Origin: Acheta domesticus
Taxonomy: Eukaryota > Arthropoda > Insecta > Orthoptera > Gryllidae
Reading direction: 5' to 3'
Length of the DNA stretch: 64,000 nt
NCBI GenBank assembly: GCA_031308135.1
Contig: JAHLJT010000631.1
Span: 159,564,921 to 159,628,920 of the forward strand
In this document: piece after piece, positions 1 to 64,000 of the stretch
Layout: each line of letters opens with the position of its first letter
How positions within the stretch are numbered: position 1 is the stretch's first letter
Position numbers and translations under genes: made by a program
The notes under the pieces: generated by a model
Seen by the model: the letters and a program-made list of their open reading frames with translations, nothing else
Databases searched by the model: none
Told to the model about the DNA's origin: nothing

Positions 1-780
1 GATAGCCACCCACGCACTAGGAGAGACGCGTGATAAACGAATAAGCATAACAACGAATCCAGTAGGAACCAGCGCGCCCTAGTAACATGTGCGCGAAGCT
101 ATGACGCGGACTTCCAAACTATTGAGAACGGGAAGTGGTGGACGAGAGGGACGTGAGGAACTACCACCCCTCCAAGAGAGAGGAGACGGGAGGGCAAGTC
201 GTTTTCCTTCTTCCTGGTCTAGACGTTGGAATGAGCGGATGTGTGGCGTAATAGTGGTAGAAGTGCGTATGAGCAGGAGCCATCTTGGCGAGTCCATAGG
301 GAGGTACCGTTTGTTAATTAAGACGGGAACATCAAAGTTTTTTCTGGACGTAATAGTAAAGGCAAACGTAACTCAAAAGTGAACTGGAAGGTGATTATTA
401 GAGGGGAGAGACTCGAGTGAAGTTATTGCCGAGAACGTTGTGAGTTTCGTACGGGAACAAGCGTGAGGATTGTGCAAAACGCGTCGGCGTGTCGCGACTC
501 AAGAGCGACGAAGAAAAGAAGAAAATTTGGAAATTTCGGTGTCGGACGAGGCGAGGAACTGGCGGCGGGAGGGTTCGGCGCAGGACCGGCAGCAGGGCGT
601 AAGAAGACGTGGTAAAACGGGAGACGGGAGGCAGCTTCCAGCGACGTCGCAGGCGACGATCTCGGAGGTCATAGGCAACCCGAAACGAGCCAAGGTCGAA
701 GGCGCCACGCGGCAGCAGCGGCCCGAGGTAGCGGTGATTTCAACGAGGTAATCGCGGATCGAGAACTACACGAATACGAA
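1..780. other. GC- and CpG-rich segment of unknown nature
   Basis: This stretch is much richer in CG dinucleotides than the AT-rich DNA after position 780. Open frames of 93-97 residues on the plus strand (89-382, 470-751) are Arg/Glu-rich and match nothing I recognise. It could be an untranslated first exon with promoter, or part of an LTR element. No coding claim is made. Confidence 0.25.
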
Positions 781-2871
781 GTTAAAAGCGACGAGTGCGC
801 GAACAGTATTGCAGATATTCAAATAACTTATTTAAACTGTGTTAAGTGGAGTGGAGTAGCAAGTGAGAAATCATAGCCTGTGTCTTTGTAACACAATCCA
901 TTCTCAATATGAGCAGTTAACGACTGTCTCATTCATTGTAAATAAATTTAAGAAAATATTTTTATTTAAATTAGGGCAACTTGAATGTTTTGGTTGTGAT
1001 CAAGGAATTTAATTAAAAGGGAAGTGTTGTAAATAGTAGAATAGAAGAGATTATCTGACAAACGGTAATTTAGAAGTACTTGATAAGATTCATGCATTTG
1101 GTTAAACCAGGCCTGACAAAACAAAGTTAAGGTGAAATTATACACAGAGAGTCATGTTATTTGAGAAGTGAATTTATTATTTCATGCGTGATATAAATTT
1201 AATATCGGAATATACGCATAATTCTTCTAATCTTTGTGTCTTTGGGTACGCTTACTCATCCAAAAGATCCCGCCCTGTGAGATCACAAAGCTCATTACGA
1301 GCCTTCTTTCTACCTCCCCCTTTTCAGCTGGTTGATGGTGCGAGCGGTCGAAGAGAAGACCGACGCTGGTAAGTCGAAGGTTGTGAGAGGCAGGCGTGTT
1401 AGAGTATGTATGTATGTATGTGTATAAATATTGTGGCGTCACTGCATTTTCATAATGAAAATTGATCAAAACAACGGATCTTACTCCTTACTAAATGTGA
1501 CGGAATTGATGGATCTTTGTTTACAAGGGACGACCCTTGTACTACCTCTCGCCCGCGTTCGCCTGCCCCTTTTATTCCTTTGTGAGTGTCCAGAAGACGG
1601 AGGCACCCGCCGAACCCTCATCTCCTTGTGTTTACAAGAAACGAGGCCCTACCCAAGCCCACCCCTCGCCCACCCATCGAGCTAGGCGATGATTAAGTTA
1701 TAGGTAAGGAAAGTTGTGTACCGCCAACGACGCTACCAAGACCATGTGGATTTCATAAACAGCGTGTGTTACAAGCATCGAGAGGATGGAATTTTCCAAA
1801 AGGAACCTACACAACGTCTCCTAGGATTGGCGGAGAACCATTTTCGGCATAGTAAATGCGAACAATAACCAAGAGTTTTATTAAATTACAGTGCGATCTC
1901 AGCACTTTCAATAGAAAAAAGTGGGAGGAGCAGAGGTGGAGGCGATCCTCTACCAACAGCGAAAACTTACTCATAATTCCGCCTACAGAGAGAACACTTG
2001 CTACTCTAATTATCGCAATGAACTTATTTCTTTTGACTATCGTAGAGGGCATTTCTTATTTGCCACCAGTGTGACTGACATGCTTTGGTTGATTGTGATC
2101 ACACACATATCATTTGAAGCGTTCCTGGCGTCGTAGAATCAGTGCCGACAGAAAAAATACTTAAATTTTCCAGAATTTAATCTCCACAAATGACGCTAAA
2201 GGAAAGAAAGAAATGCGTTGTTGTTTCTTATAAAAACAATGTGAAAACGTGGAGTATGAATACATGCTACTTCGCACACCGCTAGTGTGTGTGTGTGTGC
2301 GGGTGAGAATCACGTTTGGAAGTCTCCTGTGACTTGTGTGACGTTTGGGTGTGAAAGCGCCCGGGGCGGGGTGGGGGACTGCCGGCTGAGACACCAACGC
2401 CCGCCGCCTGAAGGCGTCGTGGGTTAACCCTCTGGGACGATCCTCCGCTTTGAAGAATGGTCGAAACAGCTGTTTTGGTTCAACGACACCTAGGAGCCCG
2501 GACCGGTGATGTTTCCCCATCAATGCCCGACGTGGTTTTCATTCAACCCATCAGGCAAAACCTTGAGTAATTGTAATAACAAATCTCCGTCGCGCATTGG
2601 CGAGAACAACATCAAGTTATCAATTTTTTGCAATTTTATTTTTTAACAAATTTTTGTAATTCAATTGTAATAAGTTCTTTTTATGGGGGATGAGCTCATT
2701 AGTATTATGTTATGTTTCTTTAATTTCTTTTTATTTAAATCAATATACAAGAGATATTAATATTCTTTTATGTCTCTTCACAACAACGTTCATCTTCCAG
2801 TCATTTGCAGATAACCAGCAGGTGTCAAGAGCTAGCCAGTGCGTACTGCGGAAACGCAAGGCGAGAGCGTC

Positions 2872-2873
<2 letters not shown>
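781..2873. other. AT-rich sequence without a recognised gene
   Basis: Open frames here are short and of low-complexity or random composition. Notable items are a 41-base segment with strong splice signals at 1328-1368, a short TG repeat near 2288, and a GC-rich patch at 2350-2480. Nothing coding can be supported. Confidence 0.4.
1328..1368 (+). other. candidate short exon flanked by strong splice signals
   Basis: The segment follows CTACCTCCCCCTTTTCAG, a near-ideal acceptor, and is followed by GTAAGT, a near-ideal donor. It is 41 bases long, so not a multiple of three. No neighbouring plus-strand exons were recognised, so this may be chance. Confidence 0.2.

Positions 2874-2919
<46 letters not shown>
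2874..2919. repeat. (TA)n microsatellite
   Basis: Pure AT/TA run immediately left of the LINE at 2920. The same motif resumes at the other end of the LINE (6108). Confidence 0.98.
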
Positions 2920-2920
<1 letters not shown>

Positions 2921-5900
2921 TCCACCTAGGGAGTACAAGACCTTGACGTTGGTGGTAGAGCTTGTGTACCCCCGTGAACCTGAGAGCTATGCCGGCGGTA
3001 GCGTAGCTACTGGTAGGGCCTCCCTTGCCGGACAGGTCGAGGGAGAGGGGGTCAGACGAAGAAGTACTCCAGAAGAGGACCTCAACGCCGGAAGAAATCA
3101 CCAATATCTGAAGTGGATCGGCAAAGATCTTTAGCGAAGATGGCGTGAGGCGCCTCGAGGGGTAGATGGAACCCATAGCCGAAGTGAAGGCAACCATCTA
3201 GGGGAGAGCCCCCGACAGAAAACAAGCAGGGCAGAATGCTTGAAGTCGGCAGCCCCGACGTCTGCCTACTTAGCTGTGGGCTGGTAACTCGCACTAAGGA
3301 ATAATAATCCACTCGCAATCTTCACTGTAAGCCGGATAGTCACATACGACGACCAACGCATGCCAAGGAAAAGAGAAAAGGAATTGCGGAATTATTAAAC
3401 ATAGCCACATGGAACGTAAGAGGTCTGGGAATGAAAGACGTAGAACTAGATAAGCTTCTAAATGAACGGAAAATACAAATAGCTGTAATAACTGAGACTA
3501 AGAAGAAACTAAAAGGAACAAAAGAATTAGATAACTATATAATGATATATAGTGGCGTGTCAGAGGGTGTAAGAGCAAAAGCTGGAGTAGCCATACTGAT
3601 TCACAAAAGACTGAAATCTAGAATAGAGAATTATACTTATCTGAATGAAAGAATAATGATGATAAGAATGAAAGTAGATAGAGGTCATCTGACGGTGATA
3701 GGGATATATGCCCCTGAAGAGGGAAGGAAGGCAGAAACAGAAATATTATACAACCAGCTACAAAAGCAAATCGATAAGGTGAACAAGAACGATAGTCTTA
3801 TAATATGCGGCGATTTTAATGCCAGAGTAGGTATTATACCTATCCCAGGAATTGTCGGAAATCAGGGCGAACAGCACTTGAATGAAAATGGTAAAGAGCT
3901 AAGAACATTTGCTTCCTCCAACAATCTAAAAATCACAAATACTTTCTTTAGAAAAAGAGATATAAACAAATACACATGGTGTGCCCGAGGATGTAGATCA
4001 ATAATTGATTACATATTAATAAATAATAAAATACGGGCACAGCTGAAGGATGTTCAAGCTTACAGAGGATGCGATCTATACACTGACCATTATCTGGTGA
4101 TAGCAAAATTCTTACTTTTTAAAAGATGGAAAACGTCCACAAGAAAGAAATTACAATCCCCTGAAGAAGTATTCATAGTGCATCTTCTGCAAGAAGGGAG
4201 CATTAGAACATTGTATCAGAAGAGACTACGACACTATTTAATGGACGTTCCCACAGAGGATGATCTCGAGAAAGAGTGAGAAAATATAAAGATTAATATA
4301 AAGAAAGCAGCCACGGAAGCACTTGGGATAAAGAAAAAGATTAGAAGCAAGAAAGGTTTAAGAATCTGGAACAGCGAAATTTCAGAAGCAATCAAAGACA
4401 AACAGGAAAAATATAAAAAATGGCTTCAACAGAACAACGAACTAACCCGAGAAAACTATAAAACAGCACGGAACAAATCAAAGTGTATAGTCAAAGAAGC
4501 TCCCCGGAAATCCTGGGATACATTCATAAGTAAAATTGTAAACGACATACATGGAAGACAAAATGCCGCATATAAGATAATGAAACATCTGAACAAGACA
4601 GAAAGAGATACAATAAGGATTGGTGTTGTGAAGAAAGAAGAGTGGATCGAACATTATAAACAACTATGGTACAATGCACAAGAAGATAATGAAATATCGG
4701 AATGTAAAGAAGGAGAAAATAACAGCATTGATCCAATCACAATACACGAGCTACAAGAATCATTAAAAGAACTAAAGAATAGAAAGGCTACTGGAAGAGA
4801 CAAAATCAATGCTGAACTTCTAAAATATGGCGATCCACTCCTGCATGGGAGATTACAACATTTAATGAATCAATGCTGGCAATCTAAACGGATACCTGAA
4901 GAATGGAAAACTGTTGAAGTTGTATCAATATTTAAGAAAGGAGATCGTAAAAACCCAGAGAACTACAGAGGAATTGGCTTGCTGAATTCAACATACACGT
5001 TATATGCCAGAATTATAAACAAAAGACTCCTAAAAATAGCAGACTTGCTAGTGGACGAAGAACAAACTGGTTTCCGAAAAGGAAGGTCAACTACTGACAA
5101 TATTTTTGTTCTACAGCAACCATGGAGAAACGAAGAGAATTCAATCTACAAACGCATATGGCATTTATTGATTTTGTTAAAGCCTTTGATAATGTTGATA
5201 GAAGGAAACTTTGGGACATTATGAAAAACTATGGCTACCCTACTCATCTTATAGAAACAATTAAAAGCATGTATAATAATTCAAAAATAATTATTAAGAC
5301 AGATTCCATTAAATCAGAAGAAATTTTAATTAACAAAGGCGTTCGACAAGGATGTTCAATGTCGCCGACACTTTTCAACATATATGTAAATGACATATTT
5401 CTGAGATGGAAACAAAATATTAAAACAGGAATAAAATTGACTAAGAAAAATATTTTAAACCTTCTACTTTATGCAGATGATGCTGTCATAATCCAAGAAA
5501 CTGAAAAGGATCTACAGTATGCCCTACACCACTTAAATCAGCTATGCAGCTCTTAACAACGTAACCATCTCAAAAGACAAAACTAAAATATTAGCGTTTT
5601 GGGGAAAAGAGATTATCCGTTCAAAAATAATTCTAGACAATGTAAGCTTAGAACACGTTTTAAATTTTAATTACCTAGGATGTGACACGGAAGAACAAAA
5701 AGACATTGATAAAAAATTAGCAAGATTTCAATCCATCTGTGGGACCATACACAGAACACTTAAAAACAAGACCCGAAAAGATACCAGAATAAAATTTTAC
5801 AAAACATTAGCTCTCCCGATATTGCTTTATGGCAGTGAATGCTGGGTTCTAACGCAGAAAAGAATAAGCAAAATTCAGAGCTCAGAGATGAAGTTCCTTC

Positions 5901-6105
5901 GAAGAACAAAAGGCTGCATCTTAGAAGACCAGATAAGAAATGAAGAAATCAGGAAAGAATTGAAGAAACAAGACTACCAAGATTAGCATATTTCTACAAA
6001 CCGAGAGGGAAAAGAGATGTGGGAAGACCCACGAAAAGATGGAAAGATACAGTGGAGACGGAACAGGCGTAAGCCTAACCCGTGAAGTGTAGAAGAAGAA
6101 GAAGA

Positions 6106-6107
<2 letters not shown>
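2920..6107 (+). mobile_element. degenerate RTE-like LINE (endonuclease plus reverse transcriptase)
   Basis: A nearly full-length non-LTR retrotransposon. 2920-3400 looks like its 5' leader. From 3431 comes an apurinic-type endonuclease, with ATWNVRGLG just upstream, GDFNARVG, SIIDYI and a terminal TDHYLV. Reverse transcriptase follows from about 4740, with GFRKGRSTTD, GVRQGCSMSPTLFN and the catalytic LLYADDAV near 5470. The C-terminal part (LLYGSECWVLT) and the (GAA)n tail end at about 6107. It is dead: an in-frame TGA at 4277, a frameshift near 5120-5140 and another near 5550. The endonuclease resembles the CFDP2/BovB kind, hence the RTE-like call; the clade is not certain. Confidence 0.88.
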
Positions 6108-6181
<74 letters not shown>

Positions 6182-6182
6182 A
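6108..6182. repeat. (TA)n(TG)n microsatellite
   Basis: About 52 bases of TA followed by about 22 of TG, directly after the GAA tail of the LINE. Confidence 0.98.
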
Positions 6183-6298
6183 TCCTGTTTACATCTCCGC
6201 TGCCATAGGGGCCATTTTACTATATTAAATATCATCAAACTTATGAATAACTATATGGTAGGGTACAATAACTATGATTGAAAAGTATCTTAACTTAC

Positions 6299-6525
6299 CA
6301 TTTGTCAATATCCTTGGGTAGAGCAGTATGAAATATTTCAAGATCCGGATTTGGTTGCAGCAACATTTGCATAATCGGATACGATCCTGTTATGCACTCT
6401 GAGAGTTCCGATAATAGGCACTTGAGCTTCGGGAACTTTGTCTTGATCACTTTGCGCATTGTGCTGCCGTTTCTCACATGCCACACATCTACGTTCAGGC
6501 GACGGTGTCCATACCTCAGCATCAC
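6299..6525 (-). CDS. gene 1, ankyrin/linker exon 4 (last visible)
   Basis: Encodes 75 residues plus two bases of a Trp codon, starting VMLRYGHRRLNVD and ending KDIDKW. The acceptor is GATGTACGCAG and the donor is ATG|GTAAGT. The gene 2 homologue at 51071-51312 is five residues longer, in the variable stretch after FPKLK. The dead LINE at 2920-6107 begins about 120 bases downstream, in the following intron. Confidence 0.9.
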
Positions 6526-9500
6526 CTGCGTACATCGATAAAGGTTCTCATGGGAGTTCTCAGAAGATAATTAGCAACTAATCATTTTAATATACGCTTA
6601 ACGTTTGTTTAGTACGGCCATTTAATATAATTCAATCTATATAAATATTCGAAATTGCCATTGAGACTAAAGAAAAGTGTTGTATTACAAATATTACATT
6701 AAAAATAGTGTCTTAGTTATTTTCTTGTTACGTAAACGAGTTTTAATAGTTATTTTCCGTTCTCTTTTCTAACATTTTTTTTACAGTTTCTAACTTAGGT
6801 CTTTACGATTAATGGTTTATGTTGACTTTCCATATTACCCTATATTACATTAGGTAGTACTGATATAATATTTTCACTCTTACAGCTTGTTTTTGACAAA
6901 TTAATATTAACGTCCGTGATTTAGTTATTGGGTGGCATCAACTTCAATGTACTTGGCAATTGAATATTTTAGTGTTTTATATTGAAATTATATACAATTG
7001 ATTTTGAATATTGCTCAAGGCATCAGGTTCTACTTGTGGTCCTGCGCAATTGTAGAGAATATCGTAATTTTGTAGGTTCTTTACATGAAAATCCCTGAAA
7101 TATGTTATCTTTAATTTTTAGTTTTATTATAGCAAAGTGGGCTCAATAATATGGTTAATACTTAATGAAATGCATAATAATATGTAATAACAATATATAA
7201 TATATTACTTCATATATTAATAGTTAACAATATCTCATCATTATTCAAACTTCTACATTTTAACACTAAAAATCCAATAATTTTAGGAAGCTCTCTTAAA
7301 AGTTTATCACGTTTTTTCTTGACTTTAAACAAATGAGGATTGTTAATTGAATAATTCCACTCATTGTTCAACATTTTTCCACTTTGTTCAAGATTTTTCG
7401 TACAATCTCTGGTGTTTAAGGCAAATATTTATTTACAGAAATACAATAATGTTTGTATTATATCTATTAAATTTTCAGGAGTTTGGCGTAAGGTTTTACA
7501 AATGTTATAGTCGCGGCAGTGACAATTCTGAAAATTTTATTCAGATGAATAAAATGAAAATACATGAATATTTCTCCTCTCATGTACGAGGAAATTTTCT
7601 TTAGTGAATGCGTTTCCAACACGTTAAAATTTTAAGTACCAAATTATTGTACCGAGTTGGAGAGAAACGATTGATATTAATAGAGTTCTAGTACACGAGT
7701 ATATTTATTATTTTTTCAACCGTCACAGAGAGAGAGAGAGAGAGAGAGAGAGTAAATAAGAAACAGAGAGGGAAAGACAGAGACAAAGAGAGAGACGGAG
7801 AGAAAGGGAGAGAGACCGAGTGAGAGAGGCAGGGAGTAAGAAAGAGAGAGAGTGAGAGTGAAAGAGAGAGTGAGGGTGAAAGAGAGTGAGAGTACTAGGA
7901 GAAGGCACGTGCTATGTTGAAGCACCGCCGGTTTTAAAAGTCTCTGAGAGTTGCGAGAATCTCCTCCCTCTGCTCTGTGTCTAGCTTACCTTGAGAATTT
8001 GCGCAGCATCAGCGTCTGGGTGTTGTAAAGCGTTCCACACGGCAGAGTCGCCAAACTTGTCAGGGCGGTTCACTTCCAGATCCTGCCGCTCCATGAGCAT
8101 CTGGATGCATCGCGCATGAGCGCCCGCATGTGCGTTGTCCCAGAAAGCCAACGTTGCGCAGTGAAGAGGAGAGTACTCCAGAACGTTCAGTACGTTGGCA
8201 ATTGTCCGCGAATCGGCAAGAAGTAGCTGCATACACTTGTCGTTTCTCTGTACATAAGAATTTGTGTGCAATGTTATTAAAAGAACTTTAGTAGATACAA
8301 CCAATGTCAGATTAAGAAACTTCAGGGAACCAGGAAACTTCAGGGCCCAAACAGGCGAACCGAGGGAATCCTACAAGCTCAGATATCAAGACATCTATTC
8401 TGATTGTCTTCGGATGGTCATTCTCGCCTGCACTGACATTAGTTAACAATAATTATTCCAAGAAGATATTTCAGGGAATACCAAAGACACAGATTTCGAC
8501 AGGAAATTGTATTGAAAATTATCAAAAAGAACATTGTCATGTGGCAATTTCGTATGTGAATCTGTAATTTTCATTGATAATTCCATTGCAATATTATCTT
8601 AATTATTTAAGATCATCTTTAATTATTTAAAATCATCATGCAAAATACTCTAGGATTAGGGCATTTCGTGATTGGCTAATCATATACCGATGCATTCAAT
8701 CCGGAGGTAAAAATAAGAACAACCAAAACGTACCTAACATTTAGAGATTAAGTTGTTAAGCGATTAACAAACTGATGCACATTCCTCATCGGGTATACTT
8801 GCTACACGATCTTAAGCTCTTTGGTTTAAATGTTTCAACACTATTAATAGTTTTAAGACTAAGAAAACAATTTACAATATCTGCAGTTTAAAAAAATGAA
8901 ATACAATTCTTTCCACTTTCTTTCAAAAATCATCGAACTATTAGTGTGAGATCTGTTGGAATTCTCTTCCATGAATTACGCACGAATTTCGCAATGCCCA
9001 TCTCTCGTGAACTTGAGTCCTCCGAACCATCGCCACTTCCAATGTTGCTACTGCCCCCATTGGTCCCTCCACTCCGGCTGCTACCGCCAGCTCCTTTGCT
9101 CCCAAACCGAATTCCTGATAAGTCCTATCCTAGGCGCTCAAACATTTTAGAGCCCTGATTGCTTAACTCACACTCGGCCTTGTCAGAGTTTGTCCTTCCT
9201 TGTTGCTGAGCTTTCTTTGGTCACGTAGGGTAACATTATTTATTTTTCAAAATTGTAAATTACTCTTAATTTTGGTTTACTTTACATCTACGATCGTATC
9301 CATTTGAATATTATACTCGTAAAGAGCATTTGTTATATATCTACCATTTCTAGTTCGGTAATATCATATTCTTTTTCTCAAAAACTGTTTTATTGATTTT
9401 TCTGTATTATTTTTTAAACACCTGGATAAACTAATGGCAACTATTACAAGAGACATTGATAGTTGTCAAAAAATTCAACAATCATGTGCAATGTATTTGA

Positions 9501-12500
9501 ATTATTGGGTAATATTTTTTGTAAAATATCTTTGGTAATATTTTTGTAATATTTCGACAAATAGACGAAGAAACTAAAATATATATGTATAAATATGAAG
9601 GCAACCCTATCAGAAAAATTATGACCGCAGACCTATAGAATTAACATCGCTTGGAATGAGACTAAAAGTTAGGAAGATTTTCCGCACCCTACCCTCTCTC
9701 CCTACACTATTTTTATAAAAAATGGTGTTTTAAATTTCCTTTTACTATATTTTATAAAAAGGTTTTAACATTTAAAATTTATTTTTTAAACTCTACAATA
9801 CAAGCTAGTAACCCTACAATAGCACATGTTTTCTGGCATCATTTATAACTTTCGGAACTTTCGAAAAAAAAGGAGTTTAAATAACATCATGTACATGTTT
9901 TTGAAAATGTGAGTAGTGTTTGCGTAAGTTTTTAAGTGAAGAAAATATAGAAAATGTATTTTCTCAAAACGGCGTGAAATTTGTTTTTTACCTTTGTCTC
10001 GAATACAGCAAAGTAAGTTTATAAAAATTGTCCAAAATTATACCAACAATTCTAGAAAGAATGTGCTGCTGTAGCACCAAGAGTTTATATTTTATTTGTT
10101 TGTGAGAACAAGTGGTTCTAATGTTTTCTTATAAAAATTCACGGAAACTCGAGTTACCTCTGAAAATAAAATTTCGTATTTTAAAAAACGTTCAAACCTG
10201 ATTCGCTCAAAAGTGACTCCAAATTTCTGAACAAAAATTTGCGTATAGAATTAGGTTTTGCTTCCCTACGATACTGCTTCTCTACAATCTAAGCGATGTG
10301 TGACTGGCGGAAGCGGTCGCAAATACCACAGATTCATAATAACAAGCTTTTTATTGTTCTTGTGAAATCCTTGACCCTACAGCGGACCCACAGCTCCACG
10401 CTCACTCCCGTCGCAATGATGAATGGCGGGAGAGGGAGGCAGCGGCAGCGTTAGCAAGCAGACACGCAGGCGGGCAGGAAAAAAAGCAGGCAGGCAGGTC
10501 GACGCGGGAGTCCCTCGAACTTGCGCGGAAGTGCCTGTCGAAGGTGGTCGGGAAGATAACATCTTTACGTGATTGTGTGAAACTGGCGAAATTTCTTGTT
10601 GAATTTAAAAACTTTATGTAAATGTGTAATGAATATGTAGCAATTCATGAAGCATCATAGCATAGAAAATCATACAAAGCATCGTGGCGTGGCAAAGCAT
10701 AGTAAATCAAATACTCAGCATAGGAAATCATCATCATCGTGAATATTTCATACATCACTTGCAAATTTATCTTTATTAACCTGCTTCAAATCCATTTTTG
10801 CATCCAAAACTGAACTGTTATTGCACACAGGACCAATAATATCTACTATTGTTAAATATACATGTCTCAATGACATTCATTATCATTTTTTCTAGAACAT
10901 TTTATACATCCGATAGCCGGTTACTCTTTACTTCGCATATTCCACCACACACTAGACATCAACACTCTTGCGGGCTCCTCTGATCTGGAGTCAGCAGAAC
11001 TCGAGGCCCTCCGTGACAACACATACATGAGAGACAAGGATCAAACAACCATGACCAAGACAGGACTCGAACCCGCGCGACCCTGCACCGAGTCCAGTAT
11101 TTATAAAGTATATTGACAAAGTATTTAAATATTAAATTTAAAGTATTTTGCCCAACATTGGAAATGATGTATACAAAAAATGGTGACTGAGATGTGTCAA
11201 TTCGGAAAGAAATTGTGGTATTAATAGTATTACACAACTATTACTAAAGGTGAGAAAGTAGGTGTTGTTTCAGTTCCACTAGAGAATAACGCACAAGAAC
11301 AGCTTACATATGATCTTTTTGTGCATATTAGTAAAGAAAGAGTACAAAATGAACCTGTGCTAAATTCTAACTATTCGCATCATCCATACCTGCAAGTATT
11401 ATTTGCGGCTATTAAAATTTGCAAAACTGTTCATATCCCGTATGGAGGTAATACACTAAGCCATTGGGTGTTGGGAATATTTGAACGGGAATATAACATT
11501 CTAAGCTGCTACGATTCATTGGTATGTCCAAAGCCAGAGACTGTAAGAACTTATTTGAACAAAACAAAGCATAACATTTAGAAATTTTCAATACTATAAA
11601 ACTCTTTTAAGACAGTTTACAGCATCGGCTACGCCACATTCAAGTAGTTTACTCCGTATATACGTAGAGAGAGAGGGGGGGGGAGGGGAGAGGGAGAGAG
11701 GCGCGCTAGTGGTGTTCACAGACCTGCAAGCGGTTGGACGTTTTGAAAAAAAAGCAACACTCTTTCGGTATCAGGGGACCCCAGGTGAAATCTCGAAATC
11801 GAGTTTCCGCAACATTACATAACATTTTCTGTAGGGGAAGGTGTACCTTGGACATATATGAACCTTGGACCTACGCTAATTCTAGCTCTGCCTCTTAAAA
11901 TATATGCATACTACTATATGTAGTTCATAAAACTGTCAATAGTGGTTTCTGTACAGTTTAATTTGTTTATTTGGCAATTAATCTGCAGTAGAAATTATTA
12001 AAAAACGTAAAATCACCTGTCAAAAGTAAGTATTCTATGTTAGTTAGTGTTAATTATAGCTTCAAAATATGCAAGATCATATTTGAAATGAAAGCAATTG
12101 CCGACTTCGCATTTTTTAAGAGCAGAACAACGTGTTTTAACCCTGCAGTATTGACGTGACTTTTTGAAACAAAAGTGGTAACGCGGGTTGTCTCCAGACC
12201 CCCCCACTCTTTTCATGATATATGCGAAATTATTAAAAAATAAATTAATGTAATATTCTTCTTCTATTATTAACAATGTTTTGTATGCAATTAAACCATT
12301 TATTAAGAATTTAGTTCCTAAACAACTCTGAGAATTCGTCAGGAAAGCATCTAATGTTTGGAGTTAACTTTTGTACCGGTCTGCGCATGTTGTCACATCC
12401 AAGCCCATGTTTCGTAGCAGAAATTGAAATCTTTTCAAATTCAAAGTAAAATGGAAAATTTCAATGTCCATTTTATCCACATTCCACAATTCAGCAACAT

Positions 12501-15500
12501 TTTTGTGCCCAGATTTCAGCCAAAATACGTAGCACAATTACTGCCTTCATTTCCTCTTTGTCAGACTTATACGTGCTGCGATCACTTTTATTCCTCTCTA
12601 AATCCATTTCATTTTTGATGTTGGTGGATTCTGTAATTCTCCAAATCAATAAACAAGGAAACATTATCCTGTTCTTTCGGAATTGCGTGCAGACTGATTT
12701 TTCTAGGGCGGTGAGTAACGATATTCTGTTCCCGCTTTCAGCAAAAGTTGACGTATTCTTCCACTCTTTTCTTAACATATAAAGTGACCTAAAATGTTCG
12801 TAGTACTTCAGTATTAATTTTTCAGGGGAATCCTAACGTAAAAATACAGCATGTAATACGTTCCCAAACTAATAGAATATACGAGACTGAAGACACCTTT
12901 GCTAACGTAGAAAGTAACGCGGGGGTCTCTGGGCACCCCAAACAAACAATAGCTTGCTACACGGATAAAACTCACTAAACTGGCAAACTGAGAGCACATA
13001 AAATATCATGATACAAAAAGAGAAGGGTACTAAAGCAATGGTCAGGGTAGCCAACATGGGAATCACAACAAGCGGGAAGAAAGAATCGTGGGGGTCCCTC
13101 AGACCCCCGCGTTACCACTCCCGGGTTAAATGAAGCTCATCGTAATATCAAAATGGCAATAAGACACTCACTTCAATATGTTGTACCTTGGATCTATCTA
13201 AAGTGTTGTTGGACAGATTCGAGGTACGATACTTCCCTAATTATAGTACTATTTGATTTGATGTAATCTATTTACGTTTAGATTTACAACTAAATATGAG
13301 TTATCGATGATTTCAAAATGTTATTTTTAAAAAGAACAATCTACAGAAACAATTTACAATCTATAGAAACTGAGAAATATTTAACTTTGGCTTATCTCAC
13401 TTCCATTTCTAGAGTAGTCGCTCAAATCAAGCTGTTCAGTGACAAAGAAATCAACATCAATAGTAGAAATATTTGGCACAAAGTACATTCAGATTCAATT
13501 TGCTCACTATGTAATATGAATACTGATGGAAACCTGAAACATATTTTAAGTGAGTGCCCAATATTTAAAGGGCTTAGAGAACCGTACCAAAATGATGTAT
13601 TATCCTTTCCAAATTGTGTCATTAAACTAAACACTGAAAGATCTAAAACTCTGTATAATATTATGTCATCAATTCCGAAATTACGAGCATTTATTATCAC
13701 TGGAGAGTTCTAGCTAAATTCAACAGGTTGTCTCACTTGACGCAGGTTGCTCTGTATATATTTGTACTATACTGTACATTATATTGACTTAATTATTTTG
13801 TATTTTATGTTATTATATTATTTTGTTATTGTGTTATTATATTATATACATTTGTTGTGTTATTTTGTATTGTATCTTGTACTTACTACTTTATGCTATT
13901 AGAGGTTATTTGTAATGAAATTGTTCCTGATAGAGCTGTGAATATACAGAGCAATTTGTAATAGGTTAACCCTGAAAACAAATTACTAAATAAAATTGCA
14001 ATTGAATTGAAAGTATTGATGTTTACCTTGCCCGTACGTATACGAGAAAGTAAAACAAACGAATTTATCTCCACATTCCGCGTGGCATCATATAGAGGCG
14101 GATACAAAGTGTTTCATGAGTAGGGCCCGGATAATTATGTACTAAAAATTGGGAAAATATGTACATATATATGTATTATAATATACAGAAATATGTATTC
14201 AAAAGTATGAAATATGTAACATTAAGTATCATTATATCAATTATTTTTTATTAAAATACCTTTGTCTTAGTATATATTGTTCTGTGTACGTAATATAAAA
14301 ACCAGAATTAAACATTATAGTTCTCATAATCCTATTGTTTACAACGATCTTCATATCAATAAGAAACACATCGTCTCCGATATTATTTCAGTTTTATACC
14401 TTCCCTTTGTGGCTCTAACACGCAACCAATCTTTATAAATGAGGTCTCTAAAGAAAGAGAATTTCAAGGAGACGTGACGAATTGTATTTTGACTTTAAAA
14501 ATATGAAGGACTTGTTTAAAAAACATCCAAATGTTAATGTCAAATACACTTTCTATTTTTCTCCGTGTTTTCTGGATTCAGTGTGACGGAATTGTCCCCT
14601 CACAGCACTGCACTAAATTGTTTCGAATCCTGGGTTTTTCTCCAGAACGGAAGATCTCTTTTTCTTCACTAGATCTCCCTTTTGACCCTCAAATGATAAA
14701 TGAACAGTTTTTAAAGAAGCGACTGCTGATTGGGTAATTTCAAAGCTACCAGAAAGTTCCAGGGAAGATGTTTACAAAGATGTTCCAGGGAATTGTTGTG
14801 CTTATTGAAAATGGAGGCAATATAGTTGTTCAGCTTTTGAGAATCAAACAATTCCTTCGATATGCCTATAGCTGCTGTAGCTTCAGAATCAAACTGATGT
14901 ATAATTTGTATTATAAAATCAAAATTTTGAGTATTGTAGTTCATAGCTTCAATCCACGTGCCCCACCTCGTTAATCCTTTTCTGTATTGGAAATCAATGC
15001 GTCAACTTTATCAAACTGAGATCTAATCAGCCCTGCAAACACAACGCACTCACAAGATAGGTTAGAAGTAGTAATTTTGCAACAATATCTGCAGGGCTTC
15101 TGCTGCCTTGAACATGTACGGCGCTGCACTAGTACCAGAAGGAAGACATTATGTTTAACTTCATTAAGCCACAAAAATCCCGTTGTATCGTTCAAAAGAT
15201 TTGTAATAGTTTGATCGTTGCATTTGGGTAACACTTCACAAGTTAACAAAATAAGACTTACACTTTTAAACGTTCATTAAACCTGTCACAATCTTGCCAA
15301 TATGATTTCCTTGCACATCAGTTCCACGGCGAGATTTTACTTCAAATTTTCGGTCGAAAGACATAATTTACGAACAACGATAGAGAGACGCATGTAAAAA
15401 TCAGGGAAAGAAAAAAATATCAACGGCCCTTCTTGAACTGCAGCGTGAGTTTTTGGTGCAGGGTATCAAGGTAAAAAGGAGACCTCTAAAATATGCGAAG

Positions 15501-17238
15501 TGGGTGTGCGATATCGCCTGCTAAAGATATCATTTTTACAAATCAAACTTCCTCTGTTCTCCGCGATACTCGCGCTGAAAACTAACAGAACAGAAGCCAT
15601 GGATTGCATCGTCGCCTTCCCCTTTTACTTCCAATACCGTTGGCATTCATGGATACACTCAATTCAGCTCGTAATAATAGCTTCATTTTAGAGAGGAGGC
15701 TAGAGAAAAAATGTTTGACAATTCTGAATTGTTTGTTTGGATGATTCCTTGTCAAAAACCGATAGAAAAAATAAAGAAATAATTTTTTTTAAATGTGGAA
15801 TGGAATGGAAAAATGGAAAAATTCAGTAATATGTAAAAATATGTTTTTTTGTGTAAAATATGTAAATATAAGTAATTTCGGGCAAAATATGTAAATATAT
15901 GTACTAAAAACTCAACGTTTTTGGCCACTAACCGATGTGAAACGTGAAGATATCGTTGATTCAACTTGCTAGAGTTACCTTAGGAAAATATGTAATTACA
16001 TAATTATCCGGGCCCTATTCATGAGGTTAATTTCCATTCGGATTCCCGTAATCATTTTGAAATAATGTTTCTATTATTAACTTGGAAATTCTAAAAAAAT
16101 GTACTCTAGTGTATTGCTAATGAGAATACTGGTTTGATCATGAATTCATATTCAGGGCATTTATAACACGATCTATTCATGGTAACGTTTTTGAATAAAA
16201 CTTGAGTAAACGTGTGTAAATAACATTTGCTCTGTGTGTGGAAGGGTGAGCACGGATTCAGTGCCCCCCATCCCCGCCGCCTTGAATCCGCCCCTGCTAT
16301 CATACCTCGGTAGCTGCCCAATGCAGGGCAGTGTGTCCTTCGTCGTCAGTTATGTTGGGGTCGGCATCAGCAGCCAGCAACGCTTTCACGAAGTTCTCTC
16401 CTCCTGCTTTCCAACATGCTTCTCTCAGAAGGGTGTGCTGTTTGAAAACGTGAATGTCACATATAAATACGTTAATGTTACCAAAGAGTTGTACATTTAT
16501 ATTTATATTATAGTTGGAGATTTTTTCGTAAGTCAGTTAGTTCCAACAAATATCGAGTTTGAGAACTTTGTTATTAGCAGCAAGTCATTTAGTTTTATTG
16601 ATATAAAGATTATGATTAAACGGCCGAAATATGTAAATAAATTAATTTTTCATAATATATTTATTTAGGTTTATGAACAAAATTAAGTTTGCAGTGTGAA
16701 TTGCAACGTAGGTTTGTTTCTGTGGCGGGATAAATATCCCGGAAAAAAATTTGTTTTGATCATCAAGAATTTTACGAATATGATAACTGTATCTATGGAA
16801 TAAACTTAAATACGAGAACCATAATCTCGAAAGTCTTTCACCAATGTAGTTTCCTTGGAAAAATTAGTTAAAAAAGTATCGACGTCCGTTAATTTGCATC
16901 TTCGCCATGTCACTCACTTTCAAGAACTAGGTAGAAATATACTTTATTTGATATAGTAGTGCAGATGCTAATAATTACTCACGCCAAAGAGGAAGTAACG
17001 AAAAAATTTGTGAACAATAATAGTGTGGTAATATTCCGTGAGCAAATGGCATATACCTGATTTTCATATTTGTAGTCAACATTCACATCTTTCTTCAAGA
17101 GAGCAGTAAATGTTGCAAAATCATCGTTCCAAATGGCTTCTAGCAGTTGCCTCTGGGCATTCTCGTTTAATCGTCGTTTTCTCGCAGTCGTGTCCTCTAC
17201 TCTCACTTCTGGGCATATTTCAATGTCCACGGAGCTTT
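6299..17238 (-). CDS. second painless-like TRPA gene (gene 1), four N-terminal exons, incomplete
   Basis: Exons in transcript order: 17238-17057, 16437-16306, 8247-7990, 6525-6299. Each matches an exon of gene 2 in sequence, position and phase: 17057 to 62714, 16306 to 55252, 7990 to 52395, 6299 to 51071. All are open and have good splice sites, so the gene looks intact as far as it is seen. It encodes about 265 residues of ankyrin-repeat region. The visible part ends inside a Trp codon (phase 2), as gene 2 does at the same place. The pore exons are not in 1-6298, so they lie further left or are missing. The first exon, with the start codon, was not found right of 17238. By family it would be a plasma-membrane cation channel; function is inferred. 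Confidence 0.85.
6526..7720. other. intron of gene 1, AT-rich
   Basis: No coding, RNA or repeat structure recognised. The small open frame at 7347-7604 has no features that support it. Confidence 0.5.
7725..7893. repeat. GA-rich microsatellite, imperfect
   Basis: (GAGA)n with scattered T, C and A interruptions. It lies within the gene 1 intron, about 100 bases downstream of exon 7990-8247. On the minus strand, which is the transcript, it reads as a pyrimidine-rich CT tract. Confidence 0.95.
7990..8247 (-). CDS. gene 1, ankyrin exon 3
   Basis: Encodes 86 residues in phase 0, beginning RNDKCMQLLLADSRTI, including SPLHCATLAFW and LEVNRPDKFGDSAV, and ending AAQILK. The acceptor is TTATGTACAG and the donor is AAG|GTAAGC. 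It is three residues longer than the gene 2 counterpart. A GA-rich microsatellite lies about 100 bases downstream. Confidence 0.9.
8248..10945. other. intron of gene 1, mostly AT-rich
   Basis: No gene recognised. There is a GC-rich patch at 10370-10560 with GGCAGG-type repeats, and a roughly 100-base region at 9040-9160 with a proline-rich open frame that looks accidental. Confidence 0.45.
10946..11097 (-). mobile_element. tRNA-headed SINE, family B (partial, minus strand)
   Basis: On the minus strand it contains the pol III B-box GGGTTCGAGTCC, followed by a body (CATGGTTGTTTGATCC, CTCATGTATGTG, GGAGGGCCTCGAG, CTGCTGACTCC, GAGGAGCC). The same blocks occur in the same order in the copy at 56318-56635. 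The tRNA 5' half is truncated. Confidence 0.75.
11230..11581 (+). pseudogene. Ulp1-like (C48) cysteine protease fragment, probably transposon-derived
   Basis: The open frame runs from about 11240 to the stop at 11579-11581. It contains VHIPYGGNTLSHWVLGIF, then EYNILSCYDSL. This resembles the His (HW) and Asp (YDS) part of Ulp1/SUMO-protease catalytic domains (…IP…HWVL…YDSL). The oxyanion Gln and catalytic Cys that should follow are absent, because the frame stops about 30 residues later. C48 proteases are carried by several large DNA transposons, so a dead transposon gene is likelier than a host gene. It lies on the strand opposite to gene 1, within its intron. Confidence 0.45.
11582..12136. 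other. intron of gene 1, no gene seen
   Basis: AT-rich, with a purine-rich G/A run at 11667-11701. Nothing else recognised. Confidence 0.45.
12141..13125. mobile_element. piggyBac-like non-autonomous element with TTAA flanks
   Basis: Flanked by TTAA at 12137-12140 and 13126-13129. Both ends start with CCC next to TTAA. The right end, read inward, is CCCGGGAGTGGTAACGCGGG, and the left end has AGTGGTAACGCGGG about 35 bases in. A third copy, GTAACGCGGGGGTCT, sits at 12914. The right end also forms a GGGGGTCT-to-GGGACCCCC hairpin, as piggyBac ends often do. No transposase is recognisable in the interior. The left and right tips differ after the first bases, so the borders are moderately supported. 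Confidence 0.5.
13240..14006 (+). mobile_element. LINE 3' end relic with C-terminal zinc knuckle
   Basis: The open frame at 13318-13713 encodes the tail of a non-LTR reverse transcriptase. It contains CSLCNMNTDGNLKHILSECP, a C-x2-C-x9-H-x4-C knuckle typical of I/R1/Jockey-group LINEs. An AT-rich 3' UTR with TTATTTTG-type repeats follows, then AATAAAATTGCAATTGAATT, which looks like the terminal tail. The catalytic part is missing (5' truncated). Confidence 0.7.
14113..14120. repeat. left target-site duplication of hAT element
   Basis: TTCATGAG, repeated exactly at 16018-16025. Confidence 0.85.
14121..16017. mobile_element. hAT-superfamily DNA transposon, decayed
   Basis: The terminal inverted repeat is TAGGGCCCGGATAATTATGT on both ends, exact over at least 20 bases. 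It is flanked by a perfect 8-base duplication, TTCATGAG (14113-14120 and 16018-16025). An 8-base duplication with TAGGG-type ends is characteristic of hAT elements. Minus-strand open frames at 14711-14944 and 14971-15249 may be broken transposase pieces, but I could not confirm a hAT motif. It sits in the gene 1 intron between exons 8247 and 16306. Confidence 0.85.
16306..16437 (-). CDS. gene 1, ankyrin exon 2
   Basis: Encodes 44 residues in phase 0, from HTLLREACWKAGG to TALHWAATE, with one ankyrin motif. The acceptor is CGTTTTCAAACAG and the donor is GAG|GTATGA. Length and motif spacing are identical to 55252-55383. It is too short and atypical in its start to appear as a long open frame, so it was found by homology to gene 2. 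Confidence 0.88.
16438..17056. other. intron of gene 1
   Basis: AT-rich. No structure recognised. Confidence 0.6.
17057..17238 (-). CDS. gene 1, most upstream exon found
   Basis: Encodes about 60 residues from ESSVDIEICPEVRVED to VDYKYENQ. The acceptor is CATTTATGTTTCAG and the donor is CAG|GTATATG. It begins in phase 1 and contains no in-frame ATG, so at least one more upstream exon is required. Confidence 0.82.
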
Positions 17239-18344
17239 CTGAAACATAAATGTATTGTTTTACAGTGTTCAATGCAAGCTATTTGCCCATTAACACCACC
17301 GACCAGAGAAAAATTTGACCTTAGCATGAGGTAAATTTAATTTATTAAAATTAAAGAGATGGGGTTATTTTAGATTATATTTATTTATTTATTGGACTTT
17401 CAATAATTTCAAGCTTCCTAAATATCTTAGTAATACACAGAAAGTGTTGGATGTATTCCTAAACTAAGTACTTTCATTCTTCTTATCTGATATTAACAGA
17501 AAAAATTTCAACCGAAGCAAAATGAAAACAAAACACTCTCAAATAATTAATTTTATAACTTCCTATTGTTTTTAAGTTATTTGAACAAAAAAATCTATAA
17601 TATTGAAGAACTTCAGTAATGAACATTATAATTATTTCATAATTTTGACTCAAAAGAATTAATGACACTTGAAAGATAACGTTTCCTCAATTGATGCTAA
17701 ACAAATAACGGCCTTTACTGTTAATAATTGATAGTGAATTGCGAAACAATAACAGACAAATGAAAGAAATTAGTATTGAAAAAAAATGAAGAAGTGACAG
17801 GCGTCAAGTACTTTCGCATTTCCCTCATTATACTTACCTTCATGACGTTGAAATGGAGATTTCCATTTGAGCCTCATTCTGCTAGTTTTCAATCTCGAAA
17901 ACGTTGAGCAGAACTGCCACAAGCATCACCATATCGTGGTGCACTGGAAGGAACGGAACCCTGTTTCCTTTCCCCTGCGTGCCACACGCTTTTTATCAGC
18001 TAACATCCTTGTTGGTTTTGCCACATTATATATATCATCTGGGTATTTCTGACGGTTTTTCCAACTTTCCTCATCACATTTTCTTTGTTTAACGACATAG
18101 AGATTTCATAATCCATACATGTATTTCGTTGAATCTACACCTGTCAACGATTTATTTAGCTTTGGCTAGTGGAGTAACACAGAATAATCTATCCTTTTAT
18201 TGCTCTTGGCCTCTTTTGTTCTGAATAAAGACTCATATTCATGATATATAGTGGGTAAAGAAAATGTAGTTGACTTCATATAAGGAAATAGAATCAGACA
18301 CAGTTTGGGGTAGATTTATTTTGAAGTGAAAACACTCCGACTTG
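17239..18344. other. AT-rich DNA upstream of the known exons of gene 1
   Basis: This stretch should be the intron before exon 17057-17238. No upstream exon or promoter was identified, and open frames are short and non-descript. Confidence 0.4.
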
Positions 18345-18995
18345 AAAACAAAAGTTTCTAGAGAACTCAACCGTTTTCTGTGAAAACTAGCTCAAAATTC
18401 CGCATTTTCAGAAACACTCAAACGTCATTTTCTGATACATGGGTCCAAATTTTTTCTTCAAACTTTTCAAAGGGATAATGCTAATTGCACTCTTGAATAT
18501 GGCGTAAAGTTAGATTTCTGGTATTTTTTGTTTTTTCAAAAATTACACAATTTATTTTTTTTGAAAGATTTCTTACGCTTATAATTTGCCCATTACTAGC
18601 AATTTGTAAACACTGTTGTATTTGTAAGTGTAAGTGCTTCGAATGACTTCAAATGACTTTAAATTATGTTTTTCGAAAACTCAAAAGTTTTCTGTGAAAA
18701 ATAGCTTTAAATTTCGCTCTTTTAGTAGCACTTAAACGCCATTTTCTTAAAAACAGCTTCAAATTTTTCAGTGAAAATTGTCTTTAGGACGATGTTTTAC
18801 TGTTATTTAATATTTTTAAAATTATATTTTACTATTAGGAAACCGAATATTTAATAAAATGTCAAAAAAATGTATTTGGATGGCAATACATGGCAGCTGG
18901 CAGGAGTGTGTGGCAAGTCCGAAGAGCTAGCCGATGCCAAAGGAAATATAAAACTAAACGGGAAAATCTGTGCCATTCTGTAACACCACTAGTTA
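18345..18995 (+). repeat. unnamed dispersed repeat family X, 3' part
   Basis: Shares blocks with 47200-47860 and 58680-59307: a CTCAACCGTTTTCTGTGAAA block, a TTCGCATTTT block, ATGGCAGCTGGCAGGAGTGT, and the terminal TCTGTGCCATTCTGT followed by CACCACTAGTT. No coding capacity is seen. Confidence 0.7.
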
Positions 18996-18999
18996 CTTA

Positions 19000-19257
19000 C
19001 TATTTCATTATTGATTACTCAAAATTGTAGATATTATTTAGTTTTTTATTGGGACATATTTGTCCCAATAATCCCAATATTGTCCCCATATTTGTCCCAA
19101 TTGATCTTTCTGGGTATGATGGAAAATAATGTTGAGAATAAAATGAATTTTTTTCGTCAGGTCGCGCATGACTTTTATAATTGGCGGGCGAGCGGCAAGA
19201 TAGTGCGCTCTGTCGGGGATCGGCGGCGGCAGCTACAAGCTGTTGGACAGGGCCTGG
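19000..19257 (+). mobile_element. left half of an LTR-like sequence split by the Foldback-like element
   Basis: Removing the 19267-29833 insertion and one copy of its 9-base duplication joins this GC-rich segment to 29843-30203. The joined sequence has a TTTAAA box, a GAGAGCAGCAGTCGG initiator-like region and AATAAA near the end, as in an insect LTR. Exact LTR ends were not found. A GGGACATATTTGTCCC hairpin lies near 19050. Confidence 0.35.
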
Positions 19258-19266
19258 TAGGCTTGA
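19258..19266. repeat. left 9-base target-site duplication
   Basis: TAGGCTTGA, repeated exactly at 29834-29842, immediately outside matching inverted ends. Confidence 0.88.
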
Positions 19267-20690
19267 AGCCATCTAAAGCTAGCAGCGCCCAGAAACCAAT
19301 CTCAACCAAACTATATCCAAAATTTTAGGCTAATTTTAGGCTAATTAAATGCTCTATTCCCGAATTTTAGGCTCTTCTGGATTTCCGAAATCGTGGGCGC
19401 TGCTAGCTTTAGCCTAAAGCTAGCAGCGCCCACCCAGAATCCATCTCAAAATCAATTGTAAAATCCGAAACCCATCCCAAAATTTAAGAATAATTTTAGG
19501 CTCTTGGAAAAAAATCATCCCCACCTTCAAATTCCAAAAAATTAGGGCTATACAAAGCGAAACAATTAACATTGATTCTTACGGGTGAAATAACACCAAA
19601 ATCAAAAACCTTAGGAAAAATCTGAAACCCCTCCCAAAAGTTAAGAATAATTTTAGGCTCTTGGAAAAAAATTATCCCCGCCTTCAAATTCCAAAAATCA
19701 GGGCTGTACAAAGCGAAACAATTAACATTGGTTCTTATCTGCGAATAAACATCAAAATCAAAAAACCTTAGGAAAAATCTGAAACCCCTCCCAAAAGTTA
19801 AGAATAATTTTAGGCTCTTGGAAAAAAATCATCCCCGCCTTCAAATTCCAAAAATCAGGGCTGTACAAACAAAACAATTAACATTGGTTCTTACGGGTGA
19901 AATAACACCAAAATCAAAAGACCTTAGGAAAAATCTGAAACCCCTCCCAAAAGTTAAGAATAAGTTTAGGTTCTTAGAAAAAAATCATCCACGCCTTCAA
20001 ATTCCAAAAATCAGGGCTGTACAAAGCGAAACAATTAACATTGGTTCTTATCTGCGAATAAACATCAAAATCAAAAAACCTTAGGAAAAATCTGAAACCC
20101 CTCCAAAAGTTAAGAATAATTTTAGGCTCTTGGAAAAAAATCATCCCCGCCTTCAAATTCCAAAAATCAGGGCTGTACAAAACAAAACAATTAACATTGG
20201 TTCTTACGGTGAAATAACACCAAAATCAAAAGACCTTAGGAAAAATCTGAAACCCCTCCCAAAAGTTAAGAATAAGTTTAGGTTCTTAGAAAAAAATCAT
20301 CCACGCCTTCAAATTCCAAAAATCAGGGCTGTACAAAGCGAAACAATTAACATTGGTTCTTATCTGCGAATAAACATCAAAATCAAAAAACCTTAGGAAA
20401 AATCTGAAACCCCTCCCAAAAGTTAAGAATAATTTTAGGCTCTTGGAAAAAAATCATCCCCGCCTTCAAATTCCAAAAATCAGGGCTGTACAAAACGAAA
20501 AAATTAACATTGGTTCTTACGGGTGAAATAACACCAAATTCAAAAAACCTTAGGAAAAATCTGAAACCCCTCCCAAAAGTTAAGAATAATTTTAGACTCT
20601 AGGAAAATAATTATCCCGCCTTCAAATTCCAAAATTTAGGGCTGTACAAAGCGAAACAATTAACATTGGTTCTTTCGGGCGAATAAACAC
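19267..20690 (+). repeat. left arm of the Foldback-like element: 157-base tandem array
   Basis: The motif AAGAATAATTTTAGGCTC recurs with starts at about 19486, 19643, 19800, 19956, 20112, 20269, 20425 and 20582 (spacing 156-157). Units alternate between two versions, GGGTGAAATAACACC and CTGCGAATAAACATC, giving a higher-order period of about 313 bases. The outer 19397-19437 segment is a palindrome of the tip motif. Confidence 0.93.
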
Positions 20691-21288
20691 CACTCACTAT
20701 GAAAGAACTCACTATGAAGAAAAAAATATCTTTGAAGGAAAAACCTCCATCTGTAATTTTGTAGTTGGAGGAAGACGTTGAATAAAATTCAAAATTTTGC
20801 AATTTTCGAAAATTTAGCGTTTACTGTGAACATCGTATCTATGTCACCATAATAAGTGCATTTTACTCTGTTCTTACAAGAAATTTAAAGAAAAATTTGG
20901 AGCAGTTTTTGAGAAAAGTTTAAAACGTCCGGGAGCTTCATGTAAAGTACCCCAAATTTTATAGTATCTTTTTCCAAATCTCAAAGCTTTCACTCAAACC
21001 AGATCGTGCGGGGAATATCCATTTTGGAAGAAATCGTACGTATGGTTTAGGTGCTAGCAGTGTTGACGGACGGACGGGGACGGACAGATGGACGTTTTCC
21101 TTTCAGTTGGTTTTTGGGAATCAAGGACCAACAAAAACGGGTTTCTGGCTACACCACGTGTTAAGGGATTTTTTTTCTTAATTTAGCAACTGGATTTATC
21201 CACTTTTCGTCATCAGGACCAGACAACTAATTTTTTGCTGGCGAAAATTCGCCATTTTCCCCGCAGCATCATATAACTTTCCCTATAC
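20691..21288 (-). repeat. repeat family X, 5' part, inverted
   Basis: On the minus strand this matches the beginning of the copies at 46366 and 57721: a GGAAAGTTATATGATGCTGC-type start, GGATAAATCCAGTTGC, CGTCCGTC-type runs and CTAGCACCTAAACC. It is nested inside the Foldback-like element next to the inner edge of the left arm. Confidence 0.75.
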
Positions 21289-22600
21289 TATGTATATTAC
21301 TCTGTATTTAAATAGCATTTATTGTCGACAGAACAATTTTATACATGGTGGTAGTTTTGCACTACATAGCATGTATATATTGGATGGTTGGAGAGTTCAA
21401 GATTGCTTTGACCTTTCTTGCGTTATTTATAATAGTCTGAAGATTTTCTTCTCTTGTGTAACTGACGCACCTCTTTTGTTTTATTTACACTATCATTACT
21501 TCAACAACCTACATCTAATTACAATTACTTCATAAGCGACTCTGTCGCGTCCTTATTGCTTTTATCTTCGAAATTCTCTTATCTGAAAGACCTGACACTA
21601 AGCACAGGTGTCACTGTCACGTCTTGTTGTGCACTGATTACTATTTACACTATTTACATTTTAACTGCTCCATCACTGCACCATCTTCTTTGACAAGGTG
21701 TAGGGGCATCAAGGGGCTCCGGGTGGTGGCGCGGGAGTTTTTAGGTGCGAATTGGCCTCCGCCAGATGATGCCCGCGGCCGAGGCGGCCCCCGCCGGACA
21801 CAGTTTTATTTATTTACACACACGGCGGTATTCGGCAGGGACCAGGTCTGGACGGTGTGCTTGTAATAGCAGGCGCCACTACGTCGGTAAAGCTAGCACC
21901 CCCACTTTCTCAAACTCAAAAATGCTTGCGCCATAATTTTGGGCTAATTTCAGCCCCCTTCCAAAAATGTTGGGCTACCTCCCAACACCTTGAAATTACG
22001 ATTTCAAATTTGGCCGGTAAAGCTAGCACCCCCACTTACTTAAAATTCAAATGTTTTTGCACGGTCAAAACAAGTGAATTTTGGGCTTCTGGGGGCCACT
22101 TTTCAAAATTTCGAAACACACCCCTAAATACTAAAAACAAAAAATCAAAACTACCCTAATTCTCAAATTTCAAAATTTCTCCCACCATAAGTTTGGGATA
22201 TTTTGGGCTCTTCAGTGACACCAGAAACATTATTTTGGTACCCTACAATCTCCGAATTAAGGTTAAAAATTGTGGGTTGTTAATTTAACACCCACCCGTA
22301 CTGAAATTCGAAAATATTTGTGTGGTCGTAAACGTGCGAAATTTTTGTTCCTTTTCAAAATTTCGAAACTCACCCCTACGTACGATAACAAATATTTAAA
22401 ACCATCCCAATAGCAACTCAAATCAAAAAATCTTGGGCCATAATTTTGGGTTCTTTAGTGTCATCAAAAAACACCCCGAAATCAACTTAGCAAAAAGGAG
22501 GACGGAGAAGCTAGAATCTCACTATCTCAAAACTAGGAAATCCGGAGAAACTTCACTCATATTCTGGGAGAATTATACCGTACACGTGTATTTCCAACAT
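21289..22600. other. interior of the Foldback-like element, unassigned
   Basis: AT-rich to 21680, then a GC-rich patch to about 21900. From about 21885 there are two copies of TAAAGCTAGCACCCCCACTT (21885 and 22018). These resemble the tip motif TAAAGCTAGCAGCGCCCA and may be old terminal sequences. No transposase motif seen. Confidence 0.4.
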
Positions 22601-22899
22601 TAAAAAAAGAAAAAAATGTATTTGTTGAGAGTTTTACCAATTATTCGGACAGGATCAATATCAAGCCTTGAAATAATTACTTTAATTCATTTCTATGTAA
22701 ATATCCAATATGAACTTATTAAATATTTCATACAAGAAAAATTCTCTCCAAAAAGCAGCGACGAATTAAAAGATAAAATAGTTATTTAACTATACATCTA
22801 CAATTCTAAAATCACAATCAACAATAGAGAAATCCAAAAATGGGAAAAGAATAATGCCTAGTATAAAAGGCAAACTACATTTTTTCTCAATCTTTCATT

Positions 22900-25243
22900 C
22901 GTCAAAAAAAAAAAAGAAAACAAACTTAACTAACAAATGTAAATATGGAATTTACTAACAATTGAACACATACCAACAAATAAGATGCGATCTTGAAATA
23001 ATTTGGGCATTGTCATGTTTTTCATGAAAAAGAAAAGCAAAGTAAAAAAACTGTCCGAAATACTTACCGATCTCAATATTTGTTGGGTTTTTTCAAAACT
23101 AAACTACAGGTATTTCGCTTCAAGCAATCCAATGTTCTACAAATAACATGCACATTATGGCAAAAAAATCGCGACACGCATATCATTTTGGGGTAGATGC
23201 ATTCTTTTTGAAAAGAATTGAATATTAATCAAAACACCCTATTTTCCCTGCAAAATTCAATATTTGTGTTGTTATAAAACCTAAACTACAAGGATTTCGT
23301 TACGGGCAATTTAATGTCATATACAACACATAATAGGTATACGGCTGTACTCTCTAATAATTTTGGACTACTCACTTTGTTTTAAAAAGATTGGAAAATT
23401 AGTGTGAAAACTATTATATAAATTTTTATCATATTTTGGTTTATCACCAAATAAACTCCAAAATACTGTACTAATTCAAAAGAGGAATTTATTTAGAATT
23501 GCTCGTACATTGGCCATCAATAGGTCAACATCAAATAATTTTGGACTAGATTCGTTCTTATTGAAAATGAAAGGAATATTAATCAAAACAGTCCAAACTT
23601 TTTTCCGATATTCAATATTTACGTTACCTTAACTACAGGTATTTCGCGTTTGATAATGTCATTTTCAAATACATGATAAGGAATACGGCTGTACTCAGAA
23701 AAAATTTTAGGCTCCTCTCTTTGTTTAGCAAAAAATGGAAAATTCTCGTGAAAACTACAATACTTCTTGACCAATTTCTCATTCCTCACAAAATAAACTC
23801 CAAAATACTTTACTAATTCAAAAAGAGAATTTATTTACATTTGCACATACATTGCTTCTCAATTTGCTAATCTCAAATAATTTCGGGGTAGAGACGTTCT
23901 TATTGAAAAATAAAGAATAATAATCAATAGAATAACTTTTGTTTTTGCTATCCAATATTTGCGATCTTATAAAACCTGAACTACAAGGATTTCGTTTCTG
24001 GCAATAAAGTGCCATATACAACACGTGATAGAGAATACGGCTATACTCATGAATCATTTTGAACTTCGCGGTTTCTTCTCCAAGAAAAGAAAAATTCGCG
24101 TGAGAACTACAATATACATTTCACCACGTTTCCACTTCTGAAAAAGTAAACCCCAAAATTCTGTACCAATTCAAATAAAGAATTTATTAACAATTGCACA
24201 TAAATTATCTAATAATATTCAAATCTCAAATAATTTTGGGCTATATTAGTTCGTATTAAAAAAGGGATATTAGTCAAAACCAGTTCATATTTTTTTTCGA
24301 TATTCGACACTTCCGTTCTTATAAAACCAGAAGTACTAGGACATGGCTCATGGCATTGGCGTGTGACACACAATACATATTAAGGAATACGATTATACCC
24401 ACAAATAATTTTGGGCTTCTCTTTCTTTTTCAAAAAAGTGGAAAATTCTCGTGAGAAATACAGTATAACTTTTAACTAATTTTTCATTCCTCACAAAATT
24501 ATTTCTGAAATACTTTAATAATTCAAATGAGGAACTGATTCACAATTGCTCATGCATTACCTATCAAGATGCCAATCTCAAATAATTTTGGGCTAGCACC
24601 GTTCTTATTGGAAAAAATTGGAATATTCATCAAAACACACCCAATTTTGTTCGATATTCAACATTTGCATTCATATAACACCTGAATTACAACGATTTGG
24701 CTCCTGGGAATTGAAGACCATATACAACACATGATACGGAATACAGATATACTAACAAATGATTTGGGCTTCTCTCTTTCTTTTCCAAAAAAATGGAAAA
24801 ATTCTCGTGAGAACTAGAATATACCTTTTTACTAATTTTTCATTCCTCACAAAAAATTGCAGAAATACTTTACTAATTTAAATGAGAAATTTATTAACGA
24901 TTGCTCATACATTACCTATTAATATCACAATTTCAAATAATTTTGGGCTAGAGCCGTTCTTATTGGAAAAAATTAATATTACTAAAAAATTTCCCAATTC
25001 TTTTCCAACATTTAATATTTCCGTTGTTACAAAACCTGAACTACAAGGATTTGGCTCCTTGGAAAGGCGCGTGACATACAACACATAATAAGAAATATGG
25101 TTATACCCACAAATAATTTTGGGCTTCTCTCTTTCATTTCCAAAAAAATGGAATCTTCTCGTGAGAACTACAACATACCTTTCGATTAACTTTCATTTCT
25201 CACAAAATAATCTCTGAACTACTTTACTAATTCAAATGAGAAA
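22900..25243. repeat. internal satellite, period about 350 bases
   Basis: The marker CAAATAATTTTGGGCTAG recurs at 23179 (diverged), 23532, 23874, 24227, 24579 and 24934, with spacings of 342-355. Units share blocks such as TCAAAACAC, ACCTGAACTACAAGGATTT, ATACAACACAT and TTCTCGTGAGAACTACA. The array resumes at 28431, after the nested element. Confidence 0.9.
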
Positions 25244-28200
25244 GGGTCCCCCCCGATAAGATGGTAAAAAGTTCCCCTCAACCAAATTACATATGAGTGG
25301 TTACACTATAATTCTAACATAAAATAATATTTTTGAAAGGTTTCTTAGCCTCCGTCCTACCACCCACACCCCTATACAGCCAAAAACGTGTTTTTTTAAT
25401 TTCAATTTTTTTCGACAACTGAACACTATTTATCAGACTGAAAAAAAATATGATAAATAAGAACACAACTTGGACTATAAGAAAAATATTTTACAATATT
25501 TTCTCAGGCCCAAATTCGAACACAAAAAAATATTTTCGAAAAAAAATATCAAGAAATATTTTTACTGTGTCTTAGAAGCCTGGAACAGGCTCGAAAAAAA
25601 TGTCAAAGGTTCCTCTTTACACACAAATTGTTGTGTATTTTTTTCAGATTTTTCCGATTACTGGGCTGCAGTTAAAAAAATAAAAACCATTTTCCCGCCT
25701 TTAAAACACCTGGACTTTCAATATACTTTGAAAATGACTGCAACGGTTCTCTGCATTTATTTTAGTGTTTATTATACATTTGTATACATTGCTGTATCAC
25801 CCAATAAAGTTTTGATTTTGGAATGTACTTACGAAGTATCATTTTTAAAGCTTTCTAAATCGTTTGTATAAGTAATCGTATGCTACGGAAAGACGATAGT
25901 TTTGGNNNNNNNNNNNNNNNNNNNNNNNNNNNNNNNNNNNNNNNNNNNNNNNNNNNNNNNNNNNNNNNNNNNNNNNNNNNNNNNNNNNNNNNNNNNNNNN
26001 NNNNNNNNNNNNNNNNNNNNNNNNNNNNNNNNNNNNNNNNNNNNNNNNNNNNNNNNNNNNNNNNNNNNNNNNNNNNNNNNNNNNNNNNNNNNNNNNNNNN
26101 NNNNNNNNNNNNNNNNNNNNNNNNNNNNNNNNNNNNNNNNNNNNNNNNNNNNNNNNNNNNNNNNNNNNNNNNNNNNNNNNNNNNNNNNNNNNNNNNNNNN
26201 NNNNNNNNNNNNNNNNNNNNNNNNNNNNNNNNNNNNNNNNNNNNNNNNNNNNNNNNNNNNNNNNNNNNNNNNNNNNNNNNNNNNNNNNNNNNNNNNNNNN
26301 NNNNNNNNNNNNNNNNNNNNNNNNNNNNNNNNNNNNNNNNNNNNNNNNNNNNNNNNNNNNNNNNNNNNNNNNNNNNNNNNNNNNNNNNNNNNNNNNNNNN
26401 NNNNNNNNNNNNNNNNNNNNNNNNNNNNNNNNNNNNNNNNNNNNNNNNNNNNNNNNNNNNNNNNNNNNNNNNNNNNNNNNNNNNNNNNNNNNNNNNNNNN
26501 NNNNNNNNNNNNNNNNNNNNNNNNNNNNNNNNNNNNNNNNNNNNNNNNNNNNNNNNNNNNNNNNNNNNNNNNNNNNNNNNNNNNNNNNNNNNNNNNNNNN
26601 NNNNNNNNNNNNNNNNNNNNNNNNNNNNNNNNNNNNNNNNNNNNNNNNNNNNNNNNNNNNNNNNNNNNNNNNNNNNNNNNNNNNNNNNNNNNNNNNNNNN
26701 NNNNNNNNNNNNNNNNNNNNNNNNNNNNNNNNNNNNNNNNNNNNNNNNNNNNNNNNNNNNNNNNNNNNNNNNNNNNNNNNNNNNNNNNNNNNNNNNNNNN
26801 NNNNNNNNNNNNNNNNNNNNNNNNNNNNNNNNNNNNNNNNNNNNNNNNNNNNNNNNNNNNNNNNNNNNNNNNNNNNNNNNNNNNNNNNNNNNNNNNNNNN
26901 NNNNNGGAAGCCTGTGGTCTCACGTCTGTAGATTGTTTCAGACTAGAGAAAAAGTTGTCTTTTCCTTTACCTAAGTATTTGTTCTTGAATACGTATAAAT
27001 ATGGAGAGACTTGTACAATGTACACGTGCGAAAACTGCACTTTGTAAATAATAATTGTACGAAAATTGAAAATTGATTTAATGTAGCATCCAACTGCAAA
27101 CGCTCATCCCCCGAAAAGCAGTTTACGGCATTATAGACCCGGTACTGTGCGAGAGAATTCATTCCAATATTGCTGAGCGTTGAGATAAAAATTCCCCGAA
27201 AATAAAATAGTCCCGTTAATTTTATCGTGAAAGATAATTCTGTATTTTCCTTCAATTTAATTTTACATTGATATCGGCTTCTCTTTTCTGTCCATCTGTG
27301 CTACGGAAAAGGCGCACCCAAAAGAACTAATATGGAAAATTGTAAAATGGGATGATCATAAGAGTGGTATTTTGAAAAATACATCCCAACAACATAATCG
27401 GGCCTAATATGTTCCCCTTCACTTCCCCACTGTCCCCTATCTATCCTGCACACGAAATGTCCCTTATCATTTCCCCATTTGTCATCTACCCGTCCCCCAA
27501 AACATGTGTGTTAGAATTTACTTGTTCTAAAAAAAAAGGCGTGTCCCCATGAGACAAGCAAACGTGGTTTAAAAGGCCTAGGAAGCATCGCTTCCGAGTT
27601 ATTTACCATTATAATACGTGTTGCAATAATCTTTTTTTTGTATGTCATAATTTGCAAACTTCTATTTTTTCTTCTAAAATCTGTTTGATGTAGGATGGGG
27701 TGTCATTCTTTATCCACCAGTATCACACTTACAAGGTCTTGTGTCGATTGTTTCTTATAAATTGCCAAAACTATCGTCTTTCCGTAGCATACGATTACTT
27801 ATGCAAACGATTAGAAAGCTTTAAAAATGATACTTCGTAAGTACATTCCAAAATCAAAACTTTATTGGGTGATACAGCAATGTATACAAATGTATAATAA
27901 ACACTAAAATAAATGCAGAGAACCGTTGCAGTCATTTTCAAAGTATATTGAAAGTCCAGGTGTTTTAAAGGCGGGAAAATGGTTTTTATTTTTTTAACTG
28001 CAGCCCAGTAATCGGAAAAAATCTGAAAAAAATACACAACAATTTGTGTGTAAAGAGGAACCTTTGACATTTTTTTCGAGCCTGTTCCAGGCTTCTAAGA
28101 CACAGTAAAAAATATTTCTTGATATTTTTTTTCGAAAAATATTTTTTTGTGTTCGAATTTGGGCCTGAGAAAATATTGTAAAATATTTTTCTTATAGTCC

Positions 28201-28430
28201 AAGTTGTGTTCTTATTTATCATATTTTTTTCAGTCTGATAAAATAGTGTTCAGTTGTCGAAAAAAATTGAAATTAAAATAACACGTTTTTGGCTGTATAG
28301 GGGAGTGGGTGGTAGGACGGAGGCTAAGAAACCTTTCAAAAATATTATTTTTATGTTAGAATTATAGTGTAACCACTCATATGTAATTTGGTTGAGGGGA
28401 ACTTTTTACCATCTTATCGGGGGGGGACCC
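25244..28430. mobile_element. nested element with 0.66-kb terminal inverted repeats
   Basis: Left arm 25244-25905 and right arm 27765-28430 are near-identical reverse complements; the tips are GGGTCCCCCCCCGATAAG and its complement. The unique centre of at least 0.86 kb (26906-27764), plus the N gap, shows no transposase. Removing 3187 bases restores the satellite spacing (24934 to 28474 becomes 353) and the unit sequence AATGAGAAATTTATTAAC, so no target duplication is evident. Superfamily unknown. Confidence 0.8.
25906..26905. other. assembly gap (1000 N)
   Basis: Exactly 1000 N, so probably a placeholder length. It starts exactly where the left inverted repeat stops matching known sequence. 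Confidence 0.99.
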
Positions 28431-28726
28431 TTTATTAACACTTGCCCATACATTACCTATTGATATGCCAACCTCAAATAATTTTGGGCTAGCACCGTTC
28501 TAATTGAAAAAAAAATACAATATTAATCGAAACACACCCACTTTTTTTCGATATTCAATATTTGAGTTCTTATAACACCTGAACTACAACGACTTAACTT
28601 CTGAAAATTGAACTTCATATTCCACACATTATAGGGAATACTATTATACCCACAAATAATTTTGGCTTTCTCCCTTCCCTTTCCAAAAAATGGAAAATTC
28701 CCGTTAGGAATACAACATACCCTATT
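28431..28726. repeat. internal satellite, last unit
   Basis: Continues the roughly 350-base satellite in the same orientation as 22900-25243, up to the inner edge of the right arm. Confidence 0.88.
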
Positions 28727-29833
28727 CACCAGTAAGAACCAATGTTAAATGTTTCCCTTTGTACAGCCCTGATTTTTGGAATTTGATGGCTGGGATGATT
28801 TTTTGCCAAGAACCTAAAATTATTCTTAACCTTTGGGAGGGCTTTCGAATTTTTCATAAGGTTTTTTGATTTTGGTGTTATTTCACCCGTAAGAACCAAT
28901 GTTAATTGTTTCCCTTTGTACAGCCCTGATTTTTGGAATTTGAAGGCTGGGATGATTTTTTGCCAAGAGCCTAAAATTATTCTTAACATTTGGGAGGGCT
29001 TTCGAATTTTTCATAAGGTTTTTTGATTTTGGTGTTATTTCACCCGTAAGAACCAATGTTAATTGTTTCGCTTTGTACAGCCCTGATTTTTGGAATTTGA
29101 AGGCGGGGATGGATTTTTTCCAAGAGCCTAAAATTATTCTTAACTTTTGGGAGGGGTTTCAGATTTTTCCTAAGGTTTTTTGATTCTGGTGTTATTTCAC
29201 CCGTAAGAACCAATGTTAATTGTTTCGCTTTGTACAGCCCTGATTTTTTGGAATTTGAAGGCGGGGATGATTTTTTTCCAAGAGCCTAAAATTATTCTTA
29301 ACTTTTGGGAGGGTTTCAGATTTTTCCTAAGGTTTTTTGATTTTGATGTTTATTCGCCCATAAGACCCAATGTTAATTGTTTCGCTTTGTACAGCCTTGA
29401 TTTTTGAAATTTGAAGGCGGGGATAATTTTTTTCCAAGAGCCTAAAATTATTCTTAACTTTTGGGAGGGGTTTCAGATTTTTCCTAAGGTTTTTTTGATT
29501 TTGGTGTTATTTCACCCGTAAGAATCAATGTTAATTGTTTCGCTTTGTATAGCCCTGATTTTTGGAATTTGAAGGCGGGGATAATTTTTTTCCAAGAGCC
29601 TAAAATTATTCTTAAATTTTGGGATGTGTTTCGGATTTTACAATTGATTTTGAGATAGATTCTGGGTGGGCGCTGCTAGCTTTAGACTAAAGCTAGCAGC
29701 GCCCACGATTTTCGGAAATCCAGAAGAGCCTAAAATTCGGGAATAGAGCATTTAATTAGCCTAAAATTAGCCTAAAATTTTGGATATAGTTTGGTTGAGA
29801 TTGGTTTTTGGGCGCTGCTAGCTTTAGATGGCT
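28727..29833 (-). repeat. right arm of the Foldback-like element: 157-base tandem array
   Basis: Reverse-complement counterpart of 19267-20690. The marker TATTCTTA occurs at about 28831, 28978, 29135, 29293, 29449 and 29607. The two innermost units (28727-29040) differ from the others in shared ways (for example TTGCCAAGA for TTTCCAAGA and TTCATAAGG for TTCCTAAGG), suggesting local duplication. Confidence 0.92.
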
Positions 29834-29842
29834 TAGGCTTGA

Positions 29843-30203
29843 GCCGTTAGGGCGAGTCTCACCGCCTAGCATCGGCCCTTTAAATGGAGTCAGCCAGCCA
29901 GTCCCGAGTCGAGTCCAGAGAGCAGCAGTCGGGAGTTGACCGTCGGGGGGGCGACGGTCACAGTCAGCAGTCAACGGGGGACGTCCTGAAGCAGGACGTG
30001 TGGAGATGTTGGGGACTGGAGATTGCGTATAACTGGCAATGTGGCGGCTAGTGGTAGTTACCACCCGTCTGTTAGATGCCGTAGGAAGACGGCACAGCTC
30101 AGGGAGAGGCTACTCCCTAAACCTGTAATAACTCGCAACTATGTAAATAAGGAATCAATAAATAGTTAAGTTAGCGTGCGACTTTCATTTATGGACATTA
30201 CAC
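29843..30203 (+). mobile_element. right half of the LTR-like sequence
   Basis: GC-rich with CCCTTTAAATGG, then GTCAGCCAGCC and a GAGAGCAGCAGTCGG start-like region, and GGAATCAATAAATAG about 45 bases before GGACATTACA. These resemble the promoter, R region and poly(A) site of an insect LTR. It is the continuation of 19000-19257. Confidence 0.4.
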
Positions 30204-32082
30204 CTTGTCTATATTTTTAATAATGAGATAATTAAATAATCCAAAACGGATAATAAATACAATTATTTTAAATGAAATTTGGAAAAGCTGGATTGAATGC
30301 AATCGGTTACTTTGCATTCCTAACACATTGTGTCTGTCCCAGAAATCAGTTTTGGATGCAATATAATGAATTAAATAATACAAAGAGATATTATTTTATA
30401 CAACATAAAACACTGAGAAAAAAAATAAAACTGTACAAATGGAGAAACGTTTTGGAGCATGAATGAGGCCAAAAATTCGCAAAATCACTTGTAACAGTGC
30501 ATTTGAAAAAATATTAATTTTAGAAGTAATATAATTAACTAAATAATTGAAAACAAACACAAAGAAACCTTACAATAAAATAAAACACACAGGATAAAAT
30601 AAAATTGTCCAAAACGAGGAAGGAAATATGCACCATCCTGTGACAACGAGAAGAAAGCACACAATTCATGGAATCATTCGTAACTAAACATTGGAACTCA
30701 AAACACACACTCTCAACAAAAGTTCAGAATGCACCAACCAAGTGCCTTTGACCCAGTGAACCCCAGTGAACTTCTCGAGATATATTTTAGGTGGGACATT
30801 TATGTCCCACTGGTCACGAATGGGTTACAACTTTATTAATGAAATATGTAACGAAATTAGAAACATAGCTTATCAACTTAAAGTTCCCATTTCATAGAAT
30901 GAGCTTTCGAAATGCAATAAATATTAAATAAAAGATGACATGTTAACTAAGAATATACAAAAAACCACAGAAAAATTATCAATATTGTTAAAACAAATCA
31001 ATGGTCTCTGGACCTTTAAGTCCAGAGAGTTAATAAGAGATCATTCAAAGAATTTGTGTTCTCGAAATGCATTAAATGGGTCGTATACGAGTAAGGTAAA
31101 CGCGAATTAAAGTCGAGCTTGAGAGGCACGATGAAAATTATATTAATATAATTTTGACGATTGAAAAGTTTTAACGAAAATGATACTTATATTATGTAGT
31201 TTAGAACATTGGTTTCTATTGCCTAAAATGATCACAGAAAATAATTGAGGCATTTTTGAGAAAATATAGTTTTAACATTTATGACAAATTAACATTCTGA
31301 ATCAAAATTTCGCCTGCCCTTCCCACTCTCCGTTCGATCATCAGTGCCTCCGACTGTGATCAAAGCTAGGGCCTAAACCATTCCGATGATATTCTGTGAT
31401 CGATCTCAACGAAGTCAATGCCCTGCATGTTCGAAATGGATATTTTGATATTAGGGTAGTATTTACATGAAAAATCAACAATATTTTCTAACTTTTCTCA
31501 AAAATGACCCCAATTTTTTAAATTATTTTTTTCTTCTGATAGTGCAAAGACCTCTTAAAAATCTGGTGCAGGTCCCATTTCCCCAAATCCCTGAATATTC
31601 GAAATTACAAAGGTTCAAACGTTCTTCGGTGTCTTTCTACAACTACAATATTTAAAACATTGTTTTTTAATAAAGTCTGTTGTTGAAATACATATATAAG
31701 AATAAGGTCGTGTACTATTTTTCAAAAATATGAGTAGTTTGTGCAAAATTTTGGTGAATTACAGTCAATTTTTAAAGACTTATTTACTCTAAAACGGCTC
31801 CACATTCTCCTTATTTTTTTACTCGTATGTAGAAAAGGAGGATCAACAGAATGCTGGTCCCATTTCCGCAGTACGCATTATCAGTATTTCTTTTTTTAAA
31901 AATTAATTTATTAGTTCCTGTACGACAATTTGTCTTTCAGGACATTGAAATTTACAATAATGGACAGTCGTTTTGGACACTAACAGTAACCCTCTGTAAG
32001 AGGATTTATGAAGGTAAATTTTTAAGAATTAGACAAATATATAATACTTAGAAACATGGAAAAGAAGAGAAAATAAATAAAA
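30204..32082. other. intergenic AT-rich DNA with small hairpins and a family X fragment
   Basis: GTGGGACATTTATGTCCCAC (30794-30813), followed by TGGTCACGAATGGGTTAC, and CTCTGGACCTTTAAGTCCAGAG (about 31007-31028), followed by AGTTAA, are perfect hairpins. Both look like piggyBac-type subterminal hairpins near a TTAA-like site. 31440-31840 has family X blocks (AAAACGGCTCC, GTGTCTTTCTACAACTACAA). No gene seen. Confidence 0.4.
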
Positions 32083-33300
32083 TTACGGAGGATGAAATTT
32101 ATCTTTAGGAAATTTGGAATTAATTCTACGAGGAAAGGGATAAGTTTTACCAAGATTAAAAAATTGTGCATGATGTAATGAAGGAAGATTATTAAAAAAT
32201 TTGAGATTATAATTTTTAATCAAATCATGGATTGTAGGGAGATTTAGTTCATTGTGAATTTGTGTATTGGGAATAAACCAAAGTGCATATAGAATTTTTA
32301 TAAAGAATGATTTTAAGTTTTTGTATATTTTATTTTGCTGCATTCGACCATATTGGACAAGTATAAGTTAAAATTGGTCTAATAATTGAAGTGTACATTA
32401 ATTTAGCAGTTTTAATACGGAGAGTTGAATTATTATTTATGAGAGAATTAAGTTTATGTATTTTAATGGTAGTTTTTTGTATAACATTTTTAATGTGAAT
32501 TTTTCAGTTCAGTTTTGTGTCCAGATGGAGACCTAACTATTTAATAGATGAAGAGGAAGAAAGCTAAGGAATAGGAGTGTTATGAATTAGAAGGGGAGGG
32601 GGGTTATTGGCTTACATAACGTAAATATTTGGGCTTGGCATTTATCCATATTGATTTTGATTCTCCAATTGTTGGCCCACACCGAATAACGATTAAGATC
32701 TATTTGAAATTTATTTCTGGCAAGAAGAATATCAGTGTGTGAGTTAATAAGTGCTGTATCATCTGCAAAAAGGGCTAATTTAGAAGAAGCGAATTTTGGC
32801 ATGTCGGATAGATAGATATTGAATAGCAGAGGAAAAAGACAAGAACCTTGAGGGACCCCGGCAGAGATGTTAAATTTTTGAGACAAGGAATTATTATATT
32901 TAACTATGAAAGTTATGTTATATAGGAAATTTAGAATAATAGTTTAGATAAATAGGAATACCTACAAGATGAAGTTTATATATTAAACCATCGTGCCAAA
33001 CTTTGTCGAATGCCTTTTCTATATCTAAAAAGATTGCAAGTGAGTGTTGTTTTAAATGAAAATAATTTTCTGTGTTCAGTAATACGCAATAGCTGATGAA
33101 GAGTAGAATGTTTGTGAATAAATCCAAATTGTGAAGGTTGAATAATGTTATTTTGAGAAGTGAATGTATAAAGTCTGTGAAGTAATATAGTTTCGTAAAT
33201 TTTTGACAAAGAAGAAAGTAAAGCTAATGGGACCGATAATTAGAAGGAAATCTTAAGTCTTTCTTTGATTTACAAATAGGGATAATTATAGCTAATTTCC
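32083..33300 (-). mobile_element. Jockey-like LINE reverse transcriptase relic
   Basis: Minus-strand pieces of one reverse transcriptase: QPSQFGFIHKHSTLHQLLRI and EKAFDKVWHDGLIYKL near 33200-32980, AGVPQGSCLFPLLFNIYLSD and LALFADDTAL (catalytic ADD) near 32870-32750, and a C-terminal tail with LPTIHDLIKNYNLKFF near 32240. Frameshifts and stops separate the pieces, so it is dead. PQGS…LFNIY.SD and FADDTA point to the Jockey group. Confidence 0.82.
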
Positions 33301-34059
33301 AAATATTAGGAAAATAGTGAAAACGAAGAGACGAATTCAAAATATTAGTAAATGTAGCAATAGGATTTATTACCTAAAAAATTGAGTGATTTGTTAGTAA
33401 TTAGTTTTCCGCTTTAATATTAATGACAGAAATATTGTTTCTTAAATTAAATCTGTTCTAAAAAAATTGTAAATGTAAATTAATTCATGTAATATTCTTT
33501 TAAAATTAGTAGCATTCCTTTTATTTCTGTTTAAGTTTAATGCATTTAATTAAAAAAATATCTCAAAACGCGTAAATTTCAGTTACCTTTGGTAATTCAA
33601 ACAGTGCTTTCAGGATGCTATATTAATCATTTGATATTATAAGTTGGTAATCTGGATATAGTATGGTAATTTGGTTTCTTTCTTGTTAGTCCACATATCC
33701 ACATATCATCACCTCATCACATATCCACACCTCATCTAAATAACCGTTAAAAAGAATTGTGGTAGACAACATCCTTGTCTTACTCCTTGGTTTATTATTT
33801 CTTTCATATTCTCTTGGCCCTTTATACAAATTTCTGAGTTACTATAATGTTCCTAATGACATAAATCAGCTGTGATGAAAGGTCTTTACGAAGCGATACA
33901 TTAAACATTAAAAAAAGCAACTCTCCACTCTTGCTTTTAAAAGCACTTTCTTCAATCAAGCTTCTTTCTTTATATTGAGAAAGCGTTACATGAAACTTAT
34001 TTCAAAATCTATCTTTAAGGAACAGAGTTCATTAAGAGAAAAAATCTTTATCTTTAATA
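33301..34059. other. AT-rich intergenic DNA
   Basis: Nothing recognised beyond simple AT-rich sequence. Confidence 0.5.
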
Positions 34060-35140
34060 TTTTAGTTGTAGAAAGACTCTTAAAAAACTTTGAACTTTTG
34101 CAATTTTCGAAAAAAACAGGATTTTCAGCGAACATGTGATACCTGCACCATTTTCTTAAATGTCCTTCGCACTATCAAACAATAAAATTTAATAAAAAAC
34201 AATGGAGCCATGTTTTGTAAATTTTGAAAAAGTCCCGGGGGCTTCACCCCCAAAATTAAAATATCGGTTTCAAATTCAAGGGGCCGCGACATCAGGAAGA
34301 TCGATTGGGGAATATAAAATTTGGAGAAAATAGGCTCAACGTTATAGTCGCCAGATGAACAGACAGATGGACAGACTGGACGAGCAGACAGACGTTTTGC
34401 TGTCATTTGATTTTTCGGTATCAAGGATCCACAAAACTGGCTACATCACGCGTTAGATGATTATTTTTTCAAATTCTGCAATTGGATTTATCCGCCTTTT
34501 CTTTTATGAGGGTCCTCTAATAAGAGTTTATAAAAGTTTTTCTGACGAAAATTCGCCGATTTTCAGTGAAAATTAGCTCAAAGTGCGTCATTTTAGAAAA
34601 GATCAAACGGCATTTTCTCAAAGACAGCTCCAATTTTATTTTTGAAACGTTTTGTACAGTGAGAGCTAAACGCTGTAAATCACACATAATATACTTTTAA
34701 TTTGATGTATTGTTTGTATTTTTCAGAATTTACTCAAATGTATTTTTTTAAATATCTCTTGCGTCGCGTCGTTAATATTTTATTGTGTGTTGTTTATACA
34801 TTATTACATTTGTAAGTACACGCGCTTGAAATGGTTTCTCGAGTACCCAAACATTTTCTGTAAATATGATCTTAATATATTGCATTATCAAAAACGCTGA
34901 CACGACATTTTCTCAGAAACGGCTCTAACTTCTTCAATGAAAATTTGCATGTAAAATTTGATTTTACTCGTCTAAAATGTTTTTGAAGTCATATTTCAAT
35001 TCTTCTCTTAACCGACCAAAAATTATGAAAATGTTTAAAAAAAGTATTTTAGGCGCAGATAGATAGCAGGGAACAGGGTGGTGCAGAACCGAACATCTAC
35101 TTCAGACTAAAGAGATTAGACAACTAACTAGTACAAGATA
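34060..35140. repeat. repeat family X, composite copy
   Basis: 34060-34520 is an inverted 5' part (CAGACAGACG-type run, GGATCCACAAAACTGGCTAC, GGATTTATCC), closely like 60190-60680. 34520-35140 carries forward 3' blocks (CAAACGGCATTTTCTC, GATAGATAGCAGG). The two halves in opposite orientation suggest a rearranged or palindromic element. Confidence 0.65.
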
Positions 35141-38100
35141 ATCTGTGTAATAATGTTGCACCTTTTGCTTCATTTGTGCATTAGATTTTATTTGCAAACA
35201 AATGTATTTATATCTTTCGCAGCCAATAAACAATTTGCATGCTCCTGCTGTGTTTATATGTTTATGAAATATTCATTTTTGTAAGAATATGGGTTCTTTA
35301 AGCTAACATTTATCTGTTCATTACAATTTAACCATTTTAAATACCGACAAAATATGTTTCAAATTGAATTAATAGATTGCTTCTGTTGTTTTGTTTTTAC
35401 TTCCTTTTGTAACAATGTATTTATACTGATATTTCTCCCTGGAAAACTGAAGTTCTGCTTTGTAAATGTCTTCACGCTTTCAATTTTCGCATTTAGATGT
35501 AATGTTTTCTATGCCGTTCTCCCAAGAAGAAAGCATTGGGACGGACGAATATCTCTTGTGTGTAAATGCCAAATAAATCACTTGGTGACGGTTCAGGTTT
35601 CTTACGAGGAGAGTCACATTTATCATGTAATTTCAAAATTGGCAATTATTATTAGCAAACATTGAAACAAACATGAATATAAGATACGTATACACATTAC
35701 ACAACTTGTTGTTCATGCATATGTTTCGTAAATTATGATCAGAGGAGAGATGTTAGTAATCATGCCATTTCTGTAGTACAGCGTTTCTCATACGATCTTG
35801 GGGGTGAATTCTGAACCATGTCTAAAACGATTTGTAGATCAGCTAATACCAATTATTATAAAATGATGAACATAAACTAAATATTCAAATTTGCGAAGAT
35901 GTTAACTTACTAATAAGACAGAGTTTTCTCGTAAATGATGACCCATGAATAAGCCTATATTTTCAATTTATTTAACGTGAATGTACTCGCTTTAGCGAAA
36001 GCCTTCTGCTCTGACAGGCCATAGTGTTTTTACGTCAACAACAATTCATTTCCTTATTAGCTTTATTATACCGATTTGTAATAAGATTGTTAGTAATGTA
36101 GATTTTAATTATATTATTTTTTCATCTTTGGTTTTTAATTATGTCAATTGGTACATTGATCTTTCCCTGTATACACAATTTATTACAGACAATTAATTAT
36201 TATTTGTTTTAATGATGTACATTTTAGATTTTTAATGTTGTTAAACTCTTGAGTTTCATTGCATTAAAAATCAGCTACGTGAGCACAAGTTAGCAGATGT
36301 AATGGATTTTCTACAAAAAAAGAGGGGGGATGTTTTGACTGCATTTCCACTGAAAATTATACCTACATATTAACATATATTTAATGAACTTTCTTCTTAG
36401 TTAAAATAATTCTCTTTCAAGTTAGATTGTGTAGTTACAAATTTTGTAGTTCGCTTATGTTTTCCAAATTATATCAGTTTTAGCATATTTGTTTCAAAAC
36501 AAGAGAGCTGGAAAGGCATATTCCATTCGCTTCGAGCCGTTTCAAAGTCGGAAAAGGAATTTTCTTAAAGAAAGTGAAAATTACATTTATGTATTGGGAA
36601 ATTTGTCGTTTATGATTTTATGAACTGTCATTCGGAAAGGTTTTAAAACATAACCACATATACAATCAACAATATTTTGCATTTCATTCATTAAACCCTT
36701 TATTTACAGATTCAAAAATATTTTTATTTTAACAATGATACAAAATTTCCATTACAAGGTATAAAAACAATATTTATTTTAAAGGAAAAATAAAATCAGA
36801 TATTTCAGAATTTCCTGGAATAGAAATGTTTGTAAACTCTATCATAATTCAGTAGGTTAAAAGATTGTCCAATCTTTTAAAGGTAAAGGAAGGTAAGCTT
36901 TTTATTTTTAATTCAGCTACATCGAATGTTCTTAGCTTATTGAAACTAATTTGTACATATATCGTGGAATGTTCCAAGGAGAAAGGAAAATGGCGCCATT
37001 GCCTTCTCTTAAAATATGCAGAATTAAAATAATTCTGCGTGTTTAGTACGTAAACATACAGAATTCAGGAGATCTGTCGTCGACGACCTATGTTCCAGGT
37101 TTTCTCTCGAACATCCGTTTACGTTACTCACTAATGGCAACAGCGAAATAACTTATTTTCAGTCCCGAAACACACCGGACGCATAAATTCTCTATCCATT
37201 GTGCTGTAAAGTAGTGTCTTCAGTTTTGGAAATGTCATATTTTCTTAAGTTCTTTGGATCATATCTCCAATTACAATTTTGCCGTAAACATCTTTGAAAT
37301 TTTGTGCAGATTCTATTTATTTGCTGTACATCAGTCATTTATCCAGCAATTTTATGTCGATTATAAAACATATAATTAATAATAAAAATATTGATATGAA
37401 AATAGATCTAGAAGGAAATACTTCTAGATATATTATGTCAAAATCTCTTTTATGGATGATATATTTTATCTACTTCATTTTCAGTTTTTGAACATACTTA
37501 TTACCAATCAACATCCAAATGTTTGTAAAATATTTAGGAAGGGGTATACAGTTTCAGAATTTTACATTCCTGAATCTCTTCTAAATCGTTTTGATAAGAT
37601 ATGTAATTTAATATATATAGTTTAAATATTTCTTTAGTAGTATTGGTGGTTCTTTAAAGTAGTAGTAGGGAAATAAAATATGTTTTCATTTAACAATTAA
37701 AGTAACCAAACTATGCATTAATAACATTATTAATGGAAAGAACAAACTAAATATTATTAATTTGTACATAACTTTTTACCTTCTAACGATTAACGAAATA
37801 ATGGTATTTAATATTTTTTAGATTGATATCATACGTTTTTGTGAACAACTTGACTTTTCTTATTGAAAAGTACTTTATAACATGTTGTACTGTTTCCCCC
37901 TTCTTTTCTAAGTTGTGGAGTAGTGAAATAAAATTCTACACTAACATGCAGACGGAACACCTAGTGCAGATTGACATACTAATTACTTCCAAAAGAAATT
38001 ATTGTAAACGAATCAATATTGATTTTATTGTATTTTGTTCATTGAAATTGATGATTCTTGATAGTGTAGAGTATCGCTTACGATAGAACATCATTAATAC

Positions 38101-38232
38101 ATACTTCAAAAAGTATTCAGTACCAGGTAAATTATGTTGAATTTACATTTGGAGTATTTAAATGTATCGGTTTGCGTCACATGTACTACATTGGACTACA
38201 ATCTTCTACGAAGACTATGAAGAACACTTATT
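35141..38232. other. AT-rich intergenic DNA downstream of gene 2
   Basis: Open frames (for example 35354-35665 on the plus strand) are hydrophobic and Cys-rich with no recognised domain, and probably spurious. No RNA gene or repeat recognised. Confidence 0.45.
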
Positions 38233-38238
38233 TTTATT
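38233..38238 (-). terminator. candidate polyadenylation signal of gene 2
   Basis: AATAAA on the minus strand about 145 bases after the stop codon. A second AATAAA lies at 38286-38291, about 93 bases after the stop. Either could serve; the choice is inference. Confidence 0.45.
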
Positions 38239-38383
38239 GCCACATACAAGTACGAGCTGTGATATTTAGATCACATACATCGAATTTTATTACGTTCATC
38301 TTGAAAACGACTATTAAAGACTATTACGAAATAACAGATATGTATTAGAGCTTTGCAGGAGCTGAAGAATGTGTGACTAAACG

Positions 38384-39958
38384 TCAAATAGTACTTTCAC
38401 GAACAGTCTTCTGAACTTTAGAGAGAGATTCTAGAGCTTCAATTAGTAGTTCATGTGTCTTAGATTGCTTACTTTCTATTTCCTCGAACTTGATCTGAAA
38501 CTTGTTGAGACGACGTTTCACTTGTTCAACATCGGACACTTGCTTCTTTTCGGTGACAATATCCGTTGCCTTCACCATGATGTCTCGTTCCATTCTAAAT
38601 GCTTTGAAACGAGCTGTGGTGGCAGCATCAAGTAGAAATTTTATCTCCCCTGAGTTAGGAAATGCATGTATTTGTTTCTTCGGTAAATTTGTTCTAAAAA
38701 GTCTTATACGAGGTTCCAGTACTTCCCTATACAACCCCTTGTACATACATTGAGTAGCTACTGCTATCTTAATAAGCATCAATTCAAGATATGCTACAAG
38801 TTTCACCATTGAAACCAAACCCAGAACAACTGCATCTTCTTTAATGGCTTGTGTGTCATATACTGCAAGACCATTGAGGAGATTTAATAGAATTATAGCG
38901 ATTAGAAATACAAATATTATAAAAACGACATGGCTGGTACCTGGAACTGAATCAAACACTAGCTCAGAAGCTTCAAATTCTCCAACCATCATTATAATAG
39001 TTTTTATCACTGATAATCCGGGGTCTAGGAAAAAAGCTTCTTTACTTTCAGGATCGTACTCCTTACTGCGACGAAATAAAGTATAAAAACTTAATGCAAA
39101 TGCAACTACTAACAGCGAGTACCAAGCCATAAAACGTAAGAAAGTAAACGACACCTTTTTTAGCATCTCTAGTTGAACTGACAGAAAAGGCAAACGTCCC
39201 GTCATAAATACAAGTTCCGTCCATGTCAATAAAATGGCCATGGCAGAAATATGCTGTTTAAAATTGCTAGCATCCCAGTCGCTGCTCAATGCAATAGCAC
39301 AAACTATTATCATTAAGAATTCAATTATGTTCTCCCAGTCTTTGGCATATCGTTTCCAGCCAGTTGCACACTGTACTATTTCCCGAAGGACTAAAGCAAT
39401 GAGAAGATATATACAAGGAATGCGCAGTATATGGGCAGCAAATTCTTCTGCACTCAAATGCTTTGGATCATCATGCTGATGCACACACCTTTTTTTACTT
39501 CCAAACACGGCTTTGACAAGAGAACCAACTTGAAATTTATCGACTTCAGAGAGACTAAGTTGTCGCACATAATTTTGTGTGCAGTTTTCATCAAATTCTT
39601 TACATTCTAAATTCAAAACCAAAGAACTCTTTTCCGGATCAACTACGTCCATTATCTTGGCACTTGACATATTTCTGGTGATATTAATCATAGTACAATT
39701 TGTAATATCTTCATCATCAACATTTATGAGGAGAATATAAGCTGTAATTAGCGTTACAAATAGTATATATACGATTAGATTAATATAAAAGAACCACCGC
39801 ACCATATACCACTTGAGATTGAGGAAGCTGTTAATGACAGGATGACGAAGCAATGGCCGAAGATCTTTAGAACGGCTGATGTAGTGCAAGGCATCCATTT
39901 CAGAGCGACCTGTTGCTTTCTCCGAAGAAGGTTCCAAGAACGTGTAACGAATAATAAC
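38384..39958 (-). CDS. pain: gene 2, terminal exon: six-helix TRP pore domain and C-terminus
   Basis: A single exon of 524 residues plus stop TGA at 38384-38386; the acceptor is TTGATTGTAG. In exon numbering: pre-S1 segment 1-50, S1 about 53-78, extracellular S1-S2 loop about 79-168, S2 about 169-187, S3 about 200-218, S4 about 225-247, S5 about 275-295, pore loop about 308-333 with GEFE, S6 about 344-365 (LLNLLNGLAVYDTQ), then a cytosolic tail with a Lys/Glu-rich coiled coil near the end. The S1-S2 loop has four N-glycosylation sequons (NCT, NIT, NMS, NCT) and four cysteines, and is longer than in the fly protein as I remember it. Base composition is ordinary, unlike the GC-rich ankyrin exons upstream. 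Candidate poly(A) signals lie 90-150 bases downstream. Confidence 0.95.
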   Translation of the reverse strand, partial: VIIRYTFLEPSSEKATGRSEMDALHYISRSKDLRPLLRHPVINSFLNLKWYMVRWFFYINLIVYILFVTLITAYILLINVDDEDITNCTMINITRNMSSAKIMDVVDPEKSSLVLNLECKEFDENCTQNYVRQLSLSEVDKFQVGSLVKAVFGSKKRCVHQHDDPKHLSAEEFAAHILRIPCIYLLIALVLREIVQCATGWKRYAKDWENIIEFLMIIVCAIALSSDWDASNFKQHISAMAILLTWTELVFMTGRLPFLSVQLEMLKKVSFTFLRFMAWYSLLVVAFALSFYTLFRRSKEYDPESKEAFFLDPGLSVIKTIIMMVGEFEASELVFDSVPGTSHVVFIIFVFLIAIILLNLLNGLAVYDTQAIKEDAVVLGLVSMVKLVAYLELMLIKIAVATQCMYKGLYREVLEPRIRLFRTNLPKKQIHAFPNSGEIKFLLDAATTARFKAFRMERDIMVKATDIVTEKKQVSDVEQVKRRLNKFQIKFEEIESKQSKTHELLIEALESLSKVQKTVRESTI

Positions 39959-39998
39959 CTACAATCAAGGAAAAATATCTACAGTTAATAATTATAGC

Positions 39999-40047
<49 letters not shown>

Positions 40048-40386
40048 TTGCTGAACCTTGCGATCAAAACGTCATTACCAAGGAGGCAGAGAAACGTCTT
40101 AAATACAAGAGTTTGGAAATTGAGATTAGCCGAATGTGGGGCGTAAAAGCACAGGTCATACCGATAGTCATCGGAGCTCTGGGATTTGTTCCGCAAAATT
40201 TGTGTAAGAACTTGTCTAAACTCCCAGGTAATTCAAAAGACTACAAAGCGCAAGAAATTGTTTTATTTGGAACAGCTCACACTGCGCAAAGTATTGTAGA
40301 GGCACCGACAGTCCCTAGATCTGTTCCTTAGGTAGCTGGTTGCAACCTGGAGTAGATTTTATTGTAGTGGAATAGTAAATGTAGTG

Positions 40387-40438
<52 letters not shown>

Positions 40439-43400
40439 CAGCCTCATGTACATATACAATTTCTGAATAAACAGTTTCTGAACTTAGAACCGGGGATCAT
40501 CCACCGACGGACTATGGTCTGTACAGGAAATAAAAGGTATATGATCGTTTGCATTCTCAATTCTCTTTTCGTTTCTATTTTGGTTTCAAGTACAGGGTCG
40601 AAATAATTACAGAACATTTACGATTAGGCTTTGTGAACCATTAACTTTCAAGAAAATGTCAATAATATTGAAGACAAAATCAATTACAGGAAAGTCACCC
40701 TGTTAACCAAACCGATTAAGACCTGTTCTATAATTCATTGTGATGGATTCTTTAAAGATCCGCAAGAGTATCAAGAATAGAAAGATTCAAAAATAGTATT
40801 GATTTAAAAAATAAATCAATTTTTGATTACGTAAACTACAATTAGAATGGCTTGGTCATGTAAACAGTATGGAATTAAATAGTACAACGAAACAATTATT
40901 TTATTGGACTCAATTGCGAAGAAGAAAAAGTAAGATCCAAAAATACATGAATTGAAGAAATGTATAAATTGCTGAAAATCAAAAGTTTGAAAGAACAGGA
41001 CTGTTATGATAGGGAGAAAAGGAAAAAAAGTATTAAAATCTTTATTCACATAAAATTGTAATGTTGAAACACAAAAGTGATTCATTTAATTATATATTTG
41101 TTAAATAAATAAATGAACCAAAACGATAAAACATCTACAAAGTAAAAAAAACGCATAGAACTCAGCAATATTTTTGACAAAAGATGAAACTCAAACGGGG
41201 AGTACGTTACAACAACAACTTGACAGAGTGAAAGATATGGGATACAGAATTCTGGAGCCATCAGAAAAATTCTTGCAAAATTACATTCTAACCTGAGTAA
41301 CGAAAATGAAAGCATGAATTTGAGTGATTTTCATTAATTATTAAAAATTAAATGGTATTGTATTTAAGGCTTTAATTAACTAAAGCTGACACGAACGCAA
41401 ACAGCATTCTTGTCTTCCGTTATTCCCCTGGTATTAATGGGAGAAACCACGGAAAACTACCGATGAGAGCAGCCGGCCGCCAGAATTCTCCTCCAGACAG
41501 CCACAGAACTCGACCTAGCTATCTAGCTAGTGTCGAAAATCCTGCCACCGTCGAGACACGAACCTAGGACCTCCCGCACTGCATTGACATTAGTTGATGT
41601 CCTGAGACACCCCTCCCGGTACGAATGATTGTCACGACGTATATTACCGCCACGACGCCCGCCGTGAATGTAACGAGCTGGCATATTTTGAGAAAGCAAA
41701 GAGAGACCTGGTAGTCCTGACTGAGCGGCGAGAGGCCGTTGCTCTTGATCTGCTCGTCGAGGAACTGGTCGATGGTCTTGGCGTCGATGAAGGCGAGCGG
41801 CGGGTCGCCGTCCTGGTTCTTCTTCATGATGTTGGCGCCCCTGCGCAGCAGCGCCAGCACCACCTGCTGGTTGCCGTAGTGCGCGGCGTCGTGCAGCGCC
41901 GTGTCGCCGAACTCGTCCTGCGCGTCGATGTCGATGCGCGGCCGCAGCGCCGCGTCCACGGCGTCGTACCAGTTGGCGCGCGACAGCGTCTCCGCCGCCG
42001 CCTCGTCGTGCTCCAGCAGCAGCGAGATGCAGCGCTGGATGTCCTCCTGCTCCTCCTGCGCACGCGCGGCGCCCCCACGTCACAGCGGGCCAGCGTTTCT
42101 TACAGCAGCTTTTCGACAAACTACTAGTGCTTCCACAGGGCATACTGTCTCGCATGGTTTTTAACTTGTGGAGTTTTCGGTTCTTTAGAGAGTTTAACGG
42201 AAATAAGGCTTATTTTAAGCCTCCTAAAAATATAAAAAATAAATTACAGTAATTTTTTGAGAAAAAATTGCATTAATATCAACCAAAAATTACTTGATTA
42301 AAAATGTAAATGACCGTATTTAGAGCTCTATTTTTTTAGGACGGTTCTATTTTTTAAATCTCTATCATCAGTATAGTACTTTTGTTTAAAGAAAAAATAA
42401 TTCAGGCCGTTATTTAGAAGTTTTTTTAAATTTCCTTTATTTCACGCACAATTACGCGAAAATTACTCAAATGGTTGAAAAATTGCCTGTAACCTTATTT
42501 TAAGATCTATCTTTGAACAACAGATTTCATTCAGGAAAAAATCTCTATCTTTCATTGTGTAGTTGTAGGAAGACGCTGATATATTTATTAACATTTGCAA
42601 TTTTTAAAAAATCAGGGATTTGCACGAATATGAGACCTCTGCCATTTTTAGGCCTTCTCTTCGCTATCCGAGCACTTCACATGCGTTCTCTACGCTTGGA
42701 AGTTACGTGGCTCGTAGTGCAAGAGGTCAAGACGTGACAAACATGTTAAAACTTCCTAATAATTAACAATCTTCTACGAGCGCCGGGTTACAGACTATTC
42801 TGTAGGACCGTTGCGGTGCGCATAGTGCGGCTTCATGAGTTGAGGGAATTGGGTAGGTCGCGCTGCACGTAGTTCTTCACCGCGCCGCCTGGGTCGCCTC
42901 TAAGAATTGACCGATTTTGACGATTCTCCTCCGGAATCCAGCTTTTTTTCGATTTCTATAGATTCTATATTCAATTCCTTGTTTTAGCTGTAATCTATTG
43001 CAGAAGGCTGGAATTGAATTAAATTTATGTTTTTCATGTATATTGTAGTCTGATGACATACTATGGGAATTCATAGTATTTTCAAAGTTTGTAATCTTAC
43101 ATTGTGTTTCAATGTAAGGAGTAAATTTAAATGGTGTTTCTAAAAAATTAATCTTCAAGTAGATCTGGACTTCATTTAGATGCCAATGCAAATCTTTGTA
43201 TTGTGGTTGTATTATTGCGACACTTTGTTCTTAAAGGTTTCACAATTTCTTGTCAATGAAAATAATTTGAAGTCAGAAATACTTAGGTTCTGATCATCTT
43301 TGCACTTTTCTGTAATTTATCATAACTATCTTAACCTTAGTGTATAGAAAAAGTATGCGTTATTTTAAATGGTCGTTTTCGGAAACGACTCTTTTGGATA

Positions 43401-46400
43401 GATTTTATTGTTTCGTGAATATAGATTTCCTTTGTGTATCCATACCTTTCTCGCGCCTCAATTCCAGTGTTCGTGTTTTCTCAGTTGGGAACTTTTTTAA
43501 AATGAAAGTACGCACCGCTGTTTAACAAAAGGATACTCATTTGAATACGATTTCTTTAGGGATCGTCTTTTTTGGTATGATTCGATTCTACAATCGATTC
43601 AGATATTTCAATTACGGTATCAATTCCTGAAACGATTTTTATCTAGGAATCAACAATACGTTACGACAATACGTTTGAAAAGCGGAACTTGACGCTGGCC
43701 GTCATGTTGCGTGGAGATCGGGAAGTACTGAGAAACATTGGCAAGTGGAAAAAAGTGATAATTTTCAAAGAAAACTAACATGATGAAGGAGTAATTGAAT
43801 TTAAAACGTGCTTCATTTATTCTTTTCAATGTCTTTAACCAAGCGATAATTTTGCATGTGGCTGCATTTAAAATCCCCAGTAATATTGTCATGGATGTTT
43901 TTAGTCACCTGCGAGGCGCACTGCTTCTGCGCCGCCACGTGCAGCGCCGTGTGCTTGGAGCGGTCTGTGACGTCGAGGCGCGCGCGGCCCTGATGGATGA
44001 GCACGGCCAGCGCCTGGTGGTTGGCGTTCTCCGTCGCCTGGTGCACCACAGGGATGCCGTAGATGCGGTTGCTGGTGTTGGGGTCCGCGCCGGCCTCGAT
44101 CAGCGCCGCCACGAATTTCTCGGCGTGGTGCTGCCGGCACGCCAGCTCCAGGCACGTGCAGTAATAAGGGTCGTCGTACCTGTGTGCAGGATGACCAGAC
44201 ACTAAAACACAGCAGTGTGTATGAAGCATCCATTTGTGTATTTTCTTTGAATGGTCTTTTGACATTCCATTGAATGTAAATAAATAGAAAATGTGTTTGT
44301 TTATAAGAAATCATACATTTATTACAATTATAATGTTAGATGTGTGGTGTCCTCCCTACGGGAAAGCGTGGTTGTCTGACCTCATCTCTAGGTCATTTGA
44401 TAATTAGTTTTCAACAATCCATTTTTTCCGTTTAAGAGCAGGAACTTATGGGTGCATGATCAATCAAACCAGAGTGAAAATGAACAAATGTGTCAATTGT
44501 ACAATAATTACTTCTAAATGATGACTGTCATTAAATAACGAGGTATCAAATACTTTATATCTTATTCAAATGAGTCAAAAACTCAAGTGAAGAACTGTGC
44601 AATTACGTTTAAGAGTGTAATCAGTAGAGACCGGGTTTTCATGTAATTACATATTTTGTCTTTCTCCTTACCGATCTCAAATTTGTAATCTTGGCGAATA
44701 GTCACCGTACTAACACATACTAGCACACGCTTGGAATATATGTTTGTTGATATGATGATTGGCACAAAACATTTATTTGTCGGGGTTGTATATTGACCTA
44801 CAAATACGGGAATGTTGTTACAATTAGAGGAATCACTTTCAGAACTCACATATAAGTATCAGATATTATTATAATGGGGGATTTTAATTGTGACTTAAGA
44901 AATCCCATCAAAAAATCTGCCACTAATTTTATTCATACTTTCAATTCATATAATCTGCAAATATTGAAATTGAATCCTACTCATAGCTCATCTAAAACGG
45001 CATCGTGGATTGATTACTTGATTGTCTCAAATATTTCTAAAATATTCCTCTATGGTCAGTTTCCTGTTCTCGGGTATTTCAAACCATGACTTACTCTTGT
45101 TGTGTACTCTGCTAAGTGCACTAAATACAAAAATAAAACAATCCATTATCGTGATTCCAAAAATCTGGCTCTTGCAGCATTTCAAGTCGACAGTGAGCTT
45201 GCAGCTTGGAACGAGGTTTACCAACAATATTCATTAGACTCTAAAGTAAATGTGTTTAATGGTGTCATAACGAACATTTTTAACAAGCACGCTCCATGGA
45301 AAACTTCTCGTGTCACGCCGCCTGCTGCTCCATGGCTTACAAACGAATTAAAAGTTCTTATGAAAGATAGAAATTCTGCACGCAGTCATTTTAGAGCCAC
45401 TAAAACCGATGAAAATGAAAAAGAGTACCAAAAACTTAGGAATTATGTAAAACAACAAGTCGGAAGCGCTAAGATTCGTTATTATCATAATCTTTTCCCA
45501 AAAAAATCCAGTACAAAGGAAGTATGGAACACGTTGAAAAACTTTGGAATTTTCAAACGTAAGTCAAAAATGACAGTTCATTAGAAATTTCATTAGATGA
45601 CCTAAATGATTATTTTGCTTCCGTTGCGCATCCAATAGACCCTATTATTAAAGAAAAGTCACTACGCTTTCTGGAATCACCAGCGCCACCCCGGGACGAT
45701 AGCTTCTATTTCAACAATGTTGATTGCCAAGAAGTCGAAAAAATAGTGAAGGCACTCATATCAAATTCAAAAGGCTCTGACGATATAACGGCCAAGCAGT
45801 TACAATTGGTTTTAAAAGACGCTCTTCCAGCACTTACACACATAATAAACTTTTCTTTAACAACCGGATACTTTCCCCAATTGTGTAAACTAGCATACAT
45901 ACGTCCTCCTCCCCAAATATTTAAATTCGTTAAATCCTTGTGATTACCGACCTATCAGTATATTACCAACATTATCCAAAGTCCTAGAAAAAATTGTACG
46001 TCAACAAATAGACAAGTATCTCGCCATAAATGTTGTTCACAATAATTTGCAATCTGATTTTAGAAAAGGTAGAAGTACGCAGACGGCTTTGTTACGAGTC
46101 ACCGAAGACATTCGTCAGTCTCTGGATGAAGGCAATATAACAACGTTAACGCTTTTAGATTTTAGCAAGGCCTTCGATTCAATAGACCATGACGTGCTTC
46201 TGGCCAAATGTAAATGCCTCGGGTTTTCTCATTCTACCTTATCGTGGATTTCAAGTTATTTTAGTAATAAACAACAGGCTATAGCTGTTGAGAAAACTTT
46301 GCAGGCTGTAGTTGTTGATATTTTCACAAACTATTTTTATTCTATGGATTTTCTTTCATTTTATTACTTTCCCGTATACGTACGTATACACGGACGTATA

Positions 46401-49400
46401 CGTAGTATAGGGAAAGTTATGTAATGCTGCGCGGAAAAATGGAGAATTTTCGGCGGAAAAAAATTAATTGCCGGGCCGCGAAAACGGAAAAGTGGATAAA
46501 ACCAGTTGCTAAATTAAGAAAAACAATCCCCTTACAGGTGGTGTGGCCAGAAACCCTGTTTTCTAGGTCCTTGATACCGAAAAACAAATTGAAAGGAAAA
46601 CGTCCGTCTGTCTGTCCGTCTGTGAACACTGCTAGCGCCTAAACCATACGCCCCCCGGGGATAATCAAAATTTTTTCAAAAACGGCTCCAATTTTTTCTT
46701 TAAATTTCTTGTAAGAAGAGAGGTAGATACACTTATTAACATGGCATAGGTCCGTTTTTCACGGGTAACTCTGAATTTTCGAAAATTGTGAAAATTTGAA
46801 TTTTTTCGGCGTCTTTCTCCAACTATAAAATTGAAGATAGAGATTTTTCCTTCAAATAAAATGTGTTCTCCAAAGTAAGTTCTTAGTTCAAGGTCATGTA
46901 CATTATTTTGAAAATTTTAGTAGTTTTCGTGCAATATTGCGTGCAATACGTGCAATTTAAAAAAAATACAAAAACTAGATTTTCTCAAAAACGGCTCTAA
47001 ATTTTTTCTTTAAACTTTTGGTAGGGTTAGTGCTAAATGTACCCTATGAGATGACATAAACGCCTTACTGCTGTATTCTTTTGTTTTTTTCAAAAATTGC
47101 AAAAATATAATTGTTTTGACTTCTCTTTCACGTCGTTAATATTTACACTAGCCGCGAATTGTTCACATTATTATATTTATGAGTACATGTGCTGTAAATA
47201 ATATCCAGTAAAGTTTATTGTAAACACAACCGTTTTATGTGAAAAGTAGCTCAAAATTTCGCATTTTCAGAAACGCTCAAACGCCATTTTCTCATAAGTG
47301 GCTAAAAATATTTCTTCAAACTTTTCGAGCGGATAGTGCTAATTGCTCTCTTTAATATAACGTAAAGTTATTTTGAGTTGTTTTTTTTTTGTTTTTTCAA
47401 AAATTACACATATGTAATTTTTTTAAAGGATCTCTCACATCTTTTATATTCACATTACCAGCAATTTGTAAACATTATTATACATGTGAGTGTAAGTGCT
47501 TCAAATAACTTCAAATAAAGTATTTTGAAAACTCAAACATTTTCTGATGAAAATGAGGTTCAAATTTCGAATTTTTAGTAGCGCTAAAACGGAATTTTCT
47601 TTAAAATGGCACATAATATTTAAAAGAAAATTGCCGTTGATGACTAGGTTTTTGTGTTCTTTAATATTCTAAAATTAATATTTCCGTTCTACCAATAGGA
47701 AATCGAAAATTAAGAAAATGACCAAAAATGTAGTTCGTGCGATGATAGATGGCAGCTGGCTAGGAAGAGTATGTGGCAATTGCGGATAGCTATGGAAGAC
47801 CCAAGAAAATAGGAAAACTAATACGGGAAAGTCTGTGCCATTCTGTAGCACCACTAGTTACATATTTGTTACGAAAAGAAGTATTTTCAAAAAAATCAAG
47901 CATTTTTTATCTATTATTACTGCGTGCTGTCTACTCCATGTACTCTATACGAAGACGCGTGGAGTTCTCACAGTCCGATGCCCCTGTTTCAGTTACCTCG
48001 GTGTCAAGGACGGGAAGTGCGCGTCAGCGACTGAGATTATTTTCACCTTCTGGTGTGAAAAATATCACTGACGCCGCTGATCGTGACCTTTAACCTTAAT
48101 TTCGGTGAAACATTGACTATCACCGACGTTAAACATTCAATGAGAGTTCTTTACGCTGCAGTGATTGTATGCTGGTCGTAGATATAGACCGTTTGTACGA
48201 TGTTAATACAATTATTGCGTCTAGTCAGACTGAAAATGACGGACCTGGATAGCAGTAGATGAAGCTTCTACTACTGACGGTAAAGTATGGTACAATGTAT
48301 ACATACATTTCCGTTCTCCAAATGATTTTTACGATTATATTATTTTTTAAGTTTGTTTATAAAATTTAAAAAATATAATTTTGTATTATGTAAAAGTGTT
48401 TTATAACTAGTGAATTTGAATATTACATTTTATATCCGATTTTACTTATTTATTACATATTCTTCCTGTTTTTATTACATATTTATGTACATATTTTGGC
48501 GTTTTGTACAACATTTTCTAGTCTCTAGAAATAAGCGATAATAATGTAATGTAATTACCTACGCGAGACGATTTACGCCGTTAGCTAATAGCGTGCGTAT
48601 GCTTTATTGCATTAATATGTTTTCAAAACGAGCGATATTATCAGCAAATTTTCAAATTTTTACGAAAGCAATCAAGGAACTTATAAACGAGTTGGATTTG
48701 CTATTTTTTGTATAACAATTATAAATTTATAAAATAATCAAAATTAATGGTGGAAACTAATTTCAAAAGTAGTTTTGCAGTTGGCACCATAAATATTGGT
48801 ATGACATCACGCAGGGAGGACGACCAGAGAGAACGGGCAGTGAGGTCGGACGATGAGGACGTGCTATAAGCACGTGGCTGAGGACGAGCTAAGAAAAGGT
48901 GCTGAGGCCGGACATTATAAATCAGCGCTGAGGACGGGCGAGAGAGCAGGGAGATGGAGATGGGTAGTTTATGACTTGATATGCGAGAGACACCGCTATG
49001 CCACTGGACAACAGCTGAGGTCGCCACACGTGCACGCCAGATGTGAGTCACAAGCAGCGTTGCCTGGGACGCAAGCGCCCACCCATCGACATACCGCAAA
49101 CGACCAACGCTTCGATGTATACTGATTACTTGCTTGCCAGCCCCACCACTAGTCCACGATCTTTCAGGATGAACCAGACTCACGCTTCTCGTGCCCTTGG
49201 CATGTCGCGGGCTAACGGATGGACGGGTCGATGACTCTGCCAACGAGAACGAACCTCGCCTGCACTGCCGCGATCTCGCTCCGCCGCCGCCAGGACTTTG
49301 GATGTAGGCGATATTCGGTAGTGAACTGCCACTACAACTACGGGGCTCGTGTATTGCCGGCGTTTTAAAATTAAGTCGATTAGCCGCGAGTCTACGAGTA

Positions 49401-52400
49401 GCTAAGATCAATTAATACCATAGGAACACCACCAGTGCTTGCAACTAAGTGCTCGCACCGGACTCGCAGTAGAATGCGATAGAAGTGTTCGCGTGCCAAG
49501 TTGACGTAGCGATGGCACGCCCTGGCCGCTACTTCCGTGTGGACCACGATGCCTGCGGTCACTATGTGGGTAACTTTGAAGGTGTCCACTGAGGTCTCGC
49601 ACGTAGGCGCCCCCCGCCGCGCCGTTGAGTGAGCCACTGGTCGGCCTCCCGGCCCCAAAACAATTCCGAGTGCCGGAAGCTGTCGTCCGCGTACACGAGA
49701 ATGTTTAAGGGAACAGCAACAAACAAAAAGACTATCAATAAGATGTAAGTTAGCTTTAATTTGCTTTAGCAATTATATGTAATCCAGACCTTCCCGCAAC
49801 ACGAAATCATCTCTATCTCTCATTTTAGTACAATAATTTAATCCTCGTAAGCAGATGTGATATTTTCTTCATGTCACATGGTTTACTTTCCCCCTCTAGT
49901 ACCTCCTATAATTTCAAAGCAGTCGAGCAGCTGCCACCTCGAGGGGGTACTAAATCAGGGGGTACGTATCGCCCATGCTAAACAGCCGCTAGCTAGCGGC
50001 CAGTTGCAAGTTAAATTACAGTAGTGATAAAATTATCGTACCGCTTAATTCTTCTAATATCTAAAAGAACCAGAACGAAATATTTACTTGACACAAAAAA
50101 TTAATAATACAGTGCAAATTTTCAAAACCGTACATGTCTTATTTCTGTTCACATTCTGAAGCAAACGAAACAAAAAAAATGAAAGAAATGAAAATTCTGT
50201 GTAGAAATATAAAAAAGAAAGCGAATGGTGTTCTTAATTATTCCACTTGGTAGTTTATATGAATATTTACAGTCTTCCGAGAGTAAAACAAATTACGCTT
50301 CTCTGCGACTGCTTTGTAAAAGCAGATTAAATAGCAGATTAATCCCAATTTTGGCAAGGTAACTTTTAATTTGTTATCTGTTTTCCGTATTGTGACAGAT
50401 TTTTAACAAAATCGATTGAAATTTCCAATTTTATAGAATCTTTTAAACTACTACATTTTTATGGCTTGAAACACTAAAGTTTGATATAATCAAAAAGTCA
50501 ATTCTGAACTTTTGAATATTTACAGTAAATTGTAAAAGTCAAAACAGAATAAGACTTTTTCTTTTCTCATCCAAAATAAAATTTATGTTGATAGTAATTG
50601 TGCATTTAAACTATTTGGTGGTTTTTAGCTTTATTGCTAGGAATAAAATCATTACGATGACTGTCATTTCTTTCTATGTAAAGTATCTGGAGGCAATAGG
50701 AGCAACGAAAATTTATAATAAAAATCACCCTTGTGCCATCCGGATAACCGAGGTCGCTAAAACTGAAGATCTGTAGCTGCCTCGCGCCAGAGGGTTTGCG
50801 CGTTCGAGTCACGCCCGCGGCATGGACGTTTGGGTGAGTCTATAGGTTTGTGATTGTCCATTCATTCTTCTTCACCATCATTTACTCCATCCCCCCAAGG
50901 CTATTTGCACTTGCCCCCAGAAGAATGTGCTCATAGTGCAGGAGCACGGCGGGGGGTAATGGCGGTCTGGCAGATGCCTCGGTGAGTGACTGGCCCTCGG
51001 AGAATACGGTTGTACCCGTCTCTAAATGCATTAGTCGAGAAGTTTTCACCATCTGGGTGAATGAGCTCACCAGTTGTTGGGGTCGATGGCGTCGTGGTGC
51101 AGCAGCGCGCGGAAGACGGGCAGGTCGCGGTGCTGCAGCGCGGCCAGCAGCTGCACGTGCGGGTCGGGCGACGCGAGGCTCTCGAGGCGGCGCGGCGGCA
51201 GGAAGCGCACCAGCTCCGGGAAGCGCTTGCGGATCATCTCGCGCACCGACTTGCCGTTGCTCACGCGCGAGCAGTCCAGGTTCAGCCGCTCGCGCCCGTG
51301 CTCCAGCATCACCTGCGCACGCACCCTTCTTCTCGGGCTTCGTTTGGGTAGGGAGGATTGATTGATTGATTGATTGTTACTGATTCCGGGCGCTTCTACA
51401 GAGGTTATTAGTCCCGTAGGTGTAGTGCGTGATTTTATTCCGGGAGGTAGCGGTGATATTTTCCCCGTTGGATGGCGAGATCCGGCGCCGACCTATCGTC
51501 GACTAGCGGGGTGTTACCCTCAACCAGGTATCTTCCACAAACGCGGCACCGCCTCAGCCAGGACAAGCTCTAAGCTCCCGACTGGTCTCATGGCATGTGT
51601 GGTAGTGTAGTGCATGTTAGTGTGTGTGTGTGTGTGTGTGTAAGGGGTGAGGATAGGACAAGGAAGAGGAAGGAAAGATCGCGCGCGGTCCGTGGCCCGT
51701 TCCTTGGGGTATTGTTCTGGCATTCGCCTGGTGTTGATTGGAGAAACCTCGGATCGACCTGAACTACCGATCAGCGCAACCGGCCGCTATAATTCTCCTC
51801 CAGACAGCGACTGAATTCGACCTAGCTGACAAGCTAGTGTCGAAAATCCTGCCGCCGTCAGGACTCGAACCTAGGACCTCCCGGTAAGAGGGACTGCAGT
51901 GACATCCGTTGATGCACAGAGTCATCTCTCCCAGTTGTAAGGAGGAACTGCATCATATTTTCACTTGTATAACACTGGCACACACAAACAAAAGTTGTCA
52001 CACCCAAAAATTTGATCCAAAGATGTCAACGCTCTGAACCCCAATGTGAAGAATTACGCCACCGCCTCCAGTTCCTTTTTTAAATCGCGAAAAACTCAGA
52101 GAAATTTACAATTTACTATTTCATGGTGATTCATGAATCCAATTACGAAGATAGAAGCAAAATCATAAGTTTTTTACTAATAAGTCATCCAAAAACGGTT
52201 TTTTGGATATAATTTTAAAGCTGAAGTTTAATTCTTAAAATGTACCCCCAAAAATCTCCTCAATCCCAACATTCAATAATCATCAAATGAAAAGTATTGA
52301 ACATTACATTTCCTGTGTCTCAAGACAATACCCGAAAAGATGCGACCTGAATGCGTTTAACCGGAGGAGGCGTGCGTGCGGGTGGCGTGCTCACCTGGAT

Positions 52401-55400
52401 GCGCTCGTTGTAGTGCAGCAGCACGGCGGTGGTGATGGCGGTCTGGCCGATGCCGTCGGGGCGGTTCACCTCGAAGTGCGGGTGGTCCATGAGCATGGCG
52501 ATGCAGCGCAGGTGCGGCTCCGTGTCCAGGATGGTCCAGGAGGGCGACGCCATGTAGTGCAGCGCCGTGCTGCCCTCCTTGTCCACGGCGCGCACGTCGG
52601 TGCGGCTGTCGCCCAGCAGAAGCCGCAGCGCCTCCTCGTGGCTCTGCCGGGGCAGCGCACGCGCGTGGCTGGGAATCGCTCCATTGCATCCCGTGCTGCG
52701 GTTTGCCTCTCACCCGATTCCTACTTAATCCGCGTTCACTTTCGGCGACCCCAGAATAGGCATCACAGGTAGCTCGATAACATTTGGTTTGATTTTCATT
52801 TAATCCCCTTTCACTTCTGGCTACTTCAGAAGGCATAGCCCGATAGCACTTGGTGCTTCGGTTTCCCTCTCACCCGATTCCTACTTAATCCGCGTTCACT
52901 TTCGGCGACCCCAGAATAGGCATCACAGGTAGCTCGATAACATTTGGTTTGATTTTCATTTAATCCCCTTTCACTTCTGGCTACTTCAGAAGGCATAGCC
53001 CGATAGCACTTGGTGCTTCGGTTTCCCTCTCACCCGATTCCTAATGAATCCGCGTTCACTTTCGGTGACCCCAGAATACGCAGCACAGGTAGAACGATAA
53101 CATTTGGTTTGATTTTCATTTAATCCCCTTTCACTTCTGGCTACTTCAGAAGGCATAGCCCTGTTCGGGCCCACAGCAAAGCAGAAATAAATACGTTCAC
53201 AAGCAAGGCAGAACAGTTGAATTGCGTAATCGGCAGAGCGCGGCCGTTGAGTAGGTGTCACATATCGCCTTCACATCCGTTGTTCCGCGTATTCTCCCAA
53301 CGGACGGCAACGGACGAGCGTGGCCGCTCGTACGTGCCCGCCTGCCCAACTCGCCCCCACAGCTTGGTCCGTTGGAGGAGCAACGGACAAAAACTGCCAG
53401 ATCATTGCAAATCCAGATCAAATGGCAAATGGTAATTGGCCATCGCCATCCCCACCTCTGCCGCGTGTGTGAGCCCTTTTCTAACGTCTCTGCCCCAACC
53501 GAATTCGGCTTAACCGACTTCGTTAGTCCGCATAAAGACACCGTGCAAGATAGACGCGTGTGTTAGGGCTCCGCGCAGTAGCGTGTAAAGAATCTATAAT
53601 CGTGCAAATGAGCTGCATACGGCTCGCACATAAATTGTTTAATCGTGGCAGTGCACGCTTTAATTGTGTCTGTCGCTCTTGCGTGGATTTGCGCCCGCAA
53701 TTTTGGATGAACTATGTAACTCGCGGCTGCTTCTGGTCGGCGTAAGGTAGCCACGGCGGTCCAAGGTGTCACTACAATGACTACGCTTGGACAGGTGTAT
53801 TAATGCACCAAGAGAAAGTTTCATCTTAATTCTGTGCTTCTTGTGCATTTACTGTGTGAATACTGTACATTTACTTATTAAATATTGTTTGTGCTGGAAA
53901 CGTGCTCGTATATGCATCCTGCACTCCTGCGCCAATCCCAAGAGCTATCAAAGGGTTTCGGGACTACTGTACTTCAACAATACAGTCCATTCATACAGTC
54001 CACTCATGAACATTAAGTGTATAGTAGCCCCGAACAAGCCCGATAGCACTTGGTGCTTCGATTTCCCTCTCACCCGATTCCTACTTAATCCGCGTTCACT
54101 TTCGGTGACCCCAGAATAGGCAGCACAGGTAGAACGATAACATTTGGTTTGATTTTCATTTAATCCCCTTTCACTTCTGGCTACTTCAGAAGGCATAGCC
54201 CGATAGCACTTGGTGCTGCGGTTTCCCTCTCACCCGTATCCTATTGAATCCGCGTTCACTTTCGGCGACCCCAGAATAGGCATCACAGGTAGCTCGATAA
54301 CATTCGGCGAGCCGGTTTCCCTCTCATTTGCTTTTCATTTAATCCCCTTTCACTTCTGGCTAGCTCAGAAGGCATAGCCCAATAGCCCCTGGTGCTTCGG
54401 TTTCCCTCTCACCTGTGCCCTAGTTAGTACCCTTTCACTTTTGACTACCTCAAAAGGCATAGCCCGAGTGGTCGGTCTATGCCTCCCACCTGGCATCCCC
54501 CTGTCCCGCTTCTTAATCCCCTTTCATTTTTGTCTACCTCAGAAGTCACAGCCATATTGCACCCGGCGCGGTTTGGTACCACTCCTTGCACATAGTTTTG
54601 ACAACGATGCGCTGGCAATAGTGCGTTACTCGCGTCTGTATAATTTGCTGTGAATACTATAACAGTCAAATGTATTTCTGTTTGTTTCATTCATCAAAAT
54701 ATGACTGCTGCTCCTGAGTATCAAAATGAATGCAGAAATGCATCACAGGCGCACAAGTGGTTGAATTGGACGTTTTCAAGTAATAGTTGGTGTGCTTGTA
54801 GCGCAGAAATTCCAATATTTCAGTATTAGATAGCTGTTTCCAATGACATGAGAAAGTGTGTGCGGTTATAGAACTACTAGTTAAGGCTAATTACACATTT
54901 AATTGTCAAATTTGATTTGATGAGCTTAAAAAGAATTAGTTTTCGCCCTTGTGCTACGATTTGTAATGAGCTTTACAAGAGATGATTGCGGTGTGTTAAT
55001 ATGGGTAGCAATTGCGGTATTATAATATCACATATCCGTTATTTTGTGCGAGGATGTACGTGGTGTTGTAACACCATTAGTTGTTGTTGTTAGTGACAAT
55101 TCTTTGGCTGGTGTTTCGTGCCACACCTGTATTTGTATCATACACTGAACCACATTATTGTTGGTGTGACTGCCACAGATGCACTAGAAGGATATTTAAA
55201 AACGAATTGTGACTGACAAATACGTTCCGTCTGTGCAACATGATGACCTACCTGGAACGCCGCATAGTGCAAGGCAGTGCGACCAACATTATCTCGGGCG
55301 TTGGGGTCAGCTCCGGCTGCCAAAAGCGCTGCTGCAAATTCGTGGAGACCGGGCTTCGCGCACGCCAGCATCAACAGAGTGAACTGTGGAAAAATGCTTT

Positions 55401-58400
55401 CTGTAAAAGACGTAAATGAGGCTTATTTCTGACTTCAGAGTTCTACATATATTATTTTACAGAACTATAATTTAGAGAACTGTAATATATAGAACAAAAA
55501 TAGTTTTTCTAGTTTTAAATAAACTATCCATAAATTGTGTGTATTATAGAAAATGTAGTGTTCTAATTGTTAATTGATGTGCATGCATTATTATTTATAT
55601 TCGCATATTTGCAAGATCACTTTCAACTCTCATTTGAGATTTACAAATGTAGATACACACGCATAAATGTATTTGTAGTATATAATTATTTATTGGAAAC
55701 TGTATTGATGAAAATATTCAATGTCAATAAATATCAAGACAATTCATGATGCATTTCTTGTTATTTTCGCAAATAAGTTGACGTTTGCAGGATGTTTAAA
55801 TAACTTAAAGAAGCATTGTGGGATTGTGGTAACACAGATGTTGCTAAAAAAGATGTTGCGAAAAATGATGAAAAGTGCCAGAAAATATTATAGTGTTGCA
55901 ATACTTTCGAACTTGAATGTTCCTGGAAAGAATGTTGCCCAGAACATTACGGTTAGTTCAAAACCGGTCCCATGTGTACCTTGTTCTTGCCCAGAAACAT
56001 TCAATTAAGAAAAGTGGTTTGGAGATAACATCTAGATGACAGGATTTTTTATTATAATATGGTTAATAAGACTTAATAAAAGAGAGAATCTTGACGTACC
56101 ATGTTTAAAATCATTCATACAAGCGAGAACTTTTAGTATTAACGAGAGCGAGAACTTTTAGTAAAAAAAAATTATTAGAATTTTATATTCATGTCTGACA
56201 AATTAAAAAGATGTTGTGGTTTAAAAATTGTAGTCTTCGTAAATTAAACATTTTAAAAATTATTAACCAAAACGCATCGTCTAAAAAAATCATATTCCAA
56301 AGGAATGCAGAGCCAACTCAGATGGCCGAGGTAGCTAGTACTGACTGAGCGCCTCAGTCCGAAGGGTCGCGGGTTCGAGCCCATCCGTGAGCATGGTTGT
56401 TTGTTCTTTGTCTTTCATGTACGTATGTGGTCGCGGAAGGCCTTGTGAGTCTGCTGACCACAGACCGAGGAGCCTGTGTGTGTGTGTGTGTTTGTATTTG
56501 TGCGCGCGTGTGCGTGTTAATACGGTTAATATGAAATTCCCATGAGGGACATAGTGAGTACCGGGTGGATAGCCAAAATCGGCATCCTCTGGAGCTGGAA
56601 AAAGCCCAGGAAAAAAGGAATGAAAAAGTAAAATATAACGCAAGTTTTAAATATGTGATCATTTATTTAATAATAGCTGGTTTAAAGGACAATTACATGA
56701 ACATAAATTCAATAGGACTAAAACGTGTAGTCTGTACGTACACAACTTATGAACGTACCAACAACAGAAAGTAAATTCGAATCACTTCTCTTCTTTTCGA
56801 CTGGTTTGTTGGCCCTGCATCGACCCTGACCTGATGTAGTATTTTGGGAGAAAATTCAAGGATTCGCTCGCGTGACGCAACTTCCGTTTCCAGGAACGTC
56901 GTCAGTACGGAAGTTGAGTGAACTCACAAGCCGTGGGCAGCCGTGGGCACTAACCTTTCATATTCATCGGGTCATTTCCGTATTCGTGTTTCAAAACCAT
57001 TGGCCTCAACATGTATGCATAATATTACCATAATTCTTTTTTAATGCGTGATAACTGTTACTTAGTATTTAACAAGATTGTTGGGCATATTAGTAAAGAC
57101 TTTTGAATAATCAGACATTTTAATATAAAATATTTGCAGTGCTTCGAGTAGAGGTAAAGTTTATTTTCCCAGAATAATTATTGATTCAATTACAAATGTT
57201 TTACGAACATTGTTTCTAATAGAATCACACGTGGCTTAAATATTTAGAATTTCTAGAATGTTTAGAATGTATGTAAAGAAAGAAAGTAATATTTCATGAA
57301 ACATTATTTTCATGAATAAGTTAAATATCTTGTGAAAAAATTTGTTTGTTTCTTTTTTCGGCGTTTTCCTACAACAACAATATTGACGATAGCGATTGCT
57401 CTAATGAAATTTATTCTCCACAATTAGCTTTTTTCATTTCGGTCATGTACTTTTTTGAAACTTTCCGTGGTTTTCGAGAAATTTTCAGTGAAATAAAGGT
57501 AACATTAAAAATATATTTTAAGCAAGAATTTTCTGAAAGTCATATCTCATTTTTTTACACTTTTTGTAGAAATTGTGATGACTACATTGTGAGATAGGCT
57601 TATGACATAGACGTTATTTCGCTACATTCTTTGTTTTTTAATGAAAATATGTAGTAGTTTTGATATCTCTCTCATATCGCAATTATTTACATTACGCATA
57701 CGCGATTTGTATACATTTTTACTTTCCCGTATATACGTACGTATATATGGAGTAATATACGTAGTATAGGGTTATGTAATGCTGCGCGAAAACATGGCGA
57801 ATTTGCGACAGAAAAAAATTCATTGCCGGGCCCTATTAACAAAAATCTGGATAAAACCAGTTTGCTAAATTAAGACAAAAATCCCCGAACATGTAGTGTG
57901 CCCAGAATCCCAGTTCTGTAAGTCCTTGATTCCGAAAAACCAATTGAAAGCAAAACGTCCGTCTGTCCAGCCGCCCGTCTGCTCGTCCGTCCGCCCATCT
58001 GTGAACACTACTAGCGCCTAAACCATACGTACGATTTTTTCAAATTCAAGAACCCCCTGTCAATCTGGCTCGACTCAAATCTTTTAGATTTTGAAAAAGA
58101 TTCCTTAAAATTTGGGGGCACTTTACATGAAGCCGCCCAGGACACTTTCAATTTTTATTCGAAAAATACTTCCTTAATATTTCTTGTAAGAATAGAATAA
58201 AATACACTTATAAAGGTGGCATAAGTCCTAATTTCACTGTTAGCTCTGGATTTCCGAAAATTGCAAAAGTTTGAATTTTGTTCGGCGTCTTCCTACAACT
58301 ACAAAATTGCAGATAGAGATTTTTCCTTCAAATACAATTTGTTTTCCATAGAAAGTTCTTTCTTTAAGGTCATGAACATTTTTCCAAAATTTTAGTAGTC

Positions 58401-61400
58401 TTCGCGCAAAATTGTGTACAATATGTGCAATTTTTCAAACAAATACAAAAAACAAGAATTTCTCAAAAACCGCTCCAAATTTTTTTCTTTTAAATTTTGG
58501 TAACCGTACTGTATTAGATGCCACTAACACCATATTGCTCTATAATTTTGTTTTCCCAAAAATTGAAAAAATGTATTTTTTTTACTTTTCTCTCACGGTA
58601 ATATTTTTACTAGCGGCGATTTGTTGATATTATTATATGAATGAGTACATGTGCTTTAAATAATGTCAAGTAAAGTTTCTCGAAAACTCAACCGTTTTGG
58701 ATGAAAACTAGCTGAAAATTCCTCATTTTCAAAAACGCTTCAAACGCCATTTTTCATAAATGGCTCCAATTTTTTTCTTCAAATTTTTGGAACGGATAGG
58801 GCTAATTGCACTTTTTAATATGTCGTAAAATTTCTTTTGAGTTTTTTTTGTTTTTTTTTTTTAAATACACAAATGTATTTTTTAAATATATCTCACAACT
58901 TTAATATACACATTACCTGCAATTTGTAACATTATTGTGAGTGTAAGTGCTTCAAATGACTTCAAATGAAGTTTTTTGAAAACTGAAAAAGTTTCTGTGA
59001 AAAAACTTCAAATTTCGCATTTTTAGTTTCGCTTAAAAGCCATTTTCTTAAAAACGGCTACAAATTTTTAAAGGAAATTGCCAGTTAGGACGAGGTTTTA
59101 GCGTTCTTTAAGTATGATCAAATTGTTATTTTCGTTCTGCCATTAGGAAACCGAAAAATTAAGAAAATGTTTTAAAAAAAAATGTAATGAGGGCGGCGAT
59201 AGATGGCATCTTGCAAGAGTGTGTGGCAATTCTGAATAGCTAACCGAGACTCAAGGAAAAGAAAACTAATACGGGAAAGTCTGTGCCATTCTGTAGCACC
59301 ACTAGTTGTATAGGGGCGAGAAATTATGTATAAACATTCCCTGCAAACTCAGACGTTTTCTGCGAAAACGAGCTCCAAATTGAGACATTTTCAGATACGC
59401 TCAAAAGCCATTTCCCCGAAAACTGCTGAAAATGTTTTCTTTAATTTTTTTGTATGGATAGTACACTACATAAAATGACATTAATGCTGTTTTGATGTAT
59501 CTTTTTGTTGTTTTATTTTTCAAAATTAACCCAAATGCATTTTTTAAACATATATCTTATGTTGTTGGTATTTACAATATGGGCATTTTTTACACATCGA
59601 ATTTGTGAGTAGTATTCTTGAAGTTATATTTCAAGTCGACCATTAAGGAATCGAACAATTTTTTAAATGTGAAAAAGTTTCTTTAAATGCCAATAGATGG
59701 CAGCTGAGAAGAGGTTGGGACAAAAACGAAAAGATAGTTCAGACTAAAAGGATAAAAAACTCTGTGAAGGTCTGTATCATTCTGATGCACCACAAATTTA
59801 TTCGGGCAAAGCCCCGTAATATTTTTAAAAATCTTTCAAAAATATCAAACATTTGTCGTACATTATTGTTATCTAAGGCTGCATTTGCGTTTGCACTTTC
59901 GACGCTTGCAATTGAATAATTTAAAGAAATTTTCCACGCAGATCATTTAAGATTATCAACTGAGCGATCTAAGTGTTCATGTGCGGTGCAGCGAATGGCA
60001 TTCGTGCACGTAAATGCGTTCACTCGTAAACGCAGCCACTGACCTATCGAATCTTGCACTCCACAACAACGCTCGCACCAAAGAATTCATAAAAGCAACT
60101 ACAGGTACTAAAACTGCACGCACTTTCTCGACCGTATTTTCACGCAGAAATCTGCGAAAGTACTCAAAAGTTTTCGAAATGTTGTACATGACCTTATATC
60201 AAAATCTATCTTTAAGGAACAGTTTCATCAAGGGAAAACATGTTTTCATATTTTAGTTGTAGGAAGTCTCCGAAAAAAATTTGAACTTTAGCAATTTTCT
60301 ACAAATAACGGTTTTCAACGAACATGAGACTTGCACCATTCTCTTCCTTTACACTATCCAACAACAAAATTTAATCAAAATCAACGTAGCCATTTTTTCA
60401 TTTGGAAAATGTCCCAATATAAAGAACCCACAAAATTAAAATATCGATATCAAACTGAAGGGCCGCGACATCAGCCAGATCGATTGGGGAATGTCAATTT
60501 TGGAGAAAATCGGCTGAATGGTTTAGCAGCTAGCATTGTTCACAAAAAGACAGAGGGACAGACCGACGTTTTGCCGTCATTCGATTTTTCGACATCAAGG
60601 ACCCACGAAACATGGATTGTAACTACACCACGTGTTAGAGAATCTATTTTATAATTTGAGTAACTGGATTTATTCACTTAGTAATAAGAGTTTGTTTGTT
60701 TGTTTATTTAACGTCGCATCGACAACTAGGTCATTAGCGAGTTTATCTGCTGTAAATCCGCCGTTTTTGGGCGCAGCATTACGAAACTTCTTTCTACTCC
60801 GTTGCGAGAACGTAAAAATTGATTCTACAGTGCAACTGGAACTCCTTTTGAATCTGTATCCGCTGGAACATTAAATGTTAATAATAAATGTTATTGTAAA
60901 ATAAATTACATCAATACAGTGTCACCAGCGCACAAAATGCCACAAATTGCCATTTTGCGGAAGAAGGGTTTTATTCTAAGAGGCGATTGGCGTTTATTTC
61001 GCAGCGACAGAACGTTTCGCAGTTTAAAATTTTTGTCTTGTGAACTATCTTTATGTATTTTTTTGTAGTAAAATATACAGTTTAAGTAACATATTTCTCC
61101 ACTCAACCGATAAATTACGATTTTTGATATGTGTCTTGGGAATATAAGGAGGGAAGTTTTTAATTTCTTCTTAAATGATTCCTAAAGTTTTCCGCTGCAC
61201 TTTCGAAGTCGTTCAATATTTGTACATCAATGTTCATCGACATGACGTCTGGGCAAACATTTTACGAAATTCAAATTCAATTCATTTGTTGTATTTTAGA
61301 CTTGAGAGTTAAATTCAACCATATGTCTTTTTCTCTCTATTTCGCAATTTTCTCTACAATTTCAAACCCTTATGCTCCTTAAAAATTGTTTATCTGAAGT

Positions 61401-62949
61401 CGCGTCATTGCATGAAATAAATAGTATTTTGGAGTATGTAGTTTTAGATTTAAACAATAAACATTAACTAAACTCTTTAAGTCACACACTGCGTTTCTCT
61501 GAAATTCTTATTTATATTCGTGTATTGCTTCAGCTGATACAACAACCTGACTTTACGCCGTATATATAGCAGCCAATTTATATTCCGTCGCATGTGACAT
61601 ATGTCTCACACGAGAAGTTGTTTATTTTCCAGAGAGAACAAAACTAGCCCCATACAGTCTCGATAATTTTGAAATACGAAATTGGTATGAAGATGACTGG
61701 CTCCAAGATGTATTTCTTTGTTTGTTCTGTCCTACATTCAAAATAATAATTATTGGCATAGAAAGATAAAAACATTGGGTTTGTATTTACATTAATAAAG
61801 GATAAGTTTTATTTATGAAATACTTTTCTCAAGCAATAGTAATCAACGGCAATCATCAAGCGGTAATAGCATTCCTTCAGGCCATTTGTTTGTCCATGTG
61901 TCATTGAATGTATCTATTGACCATGTGTTTTCTAATTCGAATTGCGATTCTCATTGTTCTAATCGTCCAAACTTGCCATGAAGTTTACTTGAGATCTTTT
62001 GTATCATAGTGATCTCTCCTCTGCCTACCAATGAACAGCATTTGGTAAAACACTAGAACGCTTTGAAAGATCGGGTAGTCTGGATCGAAAAGTTTCTCAG
62101 ACCATGAGTAGTGGATTTAGTTATAGTATGTTAAAAATTCCATGAACGGCGGAATATTTCAGTAAATTTTAGAAAATGTATGAAAAGTAAAACGAGAAAA
62201 TTAACTGACACAAAAGCTATTTGTTGAGAAAACGTTATTTCCCAAGACCAGTTTGAGCGGTTGGCCGGTAGTTAACTGGACATATAAAAGATAACTTTCA
62301 AATGACTGAGATATTATATTTCATATTACTTCGCCTCTAAAAGTACCACGTGCGTGCTAACCTTAATACATTTGAACTAGGAAGAATCCAAAAACATTAA
62401 ATGAAAAATTAAGAAAAATTCCCCAAACACAAAATTTATGTTATGGGATTCTTTCTTAGTGTTTCTTAGTTCTCTGAGTACCTAACAAAACCAGTGAAAC
62501 TGTCATGGACTGAGGCCTGCATAGTTTTCATTCAATTTTTTCTCGTACTAGAAATTATTAATATAAATGTCTTTTTGGATTTTTTTGAGTTCCGTATCCA
62601 ACGAAACCAAAGACACCTCTTCACATGGGTGGAGGCAGCGTAATTTTCCTTCAATTTCTGCGCGCGTTGGAATATTAGAAATGTAGAAGATTGTTAAGGG
62701 AGTCGGAGCGTACCTGGTCGTGGTCGTAGGCGTGGTCGACGTCCACGGCCTCCTGCAACAGCGCGAGGAACTCGGAGAGGCGCTGGCGCCGCAGGGCCTT
62801 GTGCAGGCGGCGCTGGGCGTCGGCGTCGGCGGGCAGGGCGGAGAGCCCGTTCACCTTCACGCTCAACGCCTCGGCCATGCCGATGGTAGCGCGCCGCTGC
62901 AACATGCGCACCCCGTCCACCCTCTCGCCTCTCGCCTCCGCGACACGCC
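38384..62949 (-). CDS. pain: painless-like TRPA cation channel (gene 2), seven exons located
   Basis: Exons in transcript order: 62949-62714, 55383-55252, 52643-52395, 51312-51071, 44179-43909, 42055-41708, 39958-38384. All are bounded by AG acceptors and GT donors on the minus strand, and phases join without a break (one phase-2 junction inside a Trp codon, the rest phase 0). Together they give about 1016 residues: ankyrin repeats, then six membrane helices with a TRP pore, then a coiled coil. The pore domain matches Drosophila painless closely as I recall it (HP-x-I-x-SFL-x-LKW before S1, KTI-x-M-x-GEF in the pore, LLNGLAV-x-DTQ-x-IK after S6). In flies painless is a sensory-neuron plasma-membrane channel needed for noxious heat and mechanical responses; that role is carried over by family only. 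The 62949 exon starts in phase 1, so an upstream exon carrying the start is expected beyond the part I could resolve. An in-exon ATG is the alternative. Confidence 0.9.
39999..40046. repeat. (AAT)n microsatellite
   Basis: Uninterrupted AAT repeat directly left of the LINE tail at 40047. It is in the last intron of gene 2, about 40 bases upstream of the acceptor in transcript orientation. Confidence 0.97.
40047..40388 (+). mobile_element. R4/Dong-like LINE, 5'-truncated C-terminal fragment
   Basis: The open frame from about 40047 to the stop near 40331 contains KEAEKRLKYKSLEIEISRMW and VIPIVIGALG, then PGNSKDYKAQEIVLFGTAHT. This is the C-terminal pattern of reverse transcriptases with a restriction-like endonuclease (R2/R4 groups), as I recall it. 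It is flanked on both sides by AAT repeats. Dong elements of the R4 group are known to insert in TAA repeats and end in them. Clade assignment is by motif and context. Confidence 0.7.
40389..40439. repeat. (AAT)n microsatellite, tail of the LINE fragment
   Basis: Uninterrupted AAT run directly after TGTAGTGGAAT. Confidence 0.97.
40822..40965 (+). mobile_element. LINE C-terminal remnant
   Basis: A frame reading RKLQLEWLGHVNSMELNSTT, then FYWTQLRRRKSKIQ, resembles the LRWLGHV…RM tail of insect LINE proteins. Short and isolated in the last gene 2 intron. Confidence 0.4.
41392..41645 (-). mobile_element. tRNA-related SINE, family C (minus strand)
   Basis: The minus strand has a B-box-like AGGTTCGTGTC, then GACGGTGGCAGGATTTTCGA, CTAGCTAGGTCGA, CTGGAGGAGAATTCTGGCGG and GTGGTTTCTCCCAT. 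The same blocks occur in order at 51352-51960. Its 3' part is truncated. It ends about 60 bases from the donor of exon 41708-42055. Confidence 0.75.
41708..42055 (-). CDS. pain: gene 2, last ankyrin exon and pre-S1 linker start
   Basis: Encodes 116 residues in phase 0, including the ankyrin motif DEFGDTALHDAAHYGNQQVV, followed by a second, weaker repeat and a linker ending LSQDYQ. The donor is CAG|GTCTCT. The acceptor is inferred at GTGCGCAG and has a poor pyrimidine tract; nearby AGs could shift the edge by a few residues. The exon is strikingly GC-rich, while the next coding exon is not. Joining to the following exon gives DYQ-VIIRYTF, like the pre-S1 segment of fly painless. Confidence 0.85.
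42056..43908. other. intron of gene 2
   Basis: 42180-42700 carries diverged inverted family X blocks (ATCTCTATCTTTCATTGTG, GTTGTAGGAAGACGCTGA). The rest is AT-rich with nothing recognised, apart from a short GC-rich patch at 42780-42900. Confidence 0.5.
43909..44179 (-). CDS. pain: gene 2, ankyrin exon 5
   Basis: One base completes the Trp codon from the previous exon, then 90 residues follow, from YDDPYYCTCLELACRQ to QKQCASQ. Two ankyrin motifs are visible (AGADPNTSNRIYGIPVVHQA and DRSKHTALHVAA). The acceptor is CTGCACACAG and the donor is CAG|GTGACT. No counterpart exon of gene 1 is visible in the window. Confidence 0.9.
44180..44849. other. intron of gene 2, AT-rich
   Basis: No structure recognised. 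Confidence 0.5.
44850..46330 (+). mobile_element. CR1/L2-like LINE relic (endonuclease and N-terminal reverse transcriptase)
   Basis: Endonuclease end: MGDFNCDLRNP, then THSSSKTASWIDYLIVSN (44874-45030). Linker: APWLTNELKVLMKDRN near 45330. Reverse transcriptase: YRPISILPTLSKVLEKIV near 45950, SDFRKGRSTQTALLRV and TLLDFSKAFDSIDHDVLL near 46050-46190. Several frame breaks (near 45090, 45585 and 45940) make it a pseudogene. The catalytic ADD segment is missing; family X starts at 46366. Confidence 0.8.
46366..47860 (+). repeat. repeat family X, near-full copy (about 1.5 kb)
   Basis: Starts with a hairpin: ACTTTCCC and GGGAAAGT bracket TA/CG-alternating GTATACGTACGTATAC. It ends with TCTGTGCCATTCTGT followed by CACCACTAGTT. 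It aligns along its length with 57721-59307 (shared GTAATGCTGCGCG, ATTGCCGGGCC, CGTCCGTCTGTC, CTAGCGCCTAAACCATACG, CTCAAAAACGGCTC). No transposase frame; nature unknown. Confidence 0.8.
47861..48800. other. intron of gene 2
   Basis: No gene recognised. 47930-48090 is a slightly GC-richer patch with a short frame that cannot be supported. Confidence 0.45.
48801..49790. other. GC-rich island of unknown origin inside a gene 2 intron
   Basis: It contrasts with AT-rich flanks. It contains a TATA-like ATTATAAATCAGCGC (48915-48929) and long minus-strand frames (48719-49411, 49392-49772). The latter includes THIVTAGIVVHTEVAARACH, not a family I recognise. It may be an LTR or a captured exon; no repeat ends or duplications were found. 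Confidence 0.3.
49791..50734. other. intron of gene 2, AT-rich
   Basis: Only a short inverted pair around 49890-49970 (CCCCCTCTAGTACC and GGGGGTACTAAAT) stands out. Confidence 0.45.
50735..50890 (+). mobile_element. tRNA-headed SINE, family A
   Basis: GGATAACCGAGGTCGCT (A-box region) and GCGTTCGAGTCACGC (B-box) are spaced as in a tRNA-derived promoter. A short body follows, ending near ATTCTTCTTCACCATCA. Related to 63035-63265. Confidence 0.65.
51071..51312 (-). CDS. pain: gene 2, ankyrin/linker exon 4
   Basis: Encodes 80 residues plus two bases of a Trp codon, starting VMLEHGRERLNLD and ending DPNNW. The first bases GTGATGCTG, after acceptor GTGCGCAG, are shared with the gene 1 exon at 6525. 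FPELVRF corresponds to FPKLKCL there and to FPELKL in fly painless as I recall it. The donor is CTG|GTGAGC in phase 2, which fits the next exon exactly. Confidence 0.9.
51352..51960 (-). mobile_element. SINE family C, longer copy with (AATC)n tail
   Basis: On the minus strand: CCTAGGTTCGAGTCCTGACG (B-box), GGCAGGATTTTCGACACTAG, CTGGAGGAGAATTATAGCGG, then an unusual body with a CA repeat, ending in (CAATCAAT)n next to 51352. The tail ends about 40 bases upstream of the acceptor of exon 51071-51312. Its length, about 600 bases, suggests a composite or LINE-derived 3' half. Confidence 0.72.
51961..52394. other. intron of gene 2, no structure seen
   Basis: AT-rich, ending at the donor of exon 52395-52643. 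Confidence 0.5.
52395..52643 (-). CDS. pain: gene 2, ankyrin exon 3
   Basis: Encodes 83 residues in phase 0, beginning SHEEALRLLLGDSRTD and ending HYNERIQ. It holds an ankyrin motif (DKEGSTALHYMA) and the segment FEVNRPDGIGQTAI, which matches LEVNRPDKFGDSAV in gene 1. The donor is CAG|GTGAGC. The acceptor is CCCCGGCAG in a GC-rich tract. A 160-base tandem repeat begins only about 40 bases upstream of the acceptor, so the intron end is short of unique sequence. Confidence 0.9.
52686..54560. repeat. 160-base tandem repeat array, interrupted by a solo LTR
   Basis: The marker TTTCCCTCTCACCCGATTCC recurs at 52701, 52861, 53021, 54061 and 54221. The first, second and fourth spacings are exactly 160 bases. 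The 1040-base spacing across the LTR equals 160 plus 880 (875-base LTR plus 5-base duplication). Diverged units continue to about 54560. Units contain AGGCATAGCCCGATAGCAC and CCCCTTTCACTTCTGGCTA. Frames across it are coincidental products of the period. Confidence 0.93.
53162..54036. mobile_element. solo LTR, 875 bases
   Basis: Starts TGTTCGGG and ends CCCGAACA (TG…CA with an 8-base inverted tip). It is flanked by a perfect 5-base duplication AGCCC (53157-53161 and 54037-54041), inserted in the 160-base array. No internal region or second LTR is present, so it is a solo LTR left by recombination. The retrotransposon family is not identified. Confidence 0.9.
54561..55251. other. intron of gene 2
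   Basis: AT-rich, nothing recognised. Confidence 0.5.
55252..55383 (-). CDS. pain: gene 2, ankyrin exon 2
   Basis: Encodes 44 residues in phase 0, from FTLLMLACAK to TALHYAAFQ, including one canonical ankyrin motif (GADPNARDNVGRTALHYAA). The acceptor is TTTTTCCACAG and the donor is CAG|GTAGGT. It has exactly the same length (132 bases) as its counterpart at 16306-16437 in gene 1. Confidence 0.92.
55384..56317. other. intron of gene 2
   Basis: AT-rich. The small plus-strand frames at 55567-56008 show no domain. Confidence 0.5.
56318..56635 (+). mobile_element. tRNA-headed SINE, family B (complete-looking)
   Basis: GATGGCCGAGGTAGCTAGTA (A-box region), GCGGGTTCGAGCCCATCC (B-box), then a body of about 240 bases with a GT repeat and an A-rich end (GAAAAAAGG to AAAGTAAAATAT). 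The body matches the minus-strand copy at 10946-11097. Confidence 0.82.
56636..57720. other. intron of gene 2
   Basis: AT-rich. 57340-57700 shows diverged family X blocks (GGCGTTTTCCTACAACAACAA). Nothing else recognised. Confidence 0.45.
57721..59307 (+). repeat. repeat family X, longest copy (about 1.6 kb)
   Basis: Begins ACTTTCCCGTATATACGT and ends CACCACTAGTT. It matches 46366-47860 throughout, with a longer CGTCCGTCTGTCC-type run and an extra block near 58050-58200. No coding frame. Confidence 0.8.
59308..60690. repeat. repeat family X, further partial copies
   Basis: 59330-59800 repeats the 3' half in forward orientation (AGACGTTTTCTGCGAAAACGA, AATAGATGGCAGCTGAG, CTGTATCATTCTG with CACCACAAATT). 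60190-60690 is an inverted 5' half very like 34060-34520 (GGGCCGCGACATCAGCCAGA, CGACGTTTTGCCGTCATTC). The arrangement repeats that seen at 34060-35140. Confidence 0.65.
60691..62713. other. intron of gene 2, no structure seen
   Basis: AT-rich. No coding or RNA features recognised. Confidence 0.5.
62714..62949 (-). CDS. pain: gene 2, most upstream exon found (N-terminal ankyrin region)
   Basis: The exon encodes 78 residues ending in DHAYDHDQ, followed by the donor CAG|GTACGC. Its acceptor is TTTGGTAG, and it begins two bases into a codon (phase 1). The matching exon of gene 1 begins in the same phase, which argues for a real upstream exon. Two in-frame ATGs inside the exon (before LQRRATIG and before AEALSVKV) are possible starts if translation begins here. 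The QRRL-x-KAL and EFLALLQ segment aligns with QRQLLEAI and TFTALLKK of gene 1. The exon is very GC-rich compared with the flanking intron. Confidence 0.8.
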
Positions 62950-63034
62950 CTACCAAACAAGCACACTTCACAATGAATCAACTAATGAATGAATGAAACT
63001 GCTATAACCATGAAAACTCAAGTGCTGAGGAGTC

Positions 63035-63265
63035 GATCCGGTAGCCGAGATCGCTAAGTCAGTAGTGCCGTAGCGATCTCAGGCCAAAGGATCGCGGGAT
63101 CGAGTCCCGCCCCGGGCATAATTGTGATTATGTTCATCCTTTCAGCTCGATCATCACTATATCATTTCATCTAGGTCACAGATAACCATAACGTTAAAAC
63201 CAATAGTCACTCTTGACCCTAGATGTTATTGCGACCTTAAATAACACAAAAAGAAAAAAGAAGAA
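63035..63265 (+). mobile_element. tRNA-headed SINE, family A, with A-rich tail
   Basis: GGTAGCCGAGATCGCTAAG (A-box region) and GGGATCGAGTCCCGCC (B-box), a body of about 120 bases, and the tail ACACAAAAAGAAAAAAGAAG. It lies about 90 bases upstream of the acceptor of the 62714-62949 exon. Confidence 0.78.
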
Positions 63266-64000
63266 AGTGCTGAGTCTTAACACATTGGTGACTGTGTGAT
63301 GAGGTGCCTATTTTGTCCTTCAGGACCAGGCACTTCCGCTCGCCAACACGTCGAGAGCATGCATACAATTGATTTTCGTAAAGAGCTGGGGATCCAAGAA
63401 AAATGAATGAAACCGATCTACAGACTGTCTACTCAATACCTAGCCCTGCATAGATATACTATCATTATCAAAATCTTCAATAGATCCTGGCGCGAAATTT
63501 TCCCTCAAAGTCAACGCTGAATAAACACTCTGAGACTAAAAATTCCAACGCTCGTCACCAATATGTTAAATAAAATATTTATGAGAGTAAGTTATAGAAA
63601 GTGTTTCAAAAAAATTGACAAAGCAAAGCAGTAGTAGGAGAAGTTACCCCAGGGTATTATTACCCCAGGTTTCAGAGAAAAAAATGCTCGGATTCGCGTG
63701 TGAAAGTCAAACCAGTAAACAAGTTTGGCAGGTGCCCTAAGTGTTCGTGGAAGTCGTTCCTTTAACAGAGGAAGTTTCAGAGAATAAATTAACTTAATAG
63801 ACCCGGTGGCGTAGCCAAAGTGACCAATAAACTTGCCAAATGCATTGGTCGAAATTGTGTTATTATAAAATATCTAATAAAAATTTCACCGCATCAGCGT
63901 AAGCAGGCTTCCAAAAGATTGCAAGAAGCGAGTTGTAATGTATGAGTTTGTTTTCTTAGTATTTTTTCTTCTCGGGCGGAGCTTCTTCTTAAATTTACAA
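63266..64000. other. sequence right of the last SINE, no gene seen
   Basis: The missing first exon of gene 2 was looked for here and not recognised. ACCCCAGGGTATTATTACCC at about 63647 is a small imperfect palindrome. Confidence 0.4.

What the first reader, a model, noticed from the sequence alone, without database searches (positions are those of the whole stretch)
19258..29842. 10.6-kb Foldback/Mutator-like element with 9-base duplication
Exact TAGGCTTGA on both sides of perfectly placed inverted tips proves a single transposition of a very large element whose ends are tandem arrays. The architecture is that of Drosophila Foldback, but the sequence, period (157) and internal satellite are unlike the roughly 31-base repeats described there. 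It may be an undescribed family.
Basis: partly seen in the sequence, partly recalled or inferred. Interest (0 to 1): 0.75.

Follow-up and report, generated by a model that had tools for sequence, protein, structure and literature searches.

The report
Cricket foldback transposon with nested transposon
This is one insertion of an apparently non-coding foldback-type jumping element in a cricket genome, with long repeat-filled ends and a second, unrelated jumping element later inserted inside it; it looks like a new family of a known kind of mobile DNA.

Summary
TAGGCTTGA flanks 19267-29833, whose ends are long inverted repeats (94% over 1,114 bp) built of a tip and 157-bp tandem units. Three corrections. 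(1) It is not a 10.6-kb element: 25244-28430 is a later insertion with 662/665-bp inverted ends and an assembly gap of exactly 1,000 N. It splits one unit of an internal 354-bp array between AAA and TTT without duplication; five sibling units show the empty site. That is the signature of Spy (PHIS) transposons. The host element without it is 7,380 bp, including 1.2 kb of foreign-looking filler. (2) The duplication is 9 bp with tip AGCC or, equally exactly, 7 bp (AGGCTTG) with tip AAGCC, so 'Mutator-like' is unproved. (3) No Pfam domain was found in 23 internal ORFs; the mover acts in trans or lies in the gap. The host is a cricket near Gryllus bimaculatus. Closest in plan is Tetris of Drosophila virilis. 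The new feature is a box, ATTTTRGGCT: 26 of 26 copies in the window lie inside the element, in tip, 157-bp units, middle and 354-bp array, none in the two intruding segments. These are candidate transposase-binding sites. Other genomic copies could not be sought: the genome search did not complete.

The parts
19258..19266 (+). Left target-site duplication TAGGCTTGA (or 7-bp AGGCTTG, 19259-19265)
29834..29842 (+). Right target-site duplication TAGGCTTGA (or 7-bp AGGCTTG, 29835-29841)
19267..20692 (+). Left arm: 147-bp tip region, then 7.9 units of 157 bp; segments L4-L5 duplicated as a dimer (L6-L7; numbering, where L1 is the tip segment)
28722..29833 (-). Right arm: tip region and 5.8 units of 157 bp, inverted
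19273..19291 (+). 19-bp tip motif CTAAAGCTAGCAGCGCCCA, outermost left copy
19394..19432 (.). Palindrome: the same 19-bp motif inverted (19394-19412) and direct (19414-19432), 1 base apart
   Evidence: hairpin z = -6.06 for 19267-19445 as single-stranded DNA
29667..29705 (.). Palindrome of the 19-bp motif in the right arm
29809..29827 (-). 19-bp tip motif, outermost right copy
20693..21884 (.). Filler of foreign look; 20701-21345 is a dispersed repeat with relatives in five regions of the right flank (about 34, 42, 46, 58, 60 kb); no box
21887..22530 (+). Middle region with two tip-like motifs (21887, 22017: GTAAAGCTAGCACCCCCAC) and ATTTTGGGCT boxes; the one at 21887 aligns with the tip over about 67 bp with the same 49-bp tip-to-box spacing, the one at 22017 only over the motif itself
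23179..25243 (+). 354-bp satellite array (units 20-32% different); two box positions about 176 bp apart per unit, several of them degenerate
28431..28721 (+). Rest of the 354-bp array, continuing the unit cut at 25243
25244..28430 (.). Nested Spy-type element: inverted ends GGGTCCCCCCC..., 662 and 665 bp; inserted between AAA and TTT without duplication
25906..26905 (.). Assembly gap, exactly 1,000 N, inside the nested element

Best explanation
A single copy of a non-autonomous, foldback-type DNA transposon in a cricket genome, moved by cut-and-paste in trans. Shown: terminal duplication, long inverted arms made of a tip region and 157-bp tandem units, no Pfam domain in the ORFs scanned, and a middle made of a tip-like module and a 354-bp satellite. 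Shown: a Spy-type transposon later entered one satellite unit between AAA and TTT without duplication. Inferred: the mover is most likely a Mutator-like (MULE, Phantom/Foldback branch) transposase, since 9-bp duplications and repeat-filled long ends go together in animals (about 0.6 within this reading). Inferred: the box ATTTTRGGCT, at +56, +67 and +98 from the end and then about once per 157-bp unit, is a transposase-binding site repeated many times, as THAP sites are in Galileo ends. The arrays would raise the chance of holding the transposase on the DNA and of pairing the two ends, and would grow and shrink by unequal exchange (the left arm has a duplicated dimer).
For: Duplication and arms. 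Arms share segments in register: L1/R1 (tip segment) 2.5%, L2/R2 3.8%, L3/R3 3.8%, L4/R4 3.2% different; L4/L6 1.3% and L5/L7 0.6%. No coding domain: 23 ORFs from inside the interval scanned with Pfam, none above a curated cut-off (5 of the 10 proteins, 10 of 10, 8 of 8; these cover 9 of 9 ORFs of 45 aa or more in the nested element's inner part, 9 of 9 of 60 aa or more in the core and 3 of 3 of 75 aa or more in the satellite as listed, plus one each in a nested arm and in the right array). Nested element: of 5 sibling 354-bp units, 5 align across the junction without gap; 1 reads AAATTT there, 3 GAATTT, 1 GAACTG. Box: 26 of 26 exact copies inside, 0 outside; with one mismatch 37 inside and 6 outside, none in the nested element or the filler. 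Presence of the box in unlike modules after allowing for choice of word: 11-mers reached by 4 of 1,000 shuffles and 3 of 1,000 draws of real flank, 10-mers by 6 of 600 and 12-mers by 0 of 600, 12-mers by 3 of 14,823. Known parallels, from passages.
Against: No transposase and no second copy were seen. The duplication length is ambiguous (9 or 7). In-register pairing of the arms is not exclusive: L8/R4 is as close (3.2%) as L4/R4. The box's constraint in the diverged 354-bp units is mixed: windows overlapping the first box rank third and fourth of 340, but its own window has 10 better and the second box's has 56 better, and the best-conserved stretch of all (TTTACTAATTCAAA) holds no box. Draws of real flanking DNA reach the 11-mer sharing in 3 of 1,000. 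Binding is untested, and copies within an array are not independent.
Confidence: 0.82

Rival explanations
1. The mover is a P-superfamily transposase of the Galileo kind: the true duplication is the 7-bp AGGCTTG with tip AAGCC, and the boxes are THAP-domain sites.
For: The 7-bp reading is exact and the extra tip base A pairs at both ends. [quoted passage not shown] here boxes start at +56, +67 and +98. One paper calls Drosophila FB itself P-element related (PMC7642927, passage), while another groups some Foldback elements with Mutator (PMC3169594, passage).
Against: AGGCTTG differs from the Galileo duplication consensus GTAGTAC. The 9-bp reading is the longer exact match. Likeness of TTTGGGCT to THAP sites is only recalled. 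No transposase is seen.
Confidence: 0.2
2. Another superfamily with 8-9-bp duplications (such as Merlin or the KDZ group, recalled) moved it.
For: Duplication length alone does not name a superfamily; no coding domain was found.
Against: In the papers seen, arms filled with tandem repeats belong to MULE/Phantom, FB and Galileo elements.
Confidence: 0.15
3. The boxes mark common descent only: the repeats grew by duplication from one end module, with no present binding role.
For: The middle module at 21887 aligns with the tip over about 67 bp; tip and 157-bp unit share AATTTTAGGCTCTT.
Against: Outside the box the 157-bp unit is not convincingly like the 354-bp half-units (22 and 50 of 300 shuffles score as well) nor the two middle pieces (158 and 28 of 300), although all keep the box.
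Confidence: 0.4
4. Assembly artefact or chance inverted satellite, not a transposon.
For: There is a 1,000-N gap in the middle, and repeats invite misjoins.
Against: Exact duplication beside arms that match to the last base; the 354-bp unit continues in phase across the gap-bearing insertion; exact boxes stop at the element's ends.
Confidence: 0.03

Closest known systems
Tetris (Drosophila virilis foldback; PMC4079207, passages and one section read)
   Same: Outer domain then tandem units (about 220 bp) in the arms; variable middle with no apparent coding capacity; 8-9-bp duplications in three complete copies; no transposase found; a 37-bp stretch shared by outer domain and unit, as the box is here.
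   Different: Unit length and host. No nucleotide comparison was made: the Tetris sequence was not at hand.
Foldback (FB) of Drosophila melanogaster (PMC7642927, passages read)
   Same: Inverted arms with tandem repeats of unequal number; 9-bp duplication; variable middle.
   Different: FB arms carry blocks of five 27-31-bp repeats; the 157-bp unit shows no 31-bp period. No nucleotide comparison was made.
Galileo (P superfamily; PMC3688188 passages and one section, PMC2775673 and PMC3573991 passages)
   Same: Foldback-like arms, tandem repeats in some subfamilies, several transposase-binding sites in the arm, the first about 70 bp from the end.
   Different: 7-bp duplications with consensus GTAGTAC; different tandem unit (about 210 bp in the D. 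mojavensis F group).
MULE/Phantom elements: Tm1 of root-knot nematodes (PMC3169594) and Muta elements of Aedes (PMC5225508), passages read
   Same: 8-10-bp, in Tm1 mostly 9-bp, duplications; arms with tandem repeats; many non-autonomous copies.
   Different: Repeat units of 9-15 bp, arms of 145-151 bp in Muta1 and Muta5; a transposase is known there.
Spy transposons (PMC4482050, PMC11304231, passages read), for the nested element
   Same: Insertion at AAATTT without duplication; inverted ends can be long (467 bp in cgSpy).
   Different: Transposase not seen here; the gap may hide it. Tip sequences were not compared.

Membership tests
Foldback-type element (architectural class) | Long inverted arms made largely of tandem repeats, with a variable middle | tested here: met
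   variability of the middle between copies could not be seen (one copy)
Foldback-type element (architectural class) | Duplication of target DNA at insertion | tested here: met
   exact 9 bp (or 7 bp)
Drosophila FB family | 27-31-bp repeats in blocks of five | tested here: not met
   lag-31 self-match of one 157-bp unit 0.325 against a mean of 0.289 (sd 0.040) over lags 5-78; description from PMC7642927
Mutator-like (MULE/Phantom) | 8-10-bp duplication | tested here: inconclusive
   9 bp fits, 7 bp fits as well
Mutator-like (MULE/Phantom) | MULE transposase (PF10551), FLYWCH domain in Phantom | tested here: not met
   none in this copy (23 internal ORFs); an autonomous copy elsewhere could not be sought
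Galileo / P superfamily | 7-bp duplication, consensus GTAGTAC | tested here: inconclusive
   7 bp possible, but AGGCTTG is unlike the consensus
Galileo / P superfamily | P-type transposase with THAP domain | tested here: not met
   none in this copy (23 internal ORFs)
Spy (nested element 25244-28430) | Insertion between AAA and TTT without duplication | tested here: met
   flanks ...GAGAAA|...|TTTATT... against five sibling units
Spy (nested element 25244-28430) | Terminal inverted repeats | tested here: met
   662/665 bp, 3 substitutions in 659 aligned bases, 9 gap columns
Spy (nested element 25244-28430) | DDE transposase of the PHIS group | tested here: inconclusive
   no Pfam family above cut-off in 9 of 9 ORFs of 45 aa or more from the sequenced inner part; 1,000-N gap inside

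The most novel reading that the evidence does not exclude
A new transposon family whose unit of recognition is the box ATTTTRGGCT, and whose two different satellites (157-bp in the arms, 354-bp in the middle) are both arrays of spaced recognition sites that grew from its own end module. The transposon would be a nursery of satellite DNA in which array growth is driven by transposase binding.
Probability: 0.3. Interest if true: 0.55.

Novelty: new member of a known kind. Interest (0 to 1): 0.36.

Why it matters
It adds a cricket foldback element, probably a new family, with readable anatomy: arms that share repeat segments in register, a candidate binding box confined to the element's own DNA, and a nested Spy-type insertion whose missing target duplication is shown by sibling repeats in the same array. 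If the boxes are binding sites, it would link transposition to the birth of satellite DNA in a testable way. As it stands it is one more member of a known architectural class, with the transposase unknown.

Tried and rejected
Other copies: the exact tip pattern (18 bases) and a 157-bp-unit pattern (23 bases) in viral contigs gave 0 matches each; the 194-base tip region in phages gave none. A 17-base tip word in genome contigs gave 9 bacterial hits, taken as chance at that word length (my reckoning); the loci were not examined. The tip motif with up to 5 mismatches has no copy in the window outside the element. The element against the rest of the window found the dispersed filler repeat and one weak 67-bp match between the nested element and the left flank.

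Coding content: 23 internal ORFs gave no Pfam match above cut-off; three hits with E 0.17-0.22 were dismissed. Shorter frames were not scanned. Rfam at its gathering scores found nothing in the window.

A 31-bp sub-period in the 157-bp unit, which would have linked it to FB, was tested and not found. Homology of the 157-bp unit with the 354-bp half-units and the middle outside the box was tested and is weak. A captured host gene in the GC-rich stretch 21690-21880 was considered by eye; ORFs there gave no Pfam match.

Literature: 9 of 10 searches used. I saw no cricket foldback family in those listings. That is no proof of absence in print: most subscription papers are not held; in the Orthoptera-TElib paper (PMC10941475, passages) the words foldback and MULE do not occur in the main text, and I did not look at its library or supplements.

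Full report
What was checked. The window holds TAGGCTTGA exactly twice on the + strand, at 19258 and 29834, and not on the other strand. Between the copies lies 19267-29833 (10,567 positions), whose ends are inverted repeats matching at 94.3% over 1,114 aligned bases. The outer 147 bp of the two arms differ by 2 substitutions and 1 indel. Tandem Repeats Finder reports 7.9 units of 157 bp on the left (also readable as a 313-bp dimer) and 5.8 on the right.

Boundary. Sliding the boundary shows two exact readings with matching tips: AGCCATCT with 9-bp TAGGCTTGA, or AAGCCATC with 7-bp AGGCTTG. This matters because 9 bp points to MULE/FB and 7 bp to Galileo. One copy cannot decide.

Length. 25906-26905 is exactly 1,000 N, so the stated length is nominal. 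The gap lies inside a second element, 25244-28430, with inverted ends of 662 and 665 bp (3 substitutions in 659 aligned bases, 9 gap columns) that begin GGGTCCCCCCC. It interrupts a 354-bp satellite unit between AAA and TTT. Five of five sibling units examined align straight across the junction without any gap; one reads AAATTT there, three GAATTT and one GAACTG. So nothing was duplicated. Insertion at AAATTT without duplication distinguishes Spy transposons (PMC4482050 and PMC11304231, passages); the latter also reports 467-bp inverted ends. The first element without this insertion is 7,380 bp.

Anatomy of the arms. Each arm starts with a 19-bp motif CTAAAGCTAGCAGCGCCCA, 6 bp from the end; about 120 bp inward the motif recurs inverted and then direct, 1 base apart, giving a palindrome (single-strand DNA hairpin z = -6.06 for the left arm). 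Then come the 157-bp units. Segments correspond by position across the arms: L1/R1 (the tip segment) 2.5%, L2/R2 3.8%, L3/R3 3.8%, L4/R4 3.2% different, against 4.4-10.8% for the six off-register pairs among 2-4; but L8/R4 is also 3.2%. L6-L7 copy L4-L5 at 1.3% and 0.6%. The simplest reading (inference) is that the arms were paired as wholes and the left array grew afterwards.

Anatomy of the middle. 20693-21884 (1,192 bp) looks foreign: 20701-21345 belongs to a dispersed repeat with relatives in five regions of the right flank, 66-83% identical in the longer matches. At 21887 and 22017 stand two tip-like motifs (GTAAAGCTAGCACCCCCAC); the first aligns with the element's own tip over about 67 bp and has the same 49-bp distance to the next box, the second aligns over the motif only. 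From 23179 runs the 354-bp array, units 20-32% different from each other, resumed after the nested element at 28431.

The box. ATTTTRGGCT occurs 26 times in the window, all 26 inside the element, against a mean of 0.175 and a maximum of 2 in 200 first-order resamplings of the element. With one mismatch there are 37 inside and 6 outside, and none in the nested element or the filler. Copies in an array are not independent, so I asked how often any word of the tip recurs (one mismatch allowed) in five other modules: for 11-mers the real value of 4 was reached by 4 of 1,000 shuffles and by 3 of 1,000 draws of real flanking DNA; for 10-mers the value 5 was reached by 6 of 600; for 12-mers the value 4 was reached by 0 of 600 and 3 of 14,823. 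Outside the box the 157-bp unit is not convincingly like the 354-bp half-units (22 and 50 of 300 shuffles score as well) or the two middle pieces (158 and 28 of 300). In the diverged 354-bp units, windows overlapping the first box rank third and fourth of 340 while its own window has 10 better; the second box's window has 56 better; the best-conserved stretch holds no box. The evidence is fair for a functional box, not conclusive.

Host and coding content. The minus-strand ORF at 38387-39958 is 503/524 identical to the painless TRP channel of Gryllus bimaculatus, so the window is from a cricket near that species; 21 differences without gaps suggest a relative rather than the same species (inference). 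None of 23 ORFs scanned from inside the interval matches a Pfam family above its cut-off.

Mechanism. Shown: one insertion event, no recognised coding domain, foldback arms, later nested insertion without duplication. Inferred: mobilisation in trans by a MULE-type transposase (about 0.6), or a P-type one (about 0.2). Inferred: the box is a repeated recognition site. The model is Galileo, where THAP-binding sites were found about 70 bp from the end and at 561-577 and 701-718 bp within the arm (PMC3688188, passages). Here boxes start at +56, +67 and +98 from the end, then at +227 and from there about every 157 bp, some units having a degenerate copy.

Comparison. Tetris of D. virilis is the closest in plan: outer domain, about 220-bp units, variable middle without coding capacity, 8-9-bp duplications, no known transposase, and a 37-bp stretch shared by outer domain and unit (PMC4079207). 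FB has blocks of five 27-31-bp repeats (PMC7642927), which the 157-bp unit does not resemble. Tm1 and the Muta elements show the same plan with 9-15-bp units and MULE transposases. No nucleotide comparison with any of these was possible. I file it as a new member of a known kind; whether the family is already in a repeat library was not tested.

Limits. The genome search was requested 12 times and never answered, so copy number, target preference, an autonomous partner and an empty allele remain untested.

Noticed in passing
25244-28430: Nested Spy-type element with 662/665-bp inverted ends, inserted between AAA and TTT in a satellite unit; sibling units in the same array serve as empty sites. 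The 1,000-N gap sits just where its left inverted end runs out.
   Followed up: yes
38387-39958 (-), with ankyrin ORFs at 41564-42076 and 43816-44310 (-): Painless-type TRP channel gene, 96% identical to Gryllus bimaculatus over 524 aa; further painless-like proteins of that species are listed, one of them on a contig of the same length as the best hit.
   Followed up: partly
20701-21345; about 57.7-58.4, 46.4-47.0, 34.0-34.5, 60.2-60.7 and 42.5-42.6 kb: A dispersed, diverged repeat family; the copy inside the element starts about 60 bp later than two flank copies that match each other further upstream, so it is cut at its 5' side by the end of the 157-bp array.
   Followed up: partly
3308-5986 (+): Non-LTR retrotransposon, split over several frames; Pfam endonuclease and reverse-transcriptase matches in the two ORFs scanned (3308-4276, 4280-5221).
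   Followed up: no
45090-46424 (+): ORFs that look by eye like a second, different non-LTR retrotransposon; not searched.
   Followed up: no
19145-19266 and 29843-30142: The element sits in a GC-rich patch of about 400 bp (52-64% G+C in a 36% window), possibly an exon or promoter. The target reads GGCTTGAGCC, an inverted repeat resembling the element's first bases AGCC, and the duplication contains TAGGCT, which is also in the box; one copy only, so perhaps chance.
   Followed up: partly
19394-19432 and 29667-29705: Palindromes with 19-bp arms made of the tip motif, about 120 bp inside each end, so that each arm holds the tip motif three times; origin and role unexplained.
   Followed up: partly
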